The translations under genes were made by a program, and so were the position numbers. A stretch of 53,537 nt of DNA, from the IMG/VR virus record IMGVR_UViG_3300009467_000020, positions 1-53,537 of that record. One strand, given 5' to 3'. This DNA comes from a virus. The number at the start of each line of letters is the position of its first letter. Within the stretch, counting starts at the first letter, position 1. A model generated the notes under the pieces. That model had not been told where the DNA came from. It was given only the letters and a program-made list of their open reading frames with translations, and made no database searches. This document shows positions 1 through 53,537 of this stretch, in pieces.

Positions 1-1
1 G

Positions 2-250
2 GCAAGTAAGCAGAAGTTAAGCCCTAAGGCAGCAAAAGATAAGGCTGCTAGAGACTTGAAAGCTGCTAAGACTCCTGAAAGAAGGGCTAAGAAAAACGAA
101 AATCAAAAAAAACGCATAGCTGCCGGTAAGAAGTTTGGTAAGCTATGGTTATTAGGTAAGGATTACGACCATAAAGACGGGAAGTTTAAGTCAGTAAGCG
201 CAAACAGAGGTAATGACGGTAACGGAACTAAAAGAGAAGGTAAGAAATAA
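2..250 (+). CDS. Small Lys-rich protein, 5' end cut by window edge
   Basis: The reading frame is open from base 2, so the true start probably lies left of the window; an internal TTG at 56 is not needed. The visible product is about 82 residues, very rich in Lys and Arg, with no hydrophobic segment, and ends in GTKREGKK. I do not recognise a family. It is followed 8 nt later by another small basic gene, as part of a set of small basic proteins in this phage. A role in the virion or in binding DNA would be a guess from charge alone. Confidence 0.55.
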   Translation, partial: ASKQKLSPKAAKDKAARDLKAAKTPERRAKKNENQKKRIAAGKKFGKLWLLGKDYDHKDGKFKSVSANRGNDGNGTKREGKK

Positions 251-258
251 CAAAAGAC

Positions 259-570
259 ATGGCATTTAGGCTATTTAATAAAAAGAAACATATCAATTCT
301 GCAAGGTCAACTAAAACTTACCTTGGTTTAGATGAAAGTGGTGAAATTACATCGTTCAATAAAGCACCGCTATACGAGGGACATAAAGAATCCACTCATT
401 ATATGGTGGACAACAATAAAAGAACTGCGTGGCCTTCTATAACAGAGGATGGCAGTGGTGGTTATAAAAAACAATCAAGAAAACAGGCTAGAAAAGCTGG
501 AGAGGTGTATAAATTTTTAACAAAAAAGAAAACCAGAGAGTTTGCTAGAGAAGGAAATTGGAAGAAATAA
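259..570 (+). CDS. Small basic hypothetical protein (103 aa)
   Basis: ATG start 8 nt after the previous stop, without a Shine-Dalgarno sequence but with the leader GAAATAACAAAAGACATG, which recurs almost exactly before the next gene. The product is hydrophilic, Lys/Arg-rich at both ends (FNKKKH near residue 7, KKKTREF near 89), with no membrane segment or known motif. Function unknown. Confidence 0.6.
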   Translation: MAFRLFNKKKHINSARSTKTYLGLDESGEITSFNKAPLYEGHKESTHYMVDNNKRTAWPSITEDGSGGYKKQSRKQARKAGEVYKFLTKKKTREFAREGNWKK

Positions 571-578
571 CAAAAGGC

Positions 579-752
579 ATGAAAGGAGTTGCACATTACA
601 AGAAAGACGGTACACTTTACAGGGGTACTAACACACATAAAGACGCTAAGGGTAAGCTAATGTCTGGTAAGAACCATACAGCTAGTAGTCAGTACTTATT
701 TCATGCTAAAGAGCTGTCAAAGACAGTACAAAAGAAACTAAAAACCAAATAA
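579..752 (+). CDS. Small basic hypothetical protein (57 aa)
   Basis: I take the ATG at 579, which follows the preceding stop by 8 nt and has the same leader as the gene at 259; an upstream TTG at 558 would overlap the previous gene. The product starts MKGVAHYKKDGTLYRG and carries several HYKKDG/THKDAKGK-type stretches rich in Lys, His and Gly. It resembles short conserved phage proteins of unknown function from tail-adjacent clusters. No enzyme motif is visible. Confidence 0.6.
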   Translation: MKGVAHYKKDGTLYRGTNTHKDAKGKLMSGKNHTASSQYLFHAKELSKTVQKKLKTK

Positions 753-753
753 T

Positions 754-2247
754 ATGGCAATAAATTACACATATCCAGTAAAGGCACAAGCTATACCAGA
801 TGATGAGGTCTTAATCATTGACAGTACGGATAAAATTACAAGAAGAACATCGATTAAAAGTATACTTGCACTAGGAACAGGTGGCGGTAGTGGTGGTGTT
901 ACAACATTTCAAGCTACAAATGGTACTTTCATAAATTTCACGCCAAATACTGCAACATTAGGAAGTATTACATTGACAGGTGATTTATCTGCATCAGGTA
1001 CAGCAGGCACAGCTACATTCCTTAGAGGCGATAACACGTGGTCTACAGCAATTACCAATGTTATTGGTTTAGACCCAATAAGTGTTAGTGTGGCTAGTGG
1101 AGTTGCTACAGTCTCTATAGGTACATTTGTAAGTGTAGTTAACGGAGGAACAGGTTTAACTGCACTAGGAACTAGGAGTCAGGTTATGGCTGTAAATAGC
1201 ACGGCTACAGCTTTAGAGTATGTACCTCAGCAGGTGGTAGAAACTATAAAAGCGGCTGAAGCTGTAGATAAAGGTGATCCTGTATATGTAGTAGGATTTG
1301 ATTCTGGTAATTCTATAGCTACAGTAGGTAGAGCTGATGCAGATGATCCTAGTAAGATGCCTAGTATTGGTATTGTCACAAGCACATTGCCTATTAATGG
1401 TATAGGGGAAATGATGGTTGTTGGTGCTATTGAATCGGTTGATGTTAACGCAATAACTTCTGTAGGTCCAAACCCATTAGTTAACGATAAAATATACGTA
1501 AAAGGTGGCGGTGGTTTAACTTCTATAAAACCTACTGGAACCCAATTAATACAAAACGTAGGTATAGTACTAAAAGCAGGTGCTCAAGGAGCTTTGCAAA
1601 TAACAGCAATCGGGAGGTCTAATGACTTACCTAATATACCGCAGGGTAATATTTGGGTAGGAGATTCTAGCGGTGTTCCAGATGCTTTACCTATAGGTGG
1701 TGTTGGTACTGTACTAACGTCAAACGGTACTTCCGCTTCGTGGTCTACTACTGGTGTCACAAACTACTTACCACTAGCTGGTGGGGCAATGACTGGGCCT
1801 ATAACTACTAATAGTACGTTTGATGGAAGAGATGTAGCCGCTGATGGTGTTACTGCTGATGCAGCGTTACCTAAAGCTGGTGGTACGATGACTGGAAGTA
1901 TATTTGACGTTTCTTTAGTGCAATTAAAAGAGCAAGTGTTACCAGACGCTTCAGGTAATCCTACACCTACTTTTAATGCGGCAAATGGGGCATATGCTAA
2001 TATATCTGCAGATGATGCAATCACTACTTTTACTATATCTATAATGCCAAATGGTACTACTTCAAAATTATTTATTACTACGAGTCCTAATACTAGTGTA
2101 GGCCAATGGATAGACAGTAATAGCGCACAAGTTATATGGGCAGGCGGATCAGCTCCAACTTTAAATATAACTGGTGCTGTAGATGTTATAACGTTCGAGT
2201 TTAGTCAGGGAATAGTATACGCTTCTATAATTCAAGGTTACGCATAA
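754..2247 (+). CDS. Tail fibre / receptor-binding-type structural protein (497 aa)
   Basis: Low-complexity, Gly/Thr/Ser/Ala-rich beta protein with hallmarks of phage tail fibres: an N-terminal segment ending in a Gly-rich linker (about residues 41-50), a TATFLRGDNTWS motif near residues 86-97, a GGTGLTALGTRSQV motif near 130-143, and two AGG(A/T)MTG motifs near residues 347 and 376. Such motifs are common in trimeric fibres of marine phages. It lies in a run of other beta-rich proteins (100, 459 and 84 aa). Host recognition is inferred; no receptor-binding tip is recognisable. The start follows the preceding stop by one base. Confidence 0.7.
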   Translation: MAINYTYPVKAQAIPDDEVLIIDSTDKITRRTSIKSILALGTGGGSGGVTTFQATNGTFINFTPNTATLGSITLTGDLSASGTAGTATFLRGDNTWSTAITNVIGLDPISVSVASGVATVSIGTFVSVVNGGTGLTALGTRSQVMAVNSTATALEYVPQQVVETIKAAEAVDKGDPVYVVGFDSGNSIATVGRADADDPSKMPSIGIVTSTLPINGIGEMMVVGAIESVDVNAITSVGPNPLVNDKIYVKGGGGLTSIKPTGTQLIQNVGIVLKAGAQGALQITAIGRSNDLPNIPQGNIWVGDSSGVPDALPIGGVGTVLTSNGTSASWSTTGVTNYLPLAGGAMTGPITTNSTFDGRDVAADGVTADAALPKAGGTMTGSIFDVSLVQLKEQVLPDASGNPTPTFNAANGAYANISADDAITTFTISIMPNGTTSKLFITTSPNTSVGQWIDSNSAQVIWAGGSAPTLNITGAVDVITFEFSQGIVYASIIQGYA

Positions 2248-2272
2248 AATAAAACAAACAAAATAATATAAC

Positions 2273-2575
2273 ATGTCAAACACAAGTAAAGGAATAGGTC
2301 AAGATAGATTAGCAGGAACATTTGGTAGTAAGTACTTAGCTGCAACTACTGTCCACACTAATCTTAATGCATATGCATTTATAGTACAAGAAGATGCTGT
2401 AATGGCTTTAATAGCTGGAGGCGATGGTTCTACGGCAGCAACGGGAATAGATTATCTTACTACTCAAGCACTAGGGTCTGTTACTCTAAAGCAAGGTACT
2501 TTAATAACCGCACCTCAAGGTGAGTTGTTTCAAAATATAACAATTACTTCTGGTTCTGTAATAGCTTATTCGTAA
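2273..2575 (+). CDS. Small putative virion protein (100 aa)
   Basis: Hydrophilic Gly/Thr/Ala-rich protein, starting MSNTSKGIGQDRLAG and ending in a beta-like stretch (ITITSGSVIAYS). No known motif. It sits between the fibre-like protein and a LamG-type protein and overlaps the latter's ATG by one base (TAATG), suggesting translational coupling. A small structural or fibre-associated role is likely from position only. Confidence 0.6.
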   Translation: MSNTSKGIGQDRLAGTFGSKYLAATTVHTNLNAYAFIVQEDAVMALIAGGDGSTAATGIDYLTTQALGSVTLKQGTLITAPQGELFQNITITSGSVIAYS

Positions 2576-3954
2576 TGCCGTTCTTGTCTGCATCGGGAGT
2601 GAGCCCGTATAATAAGATTAGAGTTGGGAGTGGGGGTGGGGTTGAATTACCTTTCGCTTTTGATAATGCCTTAGAGTTTGACGGGGTTAATGATTATGTT
2701 GATTTAGGGTCAGGGGCCGCTGTACTTTCTACTGCTTTTGAATGGACTATATCGTTATGGATAAAACCGAGCAAAACAGGTGTAAGTTTAGGTGGTGATA
2801 ACTCTTCAGCAAACGATTTATTATACCTTATAAATTCTACATTATTTAGAGTTCAATTTGCTGGTGGAAGTGCTGCATTATCGAGGCTTAATTTTACAAT
2901 ACCTACCGTAACATTAAATCAATGGCATCATGTATGTATTACAAAAGATAGTAGTAACGATGTCAGGGTGTATTGGAATGGCGTAGAAAGCGTAACGGGA
3001 GCCCTCCCAACAAATGACACTATACGAATTTATCAACTAGGCTCTTATAGGAGAGTGGGGTTATGGTTTGAAGGAGTTATGGATGAGTTTGGTTTAGACA
3101 TAACTACCGCAGCATCTTCATCGCAGGTTAGCGATTTATATAATGGCGGTAATGGTGCTTCGTTTTTAAAAGTAATGCCTTCCGCTAGAATTAACTATCA
3201 TTTCAACGAAGTTAGCGGCTCTAGTGTAGCAGTTGACGCAACTACTAACGGTAATGACGGAACACTAAACAATTTCAATACATCTACTTGTTGGGTAGCA
3301 CACGGTTTCGGTTTTGGGAATGCTTTAGATTTTGATGGGGTTAATGATTATGTTTCATTACCTACTTGGGGAACAACGACATCTAACCTAACTATATCGG
3401 TATGGCTAAATCTTACTAGTGCTAGTGGGTTACAAGCTGTAATCAGCAGTACGGCTTCGGATTTTTGCCACTTTCAGTTAAATTCAGGTGCAGTAGGAGG
3501 TTATATATACGGGCCTAATGTTCTTTTTAGCAGTACCACAAATTTTGGAGGTTCTAATTTAGGTACTTGGTTTCATGTTGTACTAACTTACGAATTAGGC
3601 ATAACTAAATTATATGTTAATGGTGTTTTAGAAACAACGTCATTTTCAAGCGCAACACCTATAACCGCACCAACGACTTTTAATATGGGTGTTGGTATTG
3701 GAGGAGGAAGGTTTTTACATGGGGTACTTGATGAAGTTGGTGTTGATAGGACAAAAACAGCTACGCAAGTGCAAGTAACAGCCCTTTATAATAGCGGAAA
3801 TGGTGATGATTTCACAACCGTAATGGGATCAAGTAACAATTATTACAAACTCAACGAAAGCGGCACAGACACCATAGCAGTTGATTCAAGTGGAAATGGA
3901 AACGATGGAACATTAACAAATTTTCCTGCATCTGGAATGTGGGTAGCACACTAA
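2575..3954 (+). CDS. Tandem LamG / concanavalin A-like lectin-fold protein (459 aa)
   Basis: Two repeats fill the protein: residues about 27-243 and 245-459. Each opens with FxNAL(E/D)FDGVNDYV, the signature of laminin-G-like/ConA-like (LamGL, Pfam Laminin_G_3) domains, has a W-H-V strand (QWHHVCIT / TWFHVVLT) and ends with NGNDGTL.NF......WVAH. The two units have diverged clearly, so the duplication is not recent. Such domains bind glycans or mediate adhesion. Within this tail-type cluster the likely role is binding host surface polysaccharide. It is coupled to the previous gene through TAATG. Confidence 0.75.
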   Translation: MPFLSASGVSPYNKIRVGSGGGVELPFAFDNALEFDGVNDYVDLGSGAAVLSTAFEWTISLWIKPSKTGVSLGGDNSSANDLLYLINSTLFRVQFAGGSAALSRLNFTIPTVTLNQWHHVCITKDSSNDVRVYWNGVESVTGALPTNDTIRIYQLGSYRRVGLWFEGVMDEFGLDITTAASSSQVSDLYNGGNGASFLKVMPSARINYHFNEVSGSSVAVDATTNGNDGTLNNFNTSTCWVAHGFGFGNALDFDGVNDYVSLPTWGTTTSNLTISVWLNLTSASGLQAVISSTASDFCHFQLNSGAVGGYIYGPNVLFSSTTNFGGSNLGTWFHVVLTYELGITKLYVNGVLETTSFSSATPITAPTTFNMGVGIGGGRFLHGVLDEVGVDRTKTATQVQVTALYNSGNGDDFTTVMGSSNNYYKLNESGTDTIAVDSSGNGNDGTLTNFPASGMWVAH

Positions 3955-3964
3955 ATAAACAACT

Positions 3965-4165
3965 ATGCAATACTACGGATACACAACAGACAAAACAAAA
4001 CTGCCAATAGACAACGTTTGGCTAAGTAGGAATGAACTAACCCTAAAAGACGATTCAATAGTCTATGGCTATGAAGGAGAAGATAGTGAAGTAGATGGAG
4101 TTGTTGTTATGACACGGAAAGACTTTAATGCTTGGGCTAAAGAAAACCTAAAGCAAGGAGTGTAG
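3965..4165 (+). CDS. Small hypothetical protein (66 aa)
   Basis: Starts MQYYGYTTDKTKLP, acidic and hydrophilic, no motif. The -1 frame remains open past its stop to 4227 and then, after one TAA, to 4281, so the gene may once have been longer or may be frameshifted. Function unknown; last of the left-hand fibre-type cluster. Confidence 0.5.
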   Translation: MQYYGYTTDKTKLPIDNVWLSRNELTLKDDSIVYGYEGEDSEVDGVVVMTRKDFNAWAKENLKQGV

Positions 4166-4307
4166 ATTTTGGGTATGAAACCGAGAAGATAAGTTACGTT
4201 ATAGACCATAAGTATTGTCCTGACTAACTGCATGGATGGTTTCCTTTTAGCCGCTGTCAGCAGTACCGACTTAAATATTAAATAACAACCAAAAACAACA
4301 ACCAAAC
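4166..4307 (+). other. 142-bp gap, possible gene remnant or structured RNA
   Basis: No intact gene on either strand that I believe. The segment 4165-4270 is less AT-rich than other gaps. In the frame -1 to the preceding gene it reads through 4162-4224, stops at TAA 4225-4227, and reads on to TAA 4279-4281 with plausible amino-acid composition. Short complementary pairs also exist: CTGAC 4220-4224 with GTCAG 4256-4260, and ACTGC 4227-4231 with GCAGT 4259-4263 (mutually exclusive). The last 30 bases are an A/C-rich leader for the next gene. Confidence 0.3.
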
Positions 4308-4577
4308 ATGAGTGGAGAGATTATAGATGCGTTAATGAATAGTGGTGCTGGACTTGGAGGTGGGGGAGTATTAGGAGCTATTCTAGCAAAATATCTCGTC
4401 AATAAAGCAGAAAGAGAAGTTCGGTATATAAAAAAAGAGTTATCTGAAAACAAAGAGCTAGACTCTGCAAGAGACACAGCAATACAACTACTCAAGCTAG
4501 ATATGGAAAACAGAAAAAGTCTTATTGATAAGCTAGAAAGACAGATGGAAAATCTATATAATAAAGTAAATAAATAA
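4308..4577 (+). CDS. Small membrane protein with coiled-coil tail (89 aa), holin-like
   Basis: Residues about 12-31 form one Gly-rich hydrophobic segment (AGLGGGGVLGAILAKYLV), followed by a charged helical region with heptad-like spacing to the C terminus (residues 35-88). This is a typical layout for small phage membrane proteins; a lysis or spanin role is possible, but two better holin candidates lie at 8724 and 11310. No SD; the leader is rich in A and C (ACAACAACCAAAC). Confidence 0.55.
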   Translation: MSGEIIDALMNSGAGLGGGGVLGAILAKYLVNKAEREVRYIKKELSENKELDSARDTAIQLLKLDMENRKSLIDKLERQMENLYNKVNK

Positions 4578-4628
4578 TAAAATAGGTAATAATAGAATTA
4601 TACACATAAAACTTAAACAACAAAAAAA

Positions 4629-4883
4629 ATGGCAAACGAAGTAATTAACTTAGGCACGGTATTTAGTGGTTTCGATAGCGGAACAGACTTACAACCAAAG
4701 AATACAAGAACAAATAACCAAGGTGTAAAAATCGAAGACATCGCAGGATTTATTAAAATAAAAACTACTGCTGGCGCTCCTACTTCAGGTGTAATAGGAG
4801 ATATGGTGTTTAATACATCTGACTCAAAAATATATATCTGTAAAACAGCAAACACTTTTGTAGCGACAGCAGCATTAACGTAA
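4629..4883 (+). CDS. Small fibre-type structural protein (84 aa)
   Basis: The C-terminal half has the pattern GVIGDMVFNTSDSKIYIC followed by TFVATAAL, a beta-hairpin motif frequent at ends of phage tail fibres and head decoration proteins. The N-terminal half is polar. Its position beside groEL and away from the main tail cluster leaves open whether it belongs to head or tail. No SD. Confidence 0.55.
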   Translation: MANEVINLGTVFSGFDSGTDLQPKNTRTNNQGVKIEDIAGFIKIKTTAGAPTSGVIGDMVFNTSDSKIYICKTANTFVATAALT

Positions 4884-4886
4884 ACC

Positions 4887-4938
4887 TTATCTCCAGGTAA
4901 AAGGAGTAACAATATAATCTAATCTAATCTAATAAAAT
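4887..4938 (+). promoter_or_regulatory. groEL leader with small hairpin and TAATC repeats
   Basis: Upstream of groEL lies a small hairpin (TTA-t-CTCC 4887-4894 with GGAGTAA 4903-4909) followed by nearly four tandem TAATC copies (4915-4933). The GGAG is over 30 nt from the ATG and lies in the hairpin, so it is unlikely to be the ribosome-binding site. The purpose is unknown; a control or processing element for chaperonin expression is a guess. Confidence 0.3.
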
Positions 4939-6477
4939 ATGTCTGACGGAATCGTTAAGAATTTAAACTTCGGAGACGAAGGTAAAAATAAAGTGTTTGA
5001 AGGTGTATCAAAATTAACACGTGCCGTTAGCTCTACATTAGGGGCTAGTGGTAAATGTGTTATGCTTGAGGATGCATCTGGCAAACCATTAATAACAAAG
5101 GATGGTGTAACTGTAGCAGATTTAATTACGCTACTAGATCCTGTAGAAAACATGGGTGCAACGCTTCTAAAGGAAGCTGCTAGGCAAACCGTAAAAGAAG
5201 CTGGCGATGGAACAACAACGGCTACGGTACTAGCACACTCTATACTAAAGATCGCTTTCAATACAAAGGATTATAATTCTAGAGAAATAAGAGATGGTAT
5301 AAGCTCTGCTGTTGATAAGGTAGTTGGCTACCTAGAAAAGAAAGCAAAACCAGTCGAAGGATCAATGCTTAATCATGTAGCTACAATATCATCTAACAAT
5401 GATAAATACCTAGGCGATATTATAGCTAGTACGTTTGAAAAGGTTGGTGATAACGGAGTAGTTAGCATGGAACTATCAAACGATGAAAAAACAACTGCAG
5501 ATATAGTTGATGGCGCAACCTTAAACAAGGGTCTTAAAAGCATGCACTTTGTGAATAACAAAGAAAAGGGTACTTGCGAATTAAACAATCCACTAGTACT
5601 TATAGTAGAGGACAAGATACCTAACGTAAGAAAGATACAAAGCATACTTGAGCATATTATCAAGGAAAAGAAAGAATTACTTATAATCGGTGATGCAGAT
5701 GAGCAGGTAATCACTGCATTGGCAATGAACGCTATGAAAGGTAATATCAAGGCCAATATAGTTGACGCACCAGATTACGGCATAAACAGGAAGCAGATAC
5801 TAGAAGACTTTGCTGCGTTAACTGGAGCTAAGGTTATAAATGAGGAATTAGGGGACGATATGGATCTGATTGAGTCAGATTATTTAGGAACATGCTTAAA
5901 GGTAACCACAGACAATGAAGAAACTATCTTACAAACTGAAGGCATTAATAATGACGTTGATGATCTTATTAAAAAGATTAATTCACAGCTTAAAGAAACT
6001 AGTGCTCCCTTTAAAAAGATTCAACTTGAAAAAAGGCTTTCAAGGCTTGCGGGCAAAGTTGGTGTTATTAAAGTTGGTGCTAACTCGGAAGTTGAATTAA
6101 AAGAAAAGAGTGATAGAGTAGAGGATGCAATATGTGCAACTAAAGCTGCTATCAAAGAAGGTATACTTCCAGGCGGTGGAATAGCACTATTAAATGCTAG
6201 TGATAAGATTAAAGCTAAGGGCGTAGGTGAAGAGATATTGCTAAGAGCTCTTAGAGCACCATTTGATATTATAATGGAAAACGCAGGGATGCAGGACTTT
6301 GAAGCACCTAAGGTTGAAGGCAAGGGATATAATGTGGTTACAGGAAAAATGGTAAATATGATTAACGCAGGAATAGTTGATCCTTTATTGGTAACTAAAA
6401 GTGCTTTGAAGAATGCTGCCTCTGTAGCGAATACGATACTAGCTACTGATTGTGTAATTAATAACTTAAGAGCATGA
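4939..6477 (+). CDS. groEL: Phage-encoded GroEL-type (group I) chaperonin, 512 aa
   Basis: Full-length Hsp60. The equatorial ATP-site residues are present: TKDG with D55, AGDGTTTATVLA with D90 and RVEDA with D396, matching E. coli GroEL D52, D87 and D398. PGGGIAL (411-417) and DPLLVTKSALKNAASVA (481-497) are also present. Residues about 190-375 align with the apical domain, including the substrate/GroES-binding helices and LLIIGD. The protein is shorter than the 548-aa E. coli one, mainly because it ends at NNLRA without the GGM-rich C-terminal tail that lies inside the ring. It overlaps groES by 4 nt. Expected role: folding capsid or other virion proteins in the host cytoplasm; whether it forms single or double rings cannot be read here. 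Confidence 0.96.
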   Translation: MSDGIVKNLNFGDEGKNKVFEGVSKLTRAVSSTLGASGKCVMLEDASGKPLITKDGVTVADLITLLDPVENMGATLLKEAARQTVKEAGDGTTTATVLAHSILKIAFNTKDYNSREIRDGISSAVDKVVGYLEKKAKPVEGSMLNHVATISSNNDKYLGDIIASTFEKVGDNGVVSMELSNDEKTTADIVDGATLNKGLKSMHFVNNKEKGTCELNNPLVLIVEDKIPNVRKIQSILEHIIKEKKELLIIGDADEQVITALAMNAMKGNIKANIVDAPDYGINRKQILEDFAALTGAKVINEELGDDMDLIESDYLGTCLKVTTDNEETILQTEGINNDVDDLIKKINSQLKETSAPFKKIQLEKRLSRLAGKVGVIKVGANSEVELKEKSDRVEDAICATKAAIKEGILPGGGIALLNASDKIKAKGVGEEILLRALRAPFDIIMENAGMQDFEAPKVEGKGYNVVTGKMVNMINAGIVDPLLVTKSALKNAASVANTILATDCVINNLRA

Positions 6478-6734
6478 AAGCAGTAGGAAAATATATACTA
6501 ATAGAGCCAGTTAAAGAAGGCGAAGTATCTACTAAGGGAGGTTTACTGTTAGCTGAAAATCACAGAGATAATATAAGATATAGAGAAGCTAAGGTTAAAA
6601 CCATAGGCACTTTAGTCGAAGGTGTTAAAGACGGAGACACTATCTATTATGATAGACATGCTGGATTTGATATGGAAATAGACAAGACTATTTATAAGGT
6701 CATAAAAGAGTTTGATGTTGTTGTAGTTTTATGA
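6474..6734 (+). CDS. groES: GroES-type co-chaperonin, 86 aa
   Basis: Begins MKAVGKYILIEPVKEGEV and has a mobile-loop-like STKGGLLLAE (residues 19-28, compare GGIVL in E. coli GroES), then GTLVEGVKDGDTIYYDRHAG and a final strand EFDVVVVL. The roof loop appears shortened, giving 86 rather than about 97 residues. ATGA overlap with groEL makes co-translation and 1:1 operon control likely. It should cap the phage GroEL and possibly the host one. Confidence 0.88.
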   Translation: MKAVGKYILIEPVKEGEVSTKGGLLLAENHRDNIRYREAKVKTIGTLVEGVKDGDTIYYDRHAGFDMEIDKTIYKVIKEFDVVVVL

Positions 6735-7177
6735 GGAAGTTAGAGGCCAACGATGTACGAGACTTACACCTGTTAAAGCATTATCGGATAATACGACAAT
6801 GGGCTTGCAAAAACAACGGGTTGAACAATGCAGATTTAGAATTATTAATATATCTAGATTGCGTTGGCCTTTTTAACAGACTTGATTTTATAGACGGATC
6901 TTATTCATACAGTTGGGATAATAGAAGATGGGCTAAGTTAAAAGAACAAGGATGGATAAGTTTGTTTTCAGCTAGAAACAGGACAACTGTTAAGTCTAAC
7001 GTATATAAAGTATCTTTTAAAGGTAAGCAACTTATACATAGGATTTATAGAATTATGTTAGGAGAGGAGGATATACCCACCAGCACTAAACGTAACTCGA
7101 TAATGAAGGGTAAAAAATACACAGACAAGGTGCTTATAAAATCAATTAAAAACGTAAACAACGATAAATCATTATAA
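6731..7177 (+). CDS. Putative winged-helix (MarR-like) DNA-binding protein, 148 aa
   Basis: The order of helices (LLKHYRIIRQWACK, NADLELLIYLDCVG), followed by SWDNRRWAKLKEQGWI and a strand/wing (VYKVSFKGKQLIHRIYRIML), matches winged-helix proteins of the MarR type as seen in several marine phages. The C terminus is Lys-rich. It overlaps groES by 4 nt (ATGA), so it is made with the chaperonins. A late-gene regulator or a DNA-binding virion protein are both possible; the family call is from pattern only. Confidence 0.55.
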   Translation: MRKLEANDVRDLHLLKHYRIIRQWACKNNGLNNADLELLIYLDCVGLFNRLDFIDGSYSYSWDNRRWAKLKEQGWISLFSARNRTTVKSNVYKVSFKGKQLIHRIYRIMLGEEDIPTSTKRNSIMKGKKYTDKVLIKSIKNVNNDKSL

Positions 7178-7178
7178 G

Positions 7179-8246
7179 ATGGGATACAAAACAAAATCTA
7201 TGCTTCATGTGTATAGTGCTGATAAACCTAAAGAAGACAAGACAAAGACTCCAGCAGCTAAGGGTTCTTATAGTAACCCGGGTAGTAACTTATTTCCTGC
7301 GTATAAGCCTAGAGTAACAGCAGCTACTAGTGTTGGCGGAAGTGATGCAGCTCAACTTGGTAATGTAGCGGCACAACTAGCATCTAAACTTATTGGCTCG
7401 GGTGCTGGTAGGTCTACTAGCAATTTTGATCGCAAGATAGAAGCAAAAAAAGAAAAAGGAAATTTGGCGGGTTCTGCAAGAGCAGAACGTAGAGAAGCTA
7501 AGTGGGATTATCGCCAAAAGAAAAGAGCTGCTAAAACACTAGCTAAAACAGAAGGCACGTATCTATCAAAGCGAAAAGAAAAGAAAAGAGTTGAAGGTTT
7601 AGATGCTTTTGATAGAGAGACCTACGATATGGAACAATCAGTAAAACCTACAAGAAGTGAGAGCATTGCTAGTGAACTCAAGGAGAATCAATTACGTAGA
7701 TTGAATGCTGCTAAAGAAGAAACTAAACCAGAGGGAGATACTGGTAGTAGCATAACAAATATTACAAATACTGGAACAGGGGCATTTAATCCAAAGACTA
7801 GGTTTACACTTGGTGGTAGTTTAAATAATGAAAACTGGAACAAGCTTGTTCCACCAAAACCTGTTTTTGGTAAAAATATTAATGTTAAAAATCCTAACGT
7901 GAATGTTAATGACCCTGGCGAAGGAGTTCCAACACCAACTAAAGAGTTAACTGAACCAAAACCAACAAAAAAACCTTTTAGTAATCTAGACTTTACACTT
8001 GCTAATGCTAAGATTGCTACCCAAAAAGAAAATGCTGAGAAAAAGGAAAATCCTACCCAAAATGAAAAAGATATAAGTAGAAAATACCATGAACAGAAAC
8101 TAAAAAAAGCTGAAGTAAACGTTGGGGCTGGTGAACAAGACAATAGCTATGACGCAGTTAAGAAGCGGGAAGAGATAGAGAAAAAATACGATAAATTAAA
8201 TGAAGATAGATTTAACATGGGATTTCCACCTCCAACCATAAACTAA
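7179..8246 (+). CDS. Hydrophilic low-complexity protein (355 aa)
   Basis: No hydrophobic segment and no enzyme motif. Residues about 80-170 are Arg/Lys/Glu-rich and probably helical (KIEAKKEKGNLAGSARAERR), residues 180-270 are Asn/Thr/Pro-rich, and the C-terminal 80 residues are again charged and coiled-coil-like. It starts one base after the preceding stop. Composition and position suggest a virion-associated or scaffold-like protein, without a recognisable homolog. Confidence 0.6.
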   Translation: MGYKTKSMLHVYSADKPKEDKTKTPAAKGSYSNPGSNLFPAYKPRVTAATSVGGSDAAQLGNVAAQLASKLIGSGAGRSTSNFDRKIEAKKEKGNLAGSARAERREAKWDYRQKKRAAKTLAKTEGTYLSKRKEKKRVEGLDAFDRETYDMEQSVKPTRSESIASELKENQLRRLNAAKEETKPEGDTGSSITNITNTGTGAFNPKTRFTLGGSLNNENWNKLVPPKPVFGKNINVKNPNVNVNDPGEGVPTPTKELTEPKPTKKPFSNLDFTLANAKIATQKENAEKKENPTQNEKDISRKYHEQKLKKAEVNVGAGEQDNSYDAVKKREEIEKKYDKLNEDRFNMGFPPPTIN

Positions 8247-8261
8247 AATATAATAATAATT

Positions 8262-8507
8262 ATGAAAAACGTACTTTATCAATTAGGCGATACTGCCGCA
8301 AACTTAGAGGGTTCTACACCTGCAGAGCAGGCCTCAGTAGGCATGGGTAAGTCAACGCCAGCAGCTACGCCTGCAGCAACACCGCCAATAGCACCTGTGG
8401 CACCAGCGCCTGTAGCACCAGCAGTAGCAACTGATTCAAATTTTTCACCAAGTACTAAGGCTAACGCAGATTATATATATGGCAGTGAAACAGCCAGAGG
8501 ACTTTAA
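8262..8507 (+). CDS. Ala/Pro-rich small protein (81 aa)
   Basis: A central Ala-Pro repeat (residues about 33-56, PATPPIAPVAPAPVAPAVA) makes an extended linker between two short polar ends. No known family. The start has an AATAATAATT leader with no SD. Possibly a flexible virion or decoration peptide; function unknown. Confidence 0.5.
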   Translation: MKNVLYQLGDTAANLEGSTPAEQASVGMGKSTPAATPAATPPIAPVAPAPVAPAVATDSNFSPSTKANADYIYGSETARGL

Positions 8508-8517
8508 AACAAATATT

Positions 8518-8724
8518 ATGAAAAAAGAAAAACGAATGTATGCCCCAGCACAAGGAAGTGATGCAATATGGGATGGACCTCTAGATTTAAGCTCAATGCC
8601 AAAAGGCAAAGGTTCTAGTAGAGGAGCAAATGGTATAAAGCTATTAGCGCATAATGCACCTGCTTATATATCAGGACCTATATCTAAGATAGCAGAAGGT
8701 ACACGCGGTCTAGGCATGAACTAA
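8518..8724 (+). CDS. Small hypothetical protein (68 aa)
   Basis: I prefer the ATG at 8518 (MKKEKRMYAPAQG), 10 nt after the previous stop with an A-rich leader, over the ATG at 8479, which would overlap the upstream gene by 29 nt. Gly/Ser/Lys-rich, no motif. Its stop overlaps the ATG of the holin-like ORF (TAATG), placing it at the head of the lysis pair. Confidence 0.5.
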   Translation: MKKEKRMYAPAQGSDAIWDGPLDLSSMPKGKGSSRGANGIKLLAHNAPAYISGPISKIAEGTRGLGMN

Positions 8725-8891
8725 TGGATGTAGCAGATTTGAAGATATGGCTACTTAGCAGTATCGTCATGTTCATGACATTGACAGATATAGAGGTAAT
8801 ATTAAAAATATTTTTATTAATCTTAACAATAGCATATACTTCATATAAGTGGTTTTATTTTTATAAAAAGAAGAAGTATGAGAATAAGTAA
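8724..8891 (+). CDS. Holin-like small membrane protein (55 aa), too short for most gene finders
   Basis: The frame starts at the TAATG junction and encodes MDVADLKIWLLSSIVMFMTL, a turn, then VILKIFLLILTIAYTSYKW followed by KKKKYENK. Two hydrophobic segments (about residues 8-20 and 25-46) and a strongly basic C terminus are the layout of class II holins. It overlaps the start of the endolysin gene by 14 nt. The lysis role is inferred from topology and the tight coupling; there is no sequence-family match I can name. Confidence 0.65.
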   Translation: MDVADLKIWLLSSIVMFMTLTDIEVILKIFLLILTIAYTSYKWFYFYKKKKYENK

Positions 8892-9336
8892 ACATATATC
8901 ATATAAAGAAGGTATAAGAAGTTCTACGGCGAGCCGCATGGGCATAGATAACTACCCTAACGCCACTCAATTACTTAATATGACATTACTGTCAGAGGAA
9001 ATATTTGAGCCGCTTAGAGAGTACGTAGGAGGTCCTATACGGATCAACAGCTTCTTTAGGTCTGAAAAATTAAACAGAGCACTTGGGGGAAGCTTCACTT
9101 CTCAGCATTGTAAAGGCGAAGCTTTTGATTTAGATGATTCTTACGGCCACAAGACTAATGCCGAAATGTATGAGTTCATCAAAAACAATTTGTCTTATGA
9201 TCAGCTTATATGGGAATTTGGTTCAGATGAGAATCCAGACTGGATACATGTGTCTTATGTCTCTGAAGAAGAGAATAGAAATATGCGGCTAAAAGCTTAC
9301 AAGCACAATGGTAGAACTAAATATAAATCAATATAA
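8878..9336 (+). CDS. Endolysin, peptidase M15-type (152 aa)
   Basis: Zinc D-Ala-D-Ala/L-Ala-D-Glu-type peptidase fold of the M15 family (Peptidase_M15_3). The motif SQHCKGEAFDLD gives H77 and D84 as metal ligands, and WIHVSY gives H124; E113 in LIWEFG is the likely catalytic acid. An N-terminal RINSFFRS strand (55-62) is also typical. No signal peptide, so it needs a holin, which fits the overlapping small membrane protein upstream. It cuts peptide bonds in host peptidoglycan at the end of infection. Confidence 0.88.
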   Translation: MRISKHISYKEGIRSSTASRMGIDNYPNATQLLNMTLLSEEIFEPLREYVGGPIRINSFFRSEKLNRALGGSFTSQHCKGEAFDLDDSYGHKTNAEMYEFIKNNLSYDQLIWEFGSDENPDWIHVSYVSEEENRNMRLKAYKHNGRTKYKSI

Positions 9337-9656
9337 TGCCTTATACGCAATACGGCAGTCCTTTCTTAGCTAAAAGCAAGCCACCAGCTCCTTCAAAGAA
9401 AAAGTCTTTAGGTTATTACAATAAAGCAAATCCTACAGGTACAGGAACTGATGCCGGCGGTGGTATGACTGCTAAGGGCGTTGCTAAATACAAAAGAGAT
9501 AATCCAGGCAGTAAGTTAAAGACAGCTGTAACTAAAGACCCTTCTAAAATTAAAAAGGGCAGCAAGGAAGCTGGAAGAAGAAAATCTTTTTGTGCTAGGT
9601 CCAAAGGCTGGAAAAGTGAGAGAGGGTTAGCAGCAAGAAGAAGATGGAATTGTTAA
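9336..9656 (+). CDS. Basic DUF6321-like protein (106 aa)
   Basis: The C-terminal two thirds carry a motif widespread in marine phages: GGGMTAKGVAKYKRDNPGSK, then KKGSKEAGRRKSFCARSKGW and a final RRRWNC with conserved Cys. I recognise this as the DUF6321-type family; its role is unknown. High positive charge and paired Cys suggest nucleic-acid binding or a compact virion protein. TAATG overlap with the endolysin gene. A related style of protein occurs at 40438. Confidence 0.7.
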   Translation: MPYTQYGSPFLAKSKPPAPSKKKSLGYYNKANPTGTGTDAGGGMTAKGVAKYKRDNPGSKLKTAVTKDPSKIKKGSKEAGRRKSFCARSKGWKSERGLAARRRWNC

Positions 9657-9678
9657 TAGTAAATAAATAAATAATATC

Positions 9679-9966
9679 ATGGGTAAATTAAGAGCGGCTT
9701 TAAAGAAAGCTGGAAGCAAGGTTAAGGGAAAAGTTAAAGAAACTGGTAGTAAGGTTAAAGCAGGAGTTAAAAAAGCCGAGGTCAAGTCTAAAGAACGAGG
9801 AGCAAAAGTTGCAAGTAAGGCAAAAGAAATTGGAGGCAAGGTTAAAAAAGAAGTTGCTAAAGGCGGTGTAGTTGGGGCAGTAAAAAAAGCTGCTAAAGGA
9901 GGCCCTTCTATGAAGTCTAAAGTTTATATGTCAGGTGCAACAGCTAAAAAAAATAAAAGAAAATAA
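9679..9966 (+). CDS. Histone H1-like Lys/Ala-rich protein (95 aa)
   Basis: About one third of residues are Lys, in imperfect repeats (GSKVKGKVKETGSKVKAGVKKAEVK and similar) with Ala, Val and Gly, close in style to the C-terminal tail of histone H1 and to bacterial H1-like proteins. No hydrophobic segment. It could neutralise or condense phage DNA, or be packaged with it. Composition only; no family is certain. Own ATG with an AATAATATC leader. Confidence 0.6.
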   Translation: MGKLRAALKKAGSKVKGKVKETGSKVKAGVKKAEVKSKERGAKVASKAKEIGGKVKKEVAKGGVVGAVKKAAKGGPSMKSKVYMSGATAKKNKRK

Positions 9967-9968
9967 TT

Positions 9969-10448
9969 ATGGGAAAGAAAAGAGATGCTCGTATTGCTCA
10001 GAATGAGGCGAATATGCAGGAAATGCAAGCTAAACTTGAAGATAATTATGTTAATGCTAGAGTTCAAGCAGGCGGTGAAGATCAAATGTCACCTGAAATG
10101 CAAGAAATACTTGCTACAGGCAGAATTGCAGCAGCAACATCTATGGGGAGCGGTATTAATATGAAAGGTGGTTGTCAGATTAAAAAGCACATGAAGAGTA
10201 GCGGAATAAGCATGACATCAAAGGGCGACCCAATAAAGAAAAAAAGTAAAAAGCTCGATATTTACAAAACACTTGGCCCAGTAAATGTACCTATAAACGA
10301 TGGGAATTATACGCTTACATCAAGCGGCGCAAATTTTTTTAATAAAAAATTAGAAAAAGCTAATCCAAAAGCGTATAGAGAGAATTATCTTGAGAATGAA
10401 GATAAAAAATTCTATCAGCGAATGAAAAAAATGCATACTATTAAGTAA
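9969..10448 (+). CDS. Hypothetical basic protein (159 aa)
   Basis: Starts MGKKRDARIAQNEANMQ with a helical N-terminal 40 residues, then polar segments and a charged C terminus (DKKFYQRMKKMHTIK). One Cys at about residue 69. No motif. It starts 2 nt after the preceding gene, in the block of small basic proteins. Confidence 0.6.
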   Translation: MGKKRDARIAQNEANMQEMQAKLEDNYVNARVQAGGEDQMSPEMQEILATGRIAAATSMGSGINMKGGCQIKKHMKSSGISMTSKGDPIKKKSKKLDIYKTLGPVNVPINDGNYTLTSSGANFFNKKLEKANPKAYRENYLENEDKKFYQRMKKMHTIK

Positions 10449-10450
10449 AC

Positions 10451-10801
10451 ATGGCATTTAAACTACAATCACCTCCTTATGTAAAAGAACCTATACCTAC
10501 TTATGAGGCAGATTTAGGGGAGGGTGTACTTGGGCAAAGTAATAACAATGGCACTATAGTGGTTAACAATAAGCTAGACCCTAAGTTCCACAAGGAAGTT
10601 ATTGACCATGAGATGGTGCATATTAATCAGATGTCTAGAGGTGATTTAGATTATGATGAAAACAATATATACTGGAAGGGCAAGACTTACTCTAAGAGTG
10701 ATAGTAAGATAGCTATGGCTAGTCCAAAGAACTCTCCTTGGGAAAAGGAAGCTTACAGTAAATCAAAAACTAAATATAAAGATACAAAGTACAATGTTTA
10801 G
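10451..10801 (+). CDS. Small putative zinc metallopeptidase-like protein, HExxH (116 aa)
   Basis: Contains DHEMVHINQ, an HExxH zinc-binding motif (H53, E54, H57), and further on PWEKEAY (E98/E100), a possible third ligand as in gluzincins. The region between (DLDYDENNIYWKGKTY) is a beta hairpin seen in related small phage proteins. No signal sequence. It may be a processing protease or an inactive structural relative; a substrate cannot be deduced. It overlaps the next gene by 8 nt. Confidence 0.6.
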   Translation: MAFKLQSPPYVKEPIPTYEADLGEGVLGQSNNNGTIVVNNKLDPKFHKEVIDHEMVHINQMSRGDLDYDENNIYWKGKTYSKSDSKIAMASPKNSPWEKEAYSKSKTKYKDTKYNV

Positions 10802-11309
10802 ACCTAATGTAGTAACAAACGGCCTGTTGATGACAGGTAATAAGATAAAGGTAGTCAAGAAGAAAAAGAACTCAAAAGGAACTTCAGTGGAAACCGCAGA
10901 CAACACTATGTTTGCGGCACCTAAAAAGCTTGCTTATAATGACCCTGTTGCAGTACAAAGAAGAGCTGAGGAAAGATCATCTCAAAGGGTGCAAGATCAA
11001 TCGGCTGCTAATGCAAGAAAATCTAATCCAATGACTGCTAGTCAGCTTAAAGGAAAAATTAAGGAGGCAAAAAAATTCCATAAAAAAGTTGGCAAGAACC
11101 AAGCAAAATCTACAAAACAATCTCTTAACAGACAGAGCCTAGCTACTGGTGGTGTTCAAGATATGGTACAAAAAGCTGGTGATACGGCTCAACGTGATGC
11201 CTCGGCTTGTGGTCGAACATCTTCTTGTGCAAGAAAAGTTTATAATAAATTCAAGAAAGGGCAGGGTGGTAAAAAAGGAAAAGCACACGACAAACTAATG
11301 AAAAAATAA
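10794..11309 (+). CDS. Hypothetical basic protein (171 aa)
   Basis: Lys/Arg/Gln-rich with a pair of Cys near the C terminus (ASACGRTSSCARKVYNKF) and a KKGKAHDKLMKK end. The GRTSSCARK stretch loosely recalls the Cys-containing basic motifs of the proteins at 9336 and 40438. No enzymatic motif. Its stop abuts the ATG of the holin gene. Confidence 0.6.
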   Translation: MFRPNVVTNGLLMTGNKIKVVKKKKNSKGTSVETADNTMFAAPKKLAYNDPVAVQRRAEERSSQRVQDQSAANARKSNPMTASQLKGKIKEAKKFHKKVGKNQAKSTKQSLNRQSLATGGVQDMVQKAGDTAQRDASACGRTSSCARKVYNKFKKGQGGKKGKAHDKLMKK

Positions 11310-11765
11310 ATGAAAAAGAAATTTAAAGATACAAAGATAGCCGCGTTTTTAAAAAACAAAGCCCCTGGAATTTTAAATATGGTGGGCGATATACTACCTA
11401 CTAACGGTGCACTTGGCGTTGTAAAGAATTTAATATCTAAAGACGATTCTATATCTGTTGAAGATAAAGAAACGGCATTAAGACTTATAGACCAGGACAC
11501 GGCAGAAATGAAAGAGGTTAGTAAGCGTTGGGCTGCTGATATGAAGTCTGATTCGTGGCTATCTAAAAATACTAGGCCAATGTCATTAATATTTTTAACC
11601 TTAATGACCGTAGCCCTAATATGGGTTGATAGCATTGAAGCCGCTAGTTTTTCCGTAGATACTGGGTGGGTTAATTTACTACAAACATTAACTACGACAG
11701 TATACGTTGCTTACTTTGGTTCAAGGGGAGCAGAAAAATGGAAAACTTTAGGTAATAATAAATAG
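11310..11765 (+). CDS. Holin, 3TM-family-like (151 aa)
   Basis: N-terminal amphipathic region (17-41), then RWAADMKSDSWLSKNTRP, and two clear membrane segments: residues 91-108 (MSLIFLTLMTVALIWVD) and about 121-137 (VNLLQTLTTTVYVAYFG), ending GSRGAEKWK. The block from RWAADM through the end matches the Holin_3TM family (PF11351) known from gene-transfer agents and many phages. It would make the pore releasing the M15 endolysin; the 55-aa ORF at 8724 could be a partner or antiholin. Confidence 0.75.
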   Translation: MKKKFKDTKIAAFLKNKAPGILNMVGDILPTNGALGVVKNLISKDDSISVEDKETALRLIDQDTAEMKEVSKRWAADMKSDSWLSKNTRPMSLIFLTLMTVALIWVDSIEAASFSVDTGWVNLLQTLTTTVYVAYFGSRGAEKWKTLGNNK

Positions 11766-11791
11766 AGTATAATCAAATTTAATTTAATATA

Positions 11792-12028
11792 ATGAATATA
11801 ACTAAAAAAGAGTTAGAGAAAGTTAGGGAACAGCAAACTAAAATTGCAGAAATTAAGCAAGATTTAGGAACGCTTGAAATGCAAAAGCACGAGATACTTC
11901 ATGTGTTGGTAGATATAAACAAAGAAGTCAATGATACCAAAAAATTACTAGAAGAGAAGTACGGGCGAGTTAATATAAATCTTGATGACGGTAGTTATAC
12001 TGATATTGAGGAAAGCCCTAGCGAATAA
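11792..12028 (+). CDS. Small coiled-coil protein (78 aa)
   Basis: Residues 1-56 are one long charged helix with heptads (MNITKKELEKVREQQ, LGTLEMQKHEIL), followed by YGRVNINLDDGSY and an acidic tail. This type (helix plus YG..NINL..G) is common in T4-like and marine phages and has no assigned function. Coupled to the next gene by TAATG. Confidence 0.6.
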   Translation: MNITKKELEKVREQQTKIAEIKQDLGTLEMQKHEILHVLVDINKEVNDTKKLLEEKYGRVNINLDDGSYTDIEESPSE

Positions 12029-12255
12029 TGGAAAGTGTTATAAGGAAAATTAGCATTGGCGCTGATTACAAAAATGAAGCTATGCATTACGCTGTATCAC
12101 AGCAAGTGTACGGTGGTCATGAAATATCTGATATTCTCCTAGATGAGAAAGATAACTCTTATAACATTTACATAAAGAAGAACGATGAAGTATTGCCTTG
12201 GAAGAAGTTCAATTCTAACATGGCTATCTCTGTGGAGTACGATTTACAGTATTAA
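12028..12255 (+). CDS. Small conserved phage protein (75 aa)
   Basis: Pattern MESVIRKISIGADYKNEAMHY followed by VYGGHEISDILLDEKDNSYNIYIKK and EVLPWKKF. It recurs in marine phages next to the coiled-coil protein upstream; function unknown. TAATG overlaps on both sides place it in a tightly coupled run leading to the terminase. Confidence 0.6.
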   Translation: MESVIRKISIGADYKNEAMHYAVSQQVYGGHEISDILLDEKDNSYNIYIKKNDEVLPWKKFNSNMAISVEYDLQY

Positions 12256-12851
12256 TGAAAAGCGTACATGATTTTATTGTAAAGCCTATAAACGGTAGAT
12301 ACAATAATACAGTAAAAGTCGGAGATGTAGATCTTGTAGTAAACACGAAAATAGAGGAGTTTAAAAACATAAGCAAGATTGCTGAGGTAGTAGCTTTGCC
12401 ATTATCAATAAAAACAAATGTAAAGATAGGTGACAAAGTTGTTGTTCACCACAACGTCTTTAGAAGGTTTTATGATATAAGAGGCAATGAAAAAAACAGT
12501 AGAAGTTTTATAAAAGAAGATATGTACGCTTGCTCACCAGAGCAGATATATATGTACGGAGCCAATACAGCTCATTTAGACTACTGTTTTGTAAAACCTA
12601 TAGTGAACAGCGATATTTTTATTACAAGTAAAGAGAGGCCTCTTATGGGCTTATTGAAGTATGGTAATGAAGAACTAGAAAGCCTTGGCGTTTACGAGGG
12701 TGATTTAGTTTCTTTTAGACCAACGTCTGAATTTGAGTTTGTAGTAGATGGAGAATTATTATATTGTATGAAATTAATTAACGTTGTATCGAAGCATGAA
12801 CGTAAAGGAAACGAAGAAGAGTATAATCCAAGCTGGGCAAAAAGCAGTTGA
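12255..12851 (+). CDS. Double GroES-like (gp31-type) protein, 198 aa
   Basis: The N-terminal half starts MKSVHDFIVKPINGRYNN, then AEVVALP...VKIGDKVVVHHNVF, the order and spacing of a GroES barrel (compare V.P.HD, GEV.A.G, VK.GD.V.F). The C-terminal half repeats the scheme more weakly: DYCFVKPIVN (about 109-118), GVYEGDLVSFRPTSEFEFVVDGELLYCM (about 144-171). Phages such as T4 encode a GroES substitute (gp31) for capsid folding, so a specialised co-chaperonin is the best guess. It is unusual because a normal groES is also present at 6474. It overlaps the following gene by 56 nt. Confidence 0.55.
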   Translation: MKSVHDFIVKPINGRYNNTVKVGDVDLVVNTKIEEFKNISKIAEVVALPLSIKTNVKIGDKVVVHHNVFRRFYDIRGNEKNSRSFIKEDMYACSPEQIYMYGANTAHLDYCFVKPIVNSDIFITSKERPLMGLLKYGNEELESLGVYEGDLVSFRPTSEFEFVVDGELLYCMKLINVVSKHERKGNEEEYNPSWAKSS

Positions 12852-13080
12852 GGAATTGATTAAGGTAGCCAAAGAGGCTATTGTAGATTCTGATGATGAT
12901 CTGACAGCTGATAAACTAAAGAATGCGGCGGCAACTAAAAAGCTAGCTATATTCGATGCTTTCGAAATTCTTAAAAGAATACAAGAGGAAGAAGACATGC
13001 TAGATGATAAACCTAAAGACGACACAAAAAAGAAAAGCGAGTTTAAGGGTTTTGCAGAAGGTAGAGCAAAGTTCGAGTAA
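12796..13080 (+). CDS. Candidate small terminase subunit (94 aa)
   Basis: ATG at 12796 (MNVKETKKSII), inside the end of the previous gene; an upstream TTG at 12784 is less likely. Almost entirely helical and charged (AVEELIKVAKEAIV, AATKKLAIFDAFEILKRIQEEEDML), ending in a Lys-rich tail. It stands immediately before the large terminase, where TerS is expected, and is of suitable size; no HTH is obvious. TerS is inferred from position. Confidence 0.5.
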   Translation: MNVKETKKSIIQAGQKAVEELIKVAKEAIVDSDDDLTADKLKNAAATKKLAIFDAFEILKRIQEEEDMLDDKPKDDTKKKSEFKGFAEGRAKFE

Positions 13081-13081
13081 T

Positions 13082-15298
13082 ATGTACGAGCAAACATTAT
13101 ATAAAGTACTGGATAACTATATAAAACCCAGTACTTTAAAAAAGAAAAATAGAGTCAAGTCCTGGAAGTATGGATATGACGAAGACCATGATATGGTCGT
13201 TATAAGTAAAACTGGTAAAATAGGTGAGATATACGAAATACAAAATCTTAAAATAGCATTACCAGCTGAGTTTAAAACTCACAACTTTAAAGAAAATAAA
13301 TGGGGTAAGTTAGATTACCCTAAAGAGTTAAGCAGAATTAAAACAATATTTGACTGGAAGGAGTACCCAGAAGAATTTAAAGAAGACTGGTACGATTATA
13401 TCGAAACAGAATTTGAAAGAAGAGATGCTGGATTTTTCTTTTCTAATAAAGGCAAGTCTACTTATATCACGGGGTCACATTATATGTATTTACAATGGTC
13501 AAAGATTGATGTTGGAAATGCAGACTTCAGAGAATCAAACAGATTGTTTTATATCTTTTGGGAAGCATGCAAAGCCGATACGAGGTGTTTCGGAATGTGT
13601 TACTTAAAGAACAGGCGTAGTGGATTTTCATTCATGTCGTCAGGAGAAACAGTTAACCTCGCTACAATGTCTACAGACTCTAGATATGGTGTGTTATCAA
13701 AGTCAGGGCCTGATGCAAAGAAAATGTTTACTGATAAGATAGTACCTATATCTATTAACTATCCTTTTTTCTTTAAACCCATACAGGATGGTATGGATAG
13801 ACCGAAGACAGAGCTAGCATATAGGGTTCCTGCTTCAAAGCTTACTAGAAGAAAGCTTGATGTTAACGAAACTGTTGAAGATATAAAGGGGTTGGACTCT
13901 ACAATTGATTGGAAGAATACAGGAGACAACTCTTATGATGGAGAAAAGCTAAAGCTTTTAGTTCATGATGAATCTGGTAAATGGGAAAGACCTAATAACA
14001 TATTAAACAATTGGAGAGTAACAAAGACTTGTCTGAGACTTGGTAGTAGGATTATTGGCAAGTGTATGATGGGATCAACAAGCAATGCCTTAGATAAAGG
14101 CGGTAGCAATTTTAAAAAATTATATTATGCCTCAGACGTTGAAAAAAGAAACAGTAACGGACAAACTGCTTCTGGATTATATTCTTTGTTCATACCTATG
14201 GAATGGAATTACGAAGGATACATTGATTCTTACGGAATGCCTGTCTTCGATACACCAGAGAAACCAGTTAGCGACCCGTATGGAATACCTATTAAACAAG
14301 GGGTAATAAGTTATTGGGAAAATGAAGTTAACGGCTTAAAGCAAGACCAAGACGGTCTAAACGAATTTTACAGACAGTTTCCTAGAACAGAACAACATGC
14401 ATTCAGAGATGAGGCAAAAGAATCATTATTTAACCTAACAAAGATTTACCAACAAATAGACCATAACGAGTCTATGGCTTCTAGTACGTTAGTTACAAAA
14501 GGTAACTTTCAATGGGAAGGTGGAATTAAAGATACCAGGGTAGTATTTATGCCTAATAAAAACGGTAGATTTTATATAAGTTGGATACCACCAGTTAGTC
14601 TACAAAATAGAGTTGTACAAAAACACGGTGTTAATTATCCTGGTAATGAGCACATGGGTGCTTTTGGATGTGATAGTTATGATATATCTGGAACAGTAGA
14701 TAATAGAGGTTCTAATGGTGCACTACATGGATTAACTAAGTTTAGTATGGAGGATGCTCCTTCAAATCATTTCTTTTTAGAATATATAGCTAGACCACAA
14801 ACTGCTGAGATATTCTTTGAAGATGTGCTTATGGCATGCGTGTTTTATGGTATGCCAATACTAGCGGAAAATAACAAACCTAGATTGTTATATCACTTTA
14901 AGAGAAGGGGTTACAGAGGGTATTCTATGAACAGACCAGATAAGTTATTAAATAAGTTATCTACAACAGAAAGAGAGATTGGAGGAATACCTAACTCTAG
15001 TGAAGATATAAAACAAGCGCATGCCGCTGCTATTGAAACATATATAGAGGAATTAGTAGGAATACTAGGTGACGATGAGATGGGAGATGTTTACTTTCAG
15101 AGAACGCTAGAAGATTGGGCTAGATTTAATATTAACAATAGAACTAGTCATGATGCTTCTATAAGCTCAGGTTTAGCTATAATGGCCTGTAACAAAAACA
15201 GATATGCACCAATAAATAAAGTGGTACGAAAAAATATAAATCTAGGACTTAAGAGATACGATAATACTGGAGAATTTTCAAAAATAATAAATAAATGA
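13082..15298 (+). CDS. terL: Terminase large subunit (738 aa)
   Basis: DNA packaging motor. The start is the ATG at 13082, one base after the previous stop; an upstream alternative frame start is not needed. The ATPase half has an arginine-rich Walker-A-like KNRRSGFSF (a deviant P-loop as in many TerL) and a clear Walker B, LLVHDES (D296, E297). The nuclease half has GAFGCDSYDISG with D531 as a likely catalytic acid of the RNase H-like domain. 738 aa is longer than most TerL (450-600) and similar to Bacteroidetes/crAss-type enzymes. ATGA overlap with the portal gene. Confidence 0.88.
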   Translation: MYEQTLYKVLDNYIKPSTLKKKNRVKSWKYGYDEDHDMVVISKTGKIGEIYEIQNLKIALPAEFKTHNFKENKWGKLDYPKELSRIKTIFDWKEYPEEFKEDWYDYIETEFERRDAGFFFSNKGKSTYITGSHYMYLQWSKIDVGNADFRESNRLFYIFWEACKADTRCFGMCYLKNRRSGFSFMSSGETVNLATMSTDSRYGVLSKSGPDAKKMFTDKIVPISINYPFFFKPIQDGMDRPKTELAYRVPASKLTRRKLDVNETVEDIKGLDSTIDWKNTGDNSYDGEKLKLLVHDESGKWERPNNILNNWRVTKTCLRLGSRIIGKCMMGSTSNALDKGGSNFKKLYYASDVEKRNSNGQTASGLYSLFIPMEWNYEGYIDSYGMPVFDTPEKPVSDPYGIPIKQGVISYWENEVNGLKQDQDGLNEFYRQFPRTEQHAFRDEAKESLFNLTKIYQQIDHNESMASSTLVTKGNFQWEGGIKDTRVVFMPNKNGRFYISWIPPVSLQNRVVQKHGVNYPGNEHMGAFGCDSYDISGTVDNRGSNGALHGLTKFSMEDAPSNHFFLEYIARPQTAEIFFEDVLMACVFYGMPILAENNKPRLLYHFKRRGYRGYSMNRPDKLLNKLSTTEREIGGIPNSSEDIKQAHAAAIETYIEELVGILGDDEMGDVYFQRTLEDWARFNINNRTSHDASISSGLAIMACNKNRYAPINKVVRKNINLGLKRYDNTGEFSKIINK

Positions 15299-17703
15299 AT
15301 ATAGGCGCAAACCCAAATAGTATATTTCCTAGCCAAGTAGTTAGTGATGCTGAAAAATCAAGCTTTGAGTATGGCGTGCAAGTTGGTAGGGCTATAGAAT
15401 CAGAATGGTTCAGGCAAGGTGGTATGGGAAATAGGTTTTCACAGAATTATAATCATTTTCACACATTAAGACTTTACGCAAGAGGAGAGCAACCAGTACA
15501 AAAATACAAAGATGAGTTAGCAATTAATGGTGACTTATCTTATTTAAACTTAGACTGGGGGATAGTTCCAGTTATATCTAAATTTGTAGATATAGTTGTT
15601 AATGGTATTACTGAGAAAGAATTTCAAATAAAAGCATATGCACAAGATCCAGAGTCTGTAAAGAAAAGGACAGATTACGCCGAAGCTATAATGCAAGACA
15701 TGGTAGCAAAGCAAGAGATTATGGCAATCGATGCTGCAATTGGTATTAACAGTTTCAATACTGATAGTCCAGAAAATCTTCCTCAAACTAAAGAGGAGCT
15801 TTCTCTACACATGCAATTAGATTACAAGCAGTCTATTGAGGTTGCTGAAGAAGAGGTTATAAATCAAGTATTAGCAAAGAATAAGTTTGATCAAATACAA
15901 AAACGATTTAACCATGATTTAGTTGTATTAGGTATAGGTGCAACTAAAACCACTTGGAATAAAGCAGAGGGTGTTGTTCTTGAGTATTGTGATCCAGCTA
16001 GAATGGTTTACTCTTATACTGATGACCCAAACTTTGAAGATATATATTATGTTGGCGAGGTTAGGGCACTTACGATACCAGAATTAAAAAAGCAGTTTCC
16101 TAATATACCAAACGAAGAGCTAGAAAGAATTGAAAAGATGCCAGGTAACAGGGAGTATGTTACTGGTTGGAATGCTTATGATCAAAATACTGTTCAGGTT
16201 TTGTTTTTTGAATACAAAACTTATAATAACCAAGTATTTAAAATTAAGCAAGGTGCTAATGGATTAGAAAAAGCAATACAAAAGACAGACGAATTTAATC
16301 CTCCTGAGAACGATACATTTAAAAAAGTATCAAGAAGCATTGAGGTGTTATACAGTGGAGCAAAAGTTTTAGGTACTAATACAATGCTAAAGTGGGAGTT
16401 AGCTGAAAATATGACTAGACCGTTCGCTGATACTACTAAAGTAGAAATGAACTATGTCATATGTGCACCTAGAATGTACCAAGGCAGAATAGAGTCTATT
16501 GTAAGCAAGACAACTAGCTTTGCAGATATGATTCAACTTACACATTTGAAGTTGCAACAGGTATTATCTAGAATGGTTCCTGACGGAGTATTCTTAGATG
16601 TTGATGGATTGGCAGAGGTTGATTTAGGTAATGGAACAAGCTACAACCCAGCCGAAGCACTTAACATGTATTTCCAAACTGGTAGTGTTCTAGGTAGGTC
16701 ACTTACGCAAGACGGTGATATGAATAGAGCAAAGGTTCCTATTCAAGAATTACAAACATCAAGCGGAAGCGCTAAGATACAGTCACTAACTCAGACTTAT
16801 CAGTATTACTTGCAAATGATAAGAGATGTTACTGGGCTTAATGAAGCAAGAGATGGTTCTGCTCCAGCTAAAGATGCTTTAGTCGGGTTGCAGAAGATGG
16901 CCGCTAATCAGTCGAATGTAGCAACTAGACACATATTACAGGCTAGTTGTTATTTGTCTCTTAGAATATGCGAGAACATATCTAGAAGAGTTGCCGATTC
17001 ACTAGAGTTTGCACTAACGGCTAATTCTCTACAAAACAGTATAACTAATTTCAATGCTGCAACTTTATCTGAGATTTCTCAATTAAACCTACATGACTTT
17101 GGTATATTCTTAGAGTTAGAACCGGACGATGAAATAAAAGCTCAATTAGAGCAAAACATACAGGTAGCATTAAAGTCTGGTGGAATAGACTTAGAGGACG
17201 CTATAGATATAAGACAAGTAAAAAATCTTCAGTTGGCAAATGAAATGCTAAAGGATAGAAGAAAGAAAAAGCAGGCAGCGGCACAACAAGCGCAGCAAGC
17301 TAACATACAGGCACAAGCACAGGCTAACTCAGAATCAGCTGAAAAAGCTGCAATGTATGAAGTACAGAAACAGCAAGCGTTAACCGCTGAGAAAGTGAGT
17401 ATAGAGCAAGCTAAGTCTCAATTTGAAATAGAAAGACTTCAAGCAGAGGCTCAGATAAAAAGAGAGTTAATGGCTACTGAGTTTGAGTATAACATGCAAT
17501 TGGCTCAACTTAGAGTAGAAGCAGAAACTTCTAAAGGAACTCAAATGGAGGATAGGAAAGATAAAAGAACTAAAATACAAGCTACTCAGCAGTCAGAGTT
17601 AATATCTCAAAGGCAAAATGATTCTTTACCTAAAAACTTTGAATCTACAGGTAATGATATCTTAAGCGGAGGGTTTGGTTTAGAGCAGTTTGACCCAAGT
17701 TAA
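15295..17703 (+). CDS. Portal protein (802 aa)
   Basis: Large portal of the podovirus/crAss-like type: FHTLRLYARGEQPVQKYKDEL (about 55-75), LSYLNLDWGIVPVISKFVDIVVNGI (81-105), a long beta/alpha body, and a Gln/Ala-rich coiled coil at about residues 652-749, probably the crown or barrel. It forms the dodecameric ring through which DNA enters and leaves. Position between terminase and scaffold/capsid is decisive. Overlaps terL by 4 nt. Confidence 0.85.
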   Translation: MNIGANPNSIFPSQVVSDAEKSSFEYGVQVGRAIESEWFRQGGMGNRFSQNYNHFHTLRLYARGEQPVQKYKDELAINGDLSYLNLDWGIVPVISKFVDIVVNGITEKEFQIKAYAQDPESVKKRTDYAEAIMQDMVAKQEIMAIDAAIGINSFNTDSPENLPQTKEELSLHMQLDYKQSIEVAEEEVINQVLAKNKFDQIQKRFNHDLVVLGIGATKTTWNKAEGVVLEYCDPARMVYSYTDDPNFEDIYYVGEVRALTIPELKKQFPNIPNEELERIEKMPGNREYVTGWNAYDQNTVQVLFFEYKTYNNQVFKIKQGANGLEKAIQKTDEFNPPENDTFKKVSRSIEVLYSGAKVLGTNTMLKWELAENMTRPFADTTKVEMNYVICAPRMYQGRIESIVSKTTSFADMIQLTHLKLQQVLSRMVPDGVFLDVDGLAEVDLGNGTSYNPAEALNMYFQTGSVLGRSLTQDGDMNRAKVPIQELQTSSGSAKIQSLTQTYQYYLQMIRDVTGLNEARDGSAPAKDALVGLQKMAANQSNVATRHILQASCYLSLRICENISRRVADSLEFALTANSLQNSITNFNAATLSEISQLNLHDFGIFLELEPDDEIKAQLEQNIQVALKSGGIDLEDAIDIRQVKNLQLANEMLKDRRKKKQAAAQQAQQANIQAQAQANSESAEKAAMYEVQKQQALTAEKVSIEQAKSQFEIERLQAEAQIKRELMATEFEYNMQLAQLRVEAETSKGTQMEDRKDKRTKIQATQQSELISQRQNDSLPKNFESTGNDILSGGFGLEQFDPS

Positions 17704-17728
17704 TTTTTAATTTATATTATATTATATT

Positions 17729-18913
17729 ATGTCAGAAGAAAAAGAAGTAATAAAAGAAGGCGAATTTAAGGTAAAGAAAAGACCTTCAATGAAGAAGTTG
17801 GTTAAGGAAGATGAGGTCATAAAGGTTGACTTATCTGCTCCAAAAGCAGAAGAACCAGAAGTAACTAAAGTAGTAATACCTTCAATTGAAGAAAATAAAG
17901 ATACAGTAAATGAGCAAACCGAAACAGTTGAGCAACCTACAGCAGATGTGCCTAGCGATAGATCGGATAATGAAAAGCAAGAAGAAAAAGTAGAGGATAC
18001 GATTTCGGTAATACAAGAAGTAACTGAGGAGGAAGTAGAAGAAAAAACTCAGGAAGTTATTGAAGCTGTACAAGAGCTTAAAGAAACTGGAAAGCCACTA
18101 CCAGAAAACATAGAGAAACTTATTTCTTTTATGGAAGATACTGGTGGTAATATAGAAGACTATGTAAGATTAAATGCCGACTATAGCAATGTAGATGGCA
18201 ACACATTATTAAGAGAATATTATAGTAAAAGTAAACCTCATTTAGATGAGGCGGAAATATCCTTTTTATTAGAAGACAACTTCAAATTTGATGAAGAGTA
18301 CGACGACGAAAAAGAGGTTCGCAGGAAAAAACTTGCGTTTAAAGAAGAGGTTGCAAAAGCTAGCAGCTTTTTGGATGACTTAAAAGGTAAATATTACGAC
18401 GACATCAAGTTGAGGCCGGGCGTTACCCAAGAGCAGAAGAAAGCGTATGACTTTTTCAATCGCCATAAAGAGCAGGAGGAGCTACTAAAGGGAAAGAGGG
18501 AGAGGTTTAAAAAAGCCACATCTAATCTTTTAAACGATGATTTCAAAGGTTTTGATTTCAACATCGGAGAAAAGAAATTTAGATATGGTATTAATAACCC
18601 AACTAAAGTCGCTGAAGATCAATCCAACATCTCTGATTTCATTGGAAAGTTTCTAGATGATAAAGAGGAAATATCGGATCACAAAGGTTACCACAAAGCT
18701 ATGTATGCCGCTTCAAATGTAGATAAGATTGCGACTCATTTTTACGAGCAAGGTAAAGCTGATGCTATTAAGGAAGTTGTTGACAGTTCTAAGAACCTCA
18801 CATCTAAACCACGACAAACAGCCAGTGACAGTGTTTTTATTAATGGGTTAAAAGTCAAGTCTATAACTGGAATGGATTCTTCTAAGTTAAGAATTAAGAA
18901 AAAACAATTTTAA
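17729..18913 (+). CDS. Scaffolding protein (394 aa)
   Basis: Very acidic, Glu/Val-rich, disordered-looking N-terminal third, helical middle (about 110-290), and a basic C terminus (SSKLRIKKKQF), as in scaffolding proteins whose basic C-terminal helix-turn-helix binds the capsid protein. Position directly before the capsid gene fits. No protease motif, so it is probably expelled rather than cleaved by itself. The leader before its ATG is a TATATTATATTATATT run, without SD. Confidence 0.75.
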   Translation: MSEEKEVIKEGEFKVKKRPSMKKLVKEDEVIKVDLSAPKAEEPEVTKVVIPSIEENKDTVNEQTETVEQPTADVPSDRSDNEKQEEKVEDTISVIQEVTEEEVEEKTQEVIEAVQELKETGKPLPENIEKLISFMEDTGGNIEDYVRLNADYSNVDGNTLLREYYSKSKPHLDEAEISFLLEDNFKFDEEYDDEKEVRRKKLAFKEEVAKASSFLDDLKGKYYDDIKLRPGVTQEQKKAYDFFNRHKEQEELLKGKRERFKKATSNLLNDDFKGFDFNIGEKKFRYGINNPTKVAEDQSNISDFIGKFLDDKEEISDHKGYHKAMYAASNVDKIATHFYEQGKADAIKEVVDSSKNLTSKPRQTASDSVFINGLKVKSITGMDSSKLRIKKKQF

Positions 18914-18932
18914 AAATTAAAAAACAAAAAAA

Positions 18933-20393
18933 ATGGGACAATTTGGAGCGGGTGATCCGCTAGGCGCATTTAGCATCACGCCAATGCCATCAAAAATGGC
19001 ACTTGAGAGTAATTACTTAAGTTTTACAGATGCAGGAGGAAACTCAAATAACTTTGCACAGCAGTACTTACCAGAGCTTTATGAAGCTGAGGTAGAGCGT
19101 TATGGAAACAGAACTTTGTCTGGATTCTTACGTATGGTTGGAGCTGAAATGCCAATGACTTCTGATCAAGTTATTTGGTCTGAACAAGAAAGATTGCACA
19201 TCGGTTATGAAAGTGTAGCTGGTGGAACAGTAACTGTTTCTGCATCTACAAGTGCTGAATCAACTATTACTTTTACAGGAACTGCATTGGATGCCAATGG
19301 AAAGCATGCGATACGCCTTGGAAACACTCTTGTAGTAACAAATCCTGCAACAAACGTTACACTTAAGTGTTATGTAACAGCTGTTACTGATGCTACAGTT
19401 AATGTTAAATCATATACTACGGCTAATTTAGCAACTATTGGAGAGTCTACTGTGAACCTATTTGTTTATGGTTCTGAATTTGCTAAAGGAACACTAGGAA
19501 TGTCTGGTTCTCTTGACGCACAATTCAAACAGTTCAATAACAAACCTATTATCATTAAGGACAACTATGAGATCAACGGATCTGATACTGCTCAAATTGG
19601 TTGGGTTGAAGTTGCTACTGAAGATGGAGCATCAGGATACCTATGGTATTTGAAGTCTGAAGGAGAAACAAGATTGCGTTTCCAAGATTACTTAGAAATG
19701 GCAGTTATTGAAGGAGAATTAAAATCTGCTACATCTACTGCTCCAGTAGGAGGTACTCAGGGTTTATTCTCTGCTATCGAAGAAAGAGGTAACGTGTATC
19801 AAAACTATGCAAGTGGAACTGTAGCTCCAAGTACTGGAAACAGAACAGCTTTGCAGGATTTTGATTTTATTCTACAGAATCTTGACAAGCAAGGTGCTAT
19901 TGAAGAAAACATGTTATTCTTAGATAGAGCTACTTCTTTGAATTTTGATGATATGTTAGCTGCTCAGAACTCTTATGGAGCTGGTGGTACTTCTTACGGG
20001 GTGTTTGAAAACTCTGAAGAAATGGCACTGAACTTAGGATTTGATGGTTTCAGACGTGGTTCTTATGATTTCTATAAGACTGATTGGAAATATCTAAATG
20101 ATGCTACAACTAGAGGCATGGTAAACAATGTCTCAGGTGTATTAGTTCCTGCTGGAACAAGTACAGTGTATGATCAAATGTTAGGTACTAACATCAGACG
20201 ACCATTTCTACACGTACGATACAGAGCTTCTGAAGCTGATGATCGTAGAATGAAGTCTTGGATCACGGGATCTGTTGGTGGAGCTGCAACTTCTAGTTTA
20301 GATGCAATGACAGTTAACTTCCTATCTGAGAGATGTTTGGTTACTCAAGCAGCTAATAATTTCGTATTATTTACTGCTACTAACCCAGCTTAG
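18933..20393 (+). CDS. Major capsid protein (486 aa)
   Basis: Position after scaffold, size, codon use richer in TCT/GGA and GAA than neighbours, an A-rich leader (AAAAACAAAAAAA) and a strong terminator behind all fit the major capsid protein. The segment from about residue 30 (SFTDAGGNSNNFAQQYLPELYEAEVERYGNRTL) resembles the N-terminal/E-loop start of HK97-fold capsids, and an insertion of Thr/Val-rich beta sequence at about 90-165 (GGTVTVSASTSAEST) may be a surface domain. No maturation cleavage site is evident. Confidence 0.85.
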   Translation: MGQFGAGDPLGAFSITPMPSKMALESNYLSFTDAGGNSNNFAQQYLPELYEAEVERYGNRTLSGFLRMVGAEMPMTSDQVIWSEQERLHIGYESVAGGTVTVSASTSAESTITFTGTALDANGKHAIRLGNTLVVTNPATNVTLKCYVTAVTDATVNVKSYTTANLATIGESTVNLFVYGSEFAKGTLGMSGSLDAQFKQFNNKPIIIKDNYEINGSDTAQIGWVEVATEDGASGYLWYLKSEGETRLRFQDYLEMAVIEGELKSATSTAPVGGTQGLFSAIEERGNVYQNYASGTVAPSTGNRTALQDFDFILQNLDKQGAIEENMLFLDRATSLNFDDMLAAQNSYGAGGTSYGVFENSEEMALNLGFDGFRRGSYDFYKTDWKYLNDATTRGMVNNVSGVLVPAGTSTVYDQMLGTNIRRPFLHVRYRASEADDRRMKSWITGSVGGAATSSLDAMTVNFLSERCLVTQAANNFVLFTATNPA

Positions 20394-20411
20394 TATTAAT
20401 TATTGTGATTG

Positions 20412-20465
20412 TTACCCTCGTCTTTTAGGCGGGGGTAATTATTACTTTTACTTATTTTTTTTATT
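20412..20465 (+). terminator. Strong Rho-independent terminator after the capsid gene
   Basis: An 11-bp stem, TTACCCTCGTC (20412-20422) with GGCGGGGGTAA (20428-20438), including two G-T pairs, a 5-base loop (TTTTA), followed by a T-rich tail that includes eight Ts from about 20455. Placed 18 nt after the capsid stop, it can set a high capsid-to-tail transcript ratio. Confidence 0.85.
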
Positions 20466-20480
20466 AAATTTTATTATATT

Positions 20481-21269
20481 ATGGCTACAAAAGCAAATAC
20501 AACAACAGCAGCAAAAGCTGCTTCACCTAAAAATACGTGGGAAATTAAAGATAGAGCATATTATCTTCTTAATGGCAAATCACCAATAACATTAATACTA
20601 GCTAGTAAACATTCAAGCCAGTTTCCTTTAATGTACTTTGACGAGAACCTTGGGTACGAAAGAGAATTGCGATATGCTACAAATCAAAAATCTCCATTTG
20701 TAGATGAACAAACTGGAACAGTTACCGTTGCGCACATAGTATTTAAGGACGGTGTGTTATTTGTACCTAAAAAAATGCAGGCATTACAGAAACTACTGTC
20801 ATTATATCATCCTCAAGCCGGTAAAACATATGCGGAACAAGATCAGGTTGCAGAAGCTATTGACGAATTAGGAGATTTACAACTTGAGATTGAAGCGCTT
20901 AATTTAGCTAATACTCTTGATGTTGATCATGCTGAGGCAATACTAAGAACTGAAGTAGGTAGTGCAGTAGCAAGTATGTCTTCTAAAGAATTAAAAAGAG
21001 ACTTAATGCTTTTAGCAAAAGACAACCCAGCTTTATTCATAAGCCTAGCGCATGATGAAAATGTAGAGCTTAGAAGTTTTGGTATTAGAGCTGTAGAATC
21101 TGGAATTATTACTTTATCTGAAGATCAAAAAGTATTCAAATGGGCTTCTAATCAGAAAAAACTTATGACAGTTCCTTTTGATGAACATCCTTACTCAGCA
21201 TTAGCTAGTTGGTTTAAAACTGACGAAGGAATGCTAGTATACAAAAGTATAGAGAAAAAAACCTCTTAA
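20481..21269 (+). CDS. Conserved uncharacterised morphogenesis protein (262 aa)
   Basis: Opens with an Ala/Thr/Lys tail, then ILASKHSSQFPLMYFDENLGYERELRYATNQ and VAHIVFKDGVLFVPKKMQALQKLLSLYHPQ (about 85-115), a pattern I associate with structural-cluster proteins of marine phages. The C-terminal half is helical. The family role is not known to me; position between capsid and connector genes suggests head completion or decoration. Confidence 0.6.
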   Translation: MATKANTTTAAKAASPKNTWEIKDRAYYLLNGKSPITLILASKHSSQFPLMYFDENLGYERELRYATNQKSPFVDEQTGTVTVAHIVFKDGVLFVPKKMQALQKLLSLYHPQAGKTYAEQDQVAEAIDELGDLQLEIEALNLANTLDVDHAEAILRTEVGSAVASMSSKELKRDLMLLAKDNPALFISLAHDENVELRSFGIRAVESGIITLSEDQKVFKWASNQKKLMTVPFDEHPYSALASWFKTDEGMLVYKSIEKKTS

Positions 21270-21290
21270 CATGTAACTATAATTTATGAT

Positions 21291-21320
21291 GGTAGGCTGA
21301 CTTAACGTTGGCCTACCTTT
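21291..21320 (+). terminator. Weak stem-loop after the 262-aa gene
   Basis: Perfect 7-bp inverted repeat GGTAGGC (21291-21297) and GCCTACC (21311-21317), 13-nt loop, then only three Ts before ATAAATAAAA. A partial terminator or an RNA end-stabilising hairpin in the head-tail operon. Confidence 0.55.
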
Positions 21321-21342
21321 ATAAATAAAACAAAAAAATAAT

Positions 21343-22074
21343 ATGGCAATAAATGTAAATACGGTATATAAGACTGTATTATTAATACTCAACAAAGAAG
21401 AAAGGGGATATGTAACCCCAGACGAGTTTAATAAAATTGCTACTCAAGTTCAATTAGAAATATTTGAACAGTATGGCGAGGACTTAAATCAGCAACTGCG
21501 TGTACCTCAAACGGATACAGATTATGCAGATAGAGTTGCTGCTATTGATGAACACCTTTCTATATTTAAAACATCAGGCCCTGCTACTTATGTAGCCGCT
21601 GCCTCTCCAACACCTGCTCACTTTACATTACCAACTACTGACGTTTTTAATAATACGGTAGAGCTTTACAGGCTAGGTGCTGTTAACTACAAAGAAGAAG
21701 TCGAACTCCAAAGACTTCAAAGAATGGATTTTTATAACATTCAAAAATCTCCATTAACAAAATCAACAGAAACATTCCCAACTTACCTATTAGAAAATGA
21801 AAGGCTATTCGTAAAGCCTGATACTATTACTAGTAATATTAACTGTGATTTCTTAAGAAAGCCATTAGACCCTAAATGGGGATTTACAATCGGTGCAGTT
21901 GGACAATATGTTTATGATACCACATTATCTACTCAAATAGAACTGGATGTATCGGAACAGACGAGTTTTATATTAAAAACTTTATTCTACTTCGGTGTTG
22001 TAGTAAAAGACCCTCAAATCATTCAAGTTGCTGCTTCTCAAATCCAGCAAGAAGAAAACAACTCAAAAAGCTAA
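21343..22074 (+). CDS. Head-tail connector / ring-type protein (243 aa)
   Basis: Starts MAINVNTVYKTVLLILNKEERGYVTPDEFNKIATQVQLEIFEQY, a helical opening typical of adaptor proteins in crAss-like and related podoviruses. The C-terminal part has KTLFYFGVVVKDPQIIQVAASQIQQEE, a helix expected at the portal interface. It lies directly before the tail proteins. The adaptor role is from position and general pattern. Confidence 0.6.
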   Translation: MAINVNTVYKTVLLILNKEERGYVTPDEFNKIATQVQLEIFEQYGEDLNQQLRVPQTDTDYADRVAAIDEHLSIFKTSGPATYVAAASPTPAHFTLPTTDVFNNTVELYRLGAVNYKEEVELQRLQRMDFYNIQKSPLTKSTETFPTYLLENERLFVKPDTITSNINCDFLRKPLDPKWGFTIGAVGQYVYDTTLSTQIELDVSEQTSFILKTLFYFGVVVKDPQIIQVAASQIQQEENNSKS

Positions 22075-22080
22075 TAAGAT

Positions 22081-23250
22081 ATGCCAAATCCAAATGGTGG
22101 TTTAATAACCGAAACTAATGCACAGTATTATTCAGGTCAGCAAGGCTTTATAGGTGATGGTACTACAGCATCGTTTGTCTGTAATTTTAACACGGACCTA
22201 GCTAATGCTGTTGCTGGGGCTTCTAATGCAAACTACGCGGTAACCTTGAATGGTGTTATTCAGGTAATAGGTACTAACTTCACTATGGTAAACAATACCA
22301 TAACATTTAGAACTGCCCCTCTTGCTAACGATATAATATTAGTCACACTAAGTGTTAACGCACTAAGGTCTAACTATGGTGGCTATCAGTATACTAGCCT
22401 TAATGATATAATCAATAACTTTATTGTTGCATATGTTGGTGCTGGTAAGCTTATACCTAGCGTTAAAAGAACTGACGTTATATTCCATGCTAAACGTGGA
22501 ATGCAAGAGTTTAGCTATGATACACTTAAAAGCATTAAGTCACAAGAACTTACAATGTCACCTAGCTTAACAGCAATAATACCACAGGATTACGTTAACT
22601 ATGTTAGGCTATCTTGGATAGACGTAGCGGGTGTTAAAAGAATAATATACCCAAATAACAATCTAACAATAAACCCAGCCGAACCAATAATTCAAGACGA
22701 TACAGGTCTACCAATACAAGATGCATTTGGTGAGAACATAGAATCTGATCCACCTGAAACAGTTCAGAAGTGGAGAAAAGCTGATACAAGTAGAATATCA
22801 GGAGCATTTACTACTGCTCAATTAAATAAAGGTCTTGATTTTAATAGAGATTATTGGGGAGATAGCTTTTGGGGCGGTGTAAATGGCGAAAGATACGGGG
22901 CTGAACCTCAATTAACGCAAAGAAACGGTTGGTTTGGTATTGATGAGGTTAGGGGAGTGTTTACATTCTCAAGCAACTTAAAGGACGCTCTTATAACCAT
23001 AGAGTACATCTCTGACGGTTTAGCGTATGATTTGGATACTAGAGTCCCAAAGATGATAGAAGACGCTATGTACAGCCATATAAGCCATGCTATAATAGCC
23101 AGTCGAATTAATCAACCAGAATATGTGGTTAGCAGGTTAAAACGAGAACGAAGTGCAAAGCTTAGAAATGCAAAAATAAGATTGTCTAATATAAAGCTTG
23201 GTGAAATAGTACAGGTGATGAGAGGCAAATCTAAATGGATAAAATCGTAA
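22081..23250 (+). CDS. Tail tube / connector structural protein (389 aa)
   Basis: N-terminal 90 residues are a beta domain (ANYAVTLNGVIQVIGTNFTMVNNTITFRTAP), followed by TSLNDIINNFIVAYVGAGKLIPSVKRTDVIFHAKRGMQEFSYDTLKSIKSQ (about 105-155), a block conserved among connector proteins of marine phages, and a C-terminal helix with basic residues. Located between the 243-aa connector and the nozzle protein, where T7 gp11-like or crAss ring proteins lie. Confidence 0.65.
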   Translation: MPNPNGGLITETNAQYYSGQQGFIGDGTTASFVCNFNTDLANAVAGASNANYAVTLNGVIQVIGTNFTMVNNTITFRTAPLANDIILVTLSVNALRSNYGGYQYTSLNDIINNFIVAYVGAGKLIPSVKRTDVIFHAKRGMQEFSYDTLKSIKSQELTMSPSLTAIIPQDYVNYVRLSWIDVAGVKRIIYPNNNLTINPAEPIIQDDTGLPIQDAFGENIESDPPETVQKWRKADTSRISGAFTTAQLNKGLDFNRDYWGDSFWGGVNGERYGAEPQLTQRNGWFGIDEVRGVFTFSSNLKDALITIEYISDGLAYDLDTRVPKMIEDAMYSHISHAIIASRINQPEYVVSRLKRERSAKLRNAKIRLSNIKLGEIVQVMRGKSKWIKS

Positions 23251-23253
23251 TAT

Positions 23254-26200
23254 ATGCCAGAAGTTAAAAATACTTTTATTGGGGCTAAGATGAATAAAGA
23301 TCTTAATCCCAGATTGGTTCCGAGCAAAGAATATATAGACGCTAAGAATGCTGCTGTATTAAATTCAGAGAATGGAGACTCAGGTTTACTTCAAAACGTA
23401 GATGGCAATACTCTGCTTACTAGTCTAGGTTTAACTGACGAAAACTTAGAGATAATAGGTTTTTATATAGACAGAGCACTTGATAGAATGTTTGTTTTTG
23501 TAACTAACTGGAATGATACATCATTAGGTGATTCTACTAGGTTTGCTTCTGAGCAGTCTAGTCATTATATATGCATGTATAATATTTCTTCAGGTAAATC
23601 AACTGTACTAGTAAGTGGCAGCTTTTTGAATTTCAGCAAATCAAGCCGTATGCTTGGTATTAACCTGCTAGAAGATTTATTATTCTTTACAGATAATAGA
23701 AACCAACCTAGAAAGATAAATGTAAAGCTAGCAGCTGCAAATACCTCGTACTACACAGAAGAATCTAATATTTCTGTTTTAAAATACTTTCCTTGGAAAG
23801 CACCTCAGCTATCAAAGAATAAATTATCTAGCAATCAAACTAACAAATATCCTTTACTATTAAATAGTGAGTTTATAATAAAAACTAATTTTACAGGTGC
23901 TACAGATGGAACTTACACTGTATCGCCAGCAACTGACGGTAATGGTAGTGGCACTGAATTGAAAGTAAAAGTAGTTGGTGGAAAAGCAGATACCGCTACT
24001 GTAAGTGATCGATTTTCTGGCGATAATTATGCTATTGGTGATACTTTAACTGTAACGGGAATAACTGGTCAGGTTGGCGACTTAGTTGTTACAATTGGTA
24101 GTCAAAATATAGCTCAAATACCTACTTTACAGGATGTTATATCACCTGATTTACCTGGAGCGGTTAAGTTAACTAATGTAAAAAATCTGCTTGGTAATGC
24201 AGGATCAGGGTTTGTTGGAGCATTTGTATACGGTAACCCATTAAAAATTGGTTATAACTTAAATGCATTTAAAAATCCAGCTGTAATTTACGCTGCTAAT
24301 AATATAGTAAAACCTATTATTCTTACGCAGTGGGATGGTACTGGCACGCAAGGATCAAATGAATTTGCATATAGTACAGCAGCAACTGGAGTAGCACAAT
24401 CTGGAACTGGCTTGGTATTAAGCATTACAAATTGGGCCAATGACTTTCAAATTATTGTTGTCGAACGTGGTAGTAATTACTGTGAAAATCAAACAATTAC
24501 CATTACAAGTAATCAGATGCCAGGTCTATCTCCTATTGTGATGGACCTAACATTAACACCTAGAGTGGGTGAGAACCCATTTGAGAGTTTAACTATTCAG
24601 TCTTTTAAAAATGGCATTATAACAAGTAAAAGTTCTAGTGGGGTTAATAAGCTAACATTATCAGATAATATAACTGTAACACAGAATGTTGCAACAAATC
24701 CAGGTGGAGTATCTAGCGTTCCAAACACAATAGAATTTTCTCCGTTTTTACAACCTGGACAAATTGCTGTAGGTGATGTAATGACTATCGGAGCAAACCC
24801 TGATTACGATGGCACATACGATGGTGATAATGACTTCATATCAGATAAATTTATAAGATTTAGTTATAGGTTTAAATTTGAAGATAACGAGCACTCTCTG
24901 ATAGCACCTTTTTCACAAGCGGCATTTATACCTAAACAAGATGGGTATTTCTTAGAAGACTTTGTCCCTAGAGATATTAATGATGATACCGTTAACTCTG
25001 ATGAAAACAGGGCAATAAAAAGCACTATAATAGCGTTCTTTGAGAACAAAGTAAACAAAGCTGGAATTGTTATAGATATGCCAGAAGGAGTTGATACTCC
25101 TGCAGATTTATATGATAAATTAAAAGTTGTAGAAATAGATATTCTATATAAAGATTCAGATGAAACTGGAATAAGATTAATAGATACTATAACAAAAGAT
25201 GAGCTAATTGACTTGAAAACAAATCAATACATATATAATTATAAGTCGTCTATGCCTATTCAGACATTGCGTTCTGTAGATTTTTCTAGGGTAAGTGATA
25301 AAGCCCCAATAAGAGCCAAGGCTCAAGAGGTTGCGGGTAATAGAGTTATGTATGGTAATTACCTAGCAAGAACGACTAGACCTAATAGTCTTAGCTATAA
25401 CATTAGCGTTAGTCCTAAGCAGGCATATGGTACATATAATTCGTTTGATACGGTTCAGTATCCTAATCATAATTTAAAGCAGAATAGATCATATGAGGTT
25501 GGTATAGTTTTAGCTGATAAATTTGGCAGGCAATCCGATGTTATTACTTCTGACAATTCTACTGTGTTTAGTAATTATAGACAGAGTAGAACTGGTCTTA
25601 ATTCTTGGATGGGTGATTCTTTAAAAATATCTTGGACAAACTCTATACCCACTACAATTGGTACACCTGGGTATGCTGGGTTATATAGCGAAACAAACCC
25701 GCTTGGGTGGTATAGTTACAAGGTAGTTGTTAAGCAAACAGCTCAAGACTATTACAACATATATCTACCAACTATATTAAATAACACCCCAGCATCAAAT
25801 ACTTTAATAATAAACCCAATATCCTTTATTAGCGCTGGTGGTGTTCATGTTTTATCGGTTTCTTTAAAGGATGCAATATCTTCAGAATGGCTTGGCTCTA
25901 TATTAACTGGGACTGACGCTAAGTTTACAGCAGGTGATAGTGTTGAGTTAATTCAAATATCAGGTGGCGGTACAATTTTACATTTTGATAATACAGCAGC
26001 ACCACTTACTCTTGGAGAGGGTATACTAACTATTCCTAATTTTGATCCGCCAGTATCTCCTAACTTAGCTTATGTAACATTGTTTAGTGACAATATAAAC
26101 AAAGTGCCTAGAGACTTAAAACAAGTGGCTTCTGATGATATAACATTTTCTAGCTCTGTAGAAGTATATGGTAGAGTTTGGAATAATAGATTCTATCAAT

Positions 26201-27489
26201 ACAAATCTTCTAATATTCAGTTTTTTCCTAATGATAATAAAATATCAGATAAAATAACTAGAGTAGGTACTAGAGACGCATTAGGTTTAAATGAAAATTC
26301 AAAAGGGTATATAACTAGTACCTCACCTTTTAATACAATACCATCTCCGTATGAAAAAGGCGGCAATCCTTTTATAGGAGAGGTTGCAACACAGAGAACA
26401 ATTGGTGCTACTGGCGGTAAAGCAGTTAATCCGTATGTTACTTTTGAAAACGTTAGGTTAAACGTATATGAAACTGCTCCATTTGAATCCAATCTAGACA
26501 TATACTATGAATCTAGCTCCTCTGGTCTTATATCTGAATTAAATAGTTATATAGCTCAAGACTCAAGTGTTAATCAACCAGCAGGTCTAATAGACTGGTC
26601 TTGGCAGCTAAGAGAAAGTGATACACCTGGAACATATGTTAATTTAGCGTGGTTTGACGTTTCAAATTCATTAGGAGATAGTATTACTTCTAATAATCTA
26701 ACTGGACAAATAGCAAGTATAACTAACCCATCAGGAGCAAATTTTGGAGTAAACTTATTTACATTAGAAAGAAATGAAGATGCTGGGTCACCTGATCAAT
26801 ATAAGTTTAGACTAAAAATTAGTGCAAATAATTATTTTGTATTTAATAATTTAAGTGCAACAAACGATAGATATATTTTTACATTTAGGTTTACTAATTT
26901 AGTAAGTGGGATTAGCTACATAGAAAACGTTACAACTACTGTTGTAAATGAGTTAGATAATGTTGCGCCAGGATTCATAGGTGAACAATCACCATTTACG
27001 CCTTACCCAAATTCGCCAATAGAATTACGTACTACTGATACATTTTTAAAAGGAGCACTTGACGAAAGAACGTTTAACGGTACAAACGGGACGGCTAGTA
27101 CTCTATCAAGCGATTTTAAAGAAGGTTTAGAATGGGAAATAACTAATGTAGAGTTTTATTGGGACGCGAAAAGTGAATGGAGGCCATACAAACCCTACTT
27201 TAACTTTAGCCCTATTAATAATTTTGGTGCTTATATGACAATTGATAAAGATACGTTTCTACAGCCATACAACGATATAAATGAAACACTTTCATATAAT
27301 AGCATATTTACATGTTTAAATACTGCGTCACAAAGCGAGGGCGACGGCACTGGACTATTTAATATTAGTGCAAGAAACAATACGCAGTTTAGAGTATCAT
27401 TAAGACTATTTGATGCTAGTGGTATAAACGGTTCTTTATCTACGCCATCAACAGCTCAATTTACACTCATAAAAAATACTAATAGATAG
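23254..27489 (+). CDS. Tail nozzle / stabilisation-type protein (1411 aa)
   Basis: The opening FIGAKMNKDLNPRLVPSKEYIDAKN (residues 8-32) and LLQNVDGN are the hallmark start of nozzle/stabilisation proteins in crAss-like phages and many T7-like tails. A beta-propeller-like N-terminal domain is interrupted by two copies of a Gly/Thr-rich beta domain: about residues 213-289 and 380-440, each with a GD(N/)Y-type GDTLTVTG or ENQTITITS core. The rest is beta-rich with Ig-like stretches. Twice the length of T7 gp12. It follows the upstream gene by 3 nt and precedes a second propeller-like protein by 2 nt. Confidence 0.75.
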   Translation: MPEVKNTFIGAKMNKDLNPRLVPSKEYIDAKNAAVLNSENGDSGLLQNVDGNTLLTSLGLTDENLEIIGFYIDRALDRMFVFVTNWNDTSLGDSTRFASEQSSHYICMYNISSGKSTVLVSGSFLNFSKSSRMLGINLLEDLLFFTDNRNQPRKINVKLAAANTSYYTEESNISVLKYFPWKAPQLSKNKLSSNQTNKYPLLLNSEFIIKTNFTGATDGTYTVSPATDGNGSGTELKVKVVGGKADTATVSDRFSGDNYAIGDTLTVTGITGQVGDLVVTIGSQNIAQIPTLQDVISPDLPGAVKLTNVKNLLGNAGSGFVGAFVYGNPLKIGYNLNAFKNPAVIYAANNIVKPIILTQWDGTGTQGSNEFAYSTAATGVAQSGTGLVLSITNWANDFQIIVVERGSNYCENQTITITSNQMPGLSPIVMDLTLTPRVGENPFESLTIQSFKNGIITSKSSSGVNKLTLSDNITVTQNVATNPGGVSSVPNTIEFSPFLQPGQIAVGDVMTIGANPDYDGTYDGDNDFISDKFIRFSYRFKFEDNEHSLIAPFSQAAFIPKQDGYFLEDFVPRDINDDTVNSDENRAIKSTIIAFFENKVNKAGIVIDMPEGVDTPADLYDKLKVVEIDILYKDSDETGIRLIDTITKDELIDLKTNQYIYNYKSSMPIQTLRSVDFSRVSDKAPIRAKAQEVAGNRVMYGNYLARTTRPNSLSYNISVSPKQAYGTYNSFDTVQYPNHNLKQNRSYEVGIVLADKFGRQSDVITSDNSTVFSNYRQSRTGLNSWMGDSLKISWTNSIPTTIGTPGYAGLYSETNPLGWYSYKVVVKQTAQDYYNIYLPTILNNTPASNTLIINPISFISAGGVHVLSVSLKDAISSEWLGSILTGTDAKFTAGDSVELIQISGGGTILHFDNTAAPLTLGEGILTIPNFDPPVSPNLAYVTLFSDNINKVPRDLKQVASDDITFSSSVEVYGRVWNNRFYQYKSSNIQFFPNDNKISDKITRVGTRDALGLNENSKGYITSTSPFNTIPSPYEKGGNPFIGEVATQRTIGATGGKAVNPYVTFENVRLNVYETAPFESNLDIYYESSSSGLISELNSYIAQDSSVNQPAGLIDWSWQLRESDTPGTYVNLAWFDVSNSLGDSITSNNLTGQIASITNPSGANFGVNLFTLERNEDAGSPDQYKFRLKISANNYFVFNNLSATNDRYIFTFRFTNLVSGISYIENVTTTVVNELDNVAPGFIGEQSPFTPYPNSPIELRTTDTFLKGALDERTFNGTNGTASTLSSDFKEGLEWEITNVEFYWDAKSEWRPYKPYFNFSPINNFGAYMTIDKDTFLQPYNDINETLSYNSIFTCLNTASQSEGDGTGLFNISARNNTQFRVSLRLFDASGINGSLSTPSTAQFTLIKNTNR

Positions 27490-27491
27490 AT

Positions 27492-29510
27492 ATGGCCACA
27501 GTAAGAGAAATATCATACTTCAATTCATTTGTAGTTAAGAAATTAGTTAGAGCTCAAAATGGAGCTGGAGGAGGCTCGGCTACTTGGCCAGGATTACCTT
27601 GGAATCCAACTGGATATCCTAACTTCCCATTATTAGCAACACAAGATCCAGCGGAGCAAATATATACTTGGTATGTTGAAGAATCTAGAATACGAGGCGG
27701 TTATAATAATGACCAAGTTGATTTAGGGGTTAGAGCATACATAAGAGAAACTAATGATTCTGAGCTAATATTAGCTAATGGAATAATCTATTCTGGATTA
27801 TATAACTCTACAACAGGATTTAACGATACAAATGTATTTTCTGTTGCTGAAAAAATAGAGAAACAGGTTGATCCAAGATATGGCCCTATACAAAAACTAC
27901 ATACAACTGACACTAATTTAATCATTTTTCAAAATGATAAAGTAAGTAATACCACAGTAGATAAGGATACCATATATACAGGTGATGGTAACGCAGTACA
28001 GACTGCATCTAATTTAGTATTAGGTACTGTAAACCAATATGCTGGAGAATATGGTATAAGTACAAATCCAGAGTCATTTTCGTTTAAAGGTAACAGGTTG
28101 TATTTTTCAGATAAAAATAGAGGTGCAATAATGAGATTATCGTTAGATGGTCTTACTGAAATAAGTGCATATGGTATGCGTGATTATTTTAGAGATAAGT
28201 TAGCTGATATATCTGAAACAACAGGATTTAGTCCTTTTGTTACCGTAAATGTATATGCAGGCCAAACTACAGGTGGGGCTCCATTTCCTACAAATTCTTT
28301 AGTGGTAAGTGATTCTGCTTCTGGGCTAGTGGGTAACCTAGAACTTGGCATGCAGTGCTCTACGTCCATGTTTGGCAATAGTAGCGTTTACGTTAATGCG
28401 AAACAATCTGTTGGTACATTAACAGGGGATTTGAATATACCTTCTGGCACGTCTTCACTAACTCCTGGAACTTATACAGTAATAACTGTTACAACATCTA
28501 GATACGTAGCAACACAGGTTGCCGCAACTGTCAACGTAATTGTTTCATCTGCAGGCGCAGTAGATAGAATTATTGTTCAGTCAGGCGGTACGTTTTATTC
28601 TGCTGGTGATGTACTTACAATACCTGGAAATTTAATAGGTGGAGCAACTCCCGCTAACGATCTTAAAGTTACGATAGTCGAAGCTAATTTAACTGCAATA
28701 TCTACTACGCACAAACGCGTAACATTTGATAGGGTATTAAATTATTTAGATCCATTTGGCGTACTTGATTATCTTGATTATAGCTTTTACAGTTTAGTTA
28801 GCGATAAAATCGTAGGTGGTTATGATAACTATTACGACAACTATGTTGTCTCAATGCAAAAATCATCTGGTACTTACGATACAATATCATTTGCTGATTC
28901 AGTAAACGGATGGACTAGCTTCTGGGATTACAAACCTTCTTTCATAGATACTATTAACAATGTATACTATTCAGTAGAAGGCGCTAATATATGGAAACAT
29001 TACGATCAATCGGTGATTAATAATAGAGGATACTTTTACGGAACTTATTATCCGTCTTCAGTAGAATTAACTTTTAATACTAATCCTTCTATTTCTAAGA
29101 ATTTTAATACAATTGGATACGAAGGAACTAATGGATGGCAAGTTGATTATTTCTTGTCTGATCCAACAGGTGCTACGATGTTATCGGCTGAAACTAATAA
29201 CTACAAAGATGAAACATCTTTTGTATACAGTTATGATGAAGGCGTATATACTGAAGATGGCGTAACATACAGAGTTGGATTCAATAGAAAAGAAAATAAA
29301 TACGTAGCTAACTTAATAAATAAAGGCGTGTTGATTAGCGGTAGTAATGAAAGCGTTGAGTTTGGTCAGCCTGGACAAGTAGTACCTGGTATTAGTATGA
29401 GCGGTATAAAAGGGTTTTTTGCAACTGTTAAATTAAGTACTGATGATACTACCGATTTAGGTGGTAGCAAGAACTTATTTTGTGTATCTTCAAACTTTGT
29501 TAAATCTTAA
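27492..29510 (+). CDS. Second beta-propeller tail protein (672 aa)
   Basis: Contains a run of blades: VAEKIEKQVDPRYGPIQKLHTTDTNLIIFQNDKVS (about 116-150) and QYAGEYGISTNPESFSFKGNRLYFSDKNRGAIMRLSLDG (178-216), typical of nozzle/stabilisation proteins, where the same motifs occur in one longer chain. Residues about 305-400 carry another copy of the Gly/Thr-rich GTYTV...GGTFYSAGDVLTIPG domain seen twice in the upstream gene. The C-terminal VTYRVGFNRKENKYVANLIN repeats a late fibre/propeller motif. Probably assembles with the 1411-aa protein at the tail tip. Confidence 0.7.
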   Translation: MATVREISYFNSFVVKKLVRAQNGAGGGSATWPGLPWNPTGYPNFPLLATQDPAEQIYTWYVEESRIRGGYNNDQVDLGVRAYIRETNDSELILANGIIYSGLYNSTTGFNDTNVFSVAEKIEKQVDPRYGPIQKLHTTDTNLIIFQNDKVSNTTVDKDTIYTGDGNAVQTASNLVLGTVNQYAGEYGISTNPESFSFKGNRLYFSDKNRGAIMRLSLDGLTEISAYGMRDYFRDKLADISETTGFSPFVTVNVYAGQTTGGAPFPTNSLVVSDSASGLVGNLELGMQCSTSMFGNSSVYVNAKQSVGTLTGDLNIPSGTSSLTPGTYTVITVTTSRYVATQVAATVNVIVSSAGAVDRIIVQSGGTFYSAGDVLTIPGNLIGGATPANDLKVTIVEANLTAISTTHKRVTFDRVLNYLDPFGVLDYLDYSFYSLVSDKIVGGYDNYYDNYVVSMQKSSGTYDTISFADSVNGWTSFWDYKPSFIDTINNVYYSVEGANIWKHYDQSVINNRGYFYGTYYPSSVELTFNTNPSISKNFNTIGYEGTNGWQVDYFLSDPTGATMLSAETNNYKDETSFVYSYDEGVYTEDGVTYRVGFNRKENKYVANLINKGVLISGSNESVEFGQPGQVVPGISMSGIKGFFATVKLSTDDTTDLGGSKNLFCVSSNFVKS

Positions 29511-29512
29511 TT

Positions 29513-29577
29513 GTTTTTTTTTAAAAAAACTGTGACATTAGGCTATATATATTAGATAGTAATAGGCTATTGTCACA
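29513..29577. promoter_or_regulatory. A/T hairpin plus 47-bp inverted repeat upstream of the cupin gene
   Basis: First an A/T palindrome, G-T9-A7-C (29513-29530), which may end the tail operon transcript. Then an imperfect inverted repeat: TGTGACATTAGGCTAT (from 29531) against TGTCACA (29571-29577) preceded by AATAGGCTAT, arms matching at about 14 of 16 positions. The right arm, TAATAGGCTATTGTCACA (29560-29577), recurs with one change at 52402-52419, before the HTH gene of the other arm. Two occurrences at the two sizeable regulatory gaps suggest a promoter or operator of the phage's own regulator. Confidence 0.55.
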
Positions 29578-29590
29578 ATAATTAAATAAC

Positions 29591-30037
29591 ATGGAATTAA
29601 AAAAAGTAAATAAAGAAATAGAAGACCTGCAGAACTTTATAATAGCAAATAACGATAATGAAGGGTTTTATGGTGACGGAATAAGTATTGCTGAATCACC
29701 TGAAGTGCCTATAAAACATAGCTTTGCCGACCAAATATATGTAAGGCAAATGAATATGAATGCTGGTCAGGTTATTGTTGGTGCAATTCACAATCATCAG
29801 CATGTATGGTTTTTATTGACTGGACATGTATCAATAAATAACAATGGTGAGGTAATAGATTATGTAGCACCTTGTTATACGGTATCTGAGCCTGGGTCAA
29901 AAAGAGTTATATACGCACATGAAGATTCTATATTTGTTAATATACACAAGAATCCTCTAAACGTAAAAGATATAAAAGAATTAGAGGAAGAAATAGTTTC
30001 TATGAACGTAGAAGAATTTAATAAAAAAAATAAGTAA
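29591..30037 (+). CDS. Cupin-fold protein (148 aa)
   Basis: Residues 48-125 form a single cupin barrel: YVRQMNMNAGQVIVGAIHNHQHVWFLLTGHVSI with H67, H69 and H71, then VIDYVAPCYTVSEPGSKRVIYAHEDSIFVNIH. The His cluster suggests metal binding although the classical cupin Glu is replaced by hydrophobic residues. The family (IH.H.H..FL..G.V, PG.KRV.YA.ED) is frequent in phage late regions and in bacteria, without a proven role. It is the first gene behind the 47-bp inverted repeat and heads the ejection-protein group. Confidence 0.8.
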   Translation: MELKKVNKEIEDLQNFIIANNDNEGFYGDGISIAESPEVPIKHSFADQIYVRQMNMNAGQVIVGAIHNHQHVWFLLTGHVSINNNGEVIDYVAPCYTVSEPGSKRVIYAHEDSIFVNIHKNPLNVKDIKELEEEIVSMNVEEFNKKNK

Positions 30038-30039
30038 AT

Positions 30040-30759
30040 ATGTCATTTGTAGTAGCGGGTATTATAGTAGGAAGTGGTCTGTTGATAAAGGGCACATCTC
30101 AGATTATTAGTGGTGCGGTAAAGAATAAAAATGCGAGAAAAGATAAGAATGAAGCACAGGTTAGACTGCTTAAAAACGAAACTAAATTAGCGCAGCTAGA
30201 GGCTTCTAGGCAAGAAATAATAAACCCATACGCAGATGTTAAGAGTCTAACTGGCGATATGTCAAATCCATTTGCTAATTTATCTGTGGCTACTGGGGCA
30301 GCAGAGATACAAATGCAACAATCGGATGCTGCATTAGCAAATACACTAGATACATTGAGAGCCACTGGAGCTGGCGGTGGTGGAGCAACAGCATTAGCAC
30401 AAGCTGCACTACAAAGTAAAAAAGGTGTTGCTGCTAGTATAGAAAGTCAAGAAGTTGCTAATCAGAAGCTAAGAGCTCAAGGGGAACAAACATTGCAGCA
30501 ATCAGTTATTAGAGAAAAAGAAAGACTTCAAGATGCTGAAATAGCAGGCTCTGGATTTATGTATTCTGAAAAAGAAAAAAGAGAGATAACTCAATTAGAT
30601 AGAACACAGAATAAAATTGATATAGCTGAATCTGACAAAAGAAATGCCGAGCAAAGGAGAAGAGATGGAAATGAAAAAGCTGCAAAAGACGTTGGAGATT
30701 TTGGAATGGAGGTTGCTAAATTTGGCATTAGTACAATTGGTAAAACAGAAAATATATAA
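30040..30759 (+). CDS. Internal virion protein, T7 gp14-like position (239 aa)
   Basis: N-terminal hydrophobic helix (residues 4-27, VVAGIIVGSGLLIKGTSQIISG) followed by long Ala/Gln/Lys-rich helices and a Gly-rich hinge (GAGGGGATALAQAALQSK). T7-type ejection protein gp14 is likewise a roughly 200-aa membrane-active helical protein. Position before the 666-aa and 2549-aa proteins mirrors gp14-gp15-gp16. Assignment is from layout, not sequence identity. Confidence 0.65.
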   Translation: MSFVVAGIIVGSGLLIKGTSQIISGAVKNKNARKDKNEAQVRLLKNETKLAQLEASRQEIINPYADVKSLTGDMSNPFANLSVATGAAEIQMQQSDAALANTLDTLRATGAGGGGATALAQAALQSKKGVAASIESQEVANQKLRAQGEQTLQQSVIREKERLQDAEIAGSGFMYSEKEKREITQLDRTQNKIDIAESDKRNAEQRRRDGNEKAAKDVGDFGMEVAKFGISTIGKTENI

Positions 30760-30765
30760 AAAAAT

Positions 30766-32766
30766 ATGGGTACTTATAGAAATCCTTCATTACAAAAAGG
30801 TTATACTACTTCTAATATTAATACTGGATCTAGTAGCGCTGGAAGTGGCTTAACACAAGCCATAAATGCTCAAAGACAAAGAGCTAGGGATGCTGAAATA
30901 GCAAGCAATGCAAACTGGGAAATATATGAAAGACAACAACTTGCTGCTGGAGACTTGCAAAAGCAAATTGGTGATGCTGTCGACATTCCTCAAAAAGGTG
31001 GTGGTACTAAAGGTTTTATAAATAAAGCAAGTCTTGAAGATGCTACAAGAGATTATGTTAAGGGTATTACCGAAGCAAAAATTAGACTAGAGTCTCATGA
31101 TGGTTGGTATGATATGCTAGATGAAGACATAGCTACAGTCAGAAATAGTAAGAATGATATAGCTAGGCTTCCTGAAATATTTGGAGATTTCTCACTTGTT
31201 ATGGATAAGTTGATGACTACACAGATGGGATATGCTCCAGGTGATATTAATCCAGATGGTCTTAACCCTCATCTGCATTTAGCAAAGTTAATTGGTAATA
31301 CAACTAGTGGAATAGGAGGTGAAATTTCCTATAGAAGAAGCTATTCTGAACAAGAAGGTAGTACATGGGAAATGGTAGTTTCTGGAGAGAGTGTTGAAAA
31401 ATTAAACAAAGAGCTATATGCAAAAACTGGTGACGAAAAGTATAATAGCAACGAGTATGCCTTTAGCTATAATCAAGTTAGTGACGCAGTAGGTGATAGT
31501 GATAGCGATGAGTATACATTTGGCGGAATGTTTAACACTAATCCTAACGTTCATGCAGAAACCGAAGATTTAAAAACTGCTAATATTCTTGACAACAATA
31601 ATCAAGTAAGCAAGAGATTTATAACAACCAAGCAAGTTGTAAAGGGAAACCAAGTGTTTCAACAGGAGATGGTGGATGTCGCATCAGTTGCTAGAGAATT
31701 AAAGCCATATTCAAACGCATTTGCTAGTAGAGTTATAAATAATAACCAAGTTTTACAAGCCTTTATAACAAGTCGTGCGAGTATGCCGGCAAGTGGCGCT
31801 AGTGTAGAGCAGGTGGATGGAATGCAGCAGATTTCTTATATACCATATCAAAGAGATGAGAGCGGTAATATAAAAACAGATAAGAATGGTCGCGCTATTG
31901 AAGGTGAGAAAGTAACGCTTGGTGATAACGGTTTTTATAAGAAAATATCAAATAAAGATACACAACAATTTCAAAATTATACTAAAGAAGAGCACGATCA
32001 GATACTAAACTTTGTTCAAGATCAATTTATTAGAGATAATAACATTAATGCTAAAATAAACCCCGTATTAGATAGATCAGCAACGGATGCATTGGCTAGA
32101 AAAAATGCTGCTGATTTAAAAGAGCAAAGAAGACTACGAGCACTTGCAATTAAGCAAGGTAAAGAAAATGTGAACGAAAACATAATAACAAGCTCGCTTA
32201 TTAAAAATCTTAAGCTATATGAGGCTGGAGATCAGACTGATTTTAGTGTGCTTGAGTCATTTAAAGAAGGACTAAAATTAACTCAAGATCCAGATGACTT
32301 GAATATACACAATGTGTATAGCAGAGAAGATAAAGACGGTAATAGAAAATTCTTGTTTACTGTTGATTTAGCAGAGCCAGAACAAGCACTGCAGATGTTA
32401 TTACAACAAGGTGGTGCAAAAGCGTTTATATCTATTCCTGAAGAAAAAACTGCTACCACGCAAGATGGTATAAAACTTAGTGCTATTGTTGCTAACTTAC
32501 CAAGTGAAATTACTGAAGAAACTTTTATGGAAACATTAAGTAAGTCTAATAAAGATCTTCTTACTAAGTATGGAATTACTGTATCAGAAACAGATGTTGG
32601 AAGTGATGTACTTCTAATAACAAGAAGAGATGGTAAAACTACTGAAATTGATCTTGAAGACGGCGAGTGGAAGAATAAGTGGAGAAAAATAATGAAAGAC
32701 ATGACAGCTACTAATACAACAGCAAAAGTAGATACTCCAACTAATATTAGCGAAGCATACAAATAA
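30766..32766 (+). CDS. Internal virion protein, T7 gp15-like position (666 aa)
   Basis: Hydrophilic, mostly helical protein with an unstructured Ser/Gly/Gln-rich N terminus (residues 1-35). No membrane segment and no catalytic motif. RQRARDAEIASNANWEIYERQQ (38-59) and KEQRRLRALAIKQGKENVNEN (about 450-470) are charged helices. In T7-like phages gp15 forms part of the periplasmic ejection channel; size and place fit here. Starts 6 nt after the previous gene. Confidence 0.6.
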   Translation: MGTYRNPSLQKGYTTSNINTGSSSAGSGLTQAINAQRQRARDAEIASNANWEIYERQQLAAGDLQKQIGDAVDIPQKGGGTKGFINKASLEDATRDYVKGITEAKIRLESHDGWYDMLDEDIATVRNSKNDIARLPEIFGDFSLVMDKLMTTQMGYAPGDINPDGLNPHLHLAKLIGNTTSGIGGEISYRRSYSEQEGSTWEMVVSGESVEKLNKELYAKTGDEKYNSNEYAFSYNQVSDAVGDSDSDEYTFGGMFNTNPNVHAETEDLKTANILDNNNQVSKRFITTKQVVKGNQVFQQEMVDVASVARELKPYSNAFASRVINNNQVLQAFITSRASMPASGASVEQVDGMQQISYIPYQRDESGNIKTDKNGRAIEGEKVTLGDNGFYKKISNKDTQQFQNYTKEEHDQILNFVQDQFIRDNNINAKINPVLDRSATDALARKNAADLKEQRRLRALAIKQGKENVNENIITSSLIKNLKLYEAGDQTDFSVLESFKEGLKLTQDPDDLNIHNVYSREDKDGNRKFLFTVDLAEPEQALQMLLQQGGAKAFISIPEEKTATTQDGIKLSAIVANLPSEITEETFMETLSKSNKDLLTKYGITVSETDVGSDVLLITRRDGKTTEIDLEDGEWKNKWRKIMKDMTATNTTAKVDTPTNISEAYK

Positions 32767-32783
32767 TAGTTAAAAATTAAAAC

Positions 32784-35700
32784 ATGAACGAAGAGTTACT
32801 TGAGCTAGGTTACAGCAAATTAGAAACCGAAAGGTCGTATGATCAATACAAAATTGACATGCAAGAAAGTGAAGAGTTGAGGAAGTTGGTTTTTAACAAG
32901 ATTGAAACTAACAAGACATACGATGAATTTATTACAGACTTATCATTTGAACCATTAGAGAAAGTATCTGATGAGATGGGAAAGTCAACTGCTGCTGTAA
33001 CAAAGGGTGCGACTACACCAGCAAGTACGGGTTTAGCATCAAAGGATGGTTCATCGGAGTCACAAGAAAAAAATACAGCAATTGAAGATACTTTTGGCAA
33101 AAACTGGCTTACTAACTTTTACGGAGATCATGTAAGAGCATATGAGCAAGGTATTGCTTCTTCTAGGCTAGTAGACCCTAGTGCTACTGTAATGTTTGAA
33201 GGTGCTGCGGCGTCTGACCAAGCTGTGATGAACCTGTTAAACCAGCTAAAAGAAAATGCTGGCATGGTAATGCAAAACGACGAAGGAGTAACATGGGATA
33301 AAGTATATGACGAAGAAGGCGGTGGTTTTTCGGGATTCTTAGCTGCCACAATGGAAGCTCCTACGGCTCTTACTAGCATGTTAGTTAGGTCTATGTCATC
33401 TCAGTTAGGTTCTGTTATGAACTCTGACTATGTAGCAGCCGCAGGCACGGCTGGCGTAGCGTTAGGTGCTACTGGTGGATCAGCATTTGGAGGAGTTGGA
33501 GCAATTCCAGGAGGTCTGGCTGTTGGAATGGGTGCTACTATGGGCATGATGGAAGCTTCACTTACATTTATTGAGCTACTACAAGAAGAAGTGGGTACTG
33601 AGTTAACGCCGAAAAATGTTAGAAGTGTACTCGAAGATCCAGATAAGTTACAAAACCTAAGATTAAGAGCAGGTGGTAGAGGTGCTGTAGTTGCGCTTAT
33701 AGAGACAGCTACTGCTGCATTATCAAAAGGAGCGGCTGGTAAGGTTTTCAGTAAGCTTGCAACACCAGCAAAGACAACTTTAACTAGAGGCTTAGGAGCG
33801 GCTACGGCAGCTACAGCAGGTACGGTAACTGAAATGGCTGGTGGTAGTCTTGGTGAGGCAGGAGGTATGCTTGTAGCAGGTCAAGATTTTAACTTTAAAG
33901 AAATAGCTTTAGAAGGCGTTGTTGGATCCGTAGGAGCAGCATACACCGCTTTACCTACTATAGTATCTAAAATACAAAAGCAAGCTGATCGTGTTGCAAT
34001 GACAAATACAGCTTTAAAAGCAAAATTTGGTAGTGCACGCGAAGTGTTTATGTCAAATGATAAAGTAGATAATGTAGCTGTTGAAATTGCATCGAAGAAA
34101 GGTAATGTTAATGCGTTTCAAGAACAACTAGATTATGACGTAGCAAATAAAAAAATAACTAAACAAGAAGCAGAGGTAATAAATAAAAACTTTTTAAATG
34201 TACGCGAGCAAAGCAAGAGATTAAAATCATTCAATCTTCAGTTTAATCAAGGAGAGATAGTTAACAAGCTAACTAAGATGGATGTCCTTAAGGAAGAAAT
34301 CAAAACAATAGATGATCCTACATTAAGTAAAGGTAAGTTTGCCGAATATGAAAGTTTAAGTGAAGAAATAGGAGTATTAGTAACAAAAGATCAGATTGAT
34401 ACTCAAATTGAAAAAATAAAAAAATTAAAAGGTAATGTAGATGGTTTAACTGTTGAAGCTCTTAGCGATTCAAATGCAGTTAGGGCTTATATAGATAAGG
34501 AGCACGCTGATAACAAAAAGTTAAAGCAAAAGAAGAATGACACAAAACAAGAAAGTGCTGAGTTTCAACAAGGCTTTATAATAGATAAAGCTGATGGATC
34601 AAAGGTAATAGTAATAAACAGAGATGTAGCTATAAAAGAAAAAGCAGTAAACATAGCTGGTCATGAGTTTTTACATGCTGTATTATTTAATACATTAAAA
34701 GCTGATGATACATTTCAAAAGAACCCTAACAAAGCAGTGGCTTTAGGTGGTAGCCTAAATGATATGCTACAAGATTTAGATAAAAATCAATTAGATGAAT
34801 CAGGATTTACACAGCGAATAGAACAGTACAAGTCGCCTGGAGATAATGCAGTTGCAGCAGAAGAGGTTATGACTGCACTATCTGATTTTCTAGCATCGGA
34901 TAAACTTAAATTTAAAGAAAACGCATTAACTAAAATTGGTGATTTTATAAGACGTAAACTTCAAGACTTTGGAGTCAACATTAAATTTGACACTAGCAAG
35001 GATGTTTATAATTTTGTAAGAGATTACAATAAAAGCATAGCCGGAACTAAAGGCTTGAATAGGGCACAGAAAAAATTAATAAAAGAAGGTGCTAAGGGTA
35101 AATTAATAGATGCCGCAAACGCAGCAACAAAAAATAAGACCAGCATAAGCGTAGATGGTGAAACAGTATCGTTCTCAAAGAAAGATCAGTCATTAAGCGA
35201 TTCAATTACTAAGTCAGTTCCAGAAGTAATGACTAAAGATGAGTGGGACTCTGTGCATAGTGGTACAGTGTACATGGATATAATTGATGGTAATAAGCTT
35301 CACGGATTAATCAGAAACGAAGTGACTAGAAGAAACGTTCCACCTGAATCTATATCTGAAGACTTCTATGAAGATGTTAAAGCAGCTTTATATGAAAAAA
35401 GTATGCTAAGGTTTGATCCAACTAAGAATGATAACGTTGGTGCATTCTTGCTGTCTGAGCTTGTTAGGTTTAGAATAGGCGATGTTGTAAATAAGTACAA
35501 AGAAAAAGGCTTATTTGAATCTACAGTAGCTGCAGATAATGCCGAGTTTGTGCAAGAAGATACAGCTAGTATGGTTGAGTTTGATGCCATAATAGAAGAT
35601 ACGGAGACTATACAACCAGAGTATCAAATTAAAGCCGCAGAAAGACTTCTAACTGATCCTGATATATTACAAGAGGCAAGGGAAACCATAGAAGATGAGA

Positions 35701-38700
35701 TGATGAATCCAGATTCTAAGAAGTTTTCTCTTAAGAAACTGCCAAACTGGGCTGCAACAGCATTAGCAAAGCAGATTACACTAGATCCTGAAAAGCCTTT
35801 TCCTGCAAAGAAAATTGTGAACCTTGGTATTAACCTTACTAAAGGTGAAATGAGAGAAGGTCAAGTATTCATTGTGAACAATGCTGAGGTGTTAATGAAG
35901 ATACTACCAGAAGGCGCAGTCTTAAAGGCCGCTAGTGATAAGTTACTTGAAACATCGACAGGCTTACCTAGTAATCTTCTTAATGCATTTTATGTAAAAA
36001 ATCCTAGGATAAGTAAAGGTCAAGGGTTAAAGCCATTTAAGAAAAGACGTGACATAACAAAAGAAGAATTTTTTAAATACTTTAATTTAGCACCTAGTGG
36101 CATACCTATTAGAGACGAAAAAGGTGAATTGCCAGACGGTAAGTCTGAAATTGGTCAGAATATAAAAGGCATGTTATCTGTATCTAGTAGGTTAATAACA
36201 AACCAACTAGTTAGGCAGATTGGCTTAAAACAAGATTATCCAATCAGTGAAAACCAGGCTCTAGATATAAGAGGTGGTACGGCTGAGATAATGTTTAGTA
36301 AGTCTAATGTTAACGGACCAATGTCTACATACGGTGATCATGATTTGCTTCTTGATGTTAGATTCTCGCTAAGAGACAATTATGTGTCAGAACTTAGATC
36401 AACTTATGATTTAGAGGTTGAACCTGCTAAGGAATATGTAGAAAATTTCTTCAAGTGGGTTGATCATAAAAAACGCCCATGGTCTGATAGTGAAAATGAA
36501 GACTTTAAGGATGAAGTTACAAAGCTAGGTTTATACTGGATAATTAAAAGTTCTGACAAGGAGAAGGCAGCTAAATTTAAAGGCAAACCTTTAAGAGAAG
36601 AAGATAGATACCAAATACCTTTAGCTCTTAGTACTGCTAATGCAAATAAAGTTGACCCATATGCTTTTAACAGTCCTGGAGAGCTATTAAATAAATTTAC
36701 TGCTGTAAAAAAAGAAGCTAAAAAACAATTAGCTCCAGATAGTCTTCCTTCTATTACAAAGTTTGGAAAAGAAGAACTAGGTATTCAATTATATACAGTT
36801 GAAGGTAGCAAACAGGGAATGTTGGATGTTAGAAAATTAAACGATTTTTATTATGGAAACAGTTTTAATGGATGGTGCATAACAAATAGACTAGACGCAG
36901 ATTCCAAAGATGTTAGAGAAGCCAATGAAGCTGCAATTAAAAAGTACGGTAAATATGCAGTGTTACAGTACGAAGATAATCTGAAAACGGCTTTAGGGTT
37001 TTGGGAAAATAACTATCCTGGCCCAAAAATGCTAGCGTTCAAAGACAATAAGTTCCTTGGTTTGCAATCAAGCCAGGGTGGGGACGTTCAGGAATGGAAC
37101 ACTAAAGAGAATAAACAGTCTGATAACCTTGAAGTTCCATCAGGCAAAAAAGAAAAAGCATCTTTTAAAGATGCAGATAGGAATGATACTAATGGTGATT
37201 TAACCATTATTGAGAAAATACCCACTTATAATATTCTAAATGAATTATTAGAAAGTGAAATTATTGACGACCCTATTGAAATCGGTAGCAACTGGAATAC
37301 CGAAAAAGTTATTTTTCCTGATAAAGCCTTCATATCTGGCTACGAACAAAAGATTCGCAAAGGTGGAAATCTTATTAAAAGAACTTTTGACACAGATAAA
37401 GTTTTAAAAAAAGAAGTTACTACTAAAAAAGGCATAAGAGTAAAAGATCATACTATTAGTAAAGTTACTGGTTCTAGATTCCATTTTTTTAGAATTGGAC
37501 GACAAGGTGAACTTATAAAAATGGATTCTGCGACGAATGAAAATCAAGCAGAGCTTGATTATAAGCTTGAAGCTGAAGGAATGTCTAATCAGTTTGAAAC
37601 AACAGAGTTAATTAAAGAGAGTGATAATTTAGATAAACGTGAAGATGAAAATGGTGCACCTTTAAAGGTAAAAGAAACAGAAATATCGAGAGCTTCCTCA
37701 ACCAGTAAATCAAATTTATCAGAAGTAGACATAGAGTATGTTGAATCTTATATTTCTACTGATATAATAACTATAATATATATAAACAGTCCTAACAGTC
37801 CTACGCCGGTGGAAGTAATAACGAGTAGAATAGAGGACCAAGAAGTAGGAGACGCTAGACATACTATTGTTTACAAGCAAATTAATGGAAAAAAATATCT
37901 TAGTAAAATGGAGATTTTAGGGTCTCATCTTCCTGAGCATAAAAACGCTAGAGAAGAATTAATAAGAAACTTAGGCATAGAACCGACTATTGAATATTAC
38001 GAAGAAATCGCAAAGATTGATGCAAATGGGAATTTTAAAAATGCAAAAGGTGTATTTAGTGCGTATAAGTATTATAGAGATGTGGAGATACCAAAATATA
38101 CGGGGTTTAATGTATACAAGTTTAAAGCATTTAGTCGTGAAACTTTAAAAGCATTAGAAAGTGAAATAGTACCACTAGATGATAATAATGTTCCTGATAT
38201 GAACCAGGAAGGTGCAGTATTATATAGTAAGAGCCTAGGGAACTCTATGGAAAAAGCAACAAAAAATAACAATAAAATGCTACCCAAGTCCAAAAGACTT
38301 AAAGGCAATTTTACTAATGATCAGGTATTAAATGTAATGTCTGAAGTAGATGATGATAGAAACGTATCTTACTCTAAATCTTATAATAAAATAAAACAGG
38401 CAGAAGATTTAAATGCAGATTACAATAAGTTAATATTAGAACCTTTAACCGGAATACCTGCTACTGATAAAATATCTGAAACTAGAGCAGAGCTAATAGG
38501 TAGAACGAAGTCTAAGGTTAGATTCTTTATTCCTCCTGCTGCTGAAGATTTTGTAGGTTTATTATATTCTACATTAGGTAAAGGTAAGGTTGGTGAAAAA
38601 CAAATGGCTTGGTATAAAGAACATTTACTAGATACATTTGCAGATGGTGCTAATAATGCTTCTACTGCAAGAACTACATTAATGCATCAGTTTAAAGTGC

Positions 38701-40433
38701 TTAAGGATCATTTAAAGGTAGTTCCTAAAGACTTGAAAAAGCAAGTACCTGGTTCTATTTTTACCAAAGAACAGGCCTTAAGAATACATATATGGAGATC
38801 GCAAGGAGATAAGATACCTGGTGTTGATGCTAGAGACTTAAGAGAGGTTGCTAAGTTTATGAATAGTGACCCAACATTAATGACATTTGCAGTTACATTA
38901 AAGAAACTTCAAAAGAGCCAAGGTGTTGATCAGTGGCAACCTCCAACAAATAGCTGGAGAGGTGGTTCCATAGAAACAGACTTATTAGCAGCTTTAAACA
39001 CTGGCGTTAGAAACAAGTACTTAAAGAAATGGCAAGACAATGTTGATATTATATTTTCTAAAGAAAATAAAAACAAACTAGAATCTGAATTTGGAAAAGG
39101 ATATGTAATAGCATTAGATAACATGTTAAATAGAATGAAGACTGGTAGAAATCGTATTGCTACTAAAGATCGTGCTACTTCAAAGTTTTTAAATTGGATC
39201 AATGGTTCTGTTGGTGCAATTATGTTTCTTAACATGCGATCTGCGTTACTACAAACAATATCAGCTGTTAACTTTATAAACTGGAGTGATAACAATGTTT
39301 TAGCCGCAGGCAGAGCATTTGCAGATATAAAGCAATATACCGCCGATTTTAAAACACTTTTTAATTCTGACTTCTTAGTTGAAAGACGTGGAGGTATGAA
39401 AATGGAAGTTACTGATTCTGAAATAGCTGATTTGGCTAAAGAAGGTGGTATGGCAGGTGCTGTTAGTAAGATATTGCAAGCAGGATTCTACCCTACAAAG
39501 CAAGCAGATAGTTTTGCAATTGCTTCTGGTGGTGCTGCATTCTATAGAAATAGAATAAACTCGCTAGTAGCTGGTGGTATGGACCTGAAGGAAGCAGAAA
39601 AACAAGCATTCCGTGATTTTAGAGAGACAGCAGAAGAATCACAGCAGTCTAGTAGACCAGATAAAATTAGTCAACAACAAGCTGGGCCAATGGGACGTGT
39701 TCTACTGGCTTTTGCAAATACGCCAGCACAATATGCAAGACTAATGAAAAAGGCAATTCTAGACCTTAAGAATGGCCGTGGCAACCCAAAGGAACATATT
39801 TCTAAGATAATATATTATGGTGTTGCTCAGAATTTACTATTTAATGCCTTGCAAGCCGCGATATTTAGCTTAGCATTTGGTGATACAGATGGTGATGATG
39901 AAGAGAACGCAAAAACAGTAAGAGTTCTTAATGGTATGGTAGATTCTATATTAAGAGGTACTGGTTTTGTTGGTGCTGGAGTATCTATAGGCAAGAATGT
40001 TATTTTAAAAATAATAGAGCAGTCAGAAAAGAAACGGCCTGATTACGCTGATATTGCATGGGAAGCTGTTAAGTTGTCACCACCGCTATCTAGTAAGATT
40101 CAAAAACTAAGAACTGCTGGTAACACTGTTTCTTATAACATGGATGAAATAAAAGAGAAGGGATTTTCATATGACAATCCAGCACTATTAGCTTCTGGCA
40201 GTGTAGTATCTTTTGCTACAAACGTACCTATGGATAGATTAATTAAGAAAATGGATCATGTAATGACAGCATCGACACAAGAGATCGAAATGTGGCAAAG
40301 AGTTGCATTACTTGCTGGTTGGGATAAGTGGTCATTAGGTTTGATTGAAAAGAAAGGAGACAAGGCTACGTTTAGACAAACCAAGGAAAGAGTAAGAAAG
40401 AGAAGACAGGATAAAAAAATAATTTGGAAATAA
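32784..40433 (+). CDS. Giant ejection/polyvalent protein (2549 aa) with HExxH domain
   Basis: Largest gene here, in the position of T7 gp16. Two short N-terminal repeats (YSKLETERSYDQYKIDM at 10-26 and FNKIETNKTYDEFITDL at 37-53) are followed by a Gly/Ala-rich hydrophobic stretch (about 216-269), suited to entering a membrane. A zinc-peptidase motif HEFLH lies at 627-631 with AAEEVMTALSDFL downstream as possible third ligand. A distinct segment around W1364-C1365 (NGWCITNRLDA) precedes LGFWENNYPGPKMLAFKDN. The C-terminal section (about 2220-2370) has the conserved block SRPDKISQQQAG..GRVLLAFANTPAQY..LMKKAI.DLKNGRG, followed by a hydrophobic helix, which I know from large polyvalent phage proteins. 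Likely injected with the DNA; enzymatic roles unproven. Confidence 0.75.
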   Translation: MNEELLELGYSKLETERSYDQYKIDMQESEELRKLVFNKIETNKTYDEFITDLSFEPLEKVSDEMGKSTAAVTKGATTPASTGLASKDGSSESQEKNTAIEDTFGKNWLTNFYGDHVRAYEQGIASSRLVDPSATVMFEGAAASDQAVMNLLNQLKENAGMVMQNDEGVTWDKVYDEEGGGFSGFLAATMEAPTALTSMLVRSMSSQLGSVMNSDYVAAAGTAGVALGATGGSAFGGVGAIPGGLAVGMGATMGMMEASLTFIELLQEEVGTELTPKNVRSVLEDPDKLQNLRLRAGGRGAVVALIETATAALSKGAAGKVFSKLATPAKTTLTRGLGAATAATAGTVTEMAGGSLGEAGGMLVAGQDFNFKEIALEGVVGSVGAAYTALPTIVSKIQKQADRVAMTNTALKAKFGSAREVFMSNDKVDNVAVEIASKKGNVNAFQEQLDYDVANKKITKQEAEVINKNFLNVREQSKRLKSFNLQFNQGEIVNKLTKMDVLKEEIKTIDDPTLSKGKFAEYESLSEEIGVLVTKDQIDTQIEKIKKLKGNVDGLTVEALSDSNAVRAYIDKEHADNKKLKQKKNDTKQESAEFQQGFIIDKADGSKVIVINRDVAIKEKAVNIAGHEFLHAVLFNTLKADDTFQKNPNKAVALGGSLNDMLQDLDKNQLDESGFTQRIEQYKSPGDNAVAAEEVMTALSDFLASDKLKFKENALTKIGDFIRRKLQDFGVNIKFDTSKDVYNFVRDYNKSIAGTKGLNRAQKKLIKEGAKGKLIDAANAATKNKTSISVDGETVSFSKKDQSLSDSITKSVPEVMTKDEWDSVHSGTVYMDIIDGNKLHGLIRNEVTRRNVPPESISEDFYEDVKAALYEKSMLRFDPTKNDNVGAFLLSELVRFRIGDVVNKYKEKGLFESTVAADNAEFVQEDTASMVEFDAIIEDTETIQPEYQIKAAERLLTDPDILQEARETIEDEMMNPDSKKFSLKKLPNWAATALAKQITLDPEKPFPAKKIVNLGINLTKGEMREGQVFIVNNAEVLMKILPEGAVLKAASDKLLETSTGLPSNLLNAFYVKNPRISKGQGLKPFKKRRDITKEEFFKYFNLAPSGIPIRDEKGELPDGKSEIGQNIKGMLSVSSRLITNQLVRQIGLKQDYPISENQALDIRGGTAEIMFSKSNVNGPMSTYGDHDLLLDVRFSLRDNYVSELRSTYDLEVEPAKEYVENFFKWVDHKKRPWSDSENEDFKDEVTKLGLYWIIKSSDKEKAAKFKGKPLREEDRYQIPLALSTANANKVDPYAFNSPGELLNKFTAVKKEAKKQLAPDSLPSITKFGKEELGIQLYTVEGSKQGMLDVRKLNDFYYGNSFNGWCITNRLDADSKDVREANEAAIKKYGKYAVLQYEDNLKTALGFWENNYPGPKMLAFKDNKFLGLQSSQGGDVQEWNTKENKQSDNLEVPSGKKEKASFKDADRNDTNGDLTIIEKIPTYNILNELLESEIIDDPIEIGSNWNTEKVIFPDKAFISGYEQKIRKGGNLIKRTFDTDKVLKKEVTTKKGIRVKDHTISKVTGSRFHFFRIGRQGELIKMDSATNENQAELDYKLEAEGMSNQFETTELIKESDNLDKREDENGAPLKVKETEISRASSTSKSNLSEVDIEYVESYISTDIITIIYINSPNSPTPVEVITSRIEDQEVGDARHTIVYKQINGKKYLSKMEILGSHLPEHKNAREELIRNLGIEPTIEYYEEIAKIDANGNFKNAKGVFSAYKYYRDVEIPKYTGFNVYKFKAFSRETLKALESEIVPLDDNNVPDMNQEGAVLYSKSLGNSMEKATKNNNKMLPKSKRLKGNFTNDQVLNVMSEVDDDRNVSYSKSYNKIKQAEDLNADYNKLILEPLTGIPATDKISETRAELIGRTKSKVRFFIPPAAEDFVGLLYSTLGKGKVGEKQMAWYKEHLLDTFADGANNASTARTTLMHQFKVLKDHLKVVPKDLKKQVPGSIFTKEQALRIHIWRSQGDKIPGVDARDLREVAKFMNSDPTLMTFAVTLKKLQKSQGVDQWQPPTNSWRGGSIETDLLAALNTGVRNKYLKKWQDNVDIIFSKENKNKLESEFGKGYVIALDNMLNRMKTGRNRIATKDRATSKFLNWINGSVGAIMFLNMRSALLQTISAVNFINWSDNNVLAAGRAFADIKQYTADFKTLFNSDFLVERRGGMKMEVTDSEIADLAKEGGMAGAVSKILQAGFYPTKQADSFAIASGGAAFYRNRINSLVAGGMDLKEAEKQAFRDFRETAEESQQSSRPDKISQQQAGPMGRVLLAFANTPAQYARLMKKAILDLKNGRGNPKEHISKIIYYGVAQNLLFNALQAAIFSLAFGDTDGDDEENAKTVRVLNGMVDSILRGTGFVGAGVSIGKNVILKIIEQSEKKRPDYADIAWEAVKLSPPLSSKIQKLRTAGNTVSYNMDEIKEKGFSYDNPALLASGSVVSFATNVPMDRLIKKMDHVMTASTQEIEMWQRVALLAGWDKWSLGLIEKKGDKATFRQTKERVRKRRQDKKIIWK

Positions 40434-40437
40434 TACT

Positions 40438-40800
40438 ATGGGAAAAATATCACCAGCATGTAAAGCTGCAGCTAAAAGAAAATACAAGGTATGGCCTAGT
40501 GCATATGCTTCAGGGTATGGAGTTAGATGTACTAAGGCTGGAGGACCTAAGATGAAGAGTAAAACAAAAGGTGGTGGAACAACGAAGGTATGTCTACCTG
40601 CGGCTAAGGTTAAGTCGATGAGCTCTTCTGAGAAAGCAAGTGTTGTAAATGCAAAGAAAAGCGCTGGACAAAGCGGAAAGAGACAAAGGTCATCTAAGAG
40701 TAATGTTAAGGGCGCAAGAAAGAAGGGCGCAACATTAAGAGACTGGTTTCAAAAAGAGAACTGGGTTAATGTATCTACTGGTAAAGAATGTGGAAAATAA
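40438..40800 (+). CDS. Basic Cys-containing DUF5872-like protein (120 aa)
   Basis: The N-terminal CKAAAKRKYKVWPSAYASGYGVRCTKA (9-35) and the C-terminal LRDWFQKENWVNVSTGKECGK (100-120) are conserved in many marine phages; the end resembles DUF5872. Between them lies a Lys/Ser-rich linker. Four Cys and strong positive charge suggest a small, perhaps zinc-dependent, DNA-binding or virion protein. Last gene of the rightward arm, 45 nt before the shared terminator. Confidence 0.7.
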   Translation: MGKISPACKAAAKRKYKVWPSAYASGYGVRCTKAGGPKMKSKTKGGGTTKVCLPAAKVKSMSSSEKASVVNAKKSAGQSGKRQRSSKSNVKGARKKGATLRDWFQKENWVNVSTGKECGK

Positions 40801-40845
40801 GGAACACAGATAATTAGGCGTACCATACCTAAAGTTCCTGTAACC

Positions 40846-40880
40846 AAAAAAGGGGAGGCCATCATAGCTTCCCCTTTTTT
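40846..40880. terminator. Bidirectional terminator between convergent arms
   Basis: A 14-bp stem, AAAAAAGGGGAGGC (40846-40859) with GCTTCCCCTTTTTT (40867-40880), one G-T pair, loop CATCATA. The A run on one side and T run on the other let it work on both strands, for the 120-aa gene and for nrdA, which converge here. Confidence 0.92.
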
Positions 40881-40900
40881 AATACAAGTGTATAGCATAG

Positions 40901-42622
40901 TTAGCCGTCACAGCTCAAGCAATCAGGGTCCATTGCATTAGCAGCAATATCACCTCTAAGCACAGACTCTGTGCGAACATAATACAATGTCTTGATACCT
41001 TTCTTCCAAGCTTCATAATGAACAGTGTTAATCCACTTAGGTGTTGCCTCTGAGGGAAACGCTAAGTTTAAACTAACAGACTGGTCAATGTACTGCTGGC
41101 GTATGCCTGCCTGATTAACTAACTCTAATTGATTAATCTCTTTAAAGGTTTTATAAACCTCCTTGATAGGCATATCCCAATCCCCTATTAGTATATCATT
41201 TAATTCATCTACACCTTGAATTGAACCGCCATCTCTAAGTATCTTGTCCCAAATAGAATCATTGTTTAGTCCTATGTCTTCTAAGGCCTGTTCTAAGCTC
41301 TTATTACGGCGTATAAACGTTCCTTTAGCAGATTGATCAGTAAATACATTTGCAGCCCAAGGTTCGATCCCTGGTGATATATCCCCAGACAATTTAGAGT
41401 TTGATACTGTTGGAGCAATTGCCCTTAGGTGCGTGTTGCGCATTCCTGTACCGACACACCATAATGGCTCACCATATATTTCTGCTAATGCCATTGAAGC
41501 TCTCTCACTTTCAATCTTAATCTGAGAGAATATCTTACGAGTCTCGAACTGTGCAAGTAAACCCTCGAACGGAATACCTTTCTCTTGCAAGTAAGTATGC
41601 CACCCTAAAACGCCTAAGCCAATAGCTCTACCTTTCTGAGCTGAACGTACTGCGTTCTCAAATCCCCTAAGACCTTTAGCCTTCTGAATAAACTCCTCCA
41701 TGACGCCATCTAAAAAGAAAGTAGCGTCATAAATTAAGTTTGTATCCTTCCACTCTTCGTATTTCGCTAGATTTAAAGAAGATAAACAACAAACAAAACT
41801 ATGATTTTCATCAGTATGTAAGGTTATCTCAGAACATATATTAGTCATATGAACCTTTAGCCCGTTATCTTTATATGCCGGTGGATTTGCTTTATTAATA
41901 TTTCCCTTGAACATAACATAAGGTTCTCCAGTAGCCTTACGCTTTCTAAGAAGGTTAGACCATTTTCTTCTAGCCTCTGGATCACCTTGCTCTAGCTTAC
42001 GCATAAACTTATCTCCAACTATAGCACATTGGTGAAGGTTAAGTGACTGTCTATTAACGTCTCCCTTTGGTTCTCTTATTTCAAGCCAGTCCTCAAAATC
42101 ACCATGCTCAATATTGATATTGACTGAAGCTGCGCCTCGTCTTACTGAGCCTTGATTCGTAGCAAGAATAGTTGAGTCATATATCTTACAGAATGGTACG
42201 ACACCATCAGACGTTCCGTTACCAGTAATCTTAGTTCCAGCAGGTCTTATCTGATTGATACCAATACCTACTCCACCTCCATGCTTTGCAAGCAGCATCA
42301 TCTCAAGATTCTTCTGACCTATGTCTTGAATTGAATCAGCAACATCAATACCAAAGCAACTAATAGGAAGACCCCTGTCAGTACCGACATTTGAAAGAAC
42401 AGGACTGGCAAGACATAACCAGCCTTTCCAAATATATTCGAAAAAAGTGTCAGCCATCTCTGGCTTGTATAATCTTCTTGCAATTGTCTTAGCCACTCTA
42501 TGGTATGCCTCCTTTGGCGTTTCCCCATCAAATAAATAACCACCTGATATGGTCTTCTTATAAACATCTGTATCTCCCCACTCAGGAAAATCCTCTCCTT
42601 TAATCCAATTTTCATTCCACAT
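40901..42622 (-). CDS. nrdA: Ribonucleotide reductase class I, large (alpha) subunit, 573 aa
   Basis: Reduces ribonucleoside diphosphates with NrdB. Seen: first redox Cys in GLPISCFGID (C89), active-site NICSEI (N261, C263, E265), second redox Cys in SFVCCLSSLNL (C278/C279), paired Tyr near KTLYYVRTES (about 544-545), and a C-terminal CLSC relay (C568, C571). It starts directly at the catalytic ten-stranded barrel, so the N-terminal ATP-cone that carries allosteric activity control in E. coli NrdA is missing, as in many phage enzymes; dATP feedback shut-off is thus unlikely. Last gene of the leftward arm; its ATG overlaps the previous stop by one base. Confidence 0.95.
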   Translation of the reverse strand: MWNENWIKGEDFPEWGDTDVYKKTISGGYLFDGETPKEAYHRVAKTIARRLYKPEMADTFFEYIWKGWLCLASPVLSNVGTDRGLPISCFGIDVADSIQDIGQKNLEMMLLAKHGGGVGIGINQIRPAGTKITGNGTSDGVVPFCKIYDSTILATNQGSVRRGAASVNINIEHGDFEDWLEIREPKGDVNRQSLNLHQCAIVGDKFMRKLEQGDPEARRKWSNLLRKRKATGEPYVMFKGNINKANPPAYKDNGLKVHMTNICSEITLHTDENHSFVCCLSSLNLAKYEEWKDTNLIYDATFFLDGVMEEFIQKAKGLRGFENAVRSAQKGRAIGLGVLGWHTYLQEKGIPFEGLLAQFETRKIFSQIKIESERASMALAEIYGEPLWCVGTGMRNTHLRAIAPTVSNSKLSGDISPGIEPWAANVFTDQSAKGTFIRRNKSLEQALEDIGLNNDSIWDKILRDGGSIQGVDELNDILIGDWDMPIKEVYKTFKEINQLELVNQAGIRQQYIDQSVSLNLAFPSEATPKWINTVHYEAWKKGIKTLYYVRTESVLRGDIAANAMDPDCLSCDG

Positions 42623-42798
42623 TATGATAAATATAATATTGCGTAGGCTATTGCTACGTTTAAGTTAATTAATACTAAGTTCCATTGTTTTGCTACAAAT
42701 ACTTGAGGTATACATATAACCCCAGCTATAACATAGGTAATCATCCCTATTTTATCTGGAAGTAGATGGGGACTCACCATTGCGAATGCTGTCCCCAT
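42622..42798 (-). CDS. Small membrane protein (58 aa) in the nrd cluster
   Basis: Hydrophobic segments MGTAFAMVSPHLLP and IGMITYVIAGVICIPQVFVA, then QWNLVLINLNVAIAYAILYL, giving two or three membrane helices. I choose the ATG at 42798, 10 nt after the preceding stop; the frame also runs up to an ATG at 42900, which would overlap the upstream gene by 92 nt and add a basic extension. Small proteins with the IPQV.AKQWNLV pattern occur in other marine phages; function unknown. Confidence 0.6.
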   Translation of the reverse strand: MGTAFAMVSPHLLPDKIGMITYVIAGVICIPQVFVAKQWNLVLINLNVAIAYAILYLS

Positions 42799-42808
42799 AT
42801 ATCCCAAC

Positions 42809-43039
42809 CTACTCGAAAGTCTTTCTACTGGAGTCAACCTCTTCGGCTTCACCAGACTCTTTAATAATCTTTTGCTTAAGCTTCTCAATTGCTTCATCAT
42901 AATCAGGCATTAGTTTCATTGTCTCTATAGTTCCTATAGAAAAATCTTTTATACTATTAATTTCATTTATTAGACCTTGAACTACTCTAGTTAAGGAATC
43001 GATCTTCTTCTGCATTTCAATTAATGTACTCTCTTTCAT
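42809..43039 (-). CDS. Small coiled-coil protein (76 aa)
   Basis: Starts MKESTLIEMQKKIDSLTRVVQGLINEINSIKDF, a heptad-like helix, followed by an acidic and basic charged end. No family. It overlaps the SET gene by 4 nt (ATGA) and so should be co-translated with it. Confidence 0.55.
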   Translation of the reverse strand: MKESTLIEMQKKIDSLTRVVQGLINEINSIKDFSIGTIETMKLMPDYDEAIEKLKQKIIKESGEAEEVDSSRKTFE

Positions 43040-43416
43040 ATTACTTTATTAACGTTTCTATAATTTACTTTTAATTCTGTATTTTTTTTTATATTTCTTT
43101 TTGCAATGCAAATTTTACTAATCATAGAATATTCTTTATTATTATAAGGCACAAATTCTACATTACCATTTCTACTGTGGTTTACCCATCTAGCTAATGT
43201 TGTTCTTTTATCATCCATTATAACTGCTCCTATAATATCAAATTTATTAAAATTTTTATTTGCAAAAATTCCTAAGCCATTAATTTTAGATTTTTTCTTA
43301 TAGTAAAAAGAACTTTCTATTTCTATTAAGTTATCAATATCTTGGTATTTCATCCAAGCCATCATTTCTTTTTCTGTAATTTTAAGTTCTTTTAAAAATA
43401 ATTTAAAGTCTTTCAT
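43036..43416 (-). CDS. SET-domain protein, putative lysine methyltransferase (126 aa)
   Basis: After a 40-residue helical start comes a minimal SET domain: NGLGIFANKNFNKFDIIG (46-63; compare G.G.FA...I..G..I), RWVNHSRNGN (76-85; the NHS..PN S-adenosylmethionine/knot motif) and IAKRNIKKNTELKVNYR (104-120; the EL..NY/DY motif that completes the active site with a Tyr). No post-SET zinc cysteines. Such proteins transfer methyl groups from S-adenosylmethionine to lysines; the target here is unknown. It lies between nrdB and nrdA, behind a 41-bp direct repeat. AT-rich codon use is stronger than in the neighbouring nrd genes, suggesting separate acquisition. Confidence 0.75.
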   Translation of the reverse strand: MKDFKLFLKELKITEKEMMAWMKYQDIDNLIEIESSFYYKKKSKINGLGIFANKNFNKFDIIGAVIMDDKRTTLARWVNHSRNGNVEFVPYNNKEYSMISKICIAKRNIKKNTELKVNYRNVNKVI

Positions 43417-43434
43417 AGTAATTATAATTCGATA

Positions 43435-43498
43435 TAATGAATCATTTATAGTTCATTAACAGCCAAAATGATAGCTAATGAATCATTTATAGTTCATT
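43435..43498. repeat. Two 23-bp direct repeats, 41-bp period
   Basis: TAATGAATCATTTATAGTTCATT occurs identically at 43435-43457 and 43476-43498. Each copy is itself a short inverted repeat (AATGAA / TTCATT). The pair fills the gap between the end of nrdB and the start of the SET gene, so it could be an operator pair, an mRNA-processing site or a transcription pause. Confidence 0.8.
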
Positions 43499-43505
43499 GG
43501 TATTA

Positions 43506-44474
43506 CTACCAAATATCCTCAAAATCTTCTCCTTCACCCGCTTTACTATAGTCTGTCGAACGAATAGCAAAAAAATCAGTATGGGTGTGACCACCAGTAA
43601 GATGGTAAAACCAATCCAATTTCTTAGCACTTTCCTCATCAAAAGAAAAATAACTACCAAGATCTGTATAACCAATTTCATATAGCTTTTCATTTGTTCT
43701 TTTCTTTATAAAGTTTTTTAAATCAGTAGAAGACATTCCTTCAATGTCACCCATCTCGAACATTTTATCAATGTAGTTTAGTTCTAACTCAACCATAATT
43801 TTAGCTGCCTCTATAACGTCATCCTTAACTAAAACTCTTAAGTGTACATCCTCTTCACACATCTGGTTAAATAATTTACAACCCATCTTACTATGCAGTG
43901 ATTCATCGCGCACAGACCATTTCATTTGTTGTCCAATACCTTTAAGCATATTACGTAACTGGAAAGAATACAAAACAGCAAAAGCGCTGTATAAGCTAAC
44001 GCCCTCAGCAAAGGCTGAAAAGATAGCAAGTGATGTAGCAATACCAGTACGGCTATTTCCGTCATAAGCCATAAGATTATTAAACCTATTAGCCGTTGCC
44101 GGCTGATGTAAGAAAGCTTCATAATTTTCTAATTTTAATGTTTCGTTTAAATAGCTATATGCTACAGCGTGTACTGTTTCTTGAGAACCGAACATCATAG
44201 CCATCTGCTGTATCTCATGCTTTGGAAACCAGTGAGTTACCTTGTTAGTCCAGTAGTCTGAAACTGCACATTCAGTCTGAGCAAATCCTAATAGGATATT
44301 TCCTACTAGATTCTTTTCTTTATCCGTGAGGTTCTCATTCCAGTCCTTAACGTCTCCTGACATGCTAATTTCTGTATGTAGCCAGAATGCTTGTGCTTGC
44401 TTCAACCAGCCCTCCGTATAATATTCGGGGTATTCAAATGGTTTGTAAGCTAATCTAGGTGTAAATAATGACAT
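43506..44474 (-). CDS. nrdB: Ribonucleotide reductase class I, small (beta) subunit, 322 aa
   Basis: Ferritin-like R2 protein that makes the radical for NrdA. Dimetal ligands inferred by pattern: E68 (AQTECA), E99 and H102 (SQETVHAVAY), E157 (FAEGVSLYS), E191 and H194 (RDESLH). The radical Tyr is retained at H102+4 (Y106). The first ligand is Glu instead of the usual Asp of class Ia. The C terminus EGEDFEDIW, acidic with a final aromatic, is the docking tail for NrdA. Separated from nrdA by three small genes. Confidence 0.94.
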   Translation of the reverse strand: MSLFTPRLAYKPFEYPEYYTEGWLKQAQAFWLHTEISMSGDVKDWNENLTDKEKNLVGNILLGFAQTECAVSDYWTNKVTHWFPKHEIQQMAMMFGSQETVHAVAYSYLNETLKLENYEAFLHQPATANRFNNLMAYDGNSRTGIATSLAIFSAFAEGVSLYSAFAVLYSFQLRNMLKGIGQQMKWSVRDESLHSKMGCKLFNQMCEEDVHLRVLVKDDVIEAAKIMVELELNYIDKMFEMGDIEGMSSTDLKNFIKKRTNEKLYEIGYTDLGSYFSFDEESAKKLDWFYHLTGGHTHTDFFAIRSTDYSKAGEGEDFEDIW

Positions 44475-44479
44475 AGTTT

Positions 44480-44641
44480 TTATTTATTTTTATTTTGGTG
44501 TTTTTCTATTATATAATCAAGTTCTTGTTTGTGAACCTTATATGTTTTTCCAATAACAAATGTCCATAAAGTACACCAAACAATTGTGCTTACTGCAAAT
44601 CCAACCACTATTCCTTTCCAATAATTATATTCTTTATTCAT
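44480..44641 (-). CDS. Small single-pass membrane protein (53 aa)
   Basis: MNKEYNYWKG, then a hydrophobic helix of about 20 residues (IVVGFAVSTIVWCTLWTFVI), then a charged tail (KTYKVHKQELDYIIEKHQNKNK). Stop lies 5 nt before the nrdB ATG. No family is known to me. It sits between nrdB and the attC-like element, so it may have arrived with it. Confidence 0.55.
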   Translation of the reverse strand: MNKEYNYWKGIVVGFAVSTIVWCTLWTFVIGKTYKVHKQELDYIIEKHQNKNK

Positions 44642-44663
44642 ATTCCGTAAATTTTACATACCT

Positions 44664-44756
44664 ATAACAAAGTGTATAAGTAATTTTATTGTATCACTAT
44701 CGTATATTTTCGTGTCTTATCGTATCAAACTACTCTTATACACAAACCGTTATGTG
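44664..44756 (-). repeat. attC-like imperfect palindrome downstream of the 67-aa gene
   Basis: Read on the minus strand: CACATAAC-GGTTT-GTGTATAAG, about 54 nt, CTTATACAC-TTT-GTTATAGG. The 9-bp arms (44672-44680 and 44735-44743) are perfect; the outer boxes pair over ATAAC/GTTAT. This order, outer box, short unpaired spacer, inner box, variable middle and mirror image, about 90 bp in all, is how integron attC sites are built. The outer box CACATAAC is the exact complement of GTTATGTG at the other side of the gene (44974-44981), as expected for a cassette cut out of a circle. The middle also has two TATCGTAT copies. The call is inference from structure. Confidence 0.5.
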
Positions 44757-44759
44757 ATA

Positions 44760-44963
44760 TTACTCAACCAAATCGTCTATATTAATATTATGTTCATTTA
44801 AAAGTTCTTGTATTTTAGTCCAAGCCTTTTCATATTCATAATCTGTGTGTTTAAATTCACGCCATCCATTATGTACAAGCTCCCATATAAAACAAGCCAT
44901 ATCATTACATTTAGAAAATCTCTTTATTTCAGTTGGATTATTACTTTCAAATATTGCTTTCAT
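44760..44963 (-). CDS. Small protein (67 aa) in a cassette-like unit
   Basis: MKAIFESNNPTEIKRFSKCNDMACFIWELVHNGWREFKH, then a helical C terminus rich in Glu, Asn and Asp. Similar short proteins opening MKAIFE occur in various phages and cassettes; function unknown. It is flanked by complementary 8-mers (44749-44756 and 44974-44981) and followed by an attC-like palindrome, and is isolated by 119-nt and about 60-nt gaps in an arm where genes otherwise overlap. Confidence 0.65.
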   Translation of the reverse strand: MKAIFESNNPTEIKRFSKCNDMACFIWELVHNGWREFKHTDYEYEKAWTKIQELLNEHNINIDDLVE

Positions 44964-44970
44964 AATTTAA

Positions 44971-45010
44971 CGCCACATAACAACGTATATAAAACATTGC
45001 TTTTGTGGTA
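44971..45010 (-). repeat. Upstream cassette-junction-like sequence
   Basis: On the minus strand TTATATACG-TT-GTTATGTGGCG precedes the 67-aa gene, the same inner-box, spacer, outer-box order as the right half of the attC-like site (CTTATACAC-TTT-GTTATAGG). CCACA/TGTGG (44973-44977 and 45004-45008) also pair. No left half of such a site is found further upstream, so this would be a lone junction or an eroded site. Confidence 0.4.
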
Positions 45011-45024
45011 TTTTATTTAGTTTA

Positions 45025-45186
45025 TTAATAATTCAATTCTTTTTGTTTATCTATTAATTCCTTTAACAGTATCTTACCCCTGTTATTAAAGCTCCACTTA
45101 CACCATTTATCAAGCTGACGTTCGGCATATTTTTTACGAGCTACTGATTTTTGTGCTCGAGTATTAACTCGACTGTTATGTCGCAT
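45025..45186 (-). CDS. Small basic protein (53 aa) overlapping the nuclease gene
   Basis: MRHNSRVNTRAQKSVARKKY, followed by AERQLDKWCKWSFNNRGKILLKELIDKQ, Arg/Lys-rich and helical. The ATG at 45186 lies inside the end of the nuclease gene, sharing 46 nt in another frame. Composition looks coding (W, C, charged pattern); a DNA-binding accessory of the nuclease is possible but unproven. Confidence 0.5.
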   Translation of the reverse strand: MRHNSRVNTRAQKSVARKKYAERQLDKWCKWSFNNRGKILLKELIDKQKELNY

Positions 45187-45590
45187 TCCTTTTGATTTTG
45201 TGGTTTATAAAGTACTGTATCTGGATGTGTATTTGCTATTAAATTCTTAAACAACTTATATCTCATTGGAAAGGATTCATTAGCCCTACCCTTCGTTTCT
45301 ATTATAAAGTTCTCACCTTCGAAATCTGGGGTATATTTTATACCTAAGATCTTCTTGTTGCCCCTGTTCTTGTAATCACCCTTGCCATTTGCTTGTCGCT
45401 CATAACAGTCTTGATTAAAGCTAAACGAAGGTAATAACTCAAACGACCTTAACTCATAAGTAAACTTTATCTTAGCCTTCCTTAGAGCTATGTACATATA
45501 CTTCTCAAGGCCAGACGCAAAGTCGATACCATCATATGATACCTTCTTTGATCTTACTGGACCTTTCTTTCTTTTAAATTTAGTTTTCAT
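45141..45590 (-). CDS. PD-(D/E)XK endonuclease, T7 gp3/DUF1064-like (149 aa)
   Basis: Active-site pattern: an early acid in SGLEKYM (E29), then YTPDF (P88-D89) and FIIETKG (E98, K100). This is the classical PD-(D/E)XK order with beta strands around it, as in T7 endonuclease I and DUF1064 nucleases. The N terminus is strongly basic. Probably resolves branched DNA or helps degrade host DNA; the exact role is not decided by sequence. Confidence 0.75.
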   Translation of the reverse strand: MKTKFKRKKGPVRSKKVSYDGIDFASGLEKYMYIALRKAKIKFTYELRSFELLPSFSFNQDCYERQANGKGDYKNRGNKKILGIKYTPDFEGENFIIETKGRANESFPMRYKLFKNLIANTHPDTVLYKPQNQKECDITVELILEHKNQ

Positions 45591-45684
45591 TATTTCTTCT
45601 TTTGTATTCTTCCCATAAAAAGAATACTGATGTTATTGCAATCAACACCGCCATTCCTAACATACCACTGATTAATACTTTCAT
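45580..45684 (-). CDS. Tiny membrane protein (34 aa)
   Basis: MKVLISGMLGMAVLIAITSVFFLWEEYKRRNNEN: one hydrophobic helix (3-23) with a charged tail. ATG overlaps the previous stop by 4 nt and its stop overlaps the nuclease start by 11 nt, so the whole gap is coding. No family; confidence rests on the coupling and on the membrane-helix pattern. Confidence 0.45.
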   Translation of the reverse strand: MKVLISGMLGMAVLIAITSVFFLWEEYKRRNNEN

Positions 45685-45902
45685 ACTGTATTGTTTTTTA
45701 TGCATTGTCTGGCGGCTTCAATATACAATAACGAATCCATTAATTCTTCTTGTACATCAATTAAAAATCTATCAAGATCTTTTTTTTCACCAACTATTTC
45801 TTGCATCATAGTAGCGCCATATTTTTCTTGACCAATAATACTACGATCATCCATCTTCTTAAGTACTTTAAGTACTATCTCGTCTTTTGTTTTTATTTTC
45901 AT
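45681..45902 (-). CDS. Small NTP-pyrophosphohydrolase-like protein (73 aa)
   Basis: DDRSIIGQEKYGATMMQE followed by KKDLDRFLIDVQEELMDSLLYIEAAR matches the all-alpha NTP-PPase-like family (DUF5664/dATP-dGTP diphosphohydrolase N-terminal type), with R..G..KYG and EELMD.L.Y signatures. It probably binds or hydrolyses nucleotides. Neighbour of a MazG fusion. Confidence 0.6.
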   Translation of the reverse strand: MKIKTKDEIVLKVLKKMDDRSIIGQEKYGATMMQEIVGEKKDLDRFLIDVQEELMDSLLYIEAARQCIKNNTV

Positions 45903-45904
45903 TT

Positions 45905-46666
45905 TTAGTCTTTTTGAAATGTACCATCAACCATTTTACCAGTTCTAGATTTTATTACATCATAAGCAGAAGATATACAGTCTTCAATATTATGACCTCT
46001 TAGTTTTGCTAGGTTGGTTAAAACAACAACCATATCACCAATTGCATCAATAACCTCAGGTTCATCATTCTTAAGTATAGCTTGAGCTAATTCACCAGCC
46101 TCTTCCATAAGCTTGACATATTGAGTTTTAGCATCACCAGACTTGTATATACCTTTTTCGGTAGCCCAATCTCTAATTAAATCATAAATATTAAGCTCAT
46201 GGTATTCTGTAGTTTTATTTGCGTAAAATTCTTCGTGAAACGCTTTGTTATATATAAAACACCTATTGTTATTATACATTGAAGTATTAGTATTCTTCAT
46301 GATCCAAGGTATTTTATCTATAGTTAATTCAAACTCTCCTAAGTGTGTTTCCCATGACAACCCCATAATATCCATTAATCTTCCTTTTAACTTACTTACT
46401 GGAACATCAAATGTTGTAGTTTGTTCTGTTACATTTACTTTCATATCATTTTTATTTTTTAAGTTTTTATAAAGCTGTTGATCAACCTTATAGTTATATT
46501 TTTTTTGTAATTCTACTTCTAATCTAGACACATGATCTATATCGGTAGTTTCTAATACTATCTCATATTCACCAGGCTTATAGCCTTGTTGCTTATGTAT
46601 CCTTTTTTCTGGGTTTGACGTTACGCCTATCTTCTTGCCTTTAATGTGATATAAGTAGTATTTCAT
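45905..46666 (-). CDS. GIY-YIG - MazG fusion protein (253 aa)
   Basis: Residues 1-60 look like a GIY-YIG nuclease core: YYLYHIKGKKIGVTSNPEKR (3-22) with R22, and the helix with E50/E52 (RLEVELQKKY). Residues about 75-150 form a domain without a known match. Residues about 172-250 are MazG: YVKLMEEAGELAQAI (E188, E189, E192) and EVIDAIGDMVVVL (E204, D207, D211), the EXXE-EXXD metal site that removes pyrophosphate from NTPs. In the nucleotide operon the MazG part would lower (p)ppGpp or clean the dNTP pool; the N-terminal part may be a DNA or nucleotide sensor. Confidence 0.75.
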   Translation of the reverse strand: MKYYLYHIKGKKIGVTSNPEKRIHKQQGYKPGEYEIVLETTDIDHVSRLEVELQKKYNYKVDQQLYKNLKNKNDMKVNVTEQTTTFDVPVSKLKGRLMDIMGLSWETHLGEFELTIDKIPWIMKNTNTSMYNNNRCFIYNKAFHEEFYANKTTEYHELNIYDLIRDWATEKGIYKSGDAKTQYVKLMEEAGELAQAILKNDEPEVIDAIGDMVVVLTNLAKLRGHNIEDCISSAYDVIKSRTGKMVDGTFQKD

Positions 46667-46670
46667 ATTA

Positions 46671-47324
46671 CTATAGTTTATTGTTATACAAATGTAAGTT
46701 ATGTGCGTGATGGTAATAAGTTCCTACTGCATATCCGGTCATTTTAGATACCAAACCTTGCAATAATGAAAAACAGTATTGATCATTGCAGAAACCGTAC
46801 CAGATGTCATTAGAACGCATATAGACAGACATGTTAAGTCTATCATTTAATACTGTAAATTGAATCGCGTATGTGCAAGGAGTATCTTTAGTATACTTGC
46901 AAGCCTCTTTGCCATCGTATATACTTATAGCAGCTTTTCTAGTATTAGGATTATTTTTTAGTAGATTAACCACATGATCTAACTGTGATACATTCATACT
47001 TTTTCTTTGCCATTGGTAACCATAGTTAGAATTAACTACGCCAAATTTATCACACATGCTCTGCCATATCTTAGGTATTTTACCGTATATAAGACCTAGT
47101 GCTTTTACATTAGGTTCACCAGTTAAATACCACTGCCATTCTGCTTCCGCATACTTTTCATTCCATGCTCGATCAGCAGAGTGTATAGCATTATCCAGTG
47201 GGTCTTCTATAGTGAACCCAACATTAAATAAAGCTTTTGTATTGTCGAAATCTACACCTTCAGTTATAATCCTATCCATTAGGTAGGTATAAGCTTCATC
47301 AGCGTTTTTAAATTTATTTCTCAT
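46671..47324 (-). CDS. Thymidylate synthase-fold enzyme with dCMP-type Asp (217 aa)
   Basis: Clear TS family: E62 in EWQWYLTGEPN, YGYQWQ (101-106), nucleophile C150 in DTPCTYAIQF, phosphate-binding RSND (170-173), and H211/Y213 in NLHLY. In E. coli TS, N177, eleven residues after R166, selects dUMP. Here the residue eleven after R170 is D181 (GFCNDQYCFS). Asp at this site is the signature of dCMP hydroxymethylases, so the substrate is probably dCMP, with 5-methyl- or 5-hydroxymethyl-dCMP as product. The usual His after the Cys is Thr. The chain stops shortly after the LHLY motif, lacking the folate-closing C terminus of TS. Confidence 0.8.
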   Translation of the reverse strand: MRNKFKNADEAYTYLMDRIITEGVDFDNTKALFNVGFTIEDPLDNAIHSADRAWNEKYAEAEWQWYLTGEPNVKALGLIYGKIPKIWQSMCDKFGVVNSNYGYQWQRKSMNVSQLDHVVNLLKNNPNTRKAAISIYDGKEACKYTKDTPCTYAIQFTVLNDRLNMSVYMRSNDIWYGFCNDQYCFSLLQGLVSKMTGYAVGTYYHHAHNLHLYNNKL

Positions 47325-47328
47325 ATTA

Positions 47329-47595
47329 TTAATTTACAAATATAGTTGACTTTTTATACTTATCGTAGTAGTATGCGTAATATTCGTGTAACTGTTTCCA
47401 AATAATATCTTTACCGTATAAATTAGGTGATTTGTTTTTTTTACCACTTATATTTATTTCTATATACCACTTGCCACTAATATCTGCAACTGGATATATA
47501 GTTATATTATTATTCATGCACCATTTACTAGCGGCATACTCGTGATTAGTAGGCATATAAGTACCCATTTTCCATTGCTTACTACTAGTTTTCAT
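47329..47595 (-). CDS. Hypothetical protein (88 aa)
   Basis: Start at the ATG overlapping the primase stop (TAATG) rather than the TTG 12 nt upstream. The sequence has YMPTNHEYAASKWCMNNNITIYPVADISGKWYIEIN, then a Lys/Tyr-rich end. Related small proteins occur beside TS-like genes in other phages; no function known. Confidence 0.6.
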   Translation of the reverse strand: MKTSSKQWKMGTYMPTNHEYAASKWCMNNNITIYPVADISGKWYIEINISGKKNKSPNLYGKDIIWKQLHEYYAYYYDKYKKSTIFVN

Positions 47596-49316
47596 TATGC
47601 TTCCCAAGGCATAATCTCATTTACTATTGAATCAGACACGTGAGGTATAAAGCATCCTGATTTAGGTTCCCATGTAAAATTAGCTTCAGCACCGTTCTCT
47701 CCTAAGTTTTGAAACTTAACCTTAAGAACCTTAGCCTTGACAGTCTTAGCATCGTAGTCTCTGTGAACTAGTATACCGTGGTAGCTTGCATCATACCATT
47801 CACCGCCACCTTTAATATTATACATAGTAGGCTCTTCAATTTTTCCGTCTTTGTCTTTATACATTTTAGTAGGGTGAGCAACTATGAATACTAGTACATC
47901 ATACTTCTTTGCAAAAGATTCTATCTTAGTTAAATACTCCATAGTATATCGATTTACATCTTCAGTCTTGCAATCAACATCTCTTACCTTATTAAATGGA
48001 TCAATTACAAGGCATTTAATACCTTTACGCTTGACCAGCTCAGCGCCTTTACGTAGTACAGACTCTAAGGTATATCGTTCCATGTCTATATGAAAGTAAC
48101 TACTATTGCAATGATCAGCTATAGTATTCCATTGGTCTCCATCTATATCTTCTTTAGTAGGCATACCCTGCCATGTCTTACGCATTAGCTTATGTGCATG
48201 TAGATATGTTGGTGCGTTCTCTGGAGATGCAAAGGCAGTCTTCCAGCCATAATTCTTATTATAACCAACAACCATTTGGTCTACGAAGTCTGATTTACCA
48301 GATGAAGGTATACCAGTAACAGTTATAAACTGACCTGTATACGTAGAGAATATATTATCAAAGTTTTCTAATCCAATTTGAAACCCTTTTTTAAATCCAT
48401 TCCTAACGAAGTCAGTAACTTCATCTTCTATATCTCTAAATGTTGTAACGTTTTCTAGTGGAACTGGCTTTGATCCATTTATTCTACTGCTAAGTTTTTC
48501 TTTACCATATTTAATTAAGTATTCGTTTGCATCTTTACAGTCGTCAAACGTAGCAATGTAGCATACCTCAGCACCTAGCCTTCTAACTAGTTCTCTTTGA
48601 AGTGCTTGGCCAGCAGGATCAGAGTCAACTGCTAATATAATTTTCTCTTTATCCTCAAGATAATCAATACAATTATCTAAGTAGTCTAAGTTATTAGTGT
48701 TTAATGTTGCTCCATTTGGAACTGAAATCGCATTTTTAATTCCGGCCTCATGAAGTGCAAGCACATCCATTTCACCTTCAACAATAATACAGTTATTATA
48801 TCCTACAACACTATTAATATTATAGAATATCTTCTCAGCACCTTTATATAATTTAAAGTTTTTGCGACCGTCACGATACTTTATATTGATCAATTGATCA
48901 CCCATAAAGTAGTTGAACTGTATTGCATTTTCGTTCTTACCTGTTTGAGGCATAAACTCTTGACCTTCACTTACGTGTAGGTCTTTGAGTGTCTTACTAG
49001 ATATACCTCTGTCTGAGAACCATTCTTCAACTTTGGTTGTGTGTATTTTATTAGAAGCTATAGTTTGAGGTCTAGTATATACTTTTTCAGAAGCACCCTT
49101 ACGTTGGTAAGTATGTAGTTGAAAACTAGTATTACAGTTGTGACAAGTACCAAGACCGCGTTCCCAATCGTAGGAAGCGCATTTAGCTTTTTGATTTTTA
49201 TCTTTCCTATCGGAAGAACACAAGGGACAAGTCCCCTGTGTTTTACCTTCTTCTAAGGAATATATATTAAATTTATCTATTTGGAAACCATTTATTTCCG
49301 TAGTCTCTATCTGCAT
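47595..49316 (-). CDS. Bifunctional DNA primase-helicase, T7 gp4-like (573 aa)
   Basis: Four-Cys zinc finger (C30, C33, C58, C61) at the N terminus, TOPRIM primase core with IIVEGEMD (E180) and AVDSDPAG (D231, D233), and a DnaB/RecA-type helicase with Walker A GIPSSGKS (335-342), Walker B CLVIDP (D439) and a VFIVAHPTK segment. It synthesises RNA primers and unwinds DNA ahead of the polymerase. No DNA polymerase gene is in this window. Precedes SSB across a 27-nt gap. Confidence 0.94.
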   Translation of the reverse strand: MQIETTEINGFQIDKFNIYSLEEGKTQGTCPLCSSDRKDKNQKAKCASYDWERGLGTCHNCNTSFQLHTYQRKGASEKVYTRPQTIASNKIHTTKVEEWFSDRGISSKTLKDLHVSEGQEFMPQTGKNENAIQFNYFMGDQLINIKYRDGRKNFKLYKGAEKIFYNINSVVGYNNCIIVEGEMDVLALHEAGIKNAISVPNGATLNTNNLDYLDNCIDYLEDKEKIILAVDSDPAGQALQRELVRRLGAEVCYIATFDDCKDANEYLIKYGKEKLSSRINGSKPVPLENVTTFRDIEDEVTDFVRNGFKKGFQIGLENFDNIFSTYTGQFITVTGIPSSGKSDFVDQMVVGYNKNYGWKTAFASPENAPTYLHAHKLMRKTWQGMPTKEDIDGDQWNTIADHCNSSYFHIDMERYTLESVLRKGAELVKRKGIKCLVIDPFNKVRDVDCKTEDVNRYTMEYLTKIESFAKKYDVLVFIVAHPTKMYKDKDGKIEEPTMYNIKGGGEWYDASYHGILVHRDYDAKTVKAKVLKVKFQNLGENGAEANFTWEPKSGCFIPHVSDSIVNEIMPWEA

Positions 49317-49343
49317 AGGTATGTGTATTTAATTTAAGTTATT

Positions 49344-49661
49344 TTAAAACGGTAGATCATCGCTAGCTGCTGGTGCCGCTGCTGCAGTTGCTCGAGGAGC
49401 ATTGCTGTCTTCTCTAGGTGCTGCTGACACGTTATTACCATTTGTCCATACAACTTTAACGTTGCCTAAATAAACCTTACTAGCTTTAGCATCGCGCTCA
49501 TCTTTAGATTGCTCAACTATAACTGGTCCTTGATTACCATAGTTATCTAAATCATCATTCAATGTAATAACGATAGGTAGGTACGAACCTTTTTTTCCCT
49601 TATAGATCTTTTCTTTAGGGATGTCATTCAAATTAATGTTTGCCTTAATAATACTAGCCAT
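49344..49661 (-). CDS. ssb: Single-stranded DNA-binding protein (105 aa)
   Basis: OB-fold-sized beta protein with PIVITLNDDL and KVYLGNVKVVW strands, an Ala-rich linker (about 88-99) and the acidic tip SDDLPF, the hallmark of SSB proteins that recruit replication partners. Shorter than bacterial SSB. Located between the primase-helicase and the exonuclease/Erf pair. Confidence 0.8.
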   Translation of the reverse strand: MASIIKANINLNDIPKEKIYKGKKGSYLPIVITLNDDLDNYGNQGPVIVEQSKDERDAKASKVYLGNVKVVWTNGNNVSAAPREDSNAPRATAAAAPAASDDLPF

Positions 49662-49681
49662 AATGTAATTGTGTTTGTGTA

Positions 49682-50416
49682 CTATAGAGTACGGTTAATA
49701 AAAAATTGTTTAGGATCAAAGTCCTTTGTTTTAAAAAATAATTGGTACTGAGCAACTGCTCTTTTAACCTTATCTGCTCCGCGAGCATAAAATTCAGGTG
49801 AACAGTCAAACAGACCTATTTGATTTGTGCTTTTGTCTATAACTATGAATATTAAGTCATAGCCAAACAACTTTCTGTATACATATGCCTGACTGTCATA
49901 GTTATACTTTGTCGCTGAGTATTTAAACTTAGCAATATCAGCTGTAGTTTTTAGATCAATAATTAACTTTTCATCGTGATTAATTATATCTGCCTTACCT
50001 TTCCATAGCTCACCCTCTATTTCTTTTATTCCTGGTACTTCGTATTCTACGTTAGCACCTCTTATTAGGTTTTTGCATACATCGTTAGACATAACAGTGT
50101 CAATCATTACTTCAAGCTTATCTACTTCACTTTTTAATAAGCACATCTCACCTCCAGATATTTCTTTATATATCTTTGTATTTCTAGTGCTTGCTTCAAT
50201 AATCTTAAACTTCTTAAGTTTATCAGGCTCTAAGATCGCTGTATGAAAATAACCACCAACTAAAAATGCTGGTATACTTTCTTGTGGCTCACGTAGTGAT
50301 AACGGATTTGTTAGTAATTTTGATATATCTGAATTGCTAAGATACTGTTTTCCAAACGAACCGTAATAATCTTCATCATTTTTTAACCTCTCAAGTTCTT
50401 TTTTATACTTAGTCAT
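49682..50416 (-). CDS. RecE/Cas4-like PD-(D/E)XK exonuclease (244 aa)
   Basis: FLVGGYFHTAILEPDKL (H58), LWKGKADII (D143), LIIDLKTT (D154, K156) and YDSQAYVYRKLFG (173-185) give the H...D...DXK...QxxxY order of RecE-type and DUF3799 nucleases. It should resect double-stranded DNA to expose single strands for the annealing protein encoded just upstream; the genes are 1 nt apart. Confidence 0.82.
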   Translation of the reverse strand: MTKYKKELERLKNDEDYYGSFGKQYLSNSDISKLLTNPLSLREPQESIPAFLVGGYFHTAILEPDKLKKFKIIEASTRNTKIYKEISGGEMCLLKSEVDKLEVMIDTVMSNDVCKNLIRGANVEYEVPGIKEIEGELWKGKADIINHDEKLIIDLKTTADIAKFKYSATKYNYDSQAYVYRKLFGYDLIFIVIDKSTNQIGLFDCSPEFYARGADKVKRAVAQYQLFFKTKDFDPKQFFINRTL

Positions 50417-50417
50417 A

Positions 50418-50957
50418 TTACAATGTATTAAGTTCTGTTTCTATATCTTTAGAAAGCTTATACTTAGATTTTATAGCTGAAACCTTACCACCTGATTTTA
50501 TGTAATCAACTGCTTTATGATACGCAGGATCAGTTTTAGACGTCAGTGTAGTCTTTGCTGATGCTCCGTGATCATTACTAGCATCACTATCAGCTGTATC
50601 ATCTATTAAAAATAGATTACCAAGAGCATATTTCTTAGCATAAGATGATGCACTTCCAAATTGCTGAGGAGTTTGCATACCCTTTTGATTAAGATCAATA
50701 CCAACTACAGCTGTCGCATGTATAGCATCTACGCCATCACTTATTGTTGCTGTTGTTTCTAGTATAGGTATAGGCTCATAACTAACTAACTTTTCATTAA
50801 TAGTTACTGATACACCTAATTCTAATAAGAAGGGTTTTGTAGCTTCTAAAATATCTTCAGCACTTCTGAAGTAATACTTACCGAATGAGTTAAATCTACT
50901 TTTTTTTGATTTAAACTTTGTTTGAACTGTTGCCAGCTTTTCATTAATTTTACTCAT
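50418..50957 (-). CDS. erf: Erf-type single-strand annealing protein (179 aa)
   Basis: The motif GSASSYAKKYALGNLFLID (101-119), preceded by TPQQF, is the conserved core of the ERF superfamily, and an N-terminal YYFRSAEDILEATKPFL helix also matches. A Thr/Ser/Ala linker and a small C-terminal helical domain follow (KYKLSKDIETELNTL). With the exonuclease and SSB it forms a phage recombination module. Confidence 0.82.
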   Translation of the reverse strand: MSKINEKLATVQTKFKSKKSRFNSFGKYYFRSAEDILEATKPFLLELGVSVTINEKLVSYEPIPILETTATISDGVDAIHATAVVGIDLNQKGMQTPQQFGSASSYAKKYALGNLFLIDDTADSDASNDHGASAKTTLTSKTDPAYHKAVDYIKSGGKVSAIKSKYKLSKDIETELNTL

Positions 50958-50976
50958 ATATATATAATTTAATTAT

Positions 50977-51732
50977 TTACAAATAATCGATCACTTGCGA
51001 ATGATCTACCTTTTCTATTAAAGATTCAACAGCTTGCTTTTTTAATTCAGAGACTCTTATATGATTACTAGTACCATTTAAGCCTAATATGCTAGCTATT
51101 TCTTTAGCAGAATGCTTTTCACAATCTAAGCCATAAGATAATCTTAATACCTCATACTCATTACCAGATAGATGTTTATTCATTATTCCAGTTAAATAAG
51201 AATTAAGTATTGCAATATTATATGGCTCAGAGTCGTCTATAATATTATGGTATAATGTTTCACCATTACCATCGGTAGTAACACTGTCAATGCTAAGGAA
51301 TATAGAATTAAAGAACATTTCAACCATTTTTTTATCATTAGGATTCTTACGCATTTCATTTCGTTTATGTTCGGGTATTTTTATATCCCCCCTATTGATG
51401 TCTATACGTCGTCTAATGGCCCCTTTTATTCGTTTTGATAAGAAGGACTTTAATGTCTTTTCGATGTCATCTGAATCATTTAAACGCCTATAGTCTATTT
51501 TGTCTACGGCTCTTACTAGAGCTTCTGCTCCTATTTGGATCAAGTCATTAATACTTAATACTCCAATAGATTGCTGTGACGTAGGAAACTTACGTGCTAA
51601 ATTTTCTACTAAAGGTAGAAACTTTACTATTAATTCATCTCTTTCATATTCCATCCATAACTTTGGATCTGGCATAGACTCTACTAAGTCTTTTTTATAC
51701 CGAATGTAATTTTGTACATTATAATTTTTCAT
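50977..51732 (-). CDS. Sigma-70 family sigma factor (251 aa)
   Basis: Region 2 is recognisable from ELIVKFLPLVENLARKF through INDLIQIGAEALVRAVDKID and FLSKRIKGAIRRRID (about 32-110). Region 4 is LSGNEYEVLRLSYGLDCEKHSAKEIASILGLNGTSNHIRVSELKKQA (about 188-234), with an HTH. Region 1 is absent and region 3 short. It should redirect host RNA polymerase to phage promoters, most likely of the late arm. Immediately downstream of the HTH gene whose leader has the shared 18-mer. Confidence 0.85.
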   Translation of the reverse strand: MKNYNVQNYIRYKKDLVESMPDPKLWMEYERDELIVKFLPLVENLARKFPTSQQSIGVLSINDLIQIGAEALVRAVDKIDYRRLNDSDDIEKTLKSFLSKRIKGAIRRRIDINRGDIKIPEHKRNEMRKNPNDKKMVEMFFNSIFLSIDSVTTDGNGETLYHNIIDDSEPYNIAILNSYLTGIMNKHLSGNEYEVLRLSYGLDCEKHSAKEIASILGLNGTSNHIRVSELKKQAVESLIEKVDHSQVIDYL

Positions 51733-51744
51733 TTAGTAACATAA

Positions 51745-52380
51745 TTAAGTTTTGTCTGACCATAATTCTTGGTTCAACAATTCTTTTTCTTTTTTCAGTT
51801 CATTGCCTATGTTTCTATGAATGGTTCTGCTACTGCAACTAAGTAATCGTGCTAAAGCACTTATAGTTATTTTTTTACCATTGTCATTTATTTCTAACAT
51901 GCACTGATATATATCATCCTGATGAATACTTTTACTCCTACCTATCATCTTACCTACTATTTGTAGTTTTTGTTCTTTAGTAAGACCGCAGAAAGGTTTA
52001 AAAATTATCTTACGAAGTTTATTTTTAGGCTGTACTTCTAAATCGTACATGCTAACTTCGTATATCATATCTCTAAGAACTTGTTCAGATATTGTAAATG
52101 TAACAAATCCATTCATTTTATCAGAAATAAATTTTGATATACTCTCGAATACATCTTGATTAAGATCAGAGTTTAAATACCATATAACTAACATGTGCCA
52201 TTTCAATGATCTAAAAGTATTTATTTTAGCTTCATTCTTGAACAAGTCATAGCATTGGTATGTACCAAACTCATAATAATAACCCCAGTCAAAGACTTTT
52301 GTAGGTATATCAGTAGTAGGTAATCTTCTATAGATTATTCTATTATTGTTTAAGTATTCTATGTTTCTATTGTATGACAT
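51745..52380 (-). CDS. HTH protein of unknown role (211 aa)
   Basis: Residues about 150-195 (DDIYQCMLEINDNGKKITISALARLLSCSSRTIHRNIGNELKKE) form a helix-turn-helix of the kind found in transcription and replication regulators. The N-terminal 140 residues (Tyr/Trp-rich, WGYYYEFGTYQCYDLF, then SLKWHMLVIWYL) have no match I can name. First of the transcription-control pair with the sigma factor, 12 nt apart. Similar leader elements make it a candidate regulator binding its own promoter. Confidence 0.65.
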   Translation of the reverse strand: MSYNRNIEYLNNNRIIYRRLPTTDIPTKVFDWGYYYEFGTYQCYDLFKNEAKINTFRSLKWHMLVIWYLNSDLNQDVFESISKFISDKMNGFVTFTISEQVLRDMIYEVSMYDLEVQPKNKLRKIIFKPFCGLTKEQKLQIVGKMIGRSKSIHQDDIYQCMLEINDNGKKITISALARLLSCSSRTIHRNIGNELKKEKELLNQELWSDKT

Positions 52381-52430
52381 AAGCCTGTTACTAGTCTATC
52401 TTAATATGCTATTGTCACAGTTTTAATAAT
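52381..52430 (-). promoter_or_regulatory. Putative promoter/operator before the HTH gene
   Basis: On the minus strand AAAACTGTGACAATAGCATATTAAGATAGACTAG... leads to the ATG. TGTGACAATAGC-ATATTA matches the arms of the inverted repeat at 29531-29577: the plus-strand 18-mer 52402-52419 differs at one position from 29560-29577. TGTGACA could serve as a -35-like box. Part of it overlaps the end of the upstream 53-aa gene. No SD before the ATG. Confidence 0.5.
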
Positions 52431-52576
52431 TTTAGTCTCCTATTATATTTTTTAAATAAAAATATCTTATTAGAATCAACTTTTAATTCCAATGCGTCAT
52501 TTAGTATATTATACTTCAAGTCGTATACACGACACATCATATATCTAATGTGACTTCTAACTCTTTTATTTTTCAT
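52415..52576 (-). CDS. Small basic protein (53 aa)
   Basis: MKNKRVRSHIRYMMCRVYDLKYN, followed by ILNDALELKVDSNKIFLFKKYNRRLKLLKL; Arg/Lys-rich, helical. Start overlaps the previous stop by 11 nt, and its TGA lies in the regulatory element before the HTH gene. No family. Coding is supported by the lack of gaps on this arm. Confidence 0.5.
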   Translation of the reverse strand: MKNKRVRSHIRYMMCRVYDLKYNILNDALELKVDSNKIFLFKKYNRRLKLLKL

Positions 52577-52880
52577 TTTTTATTCTAATTTTTAATTCAG
52601 CAATGGTTTTTTGTATATCAGCAGCTAATTCATATTTTTCTGCATCAACTAGCTTTTGTTTTACATCATACAATGCTTGTACCCTGTCTTCTAGTTCTTG
52701 TATATTAGAATAATTATCTTCTACTTTTTCAGTATCTACTGAATCAAATCTTACTTCAAAATCACTATCTTTTTGTTTTTCTATTACAGTTTCTATAAAT
52801 TGATCATCAATCTCTTTTTGCATATCAACTAATGCATCTACAATCATTTTTGTCAACTTAACCATTTCTTTTTCAGTCAT
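52566..52880 (-). CDS. Acidic coiled-coil protein with UVR-like motif (104 aa)
   Basis: N-terminal helices (KEMVKLTKMIVDALVDMQKEIDD) and a C-terminal stretch LEDRVQALYDVKQKLVDAEKYELAADIQKTIAEL (63-96) resembling the UvrB/UvrC interaction helix pair (L.....A...E.YE.AA.I...I..L). Such motifs mediate dimerisation. Function in phage unknown. Confidence 0.55.
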   Translation of the reverse strand: MTEKEMVKLTKMIVDALVDMQKEIDDQFIETVIEKQKDSDFEVRFDSVDTEKVEDNYSNIQELEDRVQALYDVKQKLVDAEKYELAADIQKTIAELKIRIKNEK

Positions 52881-52881
52881 A

Positions 52882-53076
52882 TTACGATTTTATTAATTTT
52901 TTTAACTCTAAATTTAATTGTTCTGCTGCATAATTTATATGCTTTTGTGTAGTACGTGACCAATCACCTAATTGTTTTAAGTACTTGCCATCTATTATAG
53001 CCACACACGTATTGTAACTGTATATTTTATCATCATGTAGAACTAAATTAGTTCTGTATTTATCAAATCTTCTCAT
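52882..53076 (-). CDS. Small conserved phage protein (64 aa)
   Basis: VLHDDKIYSYNTCVAIIDGKYL followed by GDWSRTTQKHINYAAEQL, a pattern (NT.VA.I...., W...T.KHINY.A) common in many unrelated phages and bacteria, with no known function. ATGA overlap with the deaminase gene. Confidence 0.65.
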   Translation of the reverse strand: MRRFDKYRTNLVLHDDKIYSYNTCVAIIDGKYLKQLGDWSRTTQKHINYAAEQLNLELKKLIKS

Positions 53077-53486
53077 ATTACATCTATTATTACATTACAT
53101 TCTTTTAATAACGTTAAACCATCAGTATTTTTATATACATCACTATATACTACTCTGATTATACCTGCTTGAATAATAAGCTTTGCACATTCCATACACG
53201 GTGACAACGTAGTGTATAGCACAGCACCACTACTAGATTGAGTAGACTGAGCTACTTTGGCTATTGCATTTGATTCTGCGTGTAGAACATGTGGCAATGT
53301 TAAGCCAGTAATTGTGTTTTCACATTTATTATCCATACCAGACGGAGTACCATTAAAACCAAAAGATAATATGTTGTTATTCTTAACAATAACGGATCCT
53401 ACAGCACGTCTGTGACTAACACTTAATAGGCTAATGTCATATGCGATAGCCATATAAGTCTTGTCTAATTTTTTTTGTCTAGCCAT
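53073..53486 (-). CDS. dCMP deaminase (137 aa)
   Basis: Zinc deaminase: HAES (H69, E71) and SPCMEC (C97, C100) are the metal site and catalytic Glu, plus FGFNGTPSG (42-50) typical of phage dCMP deaminases. Converts dCMP to dUMP for dTMP synthesis. In this phage it would compete for dCMP with the TS-fold enzyme at 46671, so flux depends on their balance. First gene visible on the leftward arm; the 51 nt beyond its start to the window edge are AT-rich with no gene. Confidence 0.92.
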   Translation of the reverse strand: MARQKKLDKTYMAIAYDISLLSVSHRRAVGSVIVKNNNILSFGFNGTPSGMDNKCENTITGLTLPHVLHAESNAIAKVAQSTQSSSGAVLYTTLSPCMECAKLIIQAGIIRVVYSDVYKNTDGLTLLKECNVIIDVI

Positions 53487-53537
53487 TATTTATTAATTTC
53501 AAAATTAATATCGTTTTGAAGACGTATTTTGTTTGTA

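Follow-up and report, generated by a model that had tools for sequence, protein, structure and literature searches.

The window analysed here, a single virus record of 53,537 bp from a marine virus of bacteria in a flavobacterial phage lineage, encodes a GroEL, a single-domain GroES and a second co-chaperonin gene, whose product is a tandem Cpn10 with a predicted fold resembling chloroplast Cpn20 (Table 1). These genes probably specify a phage-owned three-protein group I machine that would act as a lidded folding cage for phage proteins, with two kinds of lid subunit, the single-domain GroES and the tandem Cpn10. The GroEL-GroES pair in itself is already known and the barrel is ordinary for this virus family; the GroEL of this flavobacterial phage lineage is already in print, so the gene pair is not new. 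Among the open-licence PMC papers listed in literature searches, none was seen to describe a tandem Cpn10 from a phage, and several of the homologues are named 'co-chaperonin GroES' or 'chaperonin cpn10' in GenBank. An earlier note on this DNA had described the gene pair and missed the second co-chaperonin gene, along with the apical substitutions and the shortened ring-ring segments of the GroEL.

Table 1. Positions of the features discussed in the text.
Feature	Position	Strand	Description
groEL	4939..6477	+	512-aa group I chaperonin without a C-terminal GGM tail
groEL segment 1, E. coli ring-ring contact (K105/A109 region)	5212..5295	+	position by alignment; 2 residues shorter than in cellular GroELs
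groEL segments 2 and 3 (E434 loop; helices P-Q, R452/E461/S463/V464)	6175..6336	+	position by alignment; about 7 and about 5 residues shorter than in E. coli
groES	6474..6734	+	86-aa single-domain co-chaperonin; GGLLL mobile loop at 6537-6551; reduced roof
tandem Cpn10	12255..12851	+	198 aa; predicted second co-chaperonin, just upstream of the terminase gene
terminase large subunit	13004..15298	+	syntenic neighbour of the tandem Cpn10
portal protein	15295..17703	+	part of the synteny
virion structural protein	18933..20393	+	486 aa, phrog_13704; candidate client

The groEL-groES pair

The groEL and groES ORFs lie on the same strand and share 4 nt in an ATGA overlap. The predicted GroEL matched the Pfam family Cpn60_TCP1 (PF00118) over residues 26-508 (1.8e-54, 185.7 bits, cut-off 34.3), which spans the full length as in group I chaperonins, and the predicted GroES matched Pfam Cpn10 above the curated cut-off (5e-11). 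PHROG matches were also obtained for both products (1.3e-140 for groEL and 5.5e-12 for GroES), and the pair is complete, as the earlier note had described it. The three aspartates that the note had called intact, D55, D90 and D396, are all in place and align to D52, D87 and D398 at the ATP site of E. coli GroEL, again as in group I. ATP-site residues are mostly retained in this alignment, with P33 replaced by A. The apical segment spans 184 residues compared with 186 in cellular GroELs, so the protein has no built-in lid insertion; its separate Cpn10 partner is the product of the overlapping groES. Where dS was defined, pairs with the window gave dN/dS values of 0.055-0.133 (groEL) and 0.032-0.057 (groES). 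Ratios this low mark both genes as being under strong purifying selection and not as chance ORFs. Together with the intact catalytic residues, this selection supports the suggestion that the chaperonin should be active.

The window GroES has a roof segment of 9 residues, compared with 18 for E. coli GroES and 13 for the Bacteroidota GroES proteins recovered (49 of the 80 cellular loci listed gave a GroES). The roof is thus shortened as had been claimed, although relative to the likely hosts the loss comes to only about 4 residues. The mobile-loop segment is about 3 residues longer (31 vs 28) and reads GGLLL in place of the E. coli GGIVL. A reduced roof and a mobile loop longer than that of GroES are the features of a gp31-type roofless co-chaperonin, and the window GroES has both. 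Its predicted model (pLDDT 81.3) matched Cpn10 chains with Z 8.5-11.6, among them gp31 chains with Z 8.8 (1g31) and 9.5. In the available text of its description, T4 gp31 has no roof loops, longer mobile loops and a chamber that is 8% larger (PMC6318259). The two proteins share the Cpn10 fold, the reduced roof and the longer mobile loop, the extension being 3 residues in the window GroES and 6 in gp31. They differ in that T4 gp31 uses the host GroEL, whereas the window groES sits beside a phage groEL.

Phage chaperonins had been described as uncommon, which is roughly right. GroEL matches were found in 266 of 50,697 phage records, all at less than 60% identity to the window, and part of these 266 records resemble bacterial contigs filed as phage. 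The chaperonins of the giant phages EL, OBP and AR9 work without a co-chaperonin, according to the accessible portion of one account (PMC9598537). The EL protein resembles that of the window in being a phage-encoded, tail-less GroEL with an altered ring-ring region. The EL and PBS1 GroELs are, however, only about 24% identical to that of the window, and no Cpn10 was found in the EL and PBS1 records, whereas the window groEL is overlapped by a groES.

Relatives of the window terminase include elemo, Callevirus, Baltivirus (phi18:3), Panino, Gundel_1 and the Manatee Spring genome MW202828. Terminase matches were found in 87 of the 50,697 phage records, at 31-65% identity among the matches listed. 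Cultured relatives grow on Flavobacterium sp. BAL314 (elemo) and on Cellulophaga baltica (phi38:1 and phi18:3). By terminase and portal, elemo (Elemovirus), Callevirus (phi38:1, Calle) and Panino belong to the same lineage as the window, and like it they carry a GroEL without a GGM tail, a groES and a tandem Cpn10 beside the terminase. Their GroELs are nevertheless only 35-39% identical to that of the window, and in elemo and Calle the groEL locus lies elsewhere. The nearest GroEL copies were found in 25 IMG/VR contigs, with 62-100% identity in the best segment. A set of 36 group 2 Bacteroidetes phage genomes carries GroEL akin to the Cellulophaga phage copies, in the part of the report available (PMC5332604); these genomes are likened to the window by GroEL, and the terminase and portal comparison covers the other relatives.

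The tandem Cpn10 and its distribution

The tandem Cpn10 was modelled with AlphaFold2 from 55 window and IMG/VR sequences (pLDDT 82.4, pTM 0.73). The closest solved fold to the model was Chlamydomonas Cpn20, which was matched by both halves (7ekq_R, Foldseek E 1.2e-5); with 7ekq_Q, 155 residues were aligned across model residues 1-181 (Z 10.4, rmsd 5.4). At the level of sequence, residues 1-173 matched phrog_13932 'co-chaperonin GroES' (5.6e-22), and the window's own protein gave no Pfam match. The C half exceeded the Pfam Cpn10 cut-off in the homologues of phi18:3, phi38:1, Calle_3 and G020, which represent three lineages, and it matched GroES in a profile search of the PDB (1.2e-4). The N half of the elemo homologue matched the phage GroES profile phrog_3188 (3e-4), and in one hhalign comparison the N half matched GroES at E 1.2e-4 with a probability of only 28%. 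Profile comparison of the two halves with one another gave no match. A head-to-tail pair of Cpn10 domains is thus indicated by predicted structure in both halves, and by sequence strongly in the C half and weakly in the N half. The gene is likewise under strong purifying selection, with dN/dS of 0.032-0.135 for pairs with the window where dS was defined.

The same arrangement is seen in Cpn20/Cpn21, which also have two Cpn10 domains head to tail and single-domain Cpn10/11 alongside. Identity to Chlamydomonas Cpn20 is, however, only 14-16%, and because of this divergence the window protein is classed as one that may work like Cpn20 and not as a member of that group. The C domain differs further in having no mobile loop of normal length, the loop being short in 51 of the 55 tandem sequences, so not all seven sites of a ring could be contacted in the way GroES does. 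At the N-domain mobile-loop position a hydrophobic stretch is kept: L27 is present in 52 of 55 sequences, V/I/L28 in 54, L/V/I29 in 50, and the adjoining N30 in all 55. A C-terminal tail, KGNEEEYNPSWA (12804-12839), is conserved and partly disordered in the window clade and is missing in the elemo, Callevirus and phi18:3 homologues.

For the tandem gene search the best 80 of 581 relatives were kept. The 113 IMG/VR contigs examined were chosen by groEL or tandem-gene searches, with 14 of the 113 retrieved twice and merged, and for these reasons the locus counts are not prevalences. Among these search-selected contigs the tandem gene was present in 111 of 113, with a terminase on the same contig in 109 of the 111; wherever the two genes were seen together they shared a strand (122 of 122 loci). 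A groEL was found in 44 of the 113 contigs, always with a groES (44 of 44). Both genes lay upstream in 26 of the 34 contigs with at least 8.9 kb of sequence upstream of the tandem gene. In six of the remaining eight, groEL was elsewhere in the record, and L147 (72.8 kb) and L148 (17.8 kb) were without groEL. Compared with neighbours such as L105, the related contigs L118 and L122 hold about 0.6 kb extra from the tandem Cpn10 to the terminase, between 9600 and 10430. No repeats or tRNAs of note were found near the locus.

Of the tandem-bearing records tested, 19 of 22 also carry a single-domain Cpn10, two of them without GroEL (the set counts phi38:1 twice, as a GenBank and an IMG/VR copy). The three records with no single Cpn10 are G014 (54.4 kb), G028 (17.8 kb) and G026 (16.3 kb), contigs whose completeness is not established. 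Another, apparently unrelated tandem gene was seen in Flavobacterium phage MaF61: ORF64 (PQ858689, L044 912-1475) contains two Pfam Cpn10 stretches and lies directly upstream of groEL, and a single Cpn10 is encoded separately at another place in that genome. This protein had no tblastn match to any other phage record, and so it is possibly an independent duplication.

Candidate roles of ring and lids

In the favoured reading, a phage-owned cage of three proteins, the ring would bind ATP and take up non-native proteins of the phage, most probably large virion proteins made late. A lid would then close the ring, and more room would be left inside by the loss of the GGM tails and the smaller roof, as with T4 gp31 and gp23. 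The tandem Cpn10 would be a lid for the phage ring, for the host ring, or for a joint mixed lid with the single GroES. Mass spectrometry reportedly recorded GroEL peptides of phi38:1 both from infected cells and from samples of free virions, in the section of the source at hand (PMC13288928). Co-expression with the head genes is not a general rule, since in elemo and Callevirus groEL and groES either lie on the strand opposite to those genes or are separated from them. The lineage also offers small natural test systems for the question of which virion proteins depend on a roomier or private cage for folding.

The residues of the apical domain count against the three-protein cage. Positions of E. 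coli GroEL assigned to ring-ring contacts, salt bridges, apical binding and the cavity wall served as the reference. In E. coli numbering, the window GroEL carries Y199L, Y203H, L234Q, L259I, V263A and V264M and retains S201, F204 and L237, so that 3 of 9 GroES- or client-binding positions are kept. Summed over 27 presumed cavity-wall positions, the net charge is -6 for the window protein, compared with -7 for E. coli GroEL and +4 for that of EL; the window value is close to that of E. coli, and the idea of a special cavity charge was dropped.

The two lids may instead serve different rings, with GroES closing the phage ring and the tandem Cpn10 taking over host GroEL in the style of T4 gp31, an arrangement that is possible rather than probable. 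The conserved hydrophobic stretch of the N domain is in line with this, as are phi18:3 (71 kb) and G020/L147 (72.8 kb), which have a tandem and a single Cpn10 and no Cpn60; if the lids of these phages act on a ring at all, it would have to be host GroEL. A phage GroEL is, however, also present in most tandem-bearing records of sufficient length, and an even number of domains is by itself mismatched to a heptamer.

The model that follows from the earlier note, a single ring with a tail loss adapted to one unusual client, we regard as doubtful as a whole. Its first part draws on the ring-ring contacts. All three segments are shortened in 18 of 18 members of the window clade: their lengths are 28-29, 35 and 19-22 residues, whereas 26 of 26 cellular GroELs have 30, 40-43 and 23-26. 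In the window protein, D, Q and F stand opposite R452, E461 and S463 of E. coli, and V464 has no counterpart in the alignment. With all three contact segments reduced, altered ring coupling or a single ring is plausible in the window clade. In the elemo GroEL only segment 2 is shortened and segments 1 and 3 are of full length. In EL, according to the text available, helix alphaQ is replaced by a loop and double rings nevertheless form, splitting with ATP (PMC7185714), which argues against reading a single ring from such changes. The tail is indeed missing, as the note had stated: the window GroEL ends in ...TDCVINNLRA without GGM repeats, and from E. coli position 519 onwards it has 8 residues, compared with 21-33 in each of the 26 cellular GroELs. 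GGM repeats are also missing, however, from all 33 phage GroELs compared (18 of the window clade and 15 others), including phages with quite different genomes. The loss is therefore not particular to the window phage, and the claim of a special adaptation to a client was rejected. The GroELs of immuto, SJC03, Vib2275 and LR756501 have tails of 21-24 residues of other make-up, without GGM repeats.

Instead of forming a lid, the tandem Cpn10-fold protein might assist packaging or the head, or cap ClpP as in the chloroplast complex 7ekq, which we consider unlikely. The gene is fixed just upstream of the terminase, the top structural match comes from a ClpP complex, and no mobile loop of normal length is present in the C domain, all of which would fit such a role. 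Tenacibaculum phage Gundel_1, by contrast, has terminase and portal, with no Cpn10 or Cpn60 in its record and no tandem gene in the region read, so packaging does not always depend on the tandem gene. In phi18:3, the annotations based on virion MS/MS include the portal but not gp096, and no ClpP was present among the families scanned in the scanned subset of ORFs.

Within the favoured three-protein cage, an elaborate form would be a mixed lid of three tandem subunits and one single GroES over a ring with a reduced ring-ring interface, which we consider quite unlikely and offer by analogy with plastids. Three tandem and one single subunit give seven domains, the same count as in chloroplast lids, which are described as hetero-oligomers of seven GroES-like domains built from tandem and single subunits. 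Plastids have tandem co-chaperonins, and a two-domain subunit on a seven-fold ring is presented as a symmetry dilemma (both points from the available part of PMC5780408). One lid for the phage ring and the other for the host ring would be simpler. Co-occurrence of tandem and single Cpn10 was set aside as proof of a mixed lid, since 6 of 8 sampled GroEL phages with no detected tandem also carry a single Cpn10. A lineage with tandem and single lid genes, with or without its own GroEL, provides small natural test systems for the symmetry question. If the mixed lid were true, a virus lineage would have arrived anew at the answer found in chloroplasts, and asymmetric lids would be a design that recurs.

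Phylogeny bears on the origin of the pair; 26 of the 80 listed cellular loci entered the trees, and the same 26 served for comparing tails and segments. The window clade formed one group with full support outside the cellular rows in both trees. Both were quick trees with long branches, which leave its exact place unsure. For the AU test, 16 of 60 rows were dropped (EL, PBS1, MaF61, crAss cr111, six window-clade near-duplicates, four flavobacterial rows, Vib1244 and Celerinatantimonas). That the operon is a recent host groESL copy merely raising general folding capacity is very improbable: the GroEL is of group I type and related phages infect Flavobacteriia, but cellular GroELs reach only about 42% identity at best among the matches listed, with Flavobacteriia no closer than other phyla, a grouping of the window clade with Flavobacteriia was rejected (AU p = 0.008), and groEL precedes groES, the reverse of the groES-groEL order of E. 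coli.

Other genes in the window

Several further genes were observed. The product of 27492-29510 has a C-terminal crAssvirus muzzle domain (PF25729, above cut-off), a tail link to Crassvirales. On the minus strand, 40901-44474 encodes a ribonucleotide reductase pair with a large subunit of only 573 aa, 45905-46666 a MazG pyrophosphohydrolase with a fused N-terminal T5orf172 domain, and 50977-51732 a sigma factor-like protein (phrog_351, 1.7e-20) in which Pfam region 2 falls just below the cut-off. The product of 2575-3954 contains two LamG/concanavalin A-like stretches and is a possible receptor-binding or structural protein.
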